DNA of 40,689 nucleotides from Phycisphaerales bacterium (lineage in GTDB: Bacteria > Planctomycetota > Phycisphaerae > Phycisphaerales > SM1A02), in the NCBI GenBank assembly GCA_014238965.1, contig JABAAC010000032.1, positions 1 through 40,689 of the forward strand, in the 5' to 3' direction. The notes under the pieces are model-generated. The model did no database searches, was not told the DNA's origin, and saw only the letters and a list, made by a program, of their open reading frames with translations. The number at the start of each line of letters is the position of its first letter. Positions within the stretch are counted from its first letter, which is position 1. The position numbers and the translations under genes were made by a program. Positions 1 to 40,689 of this stretch are shown here, piece after piece.

Positions 1-1
1 C

Positions 2-457
2 GGTGGTACCCCCGATGGCGCATGTTGTATTGGCAACGATTGCATCATGACCAACAAAGCGCATTGCTGGCAGGAGGGCGGCAAGTGGATCGGCCCGAAT
101 GTGCATTGCGACGCTATTGAGTGCATCACGCCAGACACTGGGGCATGCTGCGTTGACGGTGATTGTCACCAGTTGACCGAGAAACACTGTGTCTGGGAAG
201 GTGGCCAATGGGTTGGCTGGGGTGTCCCCTGCAGCGATGTCAATTGCGCCATGCCAACGCAGGGAGCGTGCTGTGTCAATGGGGGCTGTGTCATGCTCAT
301 GCCTGAGCAGTGTGCATCCATCATGGGCCACTGGAGCGAGGCGGCATGCGACAATGTGGATTGTGCCCCGTATTGCCCAGGCGATGTCAATGGCGACGGC
401 CAAGTGGGTGTCGGTGACATTCTCGATGTGCTGGCCCATTGGGGGCCGTGCATCTGA
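2..457 (+). CDS. Cysteine-rich repeat protein with C-terminal dockerin-like segment (5' truncated)
   Basis: The reading frame is open to the left edge, so only the last 151 residues are present and the true start lies outside the window; an internal ATG at 47 is not needed. Three successive units begin GACC and share the pattern GACC-x(2-3)-G/N-x-C-x(6-8)-C-x(4-6)-G-x-W-x(6-8)-C-x(3-4)-C, a repeat style common in planctomycete secreted proteins. The C-terminus, starting CPGDVNGDGQVG and ending in WGPC, is a short calcium-loop (DxNxDG) dockerin-like segment flanked by cysteines. The protein is therefore probably exported and disulphide-bonded. The dockerin-like tail is probably a surface or complex attachment element, but no cohesin or scaffoldin is visible here. 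Molecular function unknown. Confidence 0.85.
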   Translation, partial: GGTPDGACCIGNDCIMTNKAHCWQEGGKWIGPNVHCDAIECITPDTGACCVDGDCHQLTEKHCVWEGGQWVGWGVPCSDVNCAMPTQGACCVNGGCVMLMPEQCASIMGHWSEAACDNVDCAPYCPGDVNGDGQVGVGDILDVLAHWGPCI

Positions 458-486
458 TTGATGGCACGAGTTGATGTGATTGACAT

Positions 487-518
487 CACCCAGCGTACAT
501 GCCCGCGCACGTTGGGTG
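487..518. terminator. Hairpin between convergent genes
   Basis: CACCCAGCGT (487-496) can pair with ACGTTGGGTG (509-518) over 10 bp with one G-U pair and a 12-base loop. It is followed by TTTG and a T/G-rich stretch on the plus strand. It lies between the convergent repeat-protein gene (ending 457) and the methyltransferase gene (ending 544), so it can serve both strands. The U-tract is weak. Confidence 0.55.
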
Positions 519-543
519 TTTGATGTGTGGTTTTGGGGTGTGC

Positions 544-1992
544 TCAGTGGCGAGCCAAGTGTTGTGGTGCCTTTGACCACCACCACTCCAGCAGGCCCTG
601 TGGTGCGTGACCAAATGCGGCGCACGCCAGTTGCAAGAGCGACTCAAGCGTGCCTGATCCATGGTGCAAGCTTCGCGCTGCGTCCATGGCTTGCGATGTC
701 GCGTCCGTGTCAGGAAGTAACGGCAAGGCTGCAATATCTGTTGCGCGAAGGCGCAGCGTGTTTGGCGCGCGGCCCGCGCCAAAGTGTCGATGGATGGCAA
801 TGGCGGTGGTTTGCGGGGCGCACAGCGATGCGGTGATGCGCCACACATTGATCGGATCACTGGGCACGATGCGCACCAATGGTGTGCAGGGCATATAGGT
901 GCCATCTGGGTCTGGTGCCGCTTCGATGACACGGGTTTGCGTTGCGACAAGTACTTTGGGAACCAGACGAGCGTTGAGCAACGGTTCGAGGTCTCGGTGG
1001 GAAACAACGCCCGGGCGCGTCCAGCGGCTGCCATGCAATCGAGCAGATTTCGATCCGTGTAATAGCACTCCCGGATCAACTAATCCACATGTGACTACTG
1101 GAATGGCGTTGGGCGTCTCGTCGCACTCCACCACATGGTCTTGAAGTGCGTAGAACTCGTCGCGGAAGTCGGCAGTTACGGTGGCAACATCACCGATCGT
1201 CTTGGTAGCGGGGAGTTCCACGTTGGGCACGCCCGCGGCCCTTGCAAGTCGTGTGGCCCAATCGTTGATCGCCCCGGGCCTAGGGGTTGCGCGACGTTCA
1301 AGAATGATGCTAGCGGTGTGGACTTGTGCGGCAAACGGTGCTGGTTCACTCCAACAGTCAAGCGTGTCGCAGTGTGTGGCAAGGTGGCACCTCGCGGCGT
1401 GGGCATCTCGGGCCGACGCGATAGATACAGGCACGATGGCTCCCAGTCGCCCGCCAGGGCAAAGCAGCGACTGCGCTAGAAGCAGAAAGCCCGTCGAGGG
1501 GTCGGCGTAAGGGCCAAGTAAATCTCCAAAGCGAGCTTTGAGCGCATCGGCGCGTTGTGCAGCGTGCGAGTCCGCGCGACGAAGTCGACCTCTGTAGGGA
1601 GGGTTCAGTAGGACAATGTCGTACGCATGGGCGTCGTTGAGCAGTTGTAGCGCATTGCCTGTTTGAATGTCAGCGTGTGGAAGACTGTCAGCGGCCACGC
1701 GAGCAAGAGGCTCTTCTAATTCGATGCCATGCAGTTTGACGGCAAGCCCTCGATTGTGCGCGACCTCAGCGGCGGCGGCAAGCAGCCGACCTGAACCGCA
1801 GGTCGGGTCAATAATGTTCAAGATTCGATTCGAATGAAGCGGGAGGGTGGCTTCGGCAAGTCGAATAGCCAGGGCGTAAGGCGTCAGCACAATGCCCTTC
1901 GCTCTGACGCCAGCTGATGAGTCAGCTGTCTGAGCTAATGCCGTGGCTTCTTGCTGCGGATCCACAATCGGGACTGGACTTGGGGACATCAT
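544..1992 (-). CDS. N-6 adenine-specific DNA methyltransferase (orphan)
   Basis: Class I SAM-dependent DNA methyltransferase of 482 residues. Seen directly: KGIVLTPYALA (about 32-42, motif X region), the SAM-binding motif I DPTCGSG (62-68), acidic E91/E93 after the second strand, and the catalytic motif NPPY (130-133) of N6-adenine (or N4-cytosine) methylases. The gamma-type order (X, I, IV) with a long C-terminal part that could recognise target DNA resembles type I/IIG modification proteins. No restriction endonuclease, specificity subunit or translocase lies nearby, so it is either a solitary epigenetic methylase or a defence remnant. Two adjacent ATG codons (1992, 1989) could start it and neither has a clear Shine-Dalgarno sequence. 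The target sequence cannot be read from the protein. Confidence 0.88.
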   Translation of the reverse strand: MMSPSPVPIVDPQQEATALAQTADSSAGVRAKGIVLTPYALAIRLAEATLPLHSNRILNIIDPTCGSGRLLAAAAEVAHNRGLAVKLHGIELEEPLARVAADSLPHADIQTGNALQLLNDAHAYDIVLLNPPYRGRLRRADSHAAQRADALKARFGDLLGPYADPSTGFLLLAQSLLCPGGRLGAIVPVSIASARDAHAARCHLATHCDTLDCWSEPAPFAAQVHTASIILERRATPRPGAINDWATRLARAAGVPNVELPATKTIGDVATVTADFRDEFYALQDHVVECDETPNAIPVVTCGLVDPGVLLHGSKSARLHGSRWTRPGVVSHRDLEPLLNARLVPKVLVATQTRVIEAAPDPDGTYMPCTPLVRIVPSDPINVWRITASLCAPQTTAIAIHRHFGAGRAPNTLRLRATDIAALPLLPDTDATSQAMDAARSLHHGSGTLESLLQLACAAFGHAPQGLLEWWWSKAPQHLARH

Positions 1993-2039
1993 TCGTGCAT
2001 TCTGAAGTTACAGGGGATAGGCCCCGCGAACACCTGCGT

Positions 2040-2470
2040 AGAGCCCCGTACCCTTGTTTTGAGAACGAGGTGAAGTTTACCCAAGCTAGTTGGCATGGGG
2101 CAATGTTTGGAGCGAGCAGAACATATGCGTATGCGATACATCGAATGGGCCACCGCAAGTCTACTTGTTTGCGCAGCAACCATGCCGCGTTGTCCATTGA
2201 AGCGCATCGGCCTGATGGCACTGTCGTAGGGCTTGTCGAGATTGACGATTGGGATCCGCATTGGCGGCGTCCGTTGATGCTTCAGACTCCAATTCAATTG
2301 CCCGTTGGAACTCGGCTTAAGAGGTAGTTGGACCATTGCAAATACTAAGGCGAATGAACGCAACCCATTTGTGCCACTGGAGCAATACAGCGTTGCGATG
2401 CGGACCGGGGCAGTGGCATGGTTGCTGCACGTGGCAGCGGTTGATGCATCTGATGACAGTGCTCTTGTGC
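2040..2470 (+). pseudogene. Decayed remnant of a copper type II ascorbate-dependent monooxygenase C-terminal domain
   Basis: No intact gene occupies 1993-2627. In plus frame 3, around 2205-2325, the translation reads RPDGTVVGLVEIDDWDPHW and then PIQLPVGTRL before a stop at 2325-2327. This closely resembles the family pattern 'PDG....L..I.DWDF.WQ......PI.LP.GT.L' of DBH/PHM-like C-terminal domains found in planctomycete secreted proteins. In that family the next conserved stretch is DN(S/T)..N..NP. Here NTKANERNPF appears in the +1 frame (about 2350-2379), just past the stop, which implies a frameshift. Upstream, a histidine-containing stretch in frame 3 may be the start of the same domain. 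No signal peptide or start is visible and downstream frames soon close. I infer a broken gene fragment; both ends are approximate. Confidence 0.5.
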
Positions 2471-2613
2471 CCTGGGGCCAAAGGCAATTGCTTAAGAGGC
2501 AGCGCGATTCGAGAGTTGATTCACCCGCTCGTCCAAGGGTGGACAAGAATAAGAGTTGAGGCGGCCTCTGTTACCGTGCCATCAAGGTGAGGGTGAGATT
2601 GCCCCTCTTAACC

Positions 2614-2620
2614 GAAGGAG
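2614..2620 (+). promoter_or_regulatory. Ribosome-binding site that decides the SYLF gene start
   Basis: GAAGGAG at 2614-2620 is 7 bases from the ATG at 2628 but only 1 base from the ATG at 2622. It therefore supports 2628 as the start and rules out the longer frame that opens at 2556. Confidence 0.7.
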
Positions 2621-2627
2621 AATGTAC

Positions 2628-3197
2628 ATGCGACATGCGCGATTGATTCTGGGTTGTTTTGTTGGCGCTGCGCTCATTGCAGGAACACACGCTGGCTGTA
2701 GCAACGCCACATCGGGGGCCCGGCCCACGTCCGCCAGCGAGCGACTAGATCTAGGTAGCGCAACCAAATCAGCGTTGGCAGCGTTTCAAACCGATTCTCG
2801 AGCAGGCAGCTTCTTTACCTCCGCTTATGGCTGGGTCGTCTTTCCAAAGATCACCAAGGGCGCTGTTGGCGTGGGTGTTGCAAGTGGTCGAGGCGAGGTA
2901 TATCGCGAGGGCAAACTTGACGGGTACGCAAAGGTCACGTCGGTGACACTTGGCGCGCAGATCGGCGGGCAGACATTTTCTGAGGTGATCTTCTTTAAGA
3001 ACAAGTTTGCATTCGATAAGTTCACCGCTGGTCAGTTTGTGGTGAGCGCCTCTGCTGGTGCGGTGTCTGGCAAGCAAGGTAGCCAGGACTTAGCAAACTA
3101 CAGCGATGGGGTTGCGATGTATACCAGAGACAACAATGGTCTGATCGTTGCTGCTGACATTGGAGGCCAGCAGTTCAACTACCAACCGTTGCCCTGA
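2628..3197 (+). CDS. SYLF (Ysc84-like) lipid-binding domain lipoprotein
   Basis: Predicted 189-residue exported protein. The N-terminus (MRHARLILGCFVGAALIAG, then THAGC) is a signal sequence with a possible lipidation cysteine at 24, although His at -3 makes the lipobox imperfect. Residues about 45-187 match the SYLF/DUF500 domain. The markers are an 'AF..DSRAGSFF..AYGWVVFPKITKGAVGVG.A.GRGEVY' style opening, a central GGQTFSEVIFFKN region, and an end where aromatic and glycine residues alternate. SYLF proteins bind membranes and phosphoinositides in eukaryotes; bacterial members are abundant periplasmic or lipoprotein forms with no settled role. It is a single-gene unit followed by a hairpin. 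Confidence 0.88.
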   Translation: MRHARLILGCFVGAALIAGTHAGCSNATSGARPTSASERLDLGSATKSALAAFQTDSRAGSFFTSAYGWVVFPKITKGAVGVGVASGRGEVYREGKLDGYAKVTSVTLGAQIGGQTFSEVIFFKNKFAFDKFTAGQFVVSASAGAVSGKQGSQDLANYSDGVAMYTRDNNGLIVAADIGGQQFNYQPLP

Positions 3198-3225
3198 CAA
3201 GCAGTCACACAACACAATCCAAAGC

Positions 3226-3262
3226 ACACAGCCGGAGCGTGAAAGTCGCACTCCGGCTGTGT
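3226..3262. terminator. Strong hairpin after the SYLF gene
   Basis: ACACAGCCGGAG (3226-3237) pairs perfectly with CTCCGGCTGTGT (3251-3262): a 12-bp stem with a 13-base loop. It lies 28 bases after the SYLF stop and 27 bases before the convergent gene ending at 3290. No long U-tract follows on either strand, so it may be a bidirectional terminator or an mRNA-stabilising hairpin. Confidence 0.7.
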
Positions 3263-3289
3263 TCGTGAATCGGCAACCGCGCGGATCGG

Positions 3290-3643
3290 TCAGCCGACTC
3301 GTGCTTGGTCAATGGACAGTGGGTTGGCTCGCGTGTCGGCAACGAGGTGCTCTATTGCGACAATCCACCCCTTAGGAATTTTCTGGACCCCTCCGGTGAG
3401 ATCAGGACTCCGGGTATCTGTCAGCGCGACGTAATCATCATTTTCGTACATCAATAGGCCCACCGTGAGGACCTCAGCGGGGGGCCGAATGGCGAATTCA
3501 ACCATCTCCTCTAGATCCTCCCAGCCAGGTCCCCCGCGAGCTTCAGCGTCCACCCACCGGACGCTAACCATGGGCCAAGGAGCGTCAATAATGCGTTGCA
3601 CGATGTCGGCTGGTTGCTCGTGCTGATGTCGATTTGTCGTCAT
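3290..3643 (-). CDS. Small conserved hypothetical protein
   Basis: 117 residues starting at the ATG read from 3643. The frame stays open upstream, but the composition becomes irregular before MTTNRHQHEQ. The body is hydrophilic with mixed alpha/beta character: a WVDAEAR...GW.DLEEMVEF segment, then a hydrophobic strand EVLTVGLLMYEND, YVALTDTRSPDLTGGVQKIPKGWI, and an acidic/helical end. The 'vtvG.l...ndyvaL..tr.......IPKGWI' pattern recalls small phage and plasmid hypothetical proteins, but I do not recognise a named family. It is divergent from the ankyrin lipoprotein gene, with 85 bases between the two starts. Confidence 0.6.
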   Translation of the reverse strand: MTTNRHQHEQPADIVQRIIDAPWPMVSVRWVDAEARGGPGWEDLEEMVEFAIRPPAEVLTVGLLMYENDDYVALTDTRSPDLTGGVQKIPKGWIVAIEHLVADTRANPLSIDQARVG

Positions 3644-3728
3644 GGGGCCTTCAATGTCCTTCCAAAGAAGACAATGGCTTGCGTGGGGCGGTCTTTCACC
3701 TGCCTTGCAGGGAGTATGCTTCAAAGCC

Positions 3729-4457
3729 ATGAGGCCCTCAAAAACGCTGATTTTAATGACCGTGTCCCTCCTGCTGTGGGGGTGTGCAACCACTGCCCCC
3801 AACGGGGATCTTGAGCCGTTTGTGTCCGTTTCAACGCCGCAAATCAAGCGTCAAGGCCACCCACTTCACACAGCAGCGGCCCAATGCGATGTTGAGGGGG
3901 TCAAGGAAGCCATAGATCGTGGGGATGACGTCGATGCACGTGACCGTGCAGGCCGCACGCCCTTGGCCATTGCTTGTCAAGGGAACTGTTTCGAGGCAGC
4001 AGTGGTATTGATTGCTGCAGGGGGAGATGTGCATGGGGCAGACGCCCATGGGATGACGCCGCTGATGCAAGCGGCGGGGGCTGGTTCCGTGTCCTGTGTG
4101 GAGTTGCTGCTGCGACACGAGCCAGATTTGCTTGCCACAACCCATGAGGGGCTCGATGGCACGCATTTGGCAGCGAGCACTGGTCAAGCTGAGTGTGTTC
4201 GGCGGTTGCTTGCATCAGGTGCCGATGCCGATCGATTCACGATATCGGGCCGCACGCCGCTGATGCAGGCGGCTGAGGCCGGGCAGGTGGCCTGTGTTGT
4301 TGTGCTTCTTGATCATGGGGCTGATGTCAGCTTTGAGGACGCAGCAGGCCATACAGCGAGGGGCTTAGCAGCATCGGGTGCCCAGGCTACGGCCGATCCT
4401 GGGAAACGGGACCGGTATGAACGCATCATCGAGTTGCTTCTGGTGGATGCGCCCTAA
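3729..4457 (+). CDS. Ankyrin-repeat lipoprotein
   Basis: 242 residues. The chosen ATG (3729) gives a clean lipoprotein signal: a short charged start, hydrophobic LILMTVSLLLW, then lipobox LLWGC with lipid cysteine 19. Longer in-frame starts (from 3642) would bury this signal. Six ankyrin-type repeats follow at roughly 44-72, 74-106, 107-139, 143-172, 173-205 and 206-238. They carry recognisable G.TPL..A...G....V..LL..GAD signatures in repeats 2, 3 and 5; repeats 1, 4 and 6 are degenerate. It is likely an envelope-anchored protein-interaction scaffold. The STAS gene starts 33 bases downstream, so the two may be co-transcribed. Partner unknown. Confidence 0.88.
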   Translation: MRPSKTLILMTVSLLLWGCATTAPNGDLEPFVSVSTPQIKRQGHPLHTAAAQCDVEGVKEAIDRGDDVDARDRAGRTPLAIACQGNCFEAAVVLIAAGGDVHGADAHGMTPLMQAAGAGSVSCVELLLRHEPDLLATTHEGLDGTHLAASTGQAECVRRLLASGADADRFTISGRTPLMQAAEAGQVACVVVLLDHGADVSFEDAAGHTARGLAASGAQATADPGKRDRYERIIELLLVDAP

Positions 4458-4490
4458 ATCGGACCATTGGAATCGGCTAGGCTTGACCCC

Positions 4491-4832
4491 GTGGAACTGA
4501 CGCCTATTGAAATCGACGGCGACATCTTCGTGCTTCAAGCCGACGGCGGTTTGGATCGCTCAAATGCCACCGCATTTCTCAACGACCTCGATTCGCTTGT
4601 AAAGAGTGGGATGTCCCGGCTGATCATCGACTGCAGCACGTTGCACACGATTACAAGTGACGGCTTTGCAGCGCTGCTTCGCGCTAGTCACCGTGCCAGA
4701 CGAGTTGGCGGCGACGTCAAGATCGCTGGCCCCAAGGGGATGGTCGCCCAAGCGCTCCACATCACTCGACTCAATGTGGTCTTTGATGTATTCCCGGATG
4801 TCGACCAGGCCCGGCAGGCGTTCGCGACGTAA
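4491..4832 (+). CDS. STAS-domain protein (anti-sigma factor antagonist-like)
   Basis: 113 residues from the GTG at 4491, the usual length for stand-alone STAS proteins; a TTG at 4467 in frame would add 8 residues. The pattern is typical: an opening strand pair (EIDGDIFVLQADGGLDRSNA), RLIIDCS, then TITSDGFAALLRA where SpoIIAA-like proteins have MDSSGLG. The serine equivalent to the phosphorylated Ser58 of Bacillus SpoIIAA is kept (Ser56), while the preceding Asp is Thr and the following Ser is Asp. The domain ends with the usual VFDVFPDVDQA helix region. Family members act in partner-switching with HPK-like serine kinases and sigma or other regulators; no kinase or phosphatase partner lies in this window. 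Confidence 0.85.
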   Translation: MELTPIEIDGDIFVLQADGGLDRSNATAFLNDLDSLVKSGMSRLIIDCSTLHTITSDGFAALLRASHRARRVGGDVKIAGPKGMVAQALHITRLNVVFDVFPDVDQARQAFAT

Positions 4833-4850
4833 AGAGTGCTTCGCACTTTT
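4832..4850. terminator. Bidirectional intrinsic terminator
   Basis: AAGAGTGC-TTC-GCACTTTT forms an 8-bp stem (one G-U) with a 3-base loop, starting at the STAS stop codon. The plus strand continues CTATTTCATT, giving a U-rich tail. On the minus strand the stem ends in TTT, close behind the convergent DUF993 gene (stop at 4856). Confidence 0.75.
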
Positions 4851-4855
4851 CTATT

Positions 4856-6049
4856 TCATTCCAACAGGAACATCGCCCGTTCAGCGGCATCGGGCGCATC
4901 GGCAATGGCCCCGCACTGTGATGCAGCTTGCAGCACACGCGTGTACCACTGTCGGTTTCGATCACGCTGCAGGTGATTTGGTAGATCGAACACATCTTGC
5001 ACGTCATTGACGTACGCGAGAAAGGCCAGCCCTGCCTTGTACAGCGGCGTTGGCGATTCAAACACAACACGCCCCAACGCCTCGCATGACTGCAGTATCA
5101 CTGCCGCGTCGTCATGGCGACCAGCGGCCATCGCTCGCATCGCGATGCTGGCCGGGCCAGCAATGGCGCCGAAGATGCCAAGCAATGCGTGGCTGAAATC
5201 GCCAAGGGGCACCTGTCGATCGCCAAAGGCCACAGTCCGATGAACAGTGTGATCGTCAGTCATCAACGCGCCGAAGTTGTAATCGTCGCCAGTAAGCATG
5301 AGCTGATCGGTTTGGGCAATCGATGTTCGTAAGTTGCGCTCACGATCAGCGTCTAGCAGTGAGAGTTTGGCGGCACGCACGGTGCCCGGGTCATGTCTCA
5401 TCACTCTCAGAAAAGCGTCATCGGGAAAATACCCTTCGAGCGATGGCATGAACTGTTCGCCAAGCCAATGCACGATCAGTGGCCCGCAGTCGCGGCACTG
5501 GTCGATGATCGCGCAATACACATCGACGTAGCCTTGAGCGTCTGTGTTGAGCGCAGGAAGCAGCGGCATGGGCAGGAGTACTGCCGTTCCATCACACCTA
5601 TAAATTTCGTGCACTTGTTCTACGACGGCATCAATCAGCACAGTTGTGGTGGTTACGTCACATTGGTGATCGCTACTAGCGCCTGCTACGAAGTCCAATC
5701 CAGCCTCGCTGGTTCGGCGAATCAGCTCGTGTGAGGCAGCCCATCCCAACTCGAATCGCTGCGCCGTGTCCATGGCTTCGGCGATGGCAAGCCCATGGTC
5801 CGTAAGGTGCTTTCGCACGTTCAGTGTGGCATCCCAGTCGATATGCGTGGCGATGTCCGCGGGCGTGCCTGGTCGCTCGAGTGTGTGGTCAACCCCCGCG
5901 TACGTATCTGACATGACGACATGGGCGGCAGCGAAGGCGAGTCGATTCGCCATGACATCTGGTAGGTCATGGGTTCGTTCGTCCCACACCCCATCGTGGA
6001 TCTCGAATGGGTCGAGCTCGGTTGCACGAATGAGGCCTCGCTGGCTCAT
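4856..6049 (-). CDS. DUF993 family protein (dihydrodipicolinate synthase-like aldolase fold)
   Basis: 397 residues beginning MSQRGLIRATELDP; the ATG at 6049 overlaps the upstream transporter stop as ATGA, which supports it over the longer frame. Length and content fit DUF993, a family related to dihydrodipicolinate synthase/aldolase TIM barrels. VRAAKLSLLD (Lys228) sits where a Schiff-base lysine would be expected, but that role is inferred. A W-GEQF...GYFPDDAF region lines the barrel core. As the last gene of a four-gene coupled operon with an enolase-superfamily enzyme, an ene-reductase and a transporter, it most likely cleaves or processes a keto-acid intermediate. Substrate unknown. Confidence 0.85.
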   Translation of the reverse strand: MSQRGLIRATELDPFEIHDGVWDERTHDLPDVMANRLAFAAAHVVMSDTYAGVDHTLERPGTPADIATHIDWDATLNVRKHLTDHGLAIAEAMDTAQRFELGWAASHELIRRTSEAGLDFVAGASSDHQCDVTTTTVLIDAVVEQVHEIYRCDGTAVLLPMPLLPALNTDAQGYVDVYCAIIDQCRDCGPLIVHWLGEQFMPSLEGYFPDDAFLRVMRHDPGTVRAAKLSLLDADRERNLRTSIAQTDQLMLTGDDYNFGALMTDDHTVHRTVAFGDRQVPLGDFSHALLGIFGAIAGPASIAMRAMAAGRHDDAAVILQSCEALGRVVFESPTPLYKAGLAFLAYVNDVQDVFDLPNHLQRDRNRQWYTRVLQAASQCGAIADAPDAAERAMFLLE

Positions 6050-7428
6050 GCTGTAACCGCCGTCCACCAACCCGGCAACTTGGTGATTGCGAACCACAGT
6101 AGGAACCCAACAAGAACAACCGTGCTCATGCACATCCCGGCAATCCACAGGCCACCTTTTGTGCCCTTAGGCATGGCATCACCCAGGTACGTTCGATTGC
6201 GTTGCAATTTAATGAAGCCGATATAGGCAATGGGTAGCAGTAGCCCGCAGATGATATTGGTAGGTACGGCGACCCACATCGCGATGTCGCTCCAGAACAC
6301 CGCGCCGAGCACGCCGATGGCCGGAAGCAACATGCCAACGCGATAGGTTGGCCCTTTGGTTGGTTCACTGCCGAGTTTGTTCGTCATTACCGACAACGCG
6401 AATCCGCTGCACAGCATTTGCATGGTGATCGATGACAACGCCATGGCAAGGACGCCTAGGCCAAAGACCCACAGGCCAACGGTTGGACCAAGTCGGTCTG
6501 GCGCCGCGAGCACTTGCGCGCAGGCCCACGGTGTGATCTTCTTGCCATCAAAGAGTTCTGGCGATTGGAAGTGGAAGATGCTTGCCGAGGCAATCAACAA
6601 CAAGCAGGCAGCAAGAACATATGGAACAAACATGCCAATACCCAGGTCCAGTCGCGCAAGGCGTGCGTGGGCTTCCCCCCAACTGCGGCGGCGAAGTGTG
6701 TATGGATACACGAACACCATGTTGGCGCCGACAGCTGCAGCAAGTCCGGAGACAACTAATGTGATGCCAGCGACTCCTTTGTGTTCATCTGGAATGTTCG
6801 GGATAAGGCCTTTGAGCAAGCCAAGGGGCTCAGGAATACCCGTTCGAATGACGACCCATGCAAGGGCAATCACAATCAACCAAACCATCGCTTTGAGAAT
6901 GCCCTCGTACAGACGTACCAAGCGATGGGAACGGCCATAGAGCATGGCGACGCTGACACACCAGGCAAGTGCAATGAGTCCCATGACCCAGTTGGGCGCA
7001 TCCCATCCAAGATCGCGTGCCAACAAGCCGAGCATTGCTGCGGCCAAGGCGTATTGGGCAAACTGCCAAATGATCGATGAGACGATGCCTGAGATCGCCC
7101 AGCCCCAAGCGAAGAACGGCCCCGCGTATTGCCGCATCGCCTGGAAGGGATCCATATCTGTGGACAGTGTTTGGTGGGCTACGGCCGCGAGCACGATGAT
7201 GCCAAGCAGCATGGCGACGGGGGCAACCCAGAGTAAGTCGTAGCCAAATGCAGCACCAGCAAAGATCGAAGCGAATGCCGTGCCACCGCCGAGCGTCATG
7301 GCCGACTGCATGAAGCCCGGTCCCATCAAGTGCAGGTAGCCGATGGTTCGCTTTGGCCAAGGCTTGGCATCAAGGGCTTGGAGCTGCGACACCTCGTGGG
7401 GTTGGTTGGTCTTGGTGCTCGTGGTCAT
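6046..7428 (-). CDS. Nramp-fold (LeuT-type) membrane transporter lacking canonical metal-site motifs
   Basis: 460 residues with about 11-12 hydrophobic segments. The N-terminus (YLHLMGPGFMQSAMTLGGGT) aligns with helix 1 of Nramp transporters, and VGANMVFVYPY with helix 6. The metal-binding residues of true Nramps are missing, however. The helix-1 DPGN position reads GPGF (36-39) and the helix-6 MPH position reads YPY (241-243). The protein therefore probably does not carry Mn2+/Fe2+ in the standard way. Its start overlaps the reductase stop (ATGA at 7425-7428) and its stop overlaps the DUF993 start, so it is translationally coupled to metabolic enzymes. That context points to uptake of the operon's organic substrate, which is inference. 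Confidence 0.87.
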   Translation of the reverse strand: MTTSTKTNQPHEVSQLQALDAKPWPKRTIGYLHLMGPGFMQSAMTLGGGTAFASIFAGAAFGYDLLWVAPVAMLLGIIVLAAVAHQTLSTDMDPFQAMRQYAGPFFAWGWAISGIVSSIIWQFAQYALAAAMLGLLARDLGWDAPNWVMGLIALAWCVSVAMLYGRSHRLVRLYEGILKAMVWLIVIALAWVVIRTGIPEPLGLLKGLIPNIPDEHKGVAGITLVVSGLAAAVGANMVFVYPYTLRRRSWGEAHARLARLDLGIGMFVPYVLAACLLLIASASIFHFQSPELFDGKKITPWACAQVLAAPDRLGPTVGLWVFGLGVLAMALSSITMQMLCSGFALSVMTNKLGSEPTKGPTYRVGMLLPAIGVLGAVFWSDIAMWVAVPTNIICGLLLPIAYIGFIKLQRNRTYLGDAMPKGTKGGLWIAGMCMSTVVLVGFLLWFAITKLPGWWTAVTA

Positions 7429-8864
7429 GTGCGTCCCATTGCTTCACGCCGAAGGCCTTTGATGGTGACCGCCTGCGGCATCGTTTTGTAGTGCGGATCA
7501 AGCGGGTAGCAGCCGCTGATTTCGTTATTCCGTGGTCCCGTTGTGCAGTCGCTGAAGGTCCTGCAGATGAAGGCTCGATCCATGTCGCGGCCTGCGACGA
7601 CATCGCGTGGAAGGTGCGGGTACGAGAGCACCATGCGACCCAATCCCACAACATCGACATGGCCGTGCTGGACCTGCGCCCCAGCGACGTGTGGCAGCCA
7701 CTCCTGAAGATAGGAATAGCCACTGCCCACGACGATGAGGTCTGGAAACGCGGCCTTGACTGCACGGGTCGCATCGAGGTGCCGAAGGACGCCAAGCAGT
7801 GGGTGCTCTGGCGGCAGGTAGCCGTCACTTGGTGGATAGGTCGCCGGGCGTTGCACGTGGGGGCACCAGTAGGGCGATCCCACCGTGACGTTGACCATAG
7901 AGACGCCGTGGTCGCGTAGTAAAGCGATCATTGCCAACGACTCTGCGAGGTCCGGTTGCGTCGGGTCGACTTCGTTGACGCCCAGTGACAAGTCCCACCG
8001 CGGCAGGTTGTGTGCGATAGGACGCCCAATGCCCGTATCGGGCGTTCGCTCATGTGGGGGGACATCGGTGACTGAAAGACGTACACCAATGTGTAGATCC
8101 GGACATCGGGCGCGAATGCCGTCGATGATTTCAAGCACCAGTCGAGTTCTGCCGGTGAGATCACCGCCGTATGGACCCGGACGGTGACGAGCCGAAAGCG
8201 ACTCATGCAGCAGGTAGCCATGGGCGCACTTGACATCAACAAAGGTAAAGCCGGCGTGATGCGCAACCGCCGCAGCGTCGATCATGTCGTCGCGAATTTG
8301 CTGCAGTTCGTCATCGCTCAACACGTGCACCGAGTCAGCGTTGTCGTACTTGGCTTCCAGTACCGAATGATGCTGCATGACCAGTGGCGTGGCGCCGTCT
8401 TGGGTTGGGCGGCAGAAGCGGCCCGAGTGTGTCAACTGCAGCCCTAGGAGCAGAGACGACGCATCGAGTTTGGCTTCCTCGCGGCCTTTGAGTAAGGCGT
8501 CACGCAGTGCAGCTAAGTGTTGCACGGGGTCGTCGTCACGGTTGAAGAACAATTGGTTTGGGTTAGCTCGCCCACGGGCTTGCACAGCATAGGCCTCGCC
8601 ACCCCAAATGAGATCGGCGCCACTGAGCCCGAATCGGTTCCAACGTCGCAGGGTGTGCGCAGTTGGTGCGCCTGCAAGTGTGCCGTCCCATCCCTCCATG
8701 GGGTGAATGCAGAAGCGGTTGGAGAGCGTTCGCCCACAGGCGTCGATCGGAGCGCAAAGGGCAGCGTTTGGCTCATCGATCGCACTGATACCCGGCGTGA
8801 CCTGCGAGAACAGATCTCGTAGCGCGTCAATCGTGCGAATGCGTCCAGGTGGCGTGTGCTGCAT
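7425..8864 (-). CDS. Old Yellow Enzyme-family NADH:flavin oxidoreductase
   Basis: 479 residues from the ATG at 8864, which sits 7 bases after the upstream gene's stop; the longer frame would overlap that gene. FMN TIM-barrel signatures: FCIHPMEGWDG near 51-61, LQLTHSGR (142-149), the active-site-like CAHGYLLHE followed by GPYGGDLTGR, VVGSGYSYLQ, and VGLGRMVLSYP (phosphate binding). It resembles the 2,4-dienoyl-CoA reductase/enoate reductase branch but ends after the barrel, without the FAD/NAD domains of the long forms. Near the C-terminus cysteines are spaced C-x5-C-x11-C (ICRTFSDC...GC), a variant of the Fe-S cluster site seen in that branch. Probably reduces an activated C=C bond or acts as a demethylase/dehydrogenase. 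Coupled to the enolase-like enzyme and the transporter. Confidence 0.9.
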   Translation of the reverse strand: MQHTPPGRIRTIDALRDLFSQVTPGISAIDEPNAALCAPIDACGRTLSNRFCIHPMEGWDGTLAGAPTAHTLRRWNRFGLSGADLIWGGEAYAVQARGRANPNQLFFNRDDDPVQHLAALRDALLKGREEAKLDASSLLLGLQLTHSGRFCRPTQDGATPLVMQHHSVLEAKYDNADSVHVLSDDELQQIRDDMIDAAAVAHHAGFTFVDVKCAHGYLLHESLSARHRPGPYGGDLTGRTRLVLEIIDGIRARCPDLHIGVRLSVTDVPPHERTPDTGIGRPIAHNLPRWDLSLGVNEVDPTQPDLAESLAMIALLRDHGVSMVNVTVGSPYWCPHVQRPATYPPSDGYLPPEHPLLGVLRHLDATRAVKAAFPDLIVVGSGYSYLQEWLPHVAGAQVQHGHVDVVGLGRMVLSYPHLPRDVVAGRDMDRAFICRTFSDCTTGPRNNEISGCYPLDPHYKTMPQAVTIKGLRREAMGRT

Positions 8865-8871
8865 AAGTGGT

Positions 8872-10269
8872 TCAGGCGTCAGGCCAAGACCATGTTTCGG
8901 CAGGTGTACGAGATGCGGTATCCGGCATTGAAGCATAGCCGTAGCCGGTGGTGTGTATGGACTCCAGATGCAGCGTGCCTGCGTTGATACACAACTGTTC
9001 GTCGCGATAGAGATCACTATGGTCAGCCATAGCCGCATCGATATCCGTCTGCGGCAGATGGCCTAGGCCTGCAAAGTAGTGATGGCCGTTTCGTTCGACG
9101 TGCTCGATGCCTAGTGTTGTGACTGTGCACAGATCTTGCTGCAGTGCAATGCACGGCAGATTCGTGAGGTCTTCGGCCGATTGCACCAGTGTGCCACCAG
9201 ATAAGTCACATCTGGCCTTATTGAGCATGGCCCGAAAAACGCCCTTGCAATTCTTGACCGAGACGCCGCCATATCCCAGCGCTGCAGCTTCAGACAGGCT
9301 GTCAATGGCGTCGTCTGCTTCGTCAATGATGACTGGTGGGATGAGTCGCTCAATGCCCGTGTTGCGTGCTGGGTCGAACGTCACGGTTCGGGGCAGGGGC
9401 TGTTCAATCAGCAGCAGCCGATCGCACAACCATCGCCCGGCATTGGTGCCGTGGAGGCGATCGGTGAGTTCTAGGACTCCGTCCATTGATTCAAATTGTT
9501 CGTTGCCGTCGATCGTGATGCGAGCGGCGTCGCCCACGGCATCACGAATCAACGTTGCGATGGCATCAAGTCGATCGGTATCGAGGTCAATGTCGCCGCA
9601 ACACTTGAGTTTGAAACATGTCAGTCCATGGGCAGCGATGTCGCCTTGGAGTGTTTCGGGATGGCCGTCGTTGATTCGATGGGCGTCGTCGAGGTCGACC
9701 TCCCGAAGGGCGTCTAGCATGCCCACCGTATGCCGAAGCGTAATGCTCGTACGTGGTGCATGGAGTGAGTCTGGAGACCACGAGGCAACGGTGGGATCAA
9801 GAAGGGCGAGATTCATGCCCAACAGGTCGCTCTTTAGGCTTTGGTGGAAGGGCATCTCTGCAGCACGGCATGCTGCGTCAATCAGCGCGCGTTCCAGCAG
9901 TGCAGGGCCATATCCATGCACAAGTCGGTCCGCAGCATGTCCCGGGATCTCGGCCGTCGCGGCTTCATAGGCTTCATGCCAGAGATCAAAGGCAGTGCCC
10001 CTGCGGCCAATGGAGCGAGCGGATGTTCGGTGCACGCTGTCGATGAGTGCGGCAACGTCTTGGGCGGGCGTCTTTGCTGCGTCTTTCTCAAACCACTTGG
10101 GCACAAGTAGGTCGCTGGCGAATCCATCGACAGTTCGGCCATTGGCTTCGATCTTGACGTGCAGCAGCGCCAGGGGCGCCTGCGTCAGTGTGTGCATGCC
10201 AAATCGAAAGGGCAGCCGGGTGTGGCACGAATCCAGATAGAGCTCGGTATCGACGATGCGAAGCTGCAT
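8872..10269 (-). CDS. Enolase-superfamily enzyme (mandelate racemase/muconate lactonizing-like)
   Basis: 465 residues from the ATG at 10269; upstream in-frame codons would overlap the divergent sulfatase. Enolase-superfamily hallmarks in order: a capping N-terminal domain, CFKLK (K220/K222, the KxK base position), TIDGNEQ (D254, metal ligand), LLIEQPL (E289, metal ligand), VIIDEADD (D316/E317, metal ligand region), and VSVKNCKG (K339, second catalytic base). It is larger than typical acid-sugar dehydratases (about 400 residues), with extra segments before the barrel. Members abstract a proton alpha to a carboxylate using Mg2+, commonly dehydrating or racemising sugar acids. It is the first gene of the operon and its Shine-Dalgarno sequence is not evident. 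Exact substrate unknown. Confidence 0.88.
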   Translation of the reverse strand: MQLRIVDTELYLDSCHTRLPFRFGMHTLTQAPLALLHVKIEANGRTVDGFASDLLVPKWFEKDAAKTPAQDVAALIDSVHRTSARSIGRRGTAFDLWHEAYEAATAEIPGHAADRLVHGYGPALLERALIDAACRAAEMPFHQSLKSDLLGMNLALLDPTVASWSPDSLHAPRTSITLRHTVGMLDALREVDLDDAHRINDGHPETLQGDIAAHGLTCFKLKCCGDIDLDTDRLDAIATLIRDAVGDAARITIDGNEQFESMDGVLELTDRLHGTNAGRWLCDRLLLIEQPLPRTVTFDPARNTGIERLIPPVIIDEADDAIDSLSEAAALGYGGVSVKNCKGVFRAMLNKARCDLSGGTLVQSAEDLTNLPCIALQQDLCTVTTLGIEHVERNGHHYFAGLGHLPQTDIDAAMADHSDLYRDEQLCINAGTLHLESIHTTGYGYASMPDTASRTPAETWSWPDA

Positions 10270-10340
10270 TGGGATCGGAGGATACGGCAGTGGCTGCGTA
10301 TGTGTCGGTCTACCTGCAGTCTTTGCAGTACGCTTGGCCC

Positions 10341-11759
10341 ATGCTTTCATTGATTCTGTGTGCCACAGCTCAAGTTGCGCCTGCCCATTCACAGCGGCCC
10401 AACATCGTGATCATGTACGTCGATGACATGGGGTGGGGTGATTTGCCCTCGCAGGGGGCAACGGGCTGGTCCATGCCCAATCTTGATCGCTTGCAAGACC
10501 AGGGCACACGCTTTACTCAGTTCTACGTCGCGCAGCCGGTGTGCTCCGCTTCACGTGCAGCGTTGCTGACAGGGTGTTATCCGAATCGATTGGGCATTCA
10601 TGGTGCGTTGTGGCCCACGGCGCCCCATGGGATCAGCACTGATGAAACAACGATGGCTGAACTGTTGCACGATGAGGGGTATGCGACCGCCGTCTTCGGG
10701 AAGTGGCATTTGGGAACACAGCCCATGTTTCTTCCGCCGAACCATGGCTTCGATGAGTACCTCGGTATTCCTTACTCCAATGACATGTGGCCGGGGCATC
10801 CAGAGAGGCCCAAGAAGTGGCCGCCGTTGCCACTCATCGAGGGAACGGAAACGGTGCAGAACATTGATACGCTTGATGGGCAGGCGCCGCTGACGCGCGT
10901 GTTCACCGAACGAGCAGTTGACTTTATTGATCGGCATGCAGGTGATGCCGAGCCCTTCTTCTTGTATGTGCCACATCCACAGCCACACGTGCCGCTGGCT
11001 CGGAGTGACGCCTTTGCCGGGAGAAGTTCTCAGGGTTGGTACGGCGATGTCATGCAGGAGATCGATTGGAGCATGGGCGAGATCATGTCAGCGCTCGACC
11101 GGCACGACATCGCTGACAACACGCTTGTGATCTTTGCCTCCGACAATGGTCCGTGGCTTAGTTACGGGGATCATGCCGGGGGCGTGGCCAATTTGCGAGA
11201 GGGCAAGGGCACGACATTTGAAGGTGGGGTTCGGGTGCCGTGCATTGCCAGATGGCCCGGGCACGTTCCAGAAGGGCACATCAATGATGTGCATTGGATG
11301 ACGATCGACATGCTGCCCACCGTTGCTGGCATTGTCGGTGCTGGCAGCCCCGAGTTGCCCATTGACGGCCGCGATGCGATTGATGTGTTGACAAGCAAGC
11401 CCGGGGCTGGGCCGCCGAAAGATCACTACCTGTTCTATTACCGCGACAATGAGTTGCAGGCCATTCGAAGTGGACGATGGAAGATGCACCTGCCACATAC
11501 CTATCGATCTTTAGAGGGCCGTCTAGGTGGCACAGGCGGTGTCCCCACCAAATACAACTATGGCATGGCTCAGCCACTTGCGCTGTACGACTTGGAAATA
11601 GATCCTGCTGAGTCGATCGATGTGCAGCATGCGCACCCGGTTGTAATGACGCGCATGCTGGCGTTGGCCCAAGCCGCCCGAGCGGATCTCGGGGATTCTT
11701 TGACGAAAATGCCAGGGCCGGGTCGCCGTGCACCTGGGCGCATTCCTGAAACCCAATGA
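10341..11759 (+). CDS. Secreted formylglycine-dependent sulfatase
   Basis: 472 residues from ATG 10341, giving a hydrophobic signal (MLSLILCATAQVAPAHS) before RPNIVIMYVDDMGWGD. Metal aspartates D28/D29 lie in VDDMG. The sulfatase signature C68-S-A-S-R (CxAxR) carries the cysteine converted to formylglycine and is followed by AALLTGCYPNRLG. Downstream are GKWHLG, FASDNGPW (late metal ligands) and GKGTTFEGGVRVP, all typical of the arylsulfatase A-like family. Planctomycetes carry many such enzymes for desulfating algal polysaccharides and other esters. It is divergent from the enolase-superfamily operon across only 71 bases, so the two may share regulation. The maturing enzyme (SUMF/FGE) is not in the window. 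Confidence 0.93.
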   Translation: MLSLILCATAQVAPAHSQRPNIVIMYVDDMGWGDLPSQGATGWSMPNLDRLQDQGTRFTQFYVAQPVCSASRAALLTGCYPNRLGIHGALWPTAPHGISTDETTMAELLHDEGYATAVFGKWHLGTQPMFLPPNHGFDEYLGIPYSNDMWPGHPERPKKWPPLPLIEGTETVQNIDTLDGQAPLTRVFTERAVDFIDRHAGDAEPFFLYVPHPQPHVPLARSDAFAGRSSQGWYGDVMQEIDWSMGEIMSALDRHDIADNTLVIFASDNGPWLSYGDHAGGVANLREGKGTTFEGGVRVPCIARWPGHVPEGHINDVHWMTIDMLPTVAGIVGAGSPELPIDGRDAIDVLTSKPGAGPPKDHYLFYYRDNELQAIRSGRWKMHLPHTYRSLEGRLGGTGGVPTKYNYGMAQPLALYDLEIDPAESIDVQHAHPVVMTRMLALAQAARADLGDSLTKMPGPGRRAPGRIPETQ

Positions 11760-11780
11760 GTGTGCTTTGATTGGTTCTTG

Positions 11781-12251
11781 TTAATCCAGCCGTTTGACCA
11801 ATTGAAGCGCTGGGTTGGCCTCATCCCAAAGCAATGGGAAGACCTGCAGCGGCTCAAAGCCCATCGCTTTGTACCACGCTCGGCTCTTGGCATACGCCGG
11901 GCACTGGCGATCCGATGACACTGTCTTGACCTGCAGCCAGCGGCATCCATCGTCCGCTAGCCACGCCTCGGTTGCTCGCAACAATGACCCGCCAACCCCT
12001 TGTCGGTGGTGTGACTCCAGCACGCCTAGCACGTGCAGTTCTGCGGCGGATGAAAAGTGCCGCTCTATTGTCATGAAGCCAACGGGCACATCATCTACAG
12101 TCGCAAGAAGTGTTGGCATGCGATCTGCAGCGGCGGTGTAGGCAACAATGCCTTCTTCAATGCCAAACCATGCCGGCAGTGCTCGCATAATGCCCTCGGC
12201 GACAGATCCAAGTTCATTTGAGGGTGGATGAATGATGCATGCGTTGGACAT
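11781..12251 (-). CDS. GNAT-family N-acetyltransferase
   Basis: About 156 residues from the ATG at 12251 (MSNACIIHPPS); two more ATGs at 12257 and 12263 are possible. The acetyl-CoA pyrophosphate loop is clear: ELHVLGVLESHHRQGVGGSLL with QGVGGS in the R/Q-x-x-G-x-G/A position, preceded by the strand VGFMTIERHF. A WLQVKTV strand and a C-terminal AYAKSRAWYKAMGFEPLQVF complete the fold, with the Y...GF signature of motif B. The acceptor amine is unknown. It converges on the sulfatase gene (21 bases apart) and diverges from the RarD-like permease. Confidence 0.87.
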   Translation of the reverse strand: MSNACIIHPPSNELGSVAEGIMRALPAWFGIEEGIVAYTAAADRMPTLLATVDDVPVGFMTIERHFSSAAELHVLGVLESHHRQGVGGSLLRATEAWLADDGCRWLQVKTVSSDRQCPAYAKSRAWYKAMGFEPLQVFPLLWDEANPALQLVKRLD

Positions 12252-12277
12252 GCTCATGAGCATATGCTGTCCACGGC

Positions 12278-13219
12278 GTGTCCGTGATCACCAAGACGAC
12301 TGAGCTAGGAACTTCCACAAAAGGTGTCGTATTCGCATTGTGTGGATACGGCTGGTGGGCTTTTGTCACGCCGATCTACTTCCACTTCATTAAGCAGGTG
12401 CCAGCGATGGAGCAACTCGCATGGCGCGTTGTCGCGGGCGTACCTACGATCCTGTTTTTTCTATGGCTATGCCGCCGGCACAAGGAACTTCGTGCAGCCT
12501 TGCTCGACCGCAGGGTTTTGTGCACACTTGCGATCTCAGCAGTCCTTATTGCGATTAACTGGTTCGTCTTTTTGTATGCGGTCATGACAGACCGCCTGAG
12601 TCACGCCAGTCTGGGCTACTACATCTGCCCACTTGTCTCGGTGTTGCTTGGACGGCTGGTACTCAGTGAACGACTTCGCCCAATTCAGTGGGCTTCTATT
12701 GCGTTGGCGGCTATAGGCGTTATGTCGATGGCGTGGACGATGGACAGCTTTCCGTGGATCGCCATAGCGCTGTCTTTGAGCTTCGGACTTTACGCACTTG
12801 TTCGCAAACGTGTGGATGCAGCCCCTGCGCCAGGGCTAGCCGTTGAAATGCTGCTGTTGTTTCCGATCATGCTCGGCTTCCTGATCTTCGTTCAGATTGA
12901 TGTGGGCATGGCTGCGCTTGGCGATGATGCCTTAATCACGACGCTCCTTATTCTTGGCGGTGTGCAGACCATGGTGCCGCTCATCTTCTTTGCAGCCGGG
13001 GCGAGGCGACTACGGTTGTCAACGCTTGGCTTGTTGCAGTACGTCTCGCCTACTGGACAGTTACTGCTGGCCGTGCTGTTGTTTAACGAGCCATTTGGTA
13101 CAGGACGCTTCATCGCCTTCATCTGCATTTGGGTGGCGGTATTGGTGTATTCCATCGACACGCTTCGACACGCACGTGGCAATGGCACTTTTGACGTGTC
13201 GATTCCAGGCGAAGTCTGA
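12278..13219 (+). CDS. rarD: RarD-like EamA-superfamily permease
   Basis: 313 residues with ten predicted membrane helices in two EamA-type halves. The N-terminal KGVVFALCGYGWWAFVTPIYFHFIKQ and WRVVAGVPTILFF, then AINWFVFLYAV and the LGYYICPLVSVLLGRLVLSERL block, are the recognised RarD pattern. Translation probably starts at the GTG at 12278 (or the GTG at 12284); there is no obvious Shine-Dalgarno sequence. RarD proteins were named for a chloramphenicol-sensitive phenotype and are drug/metabolite transporters with poorly defined substrates. The start is about 26 bases from the divergent acetyltransferase start. Confidence 0.9.
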   Translation: MSVITKTTELGTSTKGVVFALCGYGWWAFVTPIYFHFIKQVPAMEQLAWRVVAGVPTILFFLWLCRRHKELRAALLDRRVLCTLAISAVLIAINWFVFLYAVMTDRLSHASLGYYICPLVSVLLGRLVLSERLRPIQWASIALAAIGVMSMAWTMDSFPWIAIALSLSFGLYALVRKRVDAAPAPGLAVEMLLLFPIMLGFLIFVQIDVGMAALGDDALITTLLILGGVQTMVPLIFFAAGARRLRLSTLGLLQYVSPTGQLLLAVLLFNEPFGTGRFIAFICIWVAVLVYSIDTLRHARGNGTFDVSIPGEV

Positions 13220-13269
13220 CGCTCAAGCCCCTCGGGGCCATAGACTGACGTTCTCTAGGAGACCTCCCC

Positions 13270-14478
13270 ATGCTCGCAACCATTGCGTTGAGTTTGTCAG
13301 TTGTTTGTCTTGGGCAAGCCAAGGCACCATCGCCCGCCCCAGAAGACCTTATTGAACGCCACATTGAAGCCACTGGTGGAATGCGAGCGCTTGCTGACAT
13401 CAAGGGCCTGCATCGGGTGTGGTCGCTGAAGTCAGGCGAATTCACAGGCACGATGGAAACCAATTGGTCACCCGAGGCCTTTCGGACCTCGCTCACATCA
13501 AGTGATGGCACGTGGACAATGGCATGGGGGCAGGACTCGCAAGGGGCCTGGCAACAGCAGCCCGATGGCAGCATGGCGAAGGTGGCACCTGCTCAGGCAC
13601 TCATGCTCAAACTGCAAGCTGACCCCGGTGCACTGCTGCGTCGCGACGATTATGTCAAGCGACTGGCTGTGACCAACCTCGTCAAACTACCCAGCGGTGA
13701 TGCCTGGCGTGTGCTTGCTGCGCCAAAGTTGGGCAAAGTAATGACCATGTTCTTCAGCCAAGAGAACGGCAAGTTGGTGGCTGCGGAGTATTGGCGAAAT
13801 GGCCCCGATGGCAAACGTATGCACATCGAGGCCACGTATGACGATTGGCGATCAAAGGGGCCATTGCAAATGGCCTACCGCATTCAAGAGAGCTCGCATT
13901 TGGGTGATGCAACTCTGGAAATGACCGAAGTTGACATTCGACCCATGCGCAGTGAAGAGGTTGCCCGGCTCGATGCCTCCACAGCGGAACCCACGGCCAG
14001 CCCAGCAAAGCCAGCGTCACATCACGCACGATTGATGAGCATGCTTGGCGACACCATTACCGCGCCAGATGGTTCGCAAGTGTCTAGTGCATTTGTTGCA
14101 GGCAAAGAGAATGTGCTGTTGTACTTTTCGGCCAAATGGTGCGGGCCATGTCGGAGATTCACGCCCGATCTGGTGCAGTTCGCCAAAGACAACGCCGATG
14201 GCGATGTTGTAATTCTGCTCGTCTCTAGCGACAGGTCGGCCAGCGATATGGCTGATTACTTGAAGAGTTACAACATGCCGTTTGGCGCAGTTGACTTTGC
14301 CAAGACTCGCGACGTCAAATCAGCGTGGGCGGGTGGCGGTATTCCAAATCTCGTTTGGCTCGGCTCTGATGACAAGGTGATCAAGGGTTCATATGAAACC
14401 GACGGCATCTATTCACCCAAGATTCGAGGAAGCTACGTCGGCCCACAAAGCGTGCTTGCGGCTTTCAAGAAGCGTTGA
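13270..14478 (+). CDS. Secreted two-domain protein with C-terminal nucleoredoxin-like thioredoxin domain
   Basis: 402 residues; AGGAG at 13257-13261 precedes the ATG. A signal peptide (MLATIALSLSVVCLGQAKA) leads into an N-terminal region (about 25-230) that starts LIERHIEATGG and resembles the beta-rich lipoprotein-localisation-like fold seen in secreted proteins. A linker rich in A/P/S (235-252) follows. Residues about 258-400 are a thioredoxin fold with YFSAKWCGPCRRFTP (CxxC at 291-294) and a cis-proline GGIPNLVW, closest in style to nucleoredoxin/TlpA proteins. It probably acts as an extracytoplasmic disulphide reductant or chaperone with a lipid or ligand-binding front domain. The stop overlaps the next gene's start (TTGA). 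Confidence 0.88.
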   Translation: MLATIALSLSVVCLGQAKAPSPAPEDLIERHIEATGGMRALADIKGLHRVWSLKSGEFTGTMETNWSPEAFRTSLTSSDGTWTMAWGQDSQGAWQQQPDGSMAKVAPAQALMLKLQADPGALLRRDDYVKRLAVTNLVKLPSGDAWRVLAAPKLGKVMTMFFSQENGKLVAAEYWRNGPDGKRMHIEATYDDWRSKGPLQMAYRIQESSHLGDATLEMTEVDIRPMRSEEVARLDASTAEPTASPAKPASHHARLMSMLGDTITAPDGSQVSSAFVAGKENVLLYFSAKWCGPCRRFTPDLVQFAKDNADGDVVILLVSSDRSASDMADYLKSYNMPFGAVDFAKTRDVKSAWAGGGIPNLVWLGSDDKVIKGSYETDGIYSPKIRGSYVGPQSVLAAFKKR

Positions 14479-15113
14479 CTGACGAGCATCTCCAGCCTTA
14501 CCGCGAAGCAATTCGCACGCATGGCGGCGGATTCGATGCGACGTTGTGGGGATCGCCGCAAACACAGGTCCTTCGATTTGAAGTCCTTGCCGACATGCTT
14601 AGTGGAGTCTTGGTGGATGAAGTGACCATCTTGGATTTGGGTTGTGGCGACGGTGCCTTTGGGCAGTGGCTGCAGGACACACGAGGCATTCGTGCCTACG
14701 TTCATGGGCTTGATGCGATGGGGGAGATGATCCAAGCCGCCAAGGCAAGGCGCATCCAAGGCGCCACATTTAGCGTTTGCAACCTGACCGATCGCAACTG
14801 GCCCATCTCTGATACAGCAGACATCGTCCTGTTGTCGGGTACCTTGAACACCATGGATGACGCAACTGCATCGGACCTGCTGAAGGAAGCCTGGTTGCAC
14901 ACGGCAGGCGCATTTGCGTTTAACTTTCTCGGCGATGCGCCATCGAGTCGTTGGCGTGACCAGCCACTTGGGCCAGCACGTCGGCATTCAGTAGATGCCA
15001 TGACGGCGTGGGCTCAATCTTGTAGCACACACGTCACGTGTCGCAGTGACTATCTCGATGGCCATGATGTCACACTGTGTTTGCATCGCGACATTGGCAG
15101 CCCAGCCACCTAA
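14475..15113 (+). CDS. Class I SAM-dependent methyltransferase
   Basis: 212 residues. The TTG at 14475 overlaps the thioredoxin stop by 4 bases (TTGA), supporting this unusual start and translational coupling. Motif I is ILDLGCGDGAFG (about 52-63), followed by an acidic residue after the second strand (HGLDAMGEM) and a motif IV region DIVLLSGTLNTMDD. The C-terminal region has a strand-pairing YLDGHDVTLCLHR as in small-molecule methylases of the Methyltransf_25/11 type. Substrate unknown; the link to a secreted redox protein is by position only. Confidence 0.85.
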   Translation: MTDEHLQPYREAIRTHGGGFDATLWGSPQTQVLRFEVLADMLSGVLVDEVTILDLGCGDGAFGQWLQDTRGIRAYVHGLDAMGEMIQAAKARRIQGATFSVCNLTDRNWPISDTADIVLLSGTLNTMDDATASDLLKEAWLHTAGAFAFNFLGDAPSSRWRDQPLGPARRHSVDAMTAWAQSCSTHVTCRSDYLDGHDVTLCLHRDIGSPAT

Positions 15114-15414
15114 GTCAAAGAGTATTGAGTAGTGCACGACGTGTTTGGAAACTGTCCTGCAGCGGGGCTATCTTCACGGCATGAAGGAGCACGTTATGCA
15201 ACGCAGATGAACAACCAAACAACGACTCGCTTTGACATTCTCTACACAACGTTCCGTAATCAGCCAACAGACGACTTGGCCCGTGTCGTGGCCGCGGGGC
15301 AATGTGGACACGCGTCCTCAGGGGGCCGGTGCAGAGTCAGAAAACACTTCCGCTGCGATAATCGCTAGCCCACAGGCCTGCTAGGCTGTGGATTCCAGCG
15401 TAAGGAGTCGCCAC
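15114..15414 (+). other. 301-base gap with no convincing gene
   Basis: No gene is firmly supported. A 53-codon frame from the ATG at 15207 to 15368 (MNNQTTTRFD start) is poor in hydrophobic periodicity and rich in R/C at its end. An AAGGAG at 15184-15189 is better spaced for a 4-residue frame at 15196 (MQRR then stop). The 3' part holds AAGGAG at 15402-15407, the ribosome site of the dioxygenase gene. The promoter of the dioxygenase/DUF1569 pair is expected here, but I see no clear -35/-10 pair. Confidence 0.4.
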
Positions 15415-16011
15415 ATGTCTAACACACCGACAGATGCCGTTGAAGTGAAGGCACCAATCGATCTTATGGCGTGGTGCGAAGCCAACAAAGCGGGCTTTGT
15501 GCCGCCAGTCTCGAATCAGTACCTCTATGACGGCAAGGACTTCTTTGCCATGGTCATCGGGGGGCCCAATGCCCGCAACGACTTTCATGTCACGGACTCA
15601 GAGGAGTTGTTCATGCAGCTCAAAGGTGACATTGTGGTCATTATTCGAGAGGGTGATCGGCTTCGAAAGGTCGCGGTGCGAGAAGGCGAAACGTTCTTTG
15701 TTCCAGGTGGTGTCCCACATGCGCCCACACGAGGCCCCGGGACGCTCGGTCTAGTCATCGAACGTCGGCGCCCTGCAGGGGAAATTGAACACCAGCAGTT
15801 CTACTGCGATCATTGTGAGGCACTCGTGCACGACCAAGCCTTTGACTGTGCCGACATTGTGGAGCACTTCTCGTGTGCAATGGAGGCATTTTGGGCGGAC
15901 GAAGCACTGTCGACCTGCTCCAACTGCGGTACTCGTGTGTGCAAGCCAATGCCGGTCAAGCGCATCGAGTTTGAACCTGAGATCAGAATTATCCGCGAGG
16001 GTGAGGAATGA
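15415..16011 (+). CDS. nbaC: 3-hydroxyanthranilate 3,4-dioxygenase
   Basis: 198 residues; AAGGAG at 15402-15407 is 7 bases from the ATG. It is a cupin that opens the ring of 3-hydroxyanthranilate with O2 and Fe(II), giving the precursor of quinolinate (NAD synthesis) or feeding tryptophan/2-nitrobenzoate degradation. Iron ligands are readable as H58, E64 and H102 (FHVTDSEELF and PHAPTR), with R54 and R106 in the positions of the substrate-binding arginines of the Cupriavidus enzyme. The C-terminus carries the second, rubredoxin-like iron site CDHC (131-134) and CSNC (168-171) typical of bacterial enzymes. No other kynurenine-pathway gene is present; the next gene overlaps it. Confidence 0.95.
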   Translation: MSNTPTDAVEVKAPIDLMAWCEANKAGFVPPVSNQYLYDGKDFFAMVIGGPNARNDFHVTDSEELFMQLKGDIVVIIREGDRLRKVAVREGETFFVPGGVPHAPTRGPGTLGLVIERRRPAGEIEHQQFYCDHCEALVHDQAFDCADIVEHFSCAMEAFWADEALSTCSNCGTRVCKPMPVKRIEFEPEIRIIREGEE

Positions 16012-16619
16012 CGGACGTGCACATGGAAGTCTCTGATGAGATTCGCGACGACGACATTGCTGCCGAAGAACAACCTGCTGCGATAGATCGCCGCAAAGTC
16101 AAAGGGCGGCGGATCGTGAAGTTCACCTGCATCGGGTGTCTGTCTGCAGATCTCAACGCGGTGCAACATGCGCACGATCGGGGCACGATGACGGTGCTCG
16201 GGAATTGGTCAGCGGGGCAAATTCTGCAGCATTGCGCCAAACTCATTCAATTTGCCTTGGACGGGTTTCCATCCAAGGCTCCTTGGATTGTTCGGTTTCT
16301 CTTTACAACGTTTCTGAAGAAGCGAGCGTTGAAAGACATTCCAATGGACCCAGGCATGAACCTTCCCAAGCAGGCAGCCTTCATGCTGCCCAGTGACGAC
16401 GTTTCGTTCGATCAGGGAATGCAGGACATGCGAGATGTGGTGGCACGACTGAAGGCAGGCAATCGAATGGAGCAGCCAAGCCCAATTCTCGGTGAACTGA
16501 CGCATGATCAATGGATGGGCATGGTGCTCCGTCATTGTGCGATGCATCATTCATTCATTGCCTTAGAGCCTGTTCAGCAAGATGTATCTTCGCCGAGCGA
16601 CGCCTCAACGGCTGCCTGA
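16008..16619 (+). CDS. DUF1569 (DinB-fold) protein
   Basis: 203 residues. The start overlaps the dioxygenase stop as ATGA, so the pair is translationally coupled. After a charged 30-residue leader, the segment VLGNWSAGQILQHCAKLIQFALDGFPS and the late HCAMHHSFI match DUF1569, a DinB-related four-helix bundle. H75, H176 and H180 could form the metal site usual in that fold. Biochemical role unknown; coupling to a kynurenine-pathway enzyme suggests a detoxifying or thiol-transfer role near that step, which is inference. The last 46 bases overlap the convergent DUF2520 gene. Confidence 0.82.
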   Translation: MTDVHMEVSDEIRDDDIAAEEQPAAIDRRKVKGRRIVKFTCIGCLSADLNAVQHAHDRGTMTVLGNWSAGQILQHCAKLIQFALDGFPSKAPWIVRFLFTTFLKKRALKDIPMDPGMNLPKQAAFMLPSDDVSFDQGMQDMRDVVARLKAGNRMEQPSPILGELTHDQWMGMVLRHCAMHHSFIALEPVQQDVSSPSDASTAA

Positions 16620-17431
16620 GTATCGGGTGGTAGTGATCCTTGGCGAAGGCAACTGCGAACCAACTCGCGATAGAGCGCAAGCAACTGCGGCGATGTTCTG
16701 TTCAGCACATCGATGTGCGCCGCGATGGTTTCGGTGTCACCACGTGCGGCGGGCCCCATGACGACATCACCCTTGCCAAGGTCAGCAAGATTTCGGCCCG
16801 CTTCCTGCACCATTGGGCCAAGGGCGGCTGCGCCTGTTGCAGCGTCGTATCCTAGGTGCGTCCAGAGGTCAGCCGCCTCCGCAAGCAGTCCGGTCATTAG
16901 TCCACCGACGAGCGCAGCAGACAGGTGATACAGCGCACGATGCGCATCGTCAATCTGGATCGTACGTAGGCCTAGGTCGTCGGCGAACGACCGCAGCCAG
17001 GTTTGCGCAGTGTCATCGCCAGCAATAGTTGCAGTTGCACCTTGAAAGGCCTGAGCGCCTCGACCTGATCGAGTTAAGACCATCAACGGGTGCAGTGAAC
17101 CCGTGTGCGCACCTGCAGTGGAGGCCCATTGCAGTACGTCCAGTCCTAGTGCGCCAGATGCATGCACAACAAGTTGGCCCGCGTGTAGATCAAGCGTGTT
17201 GCACACCGCGGCGATCGCACTGTCGGGAACGCACAGCAGTACCACCTGTGCTTGGGCCGCCTGCGACATAGGTACGGCGGGCACCTTCAGGCGATGTGCT
17301 AATGATGTCGATCCACTTGGGCTGCACAGGGCAATGAGATTTCGTCCACACGATAAAGCGCCCTCGGCCAGGGCACCGCCAACTGCGCCAGTGCCGATGA
17401 TTGCGATCGAAGCGTGGTGGTCGAGTGTCAT
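16574..17431 (-). CDS. Rossmann-like/DUF2520 oxidoreductase-like protein
   Basis: 285 residues. The N-terminus IAIIGTGAVGGALAEG (G13xG15xxG18) is a dinucleotide-binding Rossmann turn, followed by VVLLCVPDSAI and VVHASGALGLDVL. The central HTGSLHPLMVL block and the helical C-terminal half (HRALYHLSAALVGGLMTGLLAEAADLW) are characteristic of the Rossmann-like plus DUF2520 pair, related to ketopantoate reductase and pyrroline-5-carboxylate reductase folds. It probably reduces or oxidises a small carbonyl compound with NAD(P). It shares a 46-base antisense overlap with the DUF1569 gene. Confidence 0.9.
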   Translation of the reverse strand: MTLDHHASIAIIGTGAVGGALAEGALSCGRNLIALCSPSGSTSLAHRLKVPAVPMSQAAQAQVVLLCVPDSAIAAVCNTLDLHAGQLVVHASGALGLDVLQWASTAGAHTGSLHPLMVLTRSGRGAQAFQGATATIAGDDTAQTWLRSFADDLGLRTIQIDDAHRALYHLSAALVGGLMTGLLAEAADLWTHLGYDAATGAAALGPMVQEAGRNLADLGKGDVVMGPAARGDTETIAAHIDVLNRTSPQLLALYRELVRSCLRQGSLPPDTQAAVEASLGEDTSC

Positions 17432-17506
17432 ACTGCGTGCAGGATCGCCGGTAAAGGGCGTGCTGTCGAGTCTGGGGCAGTGTGGGGTGTGCGTTGGCTG
17501 GGTACG

Positions 17507-18076
17507 TCAGCTGCGTCGACGTCGCTGAAGACCCATTCCAAGGACCACCAGGGCAAGGGCGCTGGGGGCGGGAACCAAACTCTGGTATCGCAGCACCAAC
17601 TGGCCGCTGAGGTAGCTCCCAGCAGGTTGGCCTGAGCCATCGTCCCAATTACTCGCAACAAGAAAGGCTACGGAGCCCTTTGCAGAGGAGAATAGATCCA
17701 ACAGGGATACGTCCAAACTGCCGCTGGTTGGGCCCACAACGCCATCATCGAAGGTGTCGGGGAAGGGCTGCGTGAGAATATCGATGGTGTTCCCACTGAG
17801 ATCGAGGGCTCGAAAGCCAAACCACGCTTCATTGGCCCAATTGGGGATACCGATGTTGTTGTACGTTTCCACTACGACGTCTTGCCATTCCAGTTCGACA
17901 AGCCGGGCTGGGCCAATGCCAAGCTCCACAATCACCTGGGGAGAACCTGGGTAGTAGAGGTCATCGTTGAATTCGTAGATGACCTCTTCAAGGAGGGCCG
18001 GCGTTGAAGCAACAGCGACAGATGCCGTGCATGACGCAGCTATCAGGAACCCAAGACATTGTGTGATCCGCCTCAT
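17507..18076 (-). CDS. Exported protein with PEP-CTERM-like C-terminal sorting signal
   Basis: 189 residues: a signal peptide (MRRITQCLGFLIAASCTASVAVAS), a beta-rich extracytoplasmic body, and a C-terminus reading LVPAPSALALVVLGMGLQ followed by RRRRS. This tripartite end (Pro-rich motif, hydrophobic helix, basic tail) is the planctomycete variant of the PEP-CTERM sorting signal, recognised by exosortase-type enzymes. No exosortase gene is in the window. The body contains acidic and aromatic stretches (EVIYEFNDDLYYPGSP) but no catalytic motif I recognise. It likely ends up on or outside the envelope. Confidence 0.87.
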   Translation of the reverse strand: MRRITQCLGFLIAASCTASVAVASTPALLEEVIYEFNDDLYYPGSPQVIVELGIGPARLVELEWQDVVVETYNNIGIPNWANEAWFGFRALDLSGNTIDILTQPFPDTFDDGVVGPTSGSLDVSLLDLFSSAKGSVAFLVASNWDDGSGQPAGSYLSGQLVLRYQSLVPAPSALALVVLGMGLQRRRRS

Positions 18077-18130
18077 ATGCAGCCTAAGTCTATAGGGTTA
18101 TGGAGATGAAGCACATGGAATGATGGCGGA

Positions 18131-18346
18131 TTATCGAAGTCGAAGGGCGTCGACGATGGTCCGCGCAGCTTCTTCTGGGATCCAACCATAGCCCCACAAC
18201 TCACGCAGGTCAGGCTCTGCCGTTCCCGTGGCCTGCATGACTTCACCTTCGGCAAGGTCATAACTGGTCTCAGTGTGCCTGAGCAACGAATACACGTGCT
18301 CGCACCAAGCGGGGAAGGAAGGTTGACCTGAACGATAGGGTGGCAT
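18131..18346 (-). CDS. Small hypothetical protein
   Basis: 71 residues from the ATG at 18346 (MPPYRSGQPS); an upstream ATG at 18367 would add 7. The body is protein-like: PAWCEHVYSLLRHTETS, an acidic turn, then ELWGYGWIPEEAARTIVDALRLR, probably two or three helices. No family recognised and no clear ribosome site. The longer frame (to 18454) has a composition suggesting out-of-frame sequence. It sits 55 bases upstream of the sorting-signal protein gene on the same strand. Confidence 0.45.
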   Translation of the reverse strand: MPPYRSGQPSFPAWCEHVYSLLRHTETSYDLAEGEVMQATGTAEPDLRELWGYGWIPEEAARTIVDALRLR

Positions 18347-18555
18347 TGTGAGAGTCCGTGTTTCCATACCCCAATACGCACAGTTCCTCGTATTGGTGTG
18401 CCTGAATGAGCGAGATTCTCGGTCCAAATCGCCCCAAGAGCGTCTTTGGGCCACAGGAGGCCACCATGGCCACCCTTACTTGCATCGACTGACAGGCACT
18501 TGACCATGAGCGAGACCCCGGAAATGCGCTCAGATGCGGCTTGCCTGATCTACGC

Positions 18556-20490
18556 TCAGGAGGCGGGGAAGTCTGATGCGCGCCTCGCTGGAGCTGTAAA
18601 GAGATGTTCGCGGGTCCACCAAGCCGAGCCTGTATCGGCGAACTGATACCGCCACAGTGACCATCGCAGCCAGGTCGGGGGCGTGTCCCCCATTGGAGCG
18701 GCCTCAAGAAGATCCAGGACCGGCCCCGAGGCGTTCGCAAGAGCCCTGAGCAGGGATGGGAGTATCTGTCGGCTCATGAATTGATTCCACGCAGTGTCAG
18801 GCCGCAGGATGCCAGCGTTAAAGAGCCGCTCGTAACTCAATGCGTCAAACCATAACTGCCAGTCGAGCCGAGGCATGCCCGGTTGGCACAACGGCGATGG
18901 TTGATCCAGTGGGCCAGGCTTGTACCGGAATGCATAGGGGGTCCACGTTTCGCCGTCTTGGCTCGATTCAATGATGAGCTCAGGCCGTGTTGTTGTCATG
19001 GTGGCGAACAAGCCATAGTTCGAGGCGATGTGCCAAGGTTGCCATAGCGACGTCCATTGAAGGACGGGTGCGGGCATGGACGGTTGGATCCACGGCAACT
19101 GTATGAGGCTGATGGACAGTACGAATACGCACGCTCCACCAACGACTACGCGTCGAAACAACGGTGCAGCTGCGCGAAGGCCCACGGTGAATCGGTGTCG
19201 AGCGTTTCGCGGCCACAGCAACAGGAGCATTGCGTCGTCGACTGCGGCCAGACACAGCACAATGGCCAGCCAGTTGAAGTAACCGTAATTGCCCGTTGCC
19301 GCAATGCCCAACTGAAGCAACACGATCGCCACAACTCCAATGAGTCTCGGTACGCGTGGCAGCAGCAGCATCCATGGCACCCAGAGTTCCACAACGAACA
19401 TGCCCTTGCTCAAGAGCGCAAGGAGCCACTGGGGGGACGCTGCGGCGATCCATGCGGGGCACCATGGCAACGGTTGCGTCCAGAAGTGGTACTGCAGTGC
19501 AGAGTCATTAGCCCAGGTCAGGTCACCTGAGTGCAGCTTTACCCAGCCAGACAGAAACATGAGTTTGACCAATAGCAGGATCAATACCCATCGCACCAGA
19601 GGCGATGGTCGCCGCACGTTGGGGGATGTCAGACGCCAGGTCAATGGCGACCAGAACACAGCGAGCAATCCAGCTTCCAGCAACAAGACATCCCATTGAT
19701 ATCCCGTAAAGACGCCCGCGGCGGTCACGAGTGACAACCAGGCTGCCCAGCACACAATGGCGCATAGCAAGGGCACAAGCCCCAATACCATTGCAACAGC
19801 TCCAATGGCACCAACGATCCACGTTGCGCTGAGCAGGCCATCGCCTCCGAACCACTGCAAAGTAGGGACACGCATGAGCCCCACTTCCGGTGCAGTTGTG
19901 CGTAATGCATCGATCCAAGCGCCAACGCCCTGCAAGCCCGATTCGCCAACGAGCCCGGGCAATTGAGGCCCTAGTGAGAGGAAGGCACCGAGGTAGATCA
20001 GGCCCATGCATCGCAGGAAGACCCGGCGCGTCAGGAGCCAGGTGTCCGGAATTTCTACTTTGCCCAAAACCGCCCGGCTGCACCGATCTGCACCACCGCG
20101 GTGGTTGGCGAGCCAAGCATAGGCCCACTCTGTGCAGGCCTTGAATCCCGGCACATGTCGATATAGCCACAAGGGCCAGCGGCGAACGCCACCTCGCGAT
20201 TGAATCGTGAAGACCGCTTCGGCGCCTTGGACATGCGTGCCATCAGGTTCAAGAAGGTGAAGTGCTGACTCAAGCGAGGCTCGGTCAATCGTCAGGCTGT
20301 CACCTTGTGACTGGAGTGTGGTCCAGGCGAATGTGTTGCCTGTAAGTGCATACCAACGGCTGGCCCAACGGCGACAGAAGGTGCACTGGCCATCCCATAC
20401 CACCACGGCACGACCGTCAGGCACCGTTGATACCGGTGGCCCGGATCCGCAGCCTGATGCGCAACTTGTACATGCGCCGCATGAAGACAT
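18556..20490 (-). CDS. DCC thiol oxidoreductase-lipase maturation factor fusion membrane protein
   Basis: 644 residues from the ATG at 20490. The extreme N-terminus has cysteines at 4, 7, 10 and 14 (CGACTSCASGC), the exact CxxCxxCxxxC spacing of 4Fe-4S ferredoxin loops. Residues about 28-150 are a DCC/DUF393 domain (VVVWDGQCTFCRRW, redox C36xxC39). From about 165 a polytopic membrane region follows, carrying the LMF signature KLMFLSGWVKLHSGDLTW and YHFWTQPLPWCPAW. The C-terminal 150 residues form the soluble region typical of LMF proteins (PWHIASNYGLFATM...). LMF1 in animals helps lipases fold in the ER; bacterial homologues are uncharacterised. The protein could couple thiol redox chemistry to an extracytoplasmic folding or lipid step. 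Confidence 0.87.
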   Translation of the reverse strand: MSSCGACTSCASGCGSGPPVSTVPDGRAVVVWDGQCTFCRRWASRWYALTGNTFAWTTLQSQGDSLTIDRASLESALHLLEPDGTHVQGAEAVFTIQSRGGVRRWPLWLYRHVPGFKACTEWAYAWLANHRGGADRCSRAVLGKVEIPDTWLLTRRVFLRCMGLIYLGAFLSLGPQLPGLVGESGLQGVGAWIDALRTTAPEVGLMRVPTLQWFGGDGLLSATWIVGAIGAVAMVLGLVPLLCAIVCWAAWLSLVTAAGVFTGYQWDVLLLEAGLLAVFWSPLTWRLTSPNVRRPSPLVRWVLILLLVKLMFLSGWVKLHSGDLTWANDSALQYHFWTQPLPWCPAWIAAASPQWLLALLSKGMFVVELWVPWMLLLPRVPRLIGVVAIVLLQLGIAATGNYGYFNWLAIVLCLAAVDDAMLLLLWPRNARHRFTVGLRAAAPLFRRVVVGGACVFVLSISLIQLPWIQPSMPAPVLQWTSLWQPWHIASNYGLFATMTTTRPELIIESSQDGETWTPYAFRYKPGPLDQPSPLCQPGMPRLDWQLWFDALSYERLFNAGILRPDTAWNQFMSRQILPSLLRALANASGPVLDLLEAAPMGDTPPTWLRWSLWRYQFADTGSAWWTREHLFTAPARRASDFPAS

Positions 20491-20511
20491 CACAGGAGCG
20501 TATCGAAACTG

Positions 20512-20545
20512 ACAGCCCCGCAACGCCAAAGCATTGCGGGGCTGT
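20512..20545 (-). terminator. Hairpin after the choice-of-anchor B gene
   Basis: ACAGCCCCGCAA (20512-20523) pairs perfectly with TTGCGGGGCTGT (20534-20545), a 12-bp GC-rich stem with a 10-base loop. It is placed 27 bases after the stop of the minus-strand gene ending at 20572 and just upstream of the next gene's start. There is no strong U-tract. Confidence 0.65.
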
Positions 20546-20571
20546 GAAAGGGCTTTGGGTCAGGTATCGAT

Positions 20572-22815
20572 TCAGCAGTCACTGCCAAAGGCGGCCAGTA
20601 CGACGAGGAGGTCTTCCACCATGTAGTCGGTGCCGAAGCCAGCGATAGCGGTCAGGAGATCTTCCACGTCCACAAATCCATTGCCGTCAAGGTCGCCAGG
20701 GCACAATTCGTCACACACAATGCTGCTGATGACAATGGCATCAATCCCTGCTTCGACGACGGAGCCATCGCCGATATCTTCCACGGAGAAACGCAGTTGT
20801 GTGTTTGCACTGGGGGTGTAGCCAGCAATGCTTGCAAGGTCGAATTCGGTCTCAATCCAGCCGCCGACTGTGTCAGGCCCGGACGGGCCAACCTGTTCCA
20901 GTTGAGTCCAACTGGCGCCGCTGTCATCTGAAATGTCAACGTACATGCTGTCTTCATCTGGCGAGGCGCCATAACTATTATCAAGCCAGCGGGCATATGA
21001 CAGAACGCCACCGGTTGATGCATCGATCACAGGTGATGTGAGTGTGGTTGTGCCCCCGTCGACGTCACTGTTGCATGCACTGCCAGAGGAGTTGTCAGTC
21101 AATGCGCACGAGCCCGATCCATCAAAGTCTGCCGGTGGGTCGCCACGGTCGCAGTTGACCGGCACACCGATATTCCACTGTCCATCGGTTGCATTGCCGC
21201 TGGTGGCCCACCCAGTGCTGCTTTGGAAGTTGACATCAAGCGACGTCGTAAGGCCATCGGCTGAAATGGCTGTGCCATTGCCAACACTTCGAGTGTCGCC
21301 TGAATCGGCGGCCACAATGGCTTGATAGCCCACGACATCGCCACATACCGATGCGCCGAATATGGCGCGAAGCACCATTGGGTCGCCACTATCAACGATC
21401 GAAAGGTCACTTTGATGGCTGCCTTCTGAGTCCATCCAAGTCAGTTGCGAGGCATTGGCATCAAGGTTGATGCCTTGGGCAAAGGTCACCTCGATGTCGA
21501 AGGAATCACCGCCCGATGGGTCCAGTTGTTCGGGTACTTCATTCAACAGCGCTACGCTCATGGCGGGCGGTTCGAGCCGCCACACGAAGAGGCCGCGTTC
21601 TAAGTCAGAGCCAATCACCGTGCCACTGGGGAAGAAGGGATATACCGACCACAGGCCGTTGAACGAGGCAACGTCGCTTCCGGGATAGGTGTCAAACCAG
21701 GTGGTTTGGACTGGGTTGAGGCGATCGGAAATGTCAAAGACGCGAATCCCGCTTCGGTAATTGGCCTGATACATGACATCGCCACGGATGTAGAGGTTGT
21801 GGTCAATTGATGTCGAGCCAGTTGTGCATGTGCCCGCTTGGAATGGGCTATTGAGGTTGGAGACGTCGATGATTCGGGTCGTGGTCAGTGATCCGGTGTT
21901 CTGCTCGTCGAGTTCATCGTTCAGATAGAAGTAGTTTCGATCTTCAGAGAGCCAACCTTGGTGGCTGTAGTTGTTTTGAGCATACTGCAGGTGTGCCAAC
22001 TGCACGATATTGCCTTTGTCCGTGATGTCGAGAATGGTCAGGCCCGTCTCATTCCAGCCGTTGTTGGTGCCAGCGCAGCAGAATGCGATCTCTCGGCCGG
22101 CCCATTGGCCGCTTCCGTCGGGGTACGTGATGATCTGTGCATCATGTACGTAACGATCGTCCCAACTGCCAATGTAGGGGGGGTTAGAGGCACTTGCATT
22201 GAGGTCGTAGATACGCAGTCCACTGCCGCCGCCAGCGCGGTACAGGTAGCCGCTTTCTTCGTTGAGTACGACGTTGTGTGTAGCGGCGCTACCACCGGTA
22301 GTGACCGTATTTTCTAGCGTGACCAAGCCCAGATCAACGTTGGCAAGGTTAATGACCTGAATGCCACTGCCGCCTTCGCTTACTGCGTATGCGCGAATGC
22401 CAAATACTTTGATGTCACGCCAGAGTGAGTTTGGGCCGTCTATCTCGCCAACGATTTGGGCATTGGAAGGATCTGTAATTTCGACAACTGCAGTTCCAGA
22501 TTCGTGCGTGAATAAGGCGTACTCGCGGCCGCTTGGTGATGTGTAGCCCCAGCAATCTGAGCCGGTAGATGGGTTGCCCTGAAATTCACCTAGGGGCAGC
22601 CATGACGTCATCTCAATGTCGCCTTCACTCTGGAAGGTGCCACGTGTCAACGGGGGGCTGGTGGCTTTTCGCCATGCTGGAGCCAACACTGGGGCTTCAC
22701 GATCCTGGAGTTTTGGGTCGTCTTGGTGACCGAGCGCTACGCTCGCCCCGATCGACGCCAAAACGACGATAGCGCCAAGCCGTGCGACTGTCTTTGGATT
22801 TAGAACCTGCTCCAT
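20572..22815 (-). CDS. Choice-of-anchor B beta-propeller surface protein with dockerin-like tail
   Basis: 747 residues; AGAGGAG (minus strand, 22823-22829) precedes the ATG at good spacing. A signal anchor (ARLGAIVVLASIGASVALG) is followed by a 'choice-of-anchor B' LVIVD-type beta-propeller (about 65-420). Its signs are WGYTSPSGREYAL, repeated V.DIS.-type strands and HNLYIRGDVMYQANY. Next come a beta-sandwich (about 425-540) and a MAM/jelly-roll-like domain (about 540-700). The C-terminus CPGDLDGNGFVDVEDLL, ending GSDC, is a dockerin-like calcium segment with a partly duplicated 'VEDLL' helix. Probably a secreted, surface-attached adhesion or binding protein. Confidence 0.9.
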   Translation of the reverse strand: MEQVLNPKTVARLGAIVVLASIGASVALGHQDDPKLQDREAPVLAPAWRKATSPPLTRGTFQSEGDIEMTSWLPLGEFQGNPSTGSDCWGYTSPSGREYALFTHESGTAVVEITDPSNAQIVGEIDGPNSLWRDIKVFGIRAYAVSEGGSGIQVINLANVDLGLVTLENTVTTGGSAATHNVVLNEESGYLYRAGGGSGLRIYDLNASASNPPYIGSWDDRYVHDAQIITYPDGSGQWAGREIAFCCAGTNNGWNETGLTILDITDKGNIVQLAHLQYAQNNYSHQGWLSEDRNYFYLNDELDEQNTGSLTTTRIIDVSNLNSPFQAGTCTTGSTSIDHNLYIRGDVMYQANYRSGIRVFDISDRLNPVQTTWFDTYPGSDVASFNGLWSVYPFFPSGTVIGSDLERGLFVWRLEPPAMSVALLNEVPEQLDPSGGDSFDIEVTFAQGINLDANASQLTWMDSEGSHQSDLSIVDSGDPMVLRAIFGASVCGDVVGYQAIVAADSGDTRSVGNGTAISADGLTTSLDVNFQSSTGWATSGNATDGQWNIGVPVNCDRGDPPADFDGSGSCALTDNSSGSACNSDVDGGTTTLTSPVIDASTGGVLSYARWLDNSYGASPDEDSMYVDISDDSGASWTQLEQVGPSGPDTVGGWIETEFDLASIAGYTPSANTQLRFSVEDIGDGSVVEAGIDAIVISSIVCDELCPGDLDGNGFVDVEDLLTAIAGFGTDYMVEDLLVVLAAFGSDC

Positions 22816-22861
22816 TGGCCAACTCCTCTACTCAGCAATGCGATGCACTAAATCTACCTGA

Positions 22862-24127
22862 TCATTCGCTTGCGTCGAGCATTGGATCCCCATCTACGTC
22901 GATTAGTGGCTTGTTTTTACCACTCCGGGCGTCTGGGGCTCCGTCCTGCAAACTCTCCAAGAAGGCCTCTAGGGCCAATATGTCTTCAGGGGGTAAATGG
23001 AGCGGCTTTAGGATGGTCTCTTGGTGGTGATCGATGCGAATGTGGCCCTCAAGTGTGTTGTAGAAGGCCAGCGTCTGCGCCAGTGTATGGAAACGACCAT
23101 CGTGCATGTACGGCCCGGTGGTCGGGAGATTCCGAAGGGATGGCGTTTTCATCGCTCCCCAGTGCTCTGGGCCGGCCGTGGCGTTGCCTGCTCGCCGTGC
23201 GCGGTCGCCTTCAGGATCGTCAGACCACACGCTGCCAAGGCGAAACTCAGCCGAACGCGCGGACTCTAGGCCACCCGCTCGCCCTGGGTCAGTGGGGAAC
23301 AGCCCATCGGCTGTCGGCAGCCCCTGGTTGTGAAAGCCCCGGTCGGTAAACAGTGGGCCAGAATGGCAGTTTCTACAGCCCGCTTCACCGATGAACAATT
23401 GCAAGCCTCGAACAGCAGCTGGTGAAAGGATGCCATCGGTGGGCTTCCCACGTTTCAGCGCTTGGGCAAATCGATCAAAGGGCGAACGTCCGACGGTCAG
23501 CGTTCGTTCAAAGGCTGCAACAGACTTGCCGACATTCACAAATGCCCGTGTCACCGATGTTCGATCCGCTTGGGACATGGCATCCCATGCAGGCATGCCA
23601 GGTTTGGCACGATCGGGAAACCGTTGCGCATCGCCCATGTCTGGCAGCTCGCCAAACAGCGCTTCATACTGTTGTTTTAGATCCGGCTCTTGCGATATCA
23701 CTCGAACGATGTTGACACGGGTGCTGTCTATTTCGAGTGGGTTCTCGAACGGGCTTAGCGCTTGTGACCAAAGCGAATCTGAGCGGCCATCCCAGAAAAA
23801 CCATCGCTGGTGGGCAACGCTTCCAAGTGGCGGTGAGTTTCGAGTGCCAACGCCCACGCCTTGGGCTACAGCACGCGCGTCTGTGAAACTCCGGCCCGGT
23901 TGATGGCATGTTGCACAGGACACAGCCCCGTTGCTGGAAAAGATAGAGCGGTTGAACACCATGGCGCCGAGCATCGCTGCCTCGGCGTTGTCAGCGACAC
24001 GATTGCTGGAGTCTGGTGGGGCTGGTGGTACCGGGCTCATCGTGCCGATGATGCGTACTTCTTTGTCAGTCAATGGCGGCGCTTGAGTACCGGCAATGAG
24101 GCAGATACTAAGTGCAGCGGTGATCAT
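22862..24127 (-). CDS. Di-haem cytochrome c peroxidase (MauG/CcpA family)
   Basis: 421 residues with a short signal (MITAALSICLIAGTQA). Two haem-attachment sites are visible: CATCH (71-75) and CRNCH (251-255). Surrounding family motifs are SCATCHQPGRSFTD, WFFWDGRSDSLWSQAL, FENPLEI, GPLFTDRGFHNQG and a late KTPSLRNLPTTGPYMHDGRF (axial Met/His region). This secreted enzyme reduces H2O2 or oxidises a protein or metal partner. Its start overlaps the upstream lipoprotein stop (ATGA at 24124-24127), so it closes the envelope operon. Confidence 0.93.
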   Translation of the reverse strand: MITAALSICLIAGTQAPPLTDKEVRIIGTMSPVPPAPPDSSNRVADNAEAAMLGAMVFNRSIFSSNGAVSCATCHQPGRSFTDARAVAQGVGVGTRNSPPLGSVAHQRWFFWDGRSDSLWSQALSPFENPLEIDSTRVNIVRVISQEPDLKQQYEALFGELPDMGDAQRFPDRAKPGMPAWDAMSQADRTSVTRAFVNVGKSVAAFERTLTVGRSPFDRFAQALKRGKPTDGILSPAAVRGLQLFIGEAGCRNCHSGPLFTDRGFHNQGLPTADGLFPTDPGRAGGLESARSAEFRLGSVWSDDPEGDRARRAGNATAGPEHWGAMKTPSLRNLPTTGPYMHDGRFHTLAQTLAFYNTLEGHIRIDHHQETILKPLHLPPEDILALEAFLESLQDGAPDARSGKNKPLIDVDGDPMLDASE

Positions 24128-24507
24128 TCCAACACCACGTCCGATTCGGCGCGATGGACGGTGCCATTGGCGTCGGTGATGTCAAACTGCACACGCCAGA
24201 GACCGGGCATGTGAAACAGCATGTCTTTGGCAAGCCAAGTGGTGTGGGATAGTTGCTCAGTCGATGGCTCGTGCAGCATGCCATGTCGATGCTCGGGCAT
24301 GCCAGCATTGATTGAGACGTGGCGTGGCGTTGGATCGACGGTGGCTCGAATGGTGAAGTACTCATCCACAACCATTTCACTTCCAGTGGCGGTGTTCCAG
24401 TGCACCGTATAGACGTCATCATTGCTTGTCGTGTCGAATCCACGAGTTGGATGTTGGCACGCGGCCAGTGGTAGCAGTGCAAGTAGGAGCAATGTCTTGA
24501 CAGTCAT
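24124..24507 (-). CDS. FixH/YtkA-like lipoprotein
   Basis: 127 residues from the ATG at 24507, with lipobox LAAC (C17) after MTVKTLLLLALLPLAA. The body is a small beta-sandwich: DEYFTIRATVDPTPRHVSINAGMPEHRHGMLHEP, then LLFHMPGLWRVQFDITDANG, which fits the YtkA/FixH pattern of predicted metal- or redox-associated envelope domains. Many His and Met residues (MPEHRHGMLH) could bind copper. Both ends overlap neighbours as ATGA (24504-24507 and 24124-24127), showing tight translational coupling with the NHL gene and the peroxidase gene. Confidence 0.7.
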   Translation of the reverse strand: MTVKTLLLLALLPLAACQHPTRGFDTTSNDDVYTVHWNTATGSEMVVDEYFTIRATVDPTPRHVSINAGMPEHRHGMLHEPSTEQLSHTTWLAKDMLFHMPGLWRVQFDITDANGTVHRAESDVVLE

Positions 24508-26066
24508 TTGGTGTTCTCTCGCATGCTTGGCGTGTTTTGTGGCGTGTACGCTCGGCCCGTGCCAAAAGTCATCAACCATGCACCAGTGTTATCAAAGAAC
24601 TGCATTCGATGATTTCCATGATCGAGCACAAGGATGCGACCATTGTGATCAACGGCAACTTCTGTTGGGTTCCAGAGTTCCCTGTGGTTGGTGCCTTTGT
24701 CGCCCAGTTGTACAGCCTGAGCCCCTTCGCCGATGATCAGTTGGTCGTGTTCGTTTAGCGCCACTGGCCGACTATCTGGTAGTTGCGATGTCCGGTTGAA
24801 TGAGTGGAAGTCTGCGGTGGCTGTTGTGGCTGGTGTTGTGCGCAGCAACTTGGCCATGTCTGGGTCAAAGCGGGGACGATCTGGTGGCAGTAGGTCGAGT
24901 CGCCAGGTGTGCGTGTCGCCATCTGCCGCGTCGGAGATGGATAGCAAGAGCCCCGCATCTGTATCTTCAAATACAAAATCTGTGGGGTGCTGCACACAGC
25001 CTGGGCCGTCTCCTGGCTCGCCAAACGAGGAGACGTGGACTGGTGTGCCACGGTCAATATCAAAGACGTGGAACAATCGGATCTCTGGCTCAAAGACCAC
25101 AAGGGTTCGTCCATACAAGCCCAATCGGGGGCCAAAGTGGGATTGCGAACCTGTTGGCTGAGTCGGAGCGAGTGCCCGATCGGGTTCGCCCATGGTGAAC
25201 CCCTGTATACGTTGTTCAAATGGCTCGGCTACAACGCACCCCTGAGTTGTGAAGGCGACATCCTCGGGATAGTGAATGCGGCCCTCTCCTTCTCGGGGCT
25301 TCAAGGCATGCATGCCCCACCAGTCGATGGGTTTGCCAGTGAATGCATCGATTGCTTGAATGCGGTGATTCAGTCGGTCCGCAACGAGCAGGATGCCGTC
25401 ACGTTCGTCAAGTCCAGCTGGTTCAGCGAAGCGGCCCGGTGCTTTGCCCCAGCCGCCAATTGTCCAGCGGTGTGCGCCATCGGCATTGATTGCATGCACC
25501 TTGTGGGTTGCTTCGTCGCCGATGAACAGCGTGCCGTCATCGCTCATGGCGACGGACGTGGGCAAGCCCAATGGCACACCGTTGACGTCGCTGTACAGAC
25601 CCATATTGGCGCCGGACTGATCAAAGAGGAGTACGCGGCGGTTTCCGGTATCCGCTACGGCAATGCGATCGCCGTTTGAAGCGATGTCCACTGGATGATT
25701 GAACTGGGTCAGGCGATCACCCTTTGACCCAAACGCGTGCGATAACGTAGCGTCATCGCCTAAGACGGACACGCGATGGTGTGCTGCATCGAGCAGAACG
25801 ATGGCTCCATCTGGCGTGATGTCTATGCCAACGAACTGTGCGCCATCGTTTGCGCCAAAGGGCAAGGTGTGATGATCGTGCACAGAGGGAATGTGCAGGC
25901 CCTTTGTGTCACACATGATGATGCCATGTTCATCGTGTGCGGCAATCGCGCGAATGTGGCCAGCCTCAGCCGTCCATGCATAGTGTGCGGGTAGTGGTGT
26001 TGCGGTGATCAGCAGCAGTTGGAGGAACACGGTTCGCTCAAGTCGCGCTCGTCGAAGCGGCTGCAT
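24504..26066 (-). CDS. Secreted NHL-repeat beta-propeller protein
   Basis: 520 residues with a signal-like N-terminus (ERTVFLQLLLITATPLPAHYA). At least five NHL-type repeats are readable, e.g. HPVDIASNGDRIAVADTGN, LPTSVAMSDDGTLFIGDEAT, EPAGLDERDGILLVADRLN, YPEDVAFTTQGCVVAEPF and NPTEVAVDHNGRILVLDHGN, implying a six-bladed propeller plus extra strands. Such propellers are binding platforms; no catalytic residues are evident. The start overlaps the preceding lipoprotein gene by 29 bases and the stop overlaps the FixH-like gene by 4, so it is part of the same operon. Confidence 0.87.
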   Translation of the reverse strand: MQPLRRARLERTVFLQLLLITATPLPAHYAWTAEAGHIRAIAAHDEHGIIMCDTKGLHIPSVHDHHTLPFGANDGAQFVGIDITPDGAIVLLDAAHHRVSVLGDDATLSHAFGSKGDRLTQFNHPVDIASNGDRIAVADTGNRRVLLFDQSGANMGLYSDVNGVPLGLPTSVAMSDDGTLFIGDEATHKVHAINADGAHRWTIGGWGKAPGRFAEPAGLDERDGILLVADRLNHRIQAIDAFTGKPIDWWGMHALKPREGEGRIHYPEDVAFTTQGCVVAEPFEQRIQGFTMGEPDRALAPTQPTGSQSHFGPRLGLYGRTLVVFEPEIRLFHVFDIDRGTPVHVSSFGEPGDGPGCVQHPTDFVFEDTDAGLLLSISDAADGDTHTWRLDLLPPDRPRFDPDMAKLLRTTPATTATADFHSFNRTSQLPDSRPVALNEHDQLIIGEGAQAVQLGDKGTNHRELWNPTEVAVDHNGRILVLDHGNHRMQFFDNTGAWLMTFGTGRAYTPQNTPSMRENTK

Positions 26067-26442
26067 CAGCGGGGTTGGTCGGTGTCAAACCGTTAATGCC
26101 CTCTTCGTCCTCGACAGGTTGTGGGGGTCCTACGGCGTATCCGGCATCTTGTGCAGCGTGGATGGCACAGTCAAGTGCTGCGCTGTTTCGGGCAATGATT
26201 GTTGCTTGTTTTTGGTTAAACGACACCGCGACCGAGCGAACATCGCTACAGCGATTCATTGCTCTAGATATTGCATTGGCGCAGTTCTGACAATGCATGC
26301 CTTCGATAGACACTGTGGCATGTACCGGCTGAATCGCGATCGGAGTGGATAGGTCGGTACGTTCGGCAGCCTGCGGTTCTTGTGGTGCTTCGGCACAGCA
26401 CCCAAGGATCAAAAACAAGAAGATCAGTTGCAATCGAATCAT
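26038..26442 (-). CDS. Heavy-metal-associated (HMA) domain lipoprotein
   Basis: 134 residues: lipobox LILGC (C15, followed by C16), then a short linker, then an HMA fold at about 40-105. The domain has the metal-binding loop GMHCQNCANAI (C51xxC54), VAVSFNQKQATI and an AGYAVG end. This is a MerP/CopZ-type metallochaperone tethered outside the cytoplasm instead of soluble in it. The tail (EDEEGINGLTPTNPADAAAS) is acidic and low complexity. It lies between DUF1501 (25 bases upstream) and NHL (overlapping), downstream of a P1B copper ATPase whose exported ion it could bind; that role is inference. Confidence 0.85.
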   Translation of the reverse strand: MIRLQLIFLFLILGCCAEAPQEPQAAERTDLSTPIAIQPVHATVSIEGMHCQNCANAISRAMNRCSDVRSVAVSFNQKQATIIARNSAALDCAIHAAQDAGYAVGPPQPVEDEEGINGLTPTNPADAAASTSAT

Positions 26443-26467
26443 GTCATCAGGATACCCGACGCAGGTA

Positions 26468-27742
26468 TCAGGTGAGGATGTTCAATTTTTGGAATCGATG
26501 TTTGAGTACTGCAGTGGAGTCCGTCTTGAGCCAATCTTCAAGCACGCCCGCATAGACCTGTCGGAAGTCAGTCGTGTACTTCAGATCTCCGCTATCAAGG
26601 TTCACAAGATCAGGGTGTCGACCATGCAAGCCTGGCTGGACCATTGGGCCAATCAGGTACAACGGGGCGGCAGTGCCATGATCCGTACCCCCGGAAGCAT
26701 TCTGAGCAACGCGGCGACCGAATTCAGAGAACACCATGGTCAGGACACGGCCATCGTTGCCTTGCGCCTTAAGGTCGTCTTGGAATGACTTGAGGCTGTC
26801 GCCAACTTGACGCAGCAGCCGACCATGTTGCCCGGCTTGATTCGCGTGCGTATCAAAGCCACCAAGTGTGACGTAGTAGACACGTGTAGGGAGTCCTGAA
26901 CGAATCATGGCTGCAACCATACGGAGCTGATCAGAGAGATTCCCGCCGGGGAAACTCGCCAGTGGGGCAAGCGATGCGGCCTTGCGCACTTGGGCTGACG
27001 AGATCTGCGCATCAAGGGCCGTACGCCGAAGAAACGCCAGCGTGTCAGTCGCTTGATCGGGGTCCCCAGGGACAGTTCGGTACGCTTGCTTCAGGTCGTT
27101 GTCGATGTCTTCGCCGACCCAGCGGTAGAGCTCTGGCTTTTCGAATTGAACTGGGCGGGAACGCCGGCCCGTCAATGCCAGTGGGGATGTGCTGCCTAGA
27201 GCGATGGCCGCTTGTGGGTCCGGAGTGCCGCTGCATGTGTTATCGAAGTAGCGACCAAGCCAGCCATCGCTGTGCCCTGTGGGGTCCGCCGAGTGCCAAA
27301 TGTCCATCGAGGAGAAGTGCGATCGGTTGGGGTTTGGATAGCCCGTGCCCTGCACAATGGCGGCTAACCCATCATCCATGAGCGTCTGCATGCCCTGGAA
27401 TTCTGGATTCAGCCCGATACCGTCGCCGCCGGGGACAGCCAGCGCAAGGGCGCCATCTGTCGTGCCAGGCCGGCTAATGCCGATGTTGGGCCGAGCTCGG
27501 TAATACGCATCGTTTCCGTATGGCACAACGGTGTTGAGGCCATCGTTGCCACCGCCAAGTTGTACGACGACAAAAATTCGGTCCTGTGGAACGCCTGGGA
27601 TCGATGACGTTAGCGCGCCAAGTGGTGACGAGACCCCTTCGGCGGTTTGTTGCAGGAACAATGGTGCTGTGCCTACCAGGGACGCGAAGGCTGTACCACG
27701 GTGCAGAAAGTTGCGTCGACTCCAGGGTGTTTCGTATGACAT
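26468..27742 (-). CDS. DUF1501 protein with Tat signal
   Basis: 424 residues. The N-terminus WSRRNFLHRGTAFASL is a twin-arginine signal (R9/R10). The body has the DUF1501 pattern: FVVVQLGGGNDGLNTVVPY, YPNPNRSHFSSMDIWHSAD, and the late VFSEFGRRVAQNASGGTDHG, which resembles an alkaline-phosphatase/sulfatase-like fold with metal-binding D/H. Gene pairs of DUF1800 and DUF1501 are very common in planctomycetes, and here the pair is 12 bases apart. GAGGC upstream of the ATG sits close to the DUF1800 stop. The biochemical role is unknown. Confidence 0.92.
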   Translation of the reverse strand: MSYETPWSRRNFLHRGTAFASLVGTAPLFLQQTAEGVSSPLGALTSSIPGVPQDRIFVVVQLGGGNDGLNTVVPYGNDAYYRARPNIGISRPGTTDGALALAVPGGDGIGLNPEFQGMQTLMDDGLAAIVQGTGYPNPNRSHFSSMDIWHSADPTGHSDGWLGRYFDNTCSGTPDPQAAIALGSTSPLALTGRRSRPVQFEKPELYRWVGEDIDNDLKQAYRTVPGDPDQATDTLAFLRRTALDAQISSAQVRKAASLAPLASFPGGNLSDQLRMVAAMIRSGLPTRVYYVTLGGFDTHANQAGQHGRLLRQVGDSLKSFQDDLKAQGNDGRVLTMVFSEFGRRVAQNASGGTDHGTAAPLYLIGPMVQPGLHGRHPDLVNLDSGDLKYTTDFRQVYAGVLEDWLKTDSTAVLKHRFQKLNILT

Positions 27743-27754
27743 AGAAGCCTCGGT

Positions 27755-29242
27755 TCAGCAGAGTTGATATTCGGGGGCTGCACTAATGAGTGCGATCAGC
27801 CGTGTGACAGTGGGTGCGTCAAGTGGGCGGCCACGGGCCAGATCCGCCCATTGGTTTAGACGGGTTGCATCTGGCATGGTGCCTAGCAAGAAGCGTGCGA
27901 GGTAGGTTGCAGCATCCTTGGGGCGATCTCGCTGGGGAACATTGGGCAGGTGCTCCACCAGCCGTGACAAGTCGTGGTCCAACTGACCACCGCCATCCCA
28001 CGGGCTGCTTCCGGGTTCTCGCCCCGTGAGCAGGTAGACGAGCGTATTTTGTCGAGTAAACAACGTGGACGTATTAATCCAAGCTGTGCCGCCATCCCAG
28101 CCCTTAACGCTTGGGGGCGCAAACAACGACTGTCCCATCATTGTGCAAGCTTCAGAGAGTCGCCTGACGTTTCGAGCTGGGAGATTCATAGATCGGCACG
28201 CTTGCACAACCAGTTGTACTGGGCTCTTGACCTGAGTGCCTTGACGGGTCGGGTGGTAGAAGTGTTTCGACTTGAATACCTCTTTAAGCACTGGGCGGAT
28301 GTTCCAGTCTTGACGCTGCAACGTTTTGGCCATCGCGTTGACTACGGCCATGGACTGGTCGGTTGAGTCCGCTGCATCGTCTATGAAGAATCTGTACAGC
28401 TTCCAGCAAATCCATGTCGAGCTGGTCGGTCGGGTAAAGATCAACTCAACAAAGTCATCTGCGGACCAGTTCCCGCGGCGCCCGAAAATGGTCTTTGTGT
28501 CCTCGTCATGATTCCGACGATTGAATGTAAATGCATCGTCTTCGAAGGTAAACCCCGTGAGGGCTCTTGCGCCTTCTTTGATGTCGTCTTCGGAATAGCC
28601 ATTGCCTTCGCCCAGCGTGAACAACTCCATCAGTTCGCGCGCTAGGTTCTCGTTTGGGGCGCCACGACGATTTTGGTTGTTGTTGAGATATTTGATCATC
28701 GCAGGATCGCGAATGATGCCATGCACTAGTGTGTCCTTGAAATTGCCCAGGGCGTTTTCTCTGAACATCTGATTCTGCATCAACAGATGCCAAGAGTCTT
28801 CGACCGCTCGGTATCCAGTGGCAAAGTGCCCGTGCCAGAACAACGTCAGTTTTTCTTGAAGTGGTCGTGACGTTTCAATCATCCGTTGGAGCCACCATGA
28901 TCGAGCGGTGGCCATTTGTCGACGATCTTCACGCTGCCGCTGTTGGCGGAGCATGCGTGCCGTTTCTCTGGCAGACTCATCTCCATTTCGGCGGGCCATA
29001 CGCAATTGGTTGCGTTCTTGGGCGGTGGGGGGACGCATGATGTCCGACTTGAAGCCGGGATCATCGATGGGGTCTGGAACCCTTGTCCAGTCCACTAAGT
29101 GGTCGACCGCGCCATCAAGTCCCATTTCGGTCAACGTCAGGACTTGTTCTGGTGTGCCACCAAAGCCTGCTCGTTGCAGCAAGTGCGCGGCTTCCCAATA
29201 GCCAAAGTTGTTGGGATCAAATGGAGCCAGCGGGCGTGGCAT
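27755..29242 (-). CDS. DUF1800 family protein
   Basis: 495 residues; AGGAGG five bases before the ATG is the best ribosome site in the operon. Family markers: an N-terminal HLLQRAGFGGTPEQV, LTLFWHGHFATG, NENLARELMELFTLGEG, EDDIKEGARALTGFTF and the long helical C-terminus. DUF1800 proteins are mainly alpha-helical, usually paired with DUF1501, and without a settled function. It starts the DUF1800-DUF1501-HMA-NHL-FixH-peroxidase run, 104 bases downstream of the copper ATPase. Confidence 0.92.
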   Translation of the reverse strand: MPRPLAPFDPNNFGYWEAAHLLQRAGFGGTPEQVLTLTEMGLDGAVDHLVDWTRVPDPIDDPGFKSDIMRPPTAQERNQLRMARRNGDESARETARMLRQQRQREDRRQMATARSWWLQRMIETSRPLQEKLTLFWHGHFATGYRAVEDSWHLLMQNQMFRENALGNFKDTLVHGIIRDPAMIKYLNNNQNRRGAPNENLARELMELFTLGEGNGYSEDDIKEGARALTGFTFEDDAFTFNRRNHDEDTKTIFGRRGNWSADDFVELIFTRPTSSTWICWKLYRFFIDDAADSTDQSMAVVNAMAKTLQRQDWNIRPVLKEVFKSKHFYHPTRQGTQVKSPVQLVVQACRSMNLPARNVRRLSEACTMMGQSLFAPPSVKGWDGGTAWINTSTLFTRQNTLVYLLTGREPGSSPWDGGGQLDHDLSRLVEHLPNVPQRDRPKDAATYLARFLLGTMPDATRLNQWADLARGRPLDAPTVTRLIALISAAPEYQLC

Positions 29243-29346
29243 GGGAGCCTCCTACGTGCGTGCCACAAGGATATGCCTCGGGGCGTCTGCAGTTGAGTCT
29301 ACGATAGAGGCGGCCTTAGGCATCCCCGTAGTTGAAAATCAGCCTC

Positions 29347-31536
29347 CTAGGAGGTCTGCCCCAGCCGGCGGCGCAAGGTGGAACTCAGTCGCACCGTGTT
29401 TCCAATGACGCTCACATCACTGATAGCCATGGCTCCCGCTGCGATCACCGGCCCCCACGTGCCCAGCAGACCAAAGGCTGCAATTGGGATCATTGCGCTG
29501 TTGTAGACAAAGGCTAGAAAGAGATTTTGCTTGATCGCGGTCAATGTGCGTTTGGCAATAGTCACCAATAACGGCACCGCCGATGGCCGATGTGCTGGAA
29601 TGACCACGTCTGCAGCTTCGATAGCGACGTTTGTGCCAGATCCCACAGCCATGCCGACAGTTGCCCCAGCAAGTGCTGCTGCGTCGTTCAACCCATCGCC
29701 CACCATGATGGTGGTCTCGGGTCGGTTAGTCACCCATTGTGCCTTGGATTCTGGGGTTTGTCCTGCAAGAACATGTTCGAGGTCAAGGCCAATCGCGGTC
29801 GCAATTGCGAAAGCAGCTTCTTCTCGATCGCCTGACAACATGGTGACTTGTAAGCCGAGTTCTTGCAGTTCACGTATGGATGAGGCTGCGTCGGGAAGTG
29901 GCGCATCTTTGACGTCAATTCGGCCTCTTTCCACGCCATCGATTCGAACGACACACGCTGCGCGCGGGTCTCGCATTACTTCGACGGCTTTGCCATCGAC
30001 GGTCGCCTTGACACCCTGCCCTGGCACAGCGACAAAGTCATACGCCTTGGGGGGCGAAATGCCGCGTCGGTGTGCTTCGGCCATTACGGCTGTGGCCACG
30101 GGGTGTTCACTGGGTGACTCCGCTGCAGCGGCGAATCGGACAACCTCATCTTCGTCAGTGCCCGATTCGGCAATGACTGCAATGACTGTCGGTCGGCCCT
30201 CCGTGAGCGTGCCGGTTTTATCGAAGATCACATGTCTAACTGATGCGGCATGTTCGAGTGCCTCGGCTGATTTGATCAAAATGCCGCGCCGGCCGGACTC
30301 GCCCGTGCCGACCATAATGGCCATGGGTGTTGCGAGGCCTAGAGCGCACGGGCACGAAATGATGAGCACGGTCACGGCCGCGATCACCCCCGTCTGGAAT
30401 GGCGCCCAAGATCCTTCAATACCTGCAGCAATGGACCAGCCTGTGATCGTCAGAAGGGCAACGCCAAGCACGATGGGGACGAATACGGAACTCACTCGAT
30501 CAGCCAGTCGCTGAATAGAGGCACGTGATCCCATTGTGTTGGACACAAGTTCCGCGATGCGGGCAACGGTCGAGTCCGCGCCACTGGCTGTGGCTTCAAT
30601 GATCAGTCGGCCCACGGTATTGAGCGAACCACTGACGACGGCATCGCCTACGCCGCGCTGAACCGGCTCAGACTCGCCAGTGATCAGGGACTCGTCGATT
30701 TCAGACGCGCCCTCAACCACGGTGCCGTCGACGGGCAAGCGTCCTCCGGGGCGAACAATCAGCCTGTCACCTGGTGAGACTGTGGCAATCGCCACTCTTT
30801 GGGTTGTGTGATCGCCGGTGATGCGCTCCGCCGTGTCGGGTTGCAACTCGAGCAATTCACGAATTGCCGATCCTGCGCGGCGCGATGAACGTGCTTCAAA
30901 CCAATGCCCAAGACTAATAAGTCCAAACAGTACGGATGCCTCTGTGAAGTACATGGGTTGGCCGTGATCCACACCCACTCGTTCAAGGATAAAGAGCACC
31001 ACGGAGTACGCCCAGGCGGTGCCTGCTCCAATGCTGATGAGCGTGTCCATATTGGTCGTGCGACGCTTTGCCGCTTCGATCGCCGACATAAAAAAGCCCG
31101 GGCCAACGAGGACTAAGACAGCCGTGCCGGCGGTCAATTGCAACCACTGCAGCCACAGCATGGACTCATCGAGTGTCCAGGACATGATTGCTGTGGGCAG
31201 CCAGATGCCAAGTCCAATGATTGCACGCCGAGCCCATCGCCGTTCTTTGACGATGGCAGCAGCTTCACGTTCGCCTTTACGCAGAGGCGCGGCCTCAGCA
31301 GCGGGCTGTGACGGGAAGCCTGTGGCCGTCACGATCGCGGCGGCCTGGGCCGGGTCGATGGTGCCCACTACAGTGACGATGGCCCCGGGCACATTCACCG
31401 CAACATCCTCAACGTGATCATGGCTGATCAGGGCTTGTCGAATAGAACCTGCACAGCTCGCGCAGTGCATATCCTTTGTGGCGAGTTGAAACGACGGGGT
31501 CTGGGCCTGTTGGGTCGTTTCATTGGTCACTTGCAA
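29347..31536 (-). CDS. copA: Cu+-type P1B ATPase (CopA-like)
   Basis: 729 residues. One N-terminal HMA domain carries DMHCASC (C25xxC28). Then come the membrane segments, the A-domain TGE (in ITGESEP, 286-292), CPC at 395-397, phosphorylation DKTGT (439-443), the SEHP motif (476-479) and GDGLND (613-618). N671-x6-YN (678-679) matches the Cu+-pump signature of the next-to-last helix. In the last helix the usual MxxSS reads MAISD (M703...D707), so one proposed Cu-ligand serine is Asp. The start is a TTG at 31536, or more likely the GTG at 31530, which has CGGAG eight bases upstream. A 12-bp palindrome CCTCCTAGGAGG straddles the stop codon. Confidence 0.93.
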   Translation of the reverse strand: MQVTNETTQQAQTPSFQLATKDMHCASCAGSIRQALISHDHVEDVAVNVPGAIVTVVGTIDPAQAAAIVTATGFPSQPAAEAAPLRKGEREAAAIVKERRWARRAIIGLGIWLPTAIMSWTLDESMLWLQWLQLTAGTAVLVLVGPGFFMSAIEAAKRRTTNMDTLISIGAGTAWAYSVVLFILERVGVDHGQPMYFTEASVLFGLISLGHWFEARSSRRAGSAIRELLELQPDTAERITGDHTTQRVAIATVSPGDRLIVRPGGRLPVDGTVVEGASEIDESLITGESEPVQRGVGDAVVSGSLNTVGRLIIEATASGADSTVARIAELVSNTMGSRASIQRLADRVSSVFVPIVLGVALLTITGWSIAAGIEGSWAPFQTGVIAAVTVLIISCPCALGLATPMAIMVGTGESGRRGILIKSAEALEHAASVRHVIFDKTGTLTEGRPTVIAVIAESGTDEDEVVRFAAAAESPSEHPVATAVMAEAHRRGISPPKAYDFVAVPGQGVKATVDGKAVEVMRDPRAACVVRIDGVERGRIDVKDAPLPDAASSIRELQELGLQVTMLSGDREEAAFAIATAIGLDLEHVLAGQTPESKAQWVTNRPETTIMVGDGLNDAAALAGATVGMAVGSGTNVAIEAADVVIPAHRPSAVPLLVTIAKRTLTAIKQNLFLAFVYNSAMIPIAAFGLLGTWGPVIAAGAMAISDVSVIGNTVRLSSTLRRRLGQTS

Positions 31537-31576
31537 TACTCCGTGGAGGATGGGCCTGCTAGACTATCGCTCCCAG

Positions 31577-31867
31577 ATGATGAACGTTAGATCTATTCCA
31601 GCGGCACGACTTGCTGCAGCCCTAGGGCTGTTGGCAATGCTGCTGGTGACGTCTGCCCAACCAATGGGCGTGGAGCCTGTTGTTGGCTCGCCCATCACCG
31701 TGGTTTCCGGCAGCGAATGGATTGAATCTCCGTTCGAATCGCTTGGTGTGCCTCGCCTGCAACCGATGGGGGCTGTGCCGGCGCCTCGAGCCGGGCGGCT
31801 TCGCGTTCGCGAAGCCGATCGAGTGGGGCCACATCGGCTGTACCTGCCGCCACCCGCCGCCTGCTGA
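31577..31867 (+). CDS. Short secreted ORF upstream of secA (candidate secretion-monitor leader)
   Basis: 95-96 residues from adjacent ATGs at 31577/31580. A Sec signal peptide is evident: MNVRSIPAAR, hydrophobic LAAALGLLAMLLV, then TSA|QP cleavage. The mature part has no known fold and is rich in Pro, Val and Arg. It ends RLYLPPPAAC, a polyproline tract (residues 90-92) three residues before the stop. It lies 75 bases upstream of secA on the same strand, the same arrangement as secM-secA in enterobacteria, where a secreted leader stalls ribosomes to tune SecA. No SecM arrest sequence is present. No Shine-Dalgarno sequence is visible; GGAGG at 31545-31549 touches another in-frame ATG (31550) too closely to serve it. 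The ORF itself is moderately sure; the regulatory role is inference. Confidence 0.6.
   Translation: MMNVRSIPAARLAAALGLLAMLLVTSAQPMGVEPVVGSPITVVSGSEWIESPFESLGVPRLQPMGAVPAPRAGRLRVREADRVGPHRLYLPPPAAC
31797..31816 (+). repeat. Perfect inverted repeat inside the leader ORF
   Basis: GGCTTCGCG-TT-CGCGAAGCC forms a 9-bp stem with a tiny loop. An outer CTCGA (31785-31789) and TCGAG (31819-31823) can extend it with a bulge. It encodes the RLRVREA part of the leader and would be a stable mRNA hairpin about 120 bases before secA. Confidence 0.6.
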
Positions 31868-31873
31868 ATCCGC

Positions 31874-31890
31874 TAGCGGGTAACCCGCTA
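31874..31890 (+). promoter_or_regulatory. Hairpin between leader ORF and secA
   Basis: TAGCGGGTAACCCGCTA forms a 7-bp stem with a 3-base loop, 7 bases after the leader stop and 53 bases before the secA ATG. It lacks a U-tract, so it may be a weak terminator or a structural element in the secA 5' region. Confidence 0.5.
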
Positions 31891-31942
31891 TAGCAGTTCT
31901 GCACGGTCTATCACAGTCAACCAATCAATTGCGAGGTCATCC

Positions 31943-34900
31943 ATGGCCATTCCTGTTGTCTCCCCGCTCGCTAAGAAACTCTTCGGTACACGCAACGATC
32001 GTCTCGTCAAGCGATACCTCAATACTGTCGACGAGGTGTCGTCGCATGAGGCTGATGTTCGCCAGCTCGACGACGCCGCACTGCTCGCTAAGACGGAGGA
32101 GTTTCGAAGTCGATTCGATGATGGAGAGACATCCGAGTCTCTTATCCCGGAAGTGTTTGCTGTTGCACGCGAGGCTATGGACCGAAACGTGGGCATTCGG
32201 AACATCTTCGATCCAACGCAAGACTTCGATGCATCGCTGCTGCCCGATGATGTGCGAGAGTTGTACAACGACACACGCGCTGCCATGGAGGCCGCCGAGC
32301 CGACCAAGCCACTTGCTGCATTCCTCGGTGGATTGAATGAGGTACCTGCTTGGCAGTGGATGCAGATCCCAACGGCGATCTATGAGGCGGTTAGGGAGAT
32401 ATACCCCAAGTCGAAGCCCCCGTTCAGGGCCCGCCCGTTTGATGTGCAGATTCTCGGTGGCATTGTGCTGTTCGAGGGCCGAATCGCGGAGATGAAAACG
32501 GGCGAAGGAAAGACGATCGTTGCGCCGTTGGCGTGTTATCTCGCCGCGCTACAGCGAAAGCAAGTACATGTTGTCACAGTGAACGACTATCTCGTGCAGC
32601 GTGATCGCGATTGGACATTCCCATTCTTTCACGGCCTTGGCCTCACTGTCGGGGCGATTCATCCACAGCACGTGCTTCCACCACAACTCAAGCAAGTGAT
32701 GTATCGCTGTGACATTGTCTATGGCACCACTGCTGAATTTGGTTTTGACTACCTTCGTGACAACATGAAAATGTCCGCGCAAGAGCAGGTGCAGAAGCAC
32801 CTGCAGGTCGCCATCGTTGATGAAGTTGACTCCACATTGATCGATGAGGCCCGAACGCCACTGATCATTTCCGGGCCTGCGCACGATCACGAGCCTCGAT
32901 ATGCCTTGGCCGACACGCTTGCTCGCCACCTCATTGACTTGCAAAAACAATGGAATGTCGCTGACGAGAAGGTGCAATCCTGTCAGCTTCGTGTGTCTAC
33001 TCTTGAAGGTGATATTCGAAATGCTCGCGACAAGGCGAGTGTTCCAGCTCTAAAGGAGCAGATGGAGCAAGCTAAAGCGGACCTTCCGAAATTGGAGTCT
33101 GCCCGCGATGCCTACACGCAGTATTACGAAGTAGAACTCGACAAGAAACGCGCTACGCTGACTCACGATGGTATTTCGCAGGCGCAAACTGAGTCGGGCT
33201 TGGGGTCGTTTTACGTCGGTGAGAACATCGACATGCCGCACTTGTTGGAGCAGGCCATTCGTGCTCATGCTGTGTATCAGCGAGATCGTGACTACATCGT
33301 TGGCCCCGATGCCGAGGGGTCGCAGACGATCGTGATCGTCGATCAGAATACGGGTCGAAAAATGATCGGGCGGCAGTGGTCGGACGGATTGCATCAGGCC
33401 GTTGAGGCGAAAGAAGGAGTGCCCATCAAGCAAGAAACCCAGACGATGGCCACGATCACGATTCAGAACTTCTTCAAGCTATACGAGCGATTGTCGGGCA
33501 TGACCGGTACGGCGGACACCGAGGCTACGGAGTTCTACGAGATCTACAAACTAGACGTGGTGGTCATTCCCACCAATGTGCCCATCGAGCGTGCTGACCA
33601 TCAAGACGTCGTCTATCTATCTGAGAAGGATAAGACAAGTGCGATTTTGGAGGAGGTCCGCCGATTTAACGATGTGGGCCTGCCCGTGCTCGTAGGTACG
33701 ACGAGTGTTGAAAACAGCAAGATGCTCTCTACAGAGTTGGCACGTCAGTTTGGCGTCAAGCATGAGGTGCTCAACGCTGAACAACATGAGCGGGAGTCTG
33801 AGATCGTCAAGAGTGCCGGCCAGCTTGGCGCGGTAATGGTTGCCACGAACATGGCAGGCCGTGGCACCGACATCAAGCTAGGGGAGTTTAGCCGAGGGGA
33901 TCTTGTTGCCCACTGGAAGCAGCGAGATGTACTGCCTCGCGATGCAAGTGCTGACATGAGCGATGACGCGATCGTTGCAGCGGCTTGGCGTCACATTGCA
34001 CTGCGGGAGTTGGGTAAGTCTAAGTCGGACATTAATGATATGGACGATGCCGCGATTGAGCATGCATTGTTCGCACACTGGTATGTCGAACTTGGCTGGG
34101 CGAAGTCTGCCAAGGCAGATGGCATGTCGATCAATGCATTGCGTGAGGCGTTAGACAAGACAGGGTCAAGCGTATTGCACAAACTTCGTGTCTTTAAGAA
34201 CGTTGAGGATATGGGCGGCTTGCATGTGGTGGGCACCGAACGTCACGAATCAAGGCGGATCGACAACCAGTTGCGAGGACGTTCTGGGCGGCAGGGAGAC
34301 AATGGGTCCTCACGGTTCTTCCTGAGCCTAGAAGACCCACTGATGAAAATGTTTGCCGGTCCGACGACATTGAAAGTCCTCAGTCGCTTTGGCATGAAGG
34401 AAGGCGATGCGATTGAGCATCCAATGTTGACAAAGGCAGTCGGCAAAGCGCAGCGTAAAGTGGAGGAACGCAACTTCCTCATTCGCAAGAACATTCTTGA
34501 GTACGACGAAGTGATGGACCATCAGCGTCATGACTTCTATGGGACTCGTCAGCGTGTCGTTGAGGGTGATGGGCTGCGTGAACTCATCTTTGAGTATTTG
34601 AGTACGGCTGTTGAGGATGCGTGTTGGCGGTACCTGGACAAGAGTTATCGATCAGAGTGCATTGCTGAGTGGATTCGCGAGCATCTGAACATCTCTATTG
34701 AGCCCGAACGATTGAAGCTCGATGATCAAAACCAGTTGCAAGAGAGCGTTCGTGTGAACGCTGCGCAGGAAGTCAGCCATCTTGTACGCATCTCAATAGG
34801 TGAATTCCTTGCTGAAGACATTGATCTTGGTACAGGGAACGTGGTGCAGGCGACCGAAGGCGGAAGTGATTGGCAAGGGCTGGTGAACTGGGTCAATGGT

Positions 34901-36049
34901 CACTTCAGCATTGATCTAAAGATTGAGGACATCTGCGACTTGCCGCGTGATGAGATCATTCGGTCTGTCGAGGCGGCGGCAGAGTCTGCGACGGATGCAA
35001 TCGATCTTTCGCCGCTTGACACATTCTTAGTTGAGTCGTACGCGCATGCGGAGTTGGCCAAGTGGGTTGAGGCCCGATTCGGTGAAAAAATGTCAGCCGA
35101 TGCGTTCAAGGATGTGCAAACGCCAGACGAGGCTGTTGAGATCATTATTGGCGCGGCTCACGATTTGTATCGCCGCCGTGAGCGGTATTACCCGATTGAC
35201 TTTGCCATCGAGATGACAACAGCAGGCTTGAAGCAGGATTCCGAGGCTGCACTAGGCCAGTTTTGCAGTTGGGTGCGTTGCCGATACGAGTTGGATTGGA
35301 GCCCGGAGACGCTCCCGTCGGGTAATCCCGCTGAGATCAGGGCTGCCGTTGGAAAGGAAGCCGATCAGTGGGATACGGCGAGAATTGAAGATCGGGCAAG
35401 ACGGTTGGTCGATGGCGCGGGCACGGTTGATGCACTTGATGAGCGATTGAAAGAGCAACTGGGCGCCTCGTTCTTCGAGAAGGAACGCCTCGCCGCGGAA
35501 CTGGACATGGTTGCAGCAACCACCGCAAAAATTAAGTCAGTCATGCGCATGGAAGTTGAGCAGTTGGAGCGGTGGGTGCTGCTTCAAATTCTGGATGCAG
35601 CATGGAAGGAACATCTGCATCAAATGGATCAGTTGCGAGAAGCGATCGGCTATCGCAGTTTCTCACAGCGTGATCCACGAATCGAATTTAAACGTGAGGG
35701 TGCCTCGCTCTATGAAACGATGCAGGAAAATGTTCGTGATCGGCTAGTCGACATGGTGTTCAAGGTCCGCTTGTCACCGCAGGTTGCACCGCGTCCTGAC
35801 GAGCAAGGGGGTGCAGCGGCTCCGCCTCAGCAAGCACCGCAGCGTCAGCAGCGGCACTCTGATCCGACCGACCCTGCAAAGGCAGCAGTGCGTGCTGCAG
35901 CCGCGGTGGCCTCGGGCGATGCTGGTGCGCAGCGGTCATCTACTCGCTCACGTCAGCCGTCTCAGCCGACCTCGCTGGCGGTTGGTCGCAATGAGCCATG
36001 CCCATGTGGGTCAGGCAAGAAATACAAGAAGTGCTGCGGCGTTAAATAG
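31943..36049 (+). CDS. secA: Preprotein translocase ATPase SecA, greatly enlarged
   Basis: 1,368 residues against about 900 in Escherichia coli. It drives protein export through SecYEG. All core motifs are present: Walker A MKTGEGKT (184-191), Walker B IVDEVDS (291-297) with DEARTPLIISG, NBD2 NMAGRGTDI (636-644), TERHESRRIDNQLRGR (765-780), the IRKNILEYDEVMD region (847-859), LDAAWKEHLHQMDQLR (about 1217-1232) and the zinc-binding tail CPCGSGKKYKKCC (1353-1365). Extra mass lies in three places: a charged coiled coil in the preprotein cross-linking region (about 335-395), a lengthened loop in NBD2 (about 648-757), and about 200 residues of tandem repeats in the helical wing/scaffold region (907-1147). 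A Pro/Gln/Ala-rich linker (1280-1345) precedes the zinc tail. Weak ribosome site GCGAGG at 31931-31936. Confidence 0.97.
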   Translation: MAIPVVSPLAKKLFGTRNDRLVKRYLNTVDEVSSHEADVRQLDDAALLAKTEEFRSRFDDGETSESLIPEVFAVAREAMDRNVGIRNIFDPTQDFDASLLPDDVRELYNDTRAAMEAAEPTKPLAAFLGGLNEVPAWQWMQIPTAIYEAVREIYPKSKPPFRARPFDVQILGGIVLFEGRIAEMKTGEGKTIVAPLACYLAALQRKQVHVVTVNDYLVQRDRDWTFPFFHGLGLTVGAIHPQHVLPPQLKQVMYRCDIVYGTTAEFGFDYLRDNMKMSAQEQVQKHLQVAIVDEVDSTLIDEARTPLIISGPAHDHEPRYALADTLARHLIDLQKQWNVADEKVQSCQLRVSTLEGDIRNARDKASVPALKEQMEQAKADLPKLESARDAYTQYYEVELDKKRATLTHDGISQAQTESGLGSFYVGENIDMPHLLEQAIRAHAVYQRDRDYIVGPDAEGSQTIVIVDQNTGRKMIGRQWSDGLHQAVEAKEGVPIKQETQTMATITIQNFFKLYERLSGMTGTADTEATEFYEIYKLDVVVIPTNVPIERADHQDVVYLSEKDKTSAILEEVRRFNDVGLPVLVGTTSVENSKMLSTELARQFGVKHEVLNAEQHERESEIVKSAGQLGAVMVATNMAGRGTDIKLGEFSRGDLVAHWKQRDVLPRDASADMSDDAIVAAAWRHIALRELGKSKSDINDMDDAAIEHALFAHWYVELGWAKSAKADGMSINALREALDKTGSSVLHKLRVFKNVEDMGGLHVVGTERHESRRIDNQLRGRSGRQGDNGSSRFFLSLEDPLMKMFAGPTTLKVLSRFGMKEGDAIEHPMLTKAVGKAQRKVEERNFLIRKNILEYDEVMDHQRHDFYGTRQRVVEGDGLRELIFEYLSTAVEDACWRYLDKSYRSECIAEWIREHLNISIEPERLKLDDQNQLQESVRVNAAQEVSHLVRISIGEFLAEDIDLGTGNVVQATEGGSDWQGLVNWVNGHFSIDLKIEDICDLPRDEIIRSVEAAAESATDAIDLSPLDTFLVESYAHAELAKWVEARFGEKMSADAFKDVQTPDEAVEIIIGAAHDLYRRRERYYPIDFAIEMTTAGLKQDSEAALGQFCSWVRCRYELDWSPETLPSGNPAEIRAAVGKEADQWDTARIEDRARRLVDGAGTVDALDERLKEQLGASFFEKERLAAELDMVAATTAKIKSVMRMEVEQLERWVLLQILDAAWKEHLHQMDQLREAIGYRSFSQRDPRIEFKREGASLYETMQENVRDRLVDMVFKVRLSPQVAPRPDEQGGAAAPPQQAPQRQQRHSDPTDPAKAAVRAAAAVASGDAGAQRSSTRSRQPSQPTSLAVGRNEPCPCGSGKKYKKCCGVK
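34661..35383 (+). repeat. Four tandem protein-level repeats inside SecA
   Basis: Units start near residues 907, 980, 1038 and 1107 (34661, 34880, 35054, 35261), with their key Trp at 910, 983, 1041 and 1110. Short cores are AEWIREHLNISIEPERL, VNWVNGHFSIDLKIEDI, AKWVEARFGEKMSADAF and CSWVRCRYELDWSPETL. Each continues with an acidic helix. The core resembles the Escherichia coli SecA helical-wing segment (EEYLKNDFDLDL), so this looks like duplication of a native element. At the DNA level the copies are diverged. Confidence 0.7.
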
Positions 36050-37160
36050 GATCGACGTGCAATGACTTGCGAGCAGTCATTGCATAACGAGTCAGCAGCA
36101 GCACAGCGACGGCGATGGTGGCCATCCATGCTGGGCCGTCGATAAGGCCACGGTCGGCACACAATGCTGCAATGAGTACGGTCAGAATGACAAGGGTTGT
36201 GCGGCCAATGGTGCGAGGGCACGATCGTGGCATCGCATAAAACAACACAATGGCTGGGAAGAGCACGCCATACAAGGCGAGATAGCGCAGGTACGCATGT
36301 TGTGCGCCGGTCCATGGGCTCACGACGAGACGTGCAGCGAGCCATGGCAAGAGCGGCGCAAGCAGTGGCAGCAGGAGGGAGATGCCCGAATGGCCTCCGA
36401 GCACTCCCGCGGGTGAGAGTTCTCGCAAGTTGGCTGCAGACGTGAGCACGCTTTGCACGAGTAAGTGGGCAAAGATGATTGAAGTCAATAAGTCTGGTCG
36501 AAGCGTCCAGTACGACGCGGACACGACAAGCATGAGGGCAAAGGCAGCGCCAACGATCCAGAAGGTGCGCCGGTCGTCGGTTTCCTGCAGCGTGCGATGG
36601 AACGGTGCATCCAGCCATGGGCACAGTAGGAAACCCAGAGAGAAGATCGGAGCGAGCCAGAGGATGTCGAGGGTGGGCTTGGTTCCAAACCAGTTTGGGT
36701 CGGTTATGCCAGTGGAGAGATTGGTTACAAGGACGACCAGAGAAGCAGCAAATGCCGCGGCGCCCAGCCAAGGCCACATTGGTCGGGGGAGCATGGCAAG
36801 AAGCCAAGAAGCCGAGAATGCAAGCAGTGGAATCACGAACACATTGCTTACAAGTTCGTGTCCCGGGAGCAACAGCCACTTGGCAACCATCGCCAAGAAG
36901 AGCAGTTGGAACCCGATCGTTGCAATGGCAAACCAACGCATGGCGGTAGCGTGGGTACGGCAGAACGTGCGTGATGCTTCAGCGGTTCGCAGCTTCAGGC
37001 CCATATACGTGCATCCCACAACATTGGGAATTGCAATCAGCAGGAAGCCCCACCAGCCATACCACTGCATCAGCAGGACCGGCAGGTACATGCCGATGCA
37101 CCACGTCCATGCAGATGCGCCATAGAGACCCCAGCCGAGTTTGCGCAGCGTGCCCATCAT
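36042..37160 (-). CDS. Polytopic membrane protein of unknown function
   Basis: 372 residues from the ATG at 37160 (next ATG 37157); a longer frame to 37259 would overlap the upstream gene and adds a non-membrane leader. About 10-11 hydrophobic helices. The opening LRKLGWGLYGASAWTWCIGMYLPVLLMQWYG and NVVGCTYMG recall the first helices of SSS/APC-type transporters, but no substrate motif is recognisable. TDPNWFGTKPTLDI lies in a loop after helix 5. The stop overlaps the convergent secA gene by 8 bases. Probably co-transcribed with the hotdog gene 41 bases upstream. Confidence 0.82.
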   Translation of the reverse strand: MMGTLRKLGWGLYGASAWTWCIGMYLPVLLMQWYGWWGFLLIAIPNVVGCTYMGLKLRTAEASRTFCRTHATAMRWFAIATIGFQLLFLAMVAKWLLLPGHELVSNVFVIPLLAFSASWLLAMLPRPMWPWLGAAAFAASLVVLVTNLSTGITDPNWFGTKPTLDILWLAPIFSLGFLLCPWLDAPFHRTLQETDDRRTFWIVGAAFALMLVVSASYWTLRPDLLTSIIFAHLLVQSVLTSAANLRELSPAGVLGGHSGISLLLPLLAPLLPWLAARLVVSPWTGAQHAYLRYLALYGVLFPAIVLFYAMPRSCPRTIGRTTLVILTVLIAALCADRGLIDGPAWMATIAVAVLLLTRYAMTARKSLHVDPI

Positions 37161-37201
37161 GCGATTCAGTGTAGTTGTTGGTGAGGTGACCTTGGTGAGC
37201 G

Positions 37202-37807
37202 TCAGCGGCGGCGACGCGTTACTTCGGTTTTCGGCGTGCAGTGGAATGTCATCTGGCATTCACCCACACGGCGACTGGTTCGACGTCCTCGAACCGCTTG
37301 CTGAATCTGAAGCGTGATATCAATGTTGAACTCGCCGCCTTTGGCTAGATCGCTGTGCAACAGTTGTCGAAGCGTGTCCTGCTCAGCGACTTCATATACC
37401 GCTGGTCCGTGGCATGGTCGAAGGAACCGGTAGTTCAGATTTTTGCAGACGACGCGGTAATCGCTACCGCATTCAGCAAACAGGAACATGCCGCCGGCGA
37501 CTTCAGAGTTGCCCAGAAGGGCGGCGCCCGCCATGGCGTTGTACCAATTGCGATTGAATCGGCGGAAGGGCAAAATGGCTCTGAATCGGGCACCTCGCTT
37601 GTGTGTGCCTTGTTCACGACGGATCGTGATACCGCTTCGCCACGCGTAAGGCAGCCAGATCAGCGAGCACACACGGTGCCAGAAGTTGTTTTTTGTGCTC
37701 AGCCGGCTGATAAAAGCTTCCAGCCGTTCGTACAGCGATAGCCGCGGGGGCTTCGCTGGCAGCGACTCGCTGAGCCGCTTGTCGTTGGTGGGGCTGGTGA
37801 TAGACAT
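37202..37807 (-). CDS. DUF4442-like hotdog-fold protein
   Basis: 201 residues. The core RFRAILPFRRFNRNWYNAMAGAALLGNSEVAGGMFLF, followed by KNLNYRFLRPCHGPAVYEV, fits the DUF4442/thioesterase hotdog pattern: a strand, the N-x-N-x-(H/Y)-xx-x-M-xG turn, a long central helix, then strands. The family's catalytic residues are not well defined. It could act on acyl-CoA or be a non-catalytic lipid binder. The C-terminus is basic (TRRRR). It is divergent from the sugar-isomerase gene across 150 bases. Confidence 0.68.
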   Translation of the reverse strand: MSITSPTNDKRLSESLPAKPPRLSLYERLEAFISRLSTKNNFWHRVCSLIWLPYAWRSGITIRREQGTHKRGARFRAILPFRRFNRNWYNAMAGAALLGNSEVAGGMFLFAECGSDYRVVCKNLNYRFLRPCHGPAVYEVAEQDTLRQLLHSDLAKGGEFNIDITLQIQQAVRGRRTSRRVGECQMTFHCTPKTEVTRRRR

Positions 37808-37914
37808 AGAAGTGATTCAGTGGAAATCGTTGGCTGAACGAAGGCGGAATTATAGCTTCGGCATCTTCGGGGGGGGAGCCGCCACATCTATTTCTGGGAC
37901 CCTCTCAGGAGGGG

Positions 37915-37950
37915 TCGATAATCGATACCCCTTGGCGGGATCGACTATCG
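37915..37950 (+). repeat. Two near-identical decamers upstream of the isomerase gene
   Basis: TCGATAATCG (37915-37924) and TCGACTATCG (37941-37950) are direct repeats with 8 of 10 identical bases and 26-base spacing centre to centre. The second ends 7 bases before the ATG at 37958. They could be a regulator's paired site or an expression-blocking element. A GGAGGGG just before them (37908-37914) is part of a short hairpin, too far from the ATG to be its ribosome site. Confidence 0.35.
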
Positions 37951-37957
37951 TTCCCCA

Positions 37958-38782
37958 ATGCCGCTTTCGAGACTAGGTGTGTGTTCTTGGAGTCTTAGGC
38001 CCTCAGATCCCGCAGATCTTGTCGATCAAGTGCTGGCAACTGGCCTTCAGGCCGTGCAATTAGCTCTATCGCCCCTGGTGAGCCAGCGAGAGACCTGGGG
38101 GGCCGCAATTGGGACACTCATGTCCCATGATGTGCAATTGCTCAGTGGCATGATGGCCCCGGTTGGTGAGGATTACAGCACAATCGACCGCATCCGCGAA
38201 ACTGGCGGTATTCGCGTTGACGCCCATTGGCCAGCGAACGAAGCCATGATTCGCGCCGCTGCTGTTGTGGCAGAAAACGCTGGAATAGGGCTCATTACAT
38301 TCCATGCGGGATTTCTGCCCCACGATACAGCCCACCCCGAACGAGCCGTCATGGTTCATCGCTTGCAGTCGATCGCCGACATCTGTGGCCGCCAAGGCGT
38401 CCGCGTGGGCCTTGAGACCGGTCAAGAGGACGCCCACACGCTGCTTGCAGTGTTGGGCGAAATCGACCGCCCAAACTTGGGGATCAACTTTGACCCCGCC
38501 AACATGGTGCTCTATGGCACCGGCGACCCCATTGAGGCCTTCGAGCAACTCGCGTCACACGTTGTGCAACTGCACATCAAAGACGCAACGCCACCGAGCA
38601 AGCCAGGTCAGTGGGGCAGCGAAGTGCCTGTGGGCGAAGGCGTGGTCGATTGGGACCGATTCATGGCCATTGCCGCATCGCTGGAACAAGATGTGGACGC
38701 CACTATCGAGCGTGAAGCAGGTGAAGATCGCGCTGGCGATATTCGTATTGCCCTTCATGCCATTGGCAAACATCTTCCATGA
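37958..38782 (+). CDS. Sugar phosphate isomerase/epimerase-like TIM barrel
   Basis: 274 residues of the xylose isomerase-like TIM-barrel family. Probable metal ligands follow the usual order: E153 (VGLETGQE), D179 (GINFDPANM), H206 (VQLHIKDA) and E251 (ATIEREAG); H116 (ITFHAGF) lines the pocket. Members isomerise or epimerise sugars, keto-sugars or inositol derivatives, or cleave AP sites (endonuclease IV), but the short form with HIKDA and VPVGEGVVDW is the sugar type. The stop overlaps the next gene as ATGA (38779-38782), coupling it to a gamma-glutamyltransferase. Substrate unknown. Confidence 0.9.
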   Translation: MPLSRLGVCSWSLRPSDPADLVDQVLATGLQAVQLALSPLVSQRETWGAAIGTLMSHDVQLLSGMMAPVGEDYSTIDRIRETGGIRVDAHWPANEAMIRAAAVVAENAGIGLITFHAGFLPHDTAHPERAVMVHRLQSIADICGRQGVRVGLETGQEDAHTLLAVLGEIDRPNLGINFDPANMVLYGTGDPIEAFEQLASHVVQLHIKDATPPSKPGQWGSEVPVGEGVVDWDRFMAIAASLEQDVDATIEREAGEDRAGDIRIALHAIGKHLP

Positions 38783-40512
38783 GAAGGTCTGTACATCCGC
38801 TCTTGTTGTTTGCTGCATTGATTGCCGGATGCACAGTGCATCAGCCCATCCCAAGCCAAATTGCCTACCGCGGTGGCGCCGTTGCGGCTGATCACATCGT
38901 CGCCTCAGAAGCAGGGGTTGCAATCTTACGTGCGGGTGGAAACGCTGTTGACGCCGCCATCGCAACGAGTTTCACGCTGTCCGTCACAGACCCATTTTCA
39001 TGTGGTGTAGGTGGCGGTGGTTTCATGGTGGTATATGCCCCGGCCACAGCCCAACGTAGCGCCGTGGAAGCGATTGTGAACTACCGAGAAGTTGCGCCCG
39101 CAGCAGTGGATGCAACCTTCTATCCACAGCAGAAACGAGATGACGCGAGTCAATTTGGCGGCACAGCCGTGGGCATTCCCGGAACGGTTGCTGGCCTGTG
39201 GGCAGCGCATCAGCAGTGGGGCTCGCTCCCATGGAAGGCGCTGTTGCAGCCGGCCATCTCCGCTGCGCACGACGGCGTTGTGGCTAACGAAGCGTGGTGT
39301 CGAGCGGCCAATTGGCTGGGAACCGCCCGCAAGGACAATCCACATACAGCCACAATCAGCCAGTGGATTTGGAACAACTTGTGCAACGGGGGAGATGTGC
39401 AACCCGGCGATGTCATACGGCAGCCCGAGCAAGCAAGGTTGCTTCGTCGCATTGCCGGTCGAGGTGCCGACTTTTTCTATAGCGGCGAGGTTGCGCGGGA
39501 CATCGTGTTGGCCGTCGAATCATCCGGTGGTGTCATCACGGTAGATGACATTGAGAACTATCGGCCAAGTATTGGGCCGCCGCTGATCGCAGACGACATC
39601 TTCGGCCGGTATCGATTGCTCACCATGCCCCCGCCCAGCAGTGGCGGCGTGGCCGAAATTCAAGTGCTTCGTATGGTGTCACAGCGGTGGCATGAGGTCG
39701 GGCACTTGTCGCCCGACGATCCAAGCTACCTGCACCTGCTGGCCTCTGCATTGCAGCACGCCTTCGCGGATCGGGCACGATGGTTAGCCGATGGCACGTT
39801 TGCCCCCGTGCCAGTTGATGACTTGTTGCATCCGGACCGCATCGCTAAGGCTGCCAAGCGGATCGACATGCACAGTGTTTCACCGCCGGAGCATGCACAT
39901 ATCCTCGCCCCACCGGACGACTCGGGCACATCACACCTGTGTGTGGTTGATGCTCAAGGCATGGCCGTTGCGTGCACAGAAACCGTGAATTATCTCTGGG
40001 GCTCGTGCATCGCGGTGCCGCAGTGGGGCATTGTGCTTAACAACGAAATGGATGATTTCACGACAAAGGTCGGCGGAACCAATGTCTATGGGCTCAGTCA
40101 GAGTGTTCGCAATGCCCCGCACGGTGGGAAGCGGCCCTTATCCAGCATGTCGCCCACCATTGTGCTTGAGGATGGCCGTGTTCGACTGGTGGCCGGCGCG
40201 TCAGGGGGTCCTCGGATCATTTCGGCAACGATTCAGGCAATCATCGATGTCTTGCAGTTCGGCTTGACACCCACCGCGGCTCTGGCCAAGGGAAGACTGC
40301 ATCAGCAGTGGAAGCCACATGTGCTGTGGCTAGAGACGGGGCGGTTTGAAGCCGCGACGCATGATGCATTGCGATCTCGGGGATGGGATGTGCAAGAACG
40401 CCGCGGCGTTGGGGTGGAGCAGTTGCTCCAAGTGCGCCCCGATGGGGCAATGTTGCCAGCGAGCGACCCTCGTAAAGGTGGGGCTGCTGCTGGAGTTGAG
40501 GCTATTGAGTAG
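38779..40512 (+). CDS. ggt: Gamma-glutamyltransferase lipoprotein
   Basis: 577 residues; lipobox LIAGC (C18) indicates membrane anchoring. It is made as one chain and predicted to self-cleave before nucleophile Thr384 (DDSGTSHLCVVD). Substrate-site residues match the family: R103 in NYREVAP (gamma-glutamyl carboxylate), NNEMDDF (421-427), LSSMSP near 445-450 and GASGGPRI in the oxyanion region. The enzyme transfers or hydrolyses the gamma-glutamyl group of glutathione and related peptides outside the cytoplasm. Pairing with a TIM-barrel isomerase is unusual for glutathione salvage. Confidence 0.95.
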   Translation: MRRSVHPLLLFAALIAGCTVHQPIPSQIAYRGGAVAADHIVASEAGVAILRAGGNAVDAAIATSFTLSVTDPFSCGVGGGGFMVVYAPATAQRSAVEAIVNYREVAPAAVDATFYPQQKRDDASQFGGTAVGIPGTVAGLWAAHQQWGSLPWKALLQPAISAAHDGVVANEAWCRAANWLGTARKDNPHTATISQWIWNNLCNGGDVQPGDVIRQPEQARLLRRIAGRGADFFYSGEVARDIVLAVESSGGVITVDDIENYRPSIGPPLIADDIFGRYRLLTMPPPSSGGVAEIQVLRMVSQRWHEVGHLSPDDPSYLHLLASALQHAFADRARWLADGTFAPVPVDDLLHPDRIAKAAKRIDMHSVSPPEHAHILAPPDDSGTSHLCVVDAQGMAVACTETVNYLWGSCIAVPQWGIVLNNEMDDFTTKVGGTNVYGLSQSVRNAPHGGKRPLSSMSPTIVLEDGRVRLVAGASGGPRIISATIQAIIDVLQFGLTPTAALAKGRLHQQWKPHVLWLETGRFEAATHDALRSRGWDVQERRGVGVEQLLQVRPDGAMLPASDPRKGGAAAGVEAIE

Positions 40513-40612
40513 TGCATATAGGTCGACTGTCGTCCATCAGTAGTTGACTTTCGAGCCAGACTCCTTATTCAGCCGATGAAATCGCATTGGCATTTGCCAG
40601 GGAGCCCTCGTT

Positions 40613-40689
40613 ATGCACGCATCGACTGAATCATCCTGTGGAAGCAAGCGCCGTTGCTGCAGCTTCATCTTCGCCGTGGCGCACATCGC
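40613..40689 (+). CDS. Start of a further gene (3' truncated)
   Basis: An ATG at 40613, with GGGAG at 40600-40604, opens a frame that runs to the window edge: MHASTESSCGSKRRCCSFIFAVAHI. A charged start followed by a hydrophobic stretch suggests a signal peptide or membrane anchor. Too short to identify. The 100 bases between it and the gamma-glutamyltransferase stop show no strong hairpin. Confidence 0.4.
   Translation, partial: MHASTESSCGSKRRCCSFIFAVAHI

Follow-up and report, generated by a model that had tools for sequence, protein, structure and literature searches.

In the window, by which we mean the whole stretch of 40,689 nucleotides analysed, an open reading frame on the minus strand (20490..18556) starts with an ATG at 20490, has a stop codon ending at 18556 and encodes a protein of 644 residues. 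The amino-terminus of this protein reads MSSCGACTSCASGCGSG, with cysteines arranged as C4-x2-C7-x2-C10-x3-C14; residues 1–14 (20449..20490, minus strand) thus form a CxxCxxCxxxC leader. This is followed by a DCC1-like domain (residues 30–131; 20098..20403), which scores 52.5 bits against Pfam PF04134 (cut-off 27.8), and by a membrane part containing the LMF1 domain (PF06762, residues 263–422; 19225..19704; 140.5 bits, cut-off 27) and the LMF1 C-terminal domain (PF25179, residues 488–629; 18604..19029; 101.7 bits, cut-off 34.2), the latter probably extracytoplasmic. The initial annotation had described the same three parts, with the four cysteines within the first 14 residues but no mention that the gene is on the minus strand, and the Pfam matches bear it out.

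By its PF06762 and PF25179 matches over the curated cut-offs, the protein is a member of the lipase maturation factor (LMF) family; a role in lipase maturation is putative. The amino-terminal domain is DCC1-like, as judged from the PF04134 match and the presence of a DxxCxxC motif. The residues of this motif, D33-x2-C36-x2-C39, are invariant in all 27 rows of our protein alignment (A1), as is Lys318 inside the LMF1 domain. Sequence searches gave no convincing relative of solved structure (best E 0.46).

Distribution and conservation of the cysteine leader

Of the 181 genomes of the window's family, 24 contain a match with an E-value of 1e-20 or lower. Among the DCC-LMF genes of these 181 genomes, 23 have readable amino-termini and 21 of those encode four or more cysteines ahead of the DCC domain; we call these 21 the leader genes. 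They are spread over 20 genomes, the window's own included, and have four cysteines before the DCC domain in 15 cases and five in six. The DCC-LMF gene of genome G360 (L053) has two leader cysteines, in a CxxC only, and that of G349 has none. In G455 the LMF gene is without a DCC domain, the LMF match of G361 is a carboxy-terminal fragment, and in G418 the LMF gene is interrupted by an in-frame TAG. G429 contains two leader-bearing LMF genes (L058 and L043) from different subclades; the contig of L058 is just 3,478 bases long, and contamination is possible.

A CxxCxxC followed by a fourth cysteine occurs in 20 of the 21 leader genes, the spacing to the fourth cysteine being three residues in 11, four in eight and five in one; the remaining gene has no third cysteine, yet four cysteines in total. 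Alignment A1 consists of 20 of the 21 leader genes and seven rows without a four-cysteine leader. Omitted from it for lack of a DCC domain, or for being a fragment, having an unclear start or containing an in-frame stop, are L005, L007, L009, L011–L014, L033–L036, L054, L056, L057 and L059; L031 (the same gene as L042) and the DCC-only matches L015–L030 are also left out. L054 was included in the start-site counts given below. In the leader rows, the columns of Cys4, Cys7 and Cys14 are cysteine in 20 of 20 and that of Cys10 in 19 of 20. Of the seven other rows, only that of G360 has cysteines in leader columns (those of Cys7 and Cys10).

Between Met1 and Cys14 no residue but the cysteines reaches 95% conservation in the leader rows, and the cysteines are kept at 43–63% protein identity to the window protein, with the residues in between varying. 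Past position 40, cysteine makes up 1.26% of the residues of the 20 aligned leader rows. The cysteine codons of the leader are mixed (56 TGC and 34 TGT) and its length changes in steps of whole codons, which is what selection on the protein would produce. In a tree computed without the leader columns, the 20 leader rows form one clade with a support of 100/100, consistent with a single change of state, and G360 is its sister. Together these comparisons confirm that the leader cysteines are conserved beyond chance within the window's clade. The initial annotation had envisaged that homologues might lack the cysteines; inside this clade that is not so, 21 of the 23 readable family genes keeping at least four. 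In more remote DCC-LMF homologues the four-cysteine leader is missing.

No leader was seen outside the window's family in a class sample of 298 genomes or an order sample of 400. In the class sample, 14 genomes have a match to the LMF part and three of them the leader, all from the window's family; the amino-terminus of the G210 match (L009) is unreadable and several LMF matches are without a DCC domain. The order sample yielded two LMF genomes outside the family, G066, in which the match starts past the DCC part, and G523, in which it starts at residue 253 and is preceded by just 37 open codons.

We also considered the leader as a portable element on other proteins, searching the window's own genome for the exact spacing only. 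The pattern occurs at 11 sites, versus two for the backward pattern, but at the ten further sites the longest open frame has 91 codons and the others at most 44, and the idea was rejected. A frame of 35 codons in the same genome (L098, contig C125, 37400–37429, minus strand), starting MGSCQTCGGCCGEG, likewise has a cysteine-rich beginning. Acylation of the cysteine in the Met-Gly-Cys start was discarded as well: a lipobox requires a hydrophobic stretch ahead of the cysteine, and there is none in the sequence.

Start codon and transcription

The ATG at 20490 is very probably the start codon. As the window gene has in-frame start codons on both sides of it (TTG, TTG and GTG upstream, both TTGs falling inside a hairpin; GTG downstream at codons 23, 29 and 30), this assignment is based on comparison with relatives. 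An upstream in-frame ATG, GTG or TTG is absent in 17 of the 21 leader genes, six lack any further start codon on the way from the ATG to the first DCC strand, and five offer no ATG, GTG or TTG other than this ATG over the whole span from the upstream stop codon to that strand. A start downstream of the cysteines, the eventuality of which the initial annotation had warned, was rejected on this comparison across the 21 genes; with the -10-like boxes described below, a start upstream of them is most likely.

In 15 of the 21 leader genes a TANNNT hexamer lies 6–9 bases ahead of the ATG, while at other upstream offsets the number of genes with such a hexamer averages 0.29 and never exceeds three. 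In the window this is the -10-like TACGCT (20497..20502, minus strand), 6 bases ahead of the ATG. None of the 21 genes has a Shine-Dalgarno-like GGAG, GAGG or AGGA ahead of the ATG. The presence of the box and the lack of a Shine-Dalgarno-like site suggest a leaderless mRNA starting at the ATG. Among 24 window genes checked, six have a Shine-Dalgarno-like site and four a TANNNT box, the LMF gene being one of the four.

A strong hairpin (20514..20543, minus strand; z -5.69 for an 81-base stretch) is located in the interval between the LMF gene and its upstream neighbour. It is terminator-like, with no clear T run, and is missing from the output of the terminator scan; its folding was computed for the window sequence alone. 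Because it separates the two genes, transcription of the LMF gene is probably independent, and strict operon membership, which we had considered, is weakened by the hairpin and the -10-like box. By eye, G+C-rich inverted repeats, some with T runs, can be seen before the LMF start in several relatives.

Gene neighbourhood

The LMF gene lies at the end of a cluster on the minus strand. The first gene of the cluster encodes a copper-type P-type ATPase with an amino-terminal heavy-metal-associated (HMA) domain (29347..31536; 513 bits against TIGR01511, cut-off 397). It is followed by genes for a DUF1800 protein (27755..29242), a DUF1501 protein (26468..27742), an HMA domain protein, a putative lipoprotein, with an MHCQNC motif and a lipobox-like start (26038..26442), and an NHL-repeat propeller (24504..26066). 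Then come a small putative lipoprotein rich in histidine and methionine (24124..24579), a MauG/MbnH-like dihaem protein (22862..24127) and, directly upstream of the LMF gene, a choice-of-anchor B family protein (20572..22815; TIGR04312 over its cut-off). The small lipoprotein is conserved with the dihaem gene and has no Pfam match; it presumably resembles YtkA-like proteins, although Pfam does not support that identity and we did not adopt it. The dihaem protein matches PF03150 over the cut-off and scores 137.1 bits against the MbnH family TIGR04039, below the cut-off of 362.85. Because of this shortfall, it is chiefly the ATPase and the HMA protein that would link the cluster to copper.

Two further genes flank the cluster. 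Downstream of the LMF gene, 18131–18454 (minus strand) encodes a small conserved protein without a Pfam match, and two stretches similar to it are found in L074. On the plus strand, 31943–36049 encodes a SecA of 1368 residues, which seems long for the family and in which Pfam matches both SecA_DEAD and SecA_SW as two separate stretches; relatives have a matching long SecA, for example with 1378 aligned columns in L118.

The order of the cluster genes is conserved across loci. The choice-of-anchor B gene is directly upstream in all 21 leader genes, the contigs of L058 and L120 holding only its end. An ATPase homologue, matched by similarity only at loci other than the window, heads the cluster at 17 of 17 leader loci where this could be tested (the window, L064, L066, 13 further loci and L118), and the MauG-like dihaem protein is likewise present at 17 of 17 testable loci. 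In the case of four leader genes (those of G380, G382 and G419 and the second copy of G429), the ATPase position would lie beyond the end of the contig. The HMA gene was not detected in every cluster.

Three LMF genes of the family without a four-cysteine leader have a different setting: at L074, L075 (5.5 kb only) and L076, homologues of the ATPase and of the dihaem protein are missing alongside. The association is not perfectly clean, since in G360 (L074) a choice-of-anchor B-like stretch of 29% identity lies about 2.3 kb upstream of the CxxC-only LMF gene.

The choice-of-anchor B gene (142 of 181 family genomes at E 1e-60) and the dihaem gene (125 of 181 at E 1e-40) are far commoner in the family than the leader-bearing LMF gene. 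At ten loci in nine genomes of other genera (L079–L088), the NHL, lipoprotein, dihaem and choice-of-anchor B genes are grouped, with the choice-of-anchor B gene of one of these genomes, G360, on a separate contig, and no homologue of the window-type ATPase, DUF1800, DUF1501 or LMF proteins was found alongside at E 1e-5. This pattern suggests that the leader-bearing LMF gene appears where an ATPase-DUF1800-DUF1501 block joined an older core. G420 (L089) has the entire block from the ATPase to the choice-of-anchor B gene with the LMF gene missing, and no LMF match anywhere in its genome; together with the in-frame TAG of G418, this indicates that the LMF gene is dispensable.

Predicted structure and topology

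An AlphaFold2 model calculated with alignment A1 has a mean pLDDT of 89.1 and a pTM of 0.89; residues 1–15, containing the leader, are the only listed stretch with a pLDDT below 50. When the amino-terminal piece was modelled alone (mean pLDDT 83.6), residues 1–13 were again under 50. The leader is thus predicted to be disordered in both models, which would fit an arm that folds on a metal or a flexible shuttle.

Hydropathy and charge bias point to a cytosolic location of the leader and DCC domain (residues 1–158; K+R 18.3, D+E 13.0), with an N-in topology. By the same reasoning, the loops 175–222 and 314–357 (K+R 1.8 and 1.1) are placed outside and the stretch 421–451 (K+R 7.2) inside.

In the predicted model, the LMF part folds like vitamin K-dependent gamma-carboxylase, to which the membrane part was matched in 16 entries with Z-scores of 15.7–24.1; the next unrelated structure has a Z-score of 5.9. 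The best match, of residues 148–636, has a Z-score of 24.1 and an rmsd of 6.3 over 374 aligned residues with 12% identity. Foldseek gives a best E-value of 2.3e-7 to gamma-carboxylase with TM-scores of just about 0.4, so the match is one of fold, not of close detail. In a local hhalign alignment, Lys318 falls on the catalytic Lys218 of the carboxylase, but the alignment is non-significant (Prob 0.14, E 0.43). When searched by itself, the DCC part matches thioredoxins and GST-like proteins, with low Z-scores of 4.6–6.0; almost all the listed matches are of thioredoxin/GST-like fold, and Z-scores under 8 may mean a common arrangement. The DCC domain is therefore predicted to be of thioredoxin/GST-like fold, with an invariant CxxC.

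Proposed function of the leader

The explanation that we prefer, tentatively, is that the leader is a cytosolic metal-thiolate or thiol arm, which regulates or feeds electrons through a DCC-LMF redox protein tied to the copper-type cluster. The protein would reside in the inner membrane, with the flexible four-cysteine arm and the DCC CxxC in the cytosol and an LMF membrane core of gamma-carboxylase fold ending in an extracytoplasmic domain. The DCC domain would supply or take thiol electrons on the cytosolic side, and the LMF core would pass electrons, perhaps by way of a quinone, to exported partners encoded by the neighbouring copper-linked genes. The arm may bind a metal through four thiolates, Cu(I) or Zn(II) being the likeliest, and sense it or hand it over beside the copper ATPase, with Cu(I) as the first guess given the copper-type ATPase gene alongside; alternatively, it may exchange thiols with the DCC CxxC. 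We infer metal binding and the identity of the metal, the link to copper, the topology, and the flow of electrons and its direction.

A thioredoxin-like CxxC in the cytosol, borne by a multi-pass protein with the gamma-carboxylase fold, suggests redox exchange between the cytosol and either the membrane or its far side. An arm that holds on to its number of cysteines while their spacing is loose, and that is disordered in the metal-free models, suits a thiolate site for a soft metal or zinc, or a thiol shuttle. The proposal is supported by the presence of the leader in 21 of 23 genes, its restriction to one clade, the synteny of the cluster, the DCC CxxC and the predicted fold. It is weakened by the LMF gene being apparently transcribed apart and dispensable (G420, G418); by the dihaem protein scoring below the MbnH cut-off, the HMA gene not being detected everywhere and the window's genome already encoding a DsbD-type protein; and by the TM-scores of about 0.4, the non-significant Lys318-Lys218 equivalence and the DCC matches reaching only a Z-score of 6.

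Less probable, though a possibility to be taken seriously, is that the leader binds no metal and is purely a thiol shuttle exchanging disulfides with the DCC CxxC. Sulfhydryl oxidases have flexible shuttle arms, and here a disordered arm adjoins a thioredoxin-fold CxxC, with a cysteine number of four or five that is kept while the spacing drifts. For such a shuttle a single CxxC would do, yet CxxCxxC is present in 20 of 21 leader genes, and the relative that has just a CxxC (L053) sits outside the full cluster.

The initial annotation had recognised in the leader the spacing of a 4Fe-4S site, which would pass electrons to the DCC and LMF parts. 4Fe-4S clusters can be assembled on short peptides of the CxxCxxCxxxC kind, and CxxCxxC with a fourth cysteine is the rule in the leader genes. 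The exact spacing, however, is restricted to 11 of 21; one gene has no third cysteine; and in none of the 21 is the fourth cysteine followed by a proline, as the last cysteine is in ferredoxins (CxxCxxCxxxCP). In two-cluster ferredoxins the fourth cysteine of the motif binds the other cluster, making a single motif an incomplete site. Furthermore, the window protein has no Pfam match to Fer4 at E 0.001, and no Fe-S family was matched among the scanned cluster proteins. On these observations the ferredoxin reading is weak and the less likely one, and we regard 4Fe-4S binding as unlikely. Of the electron or thiol input into the LMF protein that had been suggested, the idea of thiol or metal input gains from the cytosolic placement and thioredoxin/GST-like fold of the DCC domain; the specific ferredoxin site is not supported.

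It also seems improbable that the leader is a structural zinc knuckle without a redox role, which would tether the protein to the ATPase or another partner. Closely spaced, four thiolates are well suited to Zn(II), and the ATPase gene is conserved in the same cluster, but conservation of nothing except the cysteines between Met1 and Cys14 leaves no evident docking face. That the protein is an ordinary LMF/DCC fusion with a neutral, lineage-specific cysteine-rich tail and coincidental synteny would agree with the confinement of the leader to one clade and the loss of the gene at L089, but is very hard to reconcile with cysteines kept at 43–63% identity while the residues between them vary.

Comparison with known systems

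The window protein shares the LMF1 and LMF1_C domains, both matched in it over the Pfam cut-offs, with the family of human LMF1, for which a redox role is proposed; it differs in being bacterial, in having a DCC domain and a four-cysteine leader attached and in being encoded in a copper-type cluster, and no lipase family was matched among the scanned cluster proteins. The leaderless bacterial DCC-LMF fusions have the same domain order, with Asp33, Cys36, Cys39 and Lys318 invariant in their seven aligned rows, but not the four-cysteine leader; the leaderless loci with longer flanks (L032 and L074) have no ATPase or dihaem homologue, L074 containing the choice-of-anchor B-like stretch. With the carboxylase GGCX, residues 148–636 share the fold in the predicted model, at 12% identity and a TM-score of about 0.4; the window protein differs in carrying a DCC domain and leader on what is probably the cytosolic side.

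The cluster resembles MbnH/MauG-type copper-linked dihaem systems in the PF03150 match of its dihaem protein, which is under the equivalog cut-off of TIGR04039, and no MbnP was matched among the scanned cluster proteins. Bufferin clusters are also copper-linked and include a membrane protein of unsettled role, DoxX (PMC12452194). DoxX is not an LMF protein, and no DUF692, DUF2063 or DUF2282 was matched among the scanned proteins of the window cluster.

Studies of the mammalian endoplasmic reticulum (ER) conclude that a membrane protein must carry reductant derived from thioredoxin inward, and human LMF1 is named as a candidate carrier across the ER membrane (PMC7197872, PMC12781119). The bacterial DCC-LMF fusion fits that proposal.

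Each part of the protein is already known; what may be new is the leader on a DCC-LMF protein, its placement in the cluster and the fold link. A search of openly accessible PMC papers gave no apparent description of a cysteine-led DCC-LMF protein, and neither the link between the LMF and gamma-carboxylase folds nor the place of the leader beside a copper-type ATPase/MauG cluster was found there; the subscription literature is mostly outside this scope, and an open-literature search does not show novelty. The initial annotation was silent on the copper-type gene cluster and the gamma-carboxylase fold.

A wider reading, which we consider doubtful, is that LMF proteins are quinone- or thiol-based carriers that bring reductant across membranes and have a gamma-carboxylase fold; in the bacterial form the DCC domain would be the thioredoxin-like donor in the cytosol, the LMF part the relay in the membrane and the cysteines a metal-sensing gate coupling the flow to copper traffic on the opposite side. 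That a thioredoxin fold is naturally fused to the probable cytosolic end of an LMF protein is direct evidence, of the fusion type, for an input of thiols, while the predicted gamma-carboxylase fold hints at a quinone site in LMF. The conserved cysteine arm and the copper-type neighbourhood would offer a concrete bacterial handle on the LMF mechanism, in a system that lets one ask how this family moves electrons, thiols or metal across the membrane.

Follow-up and report, generated by a model that had tools for sequence, protein, structure and literature searches.

Does the short open reading frame (ORF) in front of secA in this Phycisphaerales genome encode an arrest peptide that monitors protein export, and by which route would a ribosome halted on it act on the gene downstream? 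The question arises from a preliminary description of the window, i.e., the whole analysed stretch of 40,689 nucleotides, which had reported a short ORF with a Sec signal peptide and an LPPPAAC end 75 bases before secA, and had proposed it to be a secretion monitor resembling the enterobacterial SecM but with a different arrest peptide. Every detail of the ORF was confirmed, and its assignment to uA_LPPP, an arrest-peptide family described in Planctomycetota by Fujiwara et al. 2024 (PMC10987492), was found to be well supported at the sequence level.

The ORF upstream of secA and the uA_LPPP family

The coding elements of the locus are as follows:

31577..31867, + strand: uA_LPPP arrest-peptide ORF, 96 aa (open frame, homolog comparison)
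31613..31648, + strand: hydrophobic core of the signal peptide, AAALGLLAMLLV (hydropathy scan; comparable segment in 197/199 homologs)
31778..31855, + strand: conserved C-terminal block, PAPRAGRLRVREADRVGPHRLYLPPP (pN/pS and alignment, 11 loci)
31844..31855, + strand: LPPP codons CTG CCG CCA CCC (sequence; stall position taken from the homolog of Fujiwara et al. 2024)
31943..36049, + strand: secA, 1368 aa, with SecA_DEAD, P-loop_SecA, PP_bind, SW and SEC-C domains

The 96-codon ORF (window, + strand) translates into MMNVRSIPAARLAAALGLLAMLLVTSAQ...VGPHRLYLPPPAAC*, whereby a basic N-terminus is followed by a hydrophobic stretch and the C-terminal end reads HRLYLPPPAAC. Signal peptides were called by hydropathy, without SignalP, both in the window and in the homologs, and for MMNVRSIPAARLAAALGLLAMLLVTSAQ a hydropathy peak of 2.66 was obtained. 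No Pfam or NCBIfam family matches the 96-aa peptide, nor was a meaningful match to it identified among solved structures. Because the upstream neighbour, a P-type metal ATPase, runs in the opposite direction, the run of + strand genes begins with the ORF. This neighbour (copper/heavy-metal type with HMA and E1-E2 ATPase domains; 29347-31536, - strand) diverges from the ORF likewise in many loci of the family, and no functional link between the ATPase and the uORF is evident.

One SecA gene was found in the assembly. Its product had been called enlarged, and with 1368 aa it is indeed longer than E. coli SecA, which has about 900 aa, but this size is normal for the order, where most of the open frames listed exceed 1250 codons. 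The alignment to the SecA family models is interrupted at about residues 935-1139, suggestive of an insertion at this place in the scaffold/wing region.

As published, uA_LPPP comprises 52 motif sequences, 50 of them with a signal, from Phycisphaerales, UBA1161 and WQYP01 (GTDB names) (PMC10987492); the closest named relatives of the window genome are labelled Phycisphaerales bacterium. Members of the family are secA uORFs of Planctomycetota/Phycisphaerales which encode fewer than 300 residues on the same strand directly upstream of secA, with an N-terminal signal, a spacer of more than 30 residues, LPPP or xPPP among the 15 C-terminal residues, a conserved C-terminus and divergent N-terminal parts. 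The window ORF was found to agree with this in every sequence property tested: it encodes 96 aa, its stop is separated by 75 nt from the secA ATG at 31943, it ends in LPPPAAC-stop, about 67 residues lie between the hydrophobic core and Pro92, and homolog alignments document the C-terminal conservation. Nothing defining differs, the window member having a longer, clade-specific block (PAPRAGRLRVREADRxGPxRLxLPPP).

For one uA_LPPP homolog a full stall was reported with B. subtilis ribosomes in vitro (fAP 1) and an index of 22.4 in vivo, while in vivo the same homolog had little effect on ribosomes of E. coli (index 1.59); substitutions of Leu and Pro weakened the stall, and toeprinting placed the P-site on Pro112 of L110-PPP (PMC10987492). 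Arrest thus varies with the ribosome and possibly with EF-P, for which a gene is present in this genome. By analogy with this one published homolog the window peptide is expected to stall at LPPP, with the P-site putatively on CCA 31850-31852 (codon 92) and the A-site on CCC 31853-31855.

SecM of Enterobacterales is likewise encoded by a short ORF immediately before secA, is exported and has a C-terminal arrest site, but it belongs to a different phylum and its FxxxxWIxxxxGIRAGP sequence is absent from the window ORF. The RQH/RAPP-type uORFs (ApdA, ApdP, uA_RQH, uDF_RQH) share with the window ORF the link to Sec, the Pro-rich C-terminal motif and the stall at the third residue, whereas their R/Q/H-A/G/D-P/G/S-P/G motif is replaced by L-P-P-P in the window. 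Membership in either group was ruled out, as the respective motifs are missing from the translated ORF. The earlier view that a different arrest peptide is at work was thus borne out, since the SecM sequence is lacking and a published family exists of which a homolog stalls ribosomes.

Distribution and constraint among relatives

The DNA before secA was taken from 141 loci belonging to the order of the window, 139 of which were found to carry an ORF on the secA strand with PPP among its final 15 residues. The two exceptions are a locus with only 126 nt upstream (contig end) and one whose ORF ends in GDLSPPRA (LSPP). Mononucleotide shuffles yielded such an ORF in a mean of 5.1 and a maximum of 9 of the 141 loci and the reverse-complemented sequences in 7/141, controls which rule out a chance ORF; LPPP itself occurs upstream of secA in 116/141 loci as compared to 0.45 in shuffles. 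The ORF is therefore near-universal in the order and not patchy. When used as a query against 151 genomes of the order, clear matches before secA were obtained only in its two nearest relatives, one of the same genus (46% identity) and one of another genus of the same family (69% across the C-terminal 36 residues).

A scan of genome contigs scored 72 of 76 named Phycisphaerae loci as positive, including one (L250) which is a spurious overlap with secA, and the four negative loci are distant SecA relatives. Variants occur in two neighbouring families within the class, mostly RLPPP in one (f11) and LPPP, MPPP or LAPP in the other (f9), and the 20 loci from other, more distant families of the class gave one 20-residue chance match only. 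Degenerate LSPP or LAPP motifs at the same position were observed in L138 (G082), L254 and L257, which suggests drift or variant arrest sequences. In L284, a locus from family f18 of this class, the LPPP ORF is replaced by a gene resembling elongation factor P, identified by eye, 52 nt upstream of secA; elongation factor P relieves polyproline stalling. The search of Fujiwara et al. started from annotated proteins (PMC10987492), which may be the reason why fewer uA_LPPP members were published than are found in raw DNA.

Constraint on the peptide was found to be concentrated at its end, with a pN/pS of 0.15 over the 26 codons that end with LPPP, as compared to 0.80 over the 26 codons before them (11 close relatives). 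Among 199 distinct sequences, Leu precedes PPP in 84%, position -4 is Leu in 50%, -3 is Leu in 47% and -2 is Asp or Asn in 57%, and 2-3 residues separate PPP from the stop in 82%. The core of the hydrophobic segment lies 30-135 residues (median 81) from the stall site, and the gap between ORF and secA varies from 53 to 330 nt among homologous loci. A fixed tunnel-facing end, with the rest being free apart from the export signal, is, as far as sequences can tell, the pattern of an arrest peptide. With the near-universal occurrence and the constrained C-terminus, the comparison among relatives that the preliminary description had called for was passed decisively, and its proposal of a secretion-monitor-like arrest peptide upstream of secA is supported by this conservation together with the stalling of the published homolog.

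The favoured reading, to which a probability of roughly 0.85 is assigned, is that the ORF encodes a uA_LPPP monitoring substrate whose stall is relieved by export and through which secA is raised when export is slow. Here, the ribosome would synthesize a peptide that starts with a Sec signal and, once the second Pro of LPPP occupies the P-site, would halt before the third. An active translocon would pull on the emerging signal peptide, thus releasing the stall and allowing the last few codons to be translated; upon slow export the stall would persist and secA expression from the same transcript would rise. Relief of the stall by export and the induction of secA are assumed by analogy with SecM, MifM, VemP and one RAPP-type relative. 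When protein export fails, the peptide very probably blocks the ribosome by which it is made and thereby adjusts SecA production.

Probable promoter and transcript

Upstream of the ORF one element is of relevance:

31560..31565, + strand: TAGACT, probable -10 box (TAGACTAT or TACACTAT kept there in close relatives)

The promoter signal shows only in the comparison across loci, as the candidate promoter of the window has a poor -35 match and no promoter is returned when the window is scanned by itself with a strict consensus. Over 197 loci, sigma-70-like sites in the 180 nt before the signal core scored 8.95 on average versus 6.04 in shuffled DNA, whereas no excess was found in the 180 nt before secA (5.62 versus 5.79 shuffled). 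The first in-frame start follows the -10 hexamer after 6-15 nt in 92 of 140 good sites and after 0-5 nt in 11 of 140. In the window (31537-31580) and at homologous places, e.g., in L094, L105, L109 and L114, TTGACC-18-GATAAT-like promoters were observed, with the ORF start located 6-11 nt after the -10 box.

The transcript is predicted to start probably at about 31571-31573, hence with a leader of a few bases, devoid of a Shine-Dalgarno sequence, before the ATG at 31577. As such a leader leaves no room for a Shine-Dalgarno sequence, near-leaderless translation is probable. The arrangement suggests that one near-leaderless transcript probably runs from the ORF through secA, and a start of secA transcription downstream of 31867 is unlikely.

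Possible routes from a stalled ribosome to secA

The RNA elements considered for the output step are:

31797..31816, + strand: perfect hairpin inside the ORF, 10-nt arms 31796-31805 / 31808-31817 (sequence)
31874..31890, + strand: hairpin in the gap, arms 31874-31881 / 31883-31890 (sequence)
31933..31936, + strand: GAGG, probable Shine-Dalgarno sequence of secA (sequence; similar GAGG/GGAGG in relatives)

The preliminary description had pointed to the two hairpins and to a 6-nt match of CCTCGC (31751-31756) with GCGAGG (31931-31936), and had related them to the SecM layout, in which the secA Shine-Dalgarno sequence is trapped in an mRNA hairpin until a stalled ribosome opens it. Both hairpins and the match are present in the window, but none of them is conserved in relatives. 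For the ORF hairpin no compensatory change was found in 11 close relatives, where 75% of the cells are paired as compared to 74.2% in shuffles; it is probably a by-product of the coding sequence. Relatives share neither the sequence of the gap hairpin nor the CCTCGC/GCGAGG match, and the gap cannot be aligned among them.

That a ribosome stalled at LPPP opens such a hairpin is doubtful. In favour of it, the whole 31577-31960 segment has a better fold than its shuffles (z -2.75), the lowest-energy structure takes in the CCTCGC/GCGAGG region, with CCTCGC pairing near the secA ribosome site, and a related secDF uORF, the one case for which Fujiwara et al. tested downstream induction, is known to work so (PMC10987492). 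Against the gate, the local fold from the stall site to secA is unremarkable in the window (z 0.43), and over 199 loci a ribosome footprint placed on the stall site hardly alters how exposed the secA ribosome site is predicted to be (change of 0.003, sem 0.004), no differently from footprints at other positions; in a local version of the test the change is 0.006 versus 0.010 in shuffles. Pairing between stall site and ribosome site is slightly above a block-wise shuffle (3.01 versus 2.53 pairs; excess 0.48, sem 0.25, not significant), but this excess vanishes versus synonymous recoding (0.21, sem 0.23); an earlier enrichment of 3.05 versus 1.77 was dropped, as its control did not keep the block composition. 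The opening of a hairpin over the ribosome site, as in SecM, is hence not supported by the folding predictions over these 199 loci. Structure just after the uORF stop (31868-31910 in the window) exceeds shuffles by about -1.1 kcal/mol (sem 0.2, 199 loci), which adds to what can be said for a gate, and this excess recurs without sequence conservation. The segment covered by the stalled ribosome furthermore pairs with the near half of the gap in excess of synonymous recoding (+1.21, sem 0.34), a control which is imperfect (pooled codon usage, mixed G+C). Both observations could reflect another kind of switch.

As unmasking of the ribosome site finds no support in the folding predictions, the output step may instead consist in a block of Rho-dependent termination, protection of the mRNA or a less direct structural switch. 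A transcriptional output, in which a ribosome halted at LPPP would keep Rho or the decay machinery away from the gap so that the transcript extends to secA or persists that far, as proposed for the copper-responsive uORF CruR, is accordingly a tentative suggestion: it would accommodate the missing gate in 199 loci and the variable gap length, CruR was modelled to act by Rho exclusion, and the gap has a modest C-over-G bias (0.105 versus 0.034 and 0.031 in the flanking coding DNA), but this bias is small, and a Rho loading site would be unstructured, in contrast to the gap with its additional structure. CruR (DUF2946 uORF, Bordetella) also invites the thought of metal sensing, since it is an exported uORF with a C-terminal Pro motif that controls its downstream gene and since a copper-type ATPase adjoins the window ORF, which ends in Cys, and is retained divergently in many loci of the family. 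However, the downstream gene is a different one, the constant partner is secA and not the ATPase, a single, C-terminal Cys is present, and only 36 of 199 homologs end in Cys; copper sensing was rejected as CXXC is absent from the peptide, and a metal-sensing uORF is highly improbable. An ordinary small secreted protein or chance ORF with incidental polyproline would be in line with the lack of a Pfam or NCBIfam match, but is close to negligible in view of the excess of LPPP over shuffles, the confinement of constraint to the C-terminus and the stalling by a homolog. The favoured reading, a uA_LPPP monitoring substrate, may be extended, though speculatively, to LPPP peptides being a near-universal, vertically inherited control of secA in this order that operates on near-leaderless transcripts by a route other than unmasking of the ribosome site, e.g., protection from Rho or decay.

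This kind of arrest peptide has already been published (2024); what is new are its near-universality in the order, the mapping of constraint along the peptide, the pattern of near-leaderless promoters and the negative result for a SecM-style RNA gate. With a near-leaderless promoter and no visible gate at the ribosome site, the output step may differ from that of SecM. The control appears almost universal across a planctomycete order in which a search based on protein annotation saw patches, and if this holds true, feedback on SecA by nascent-chain arrest would be the rule in this order.
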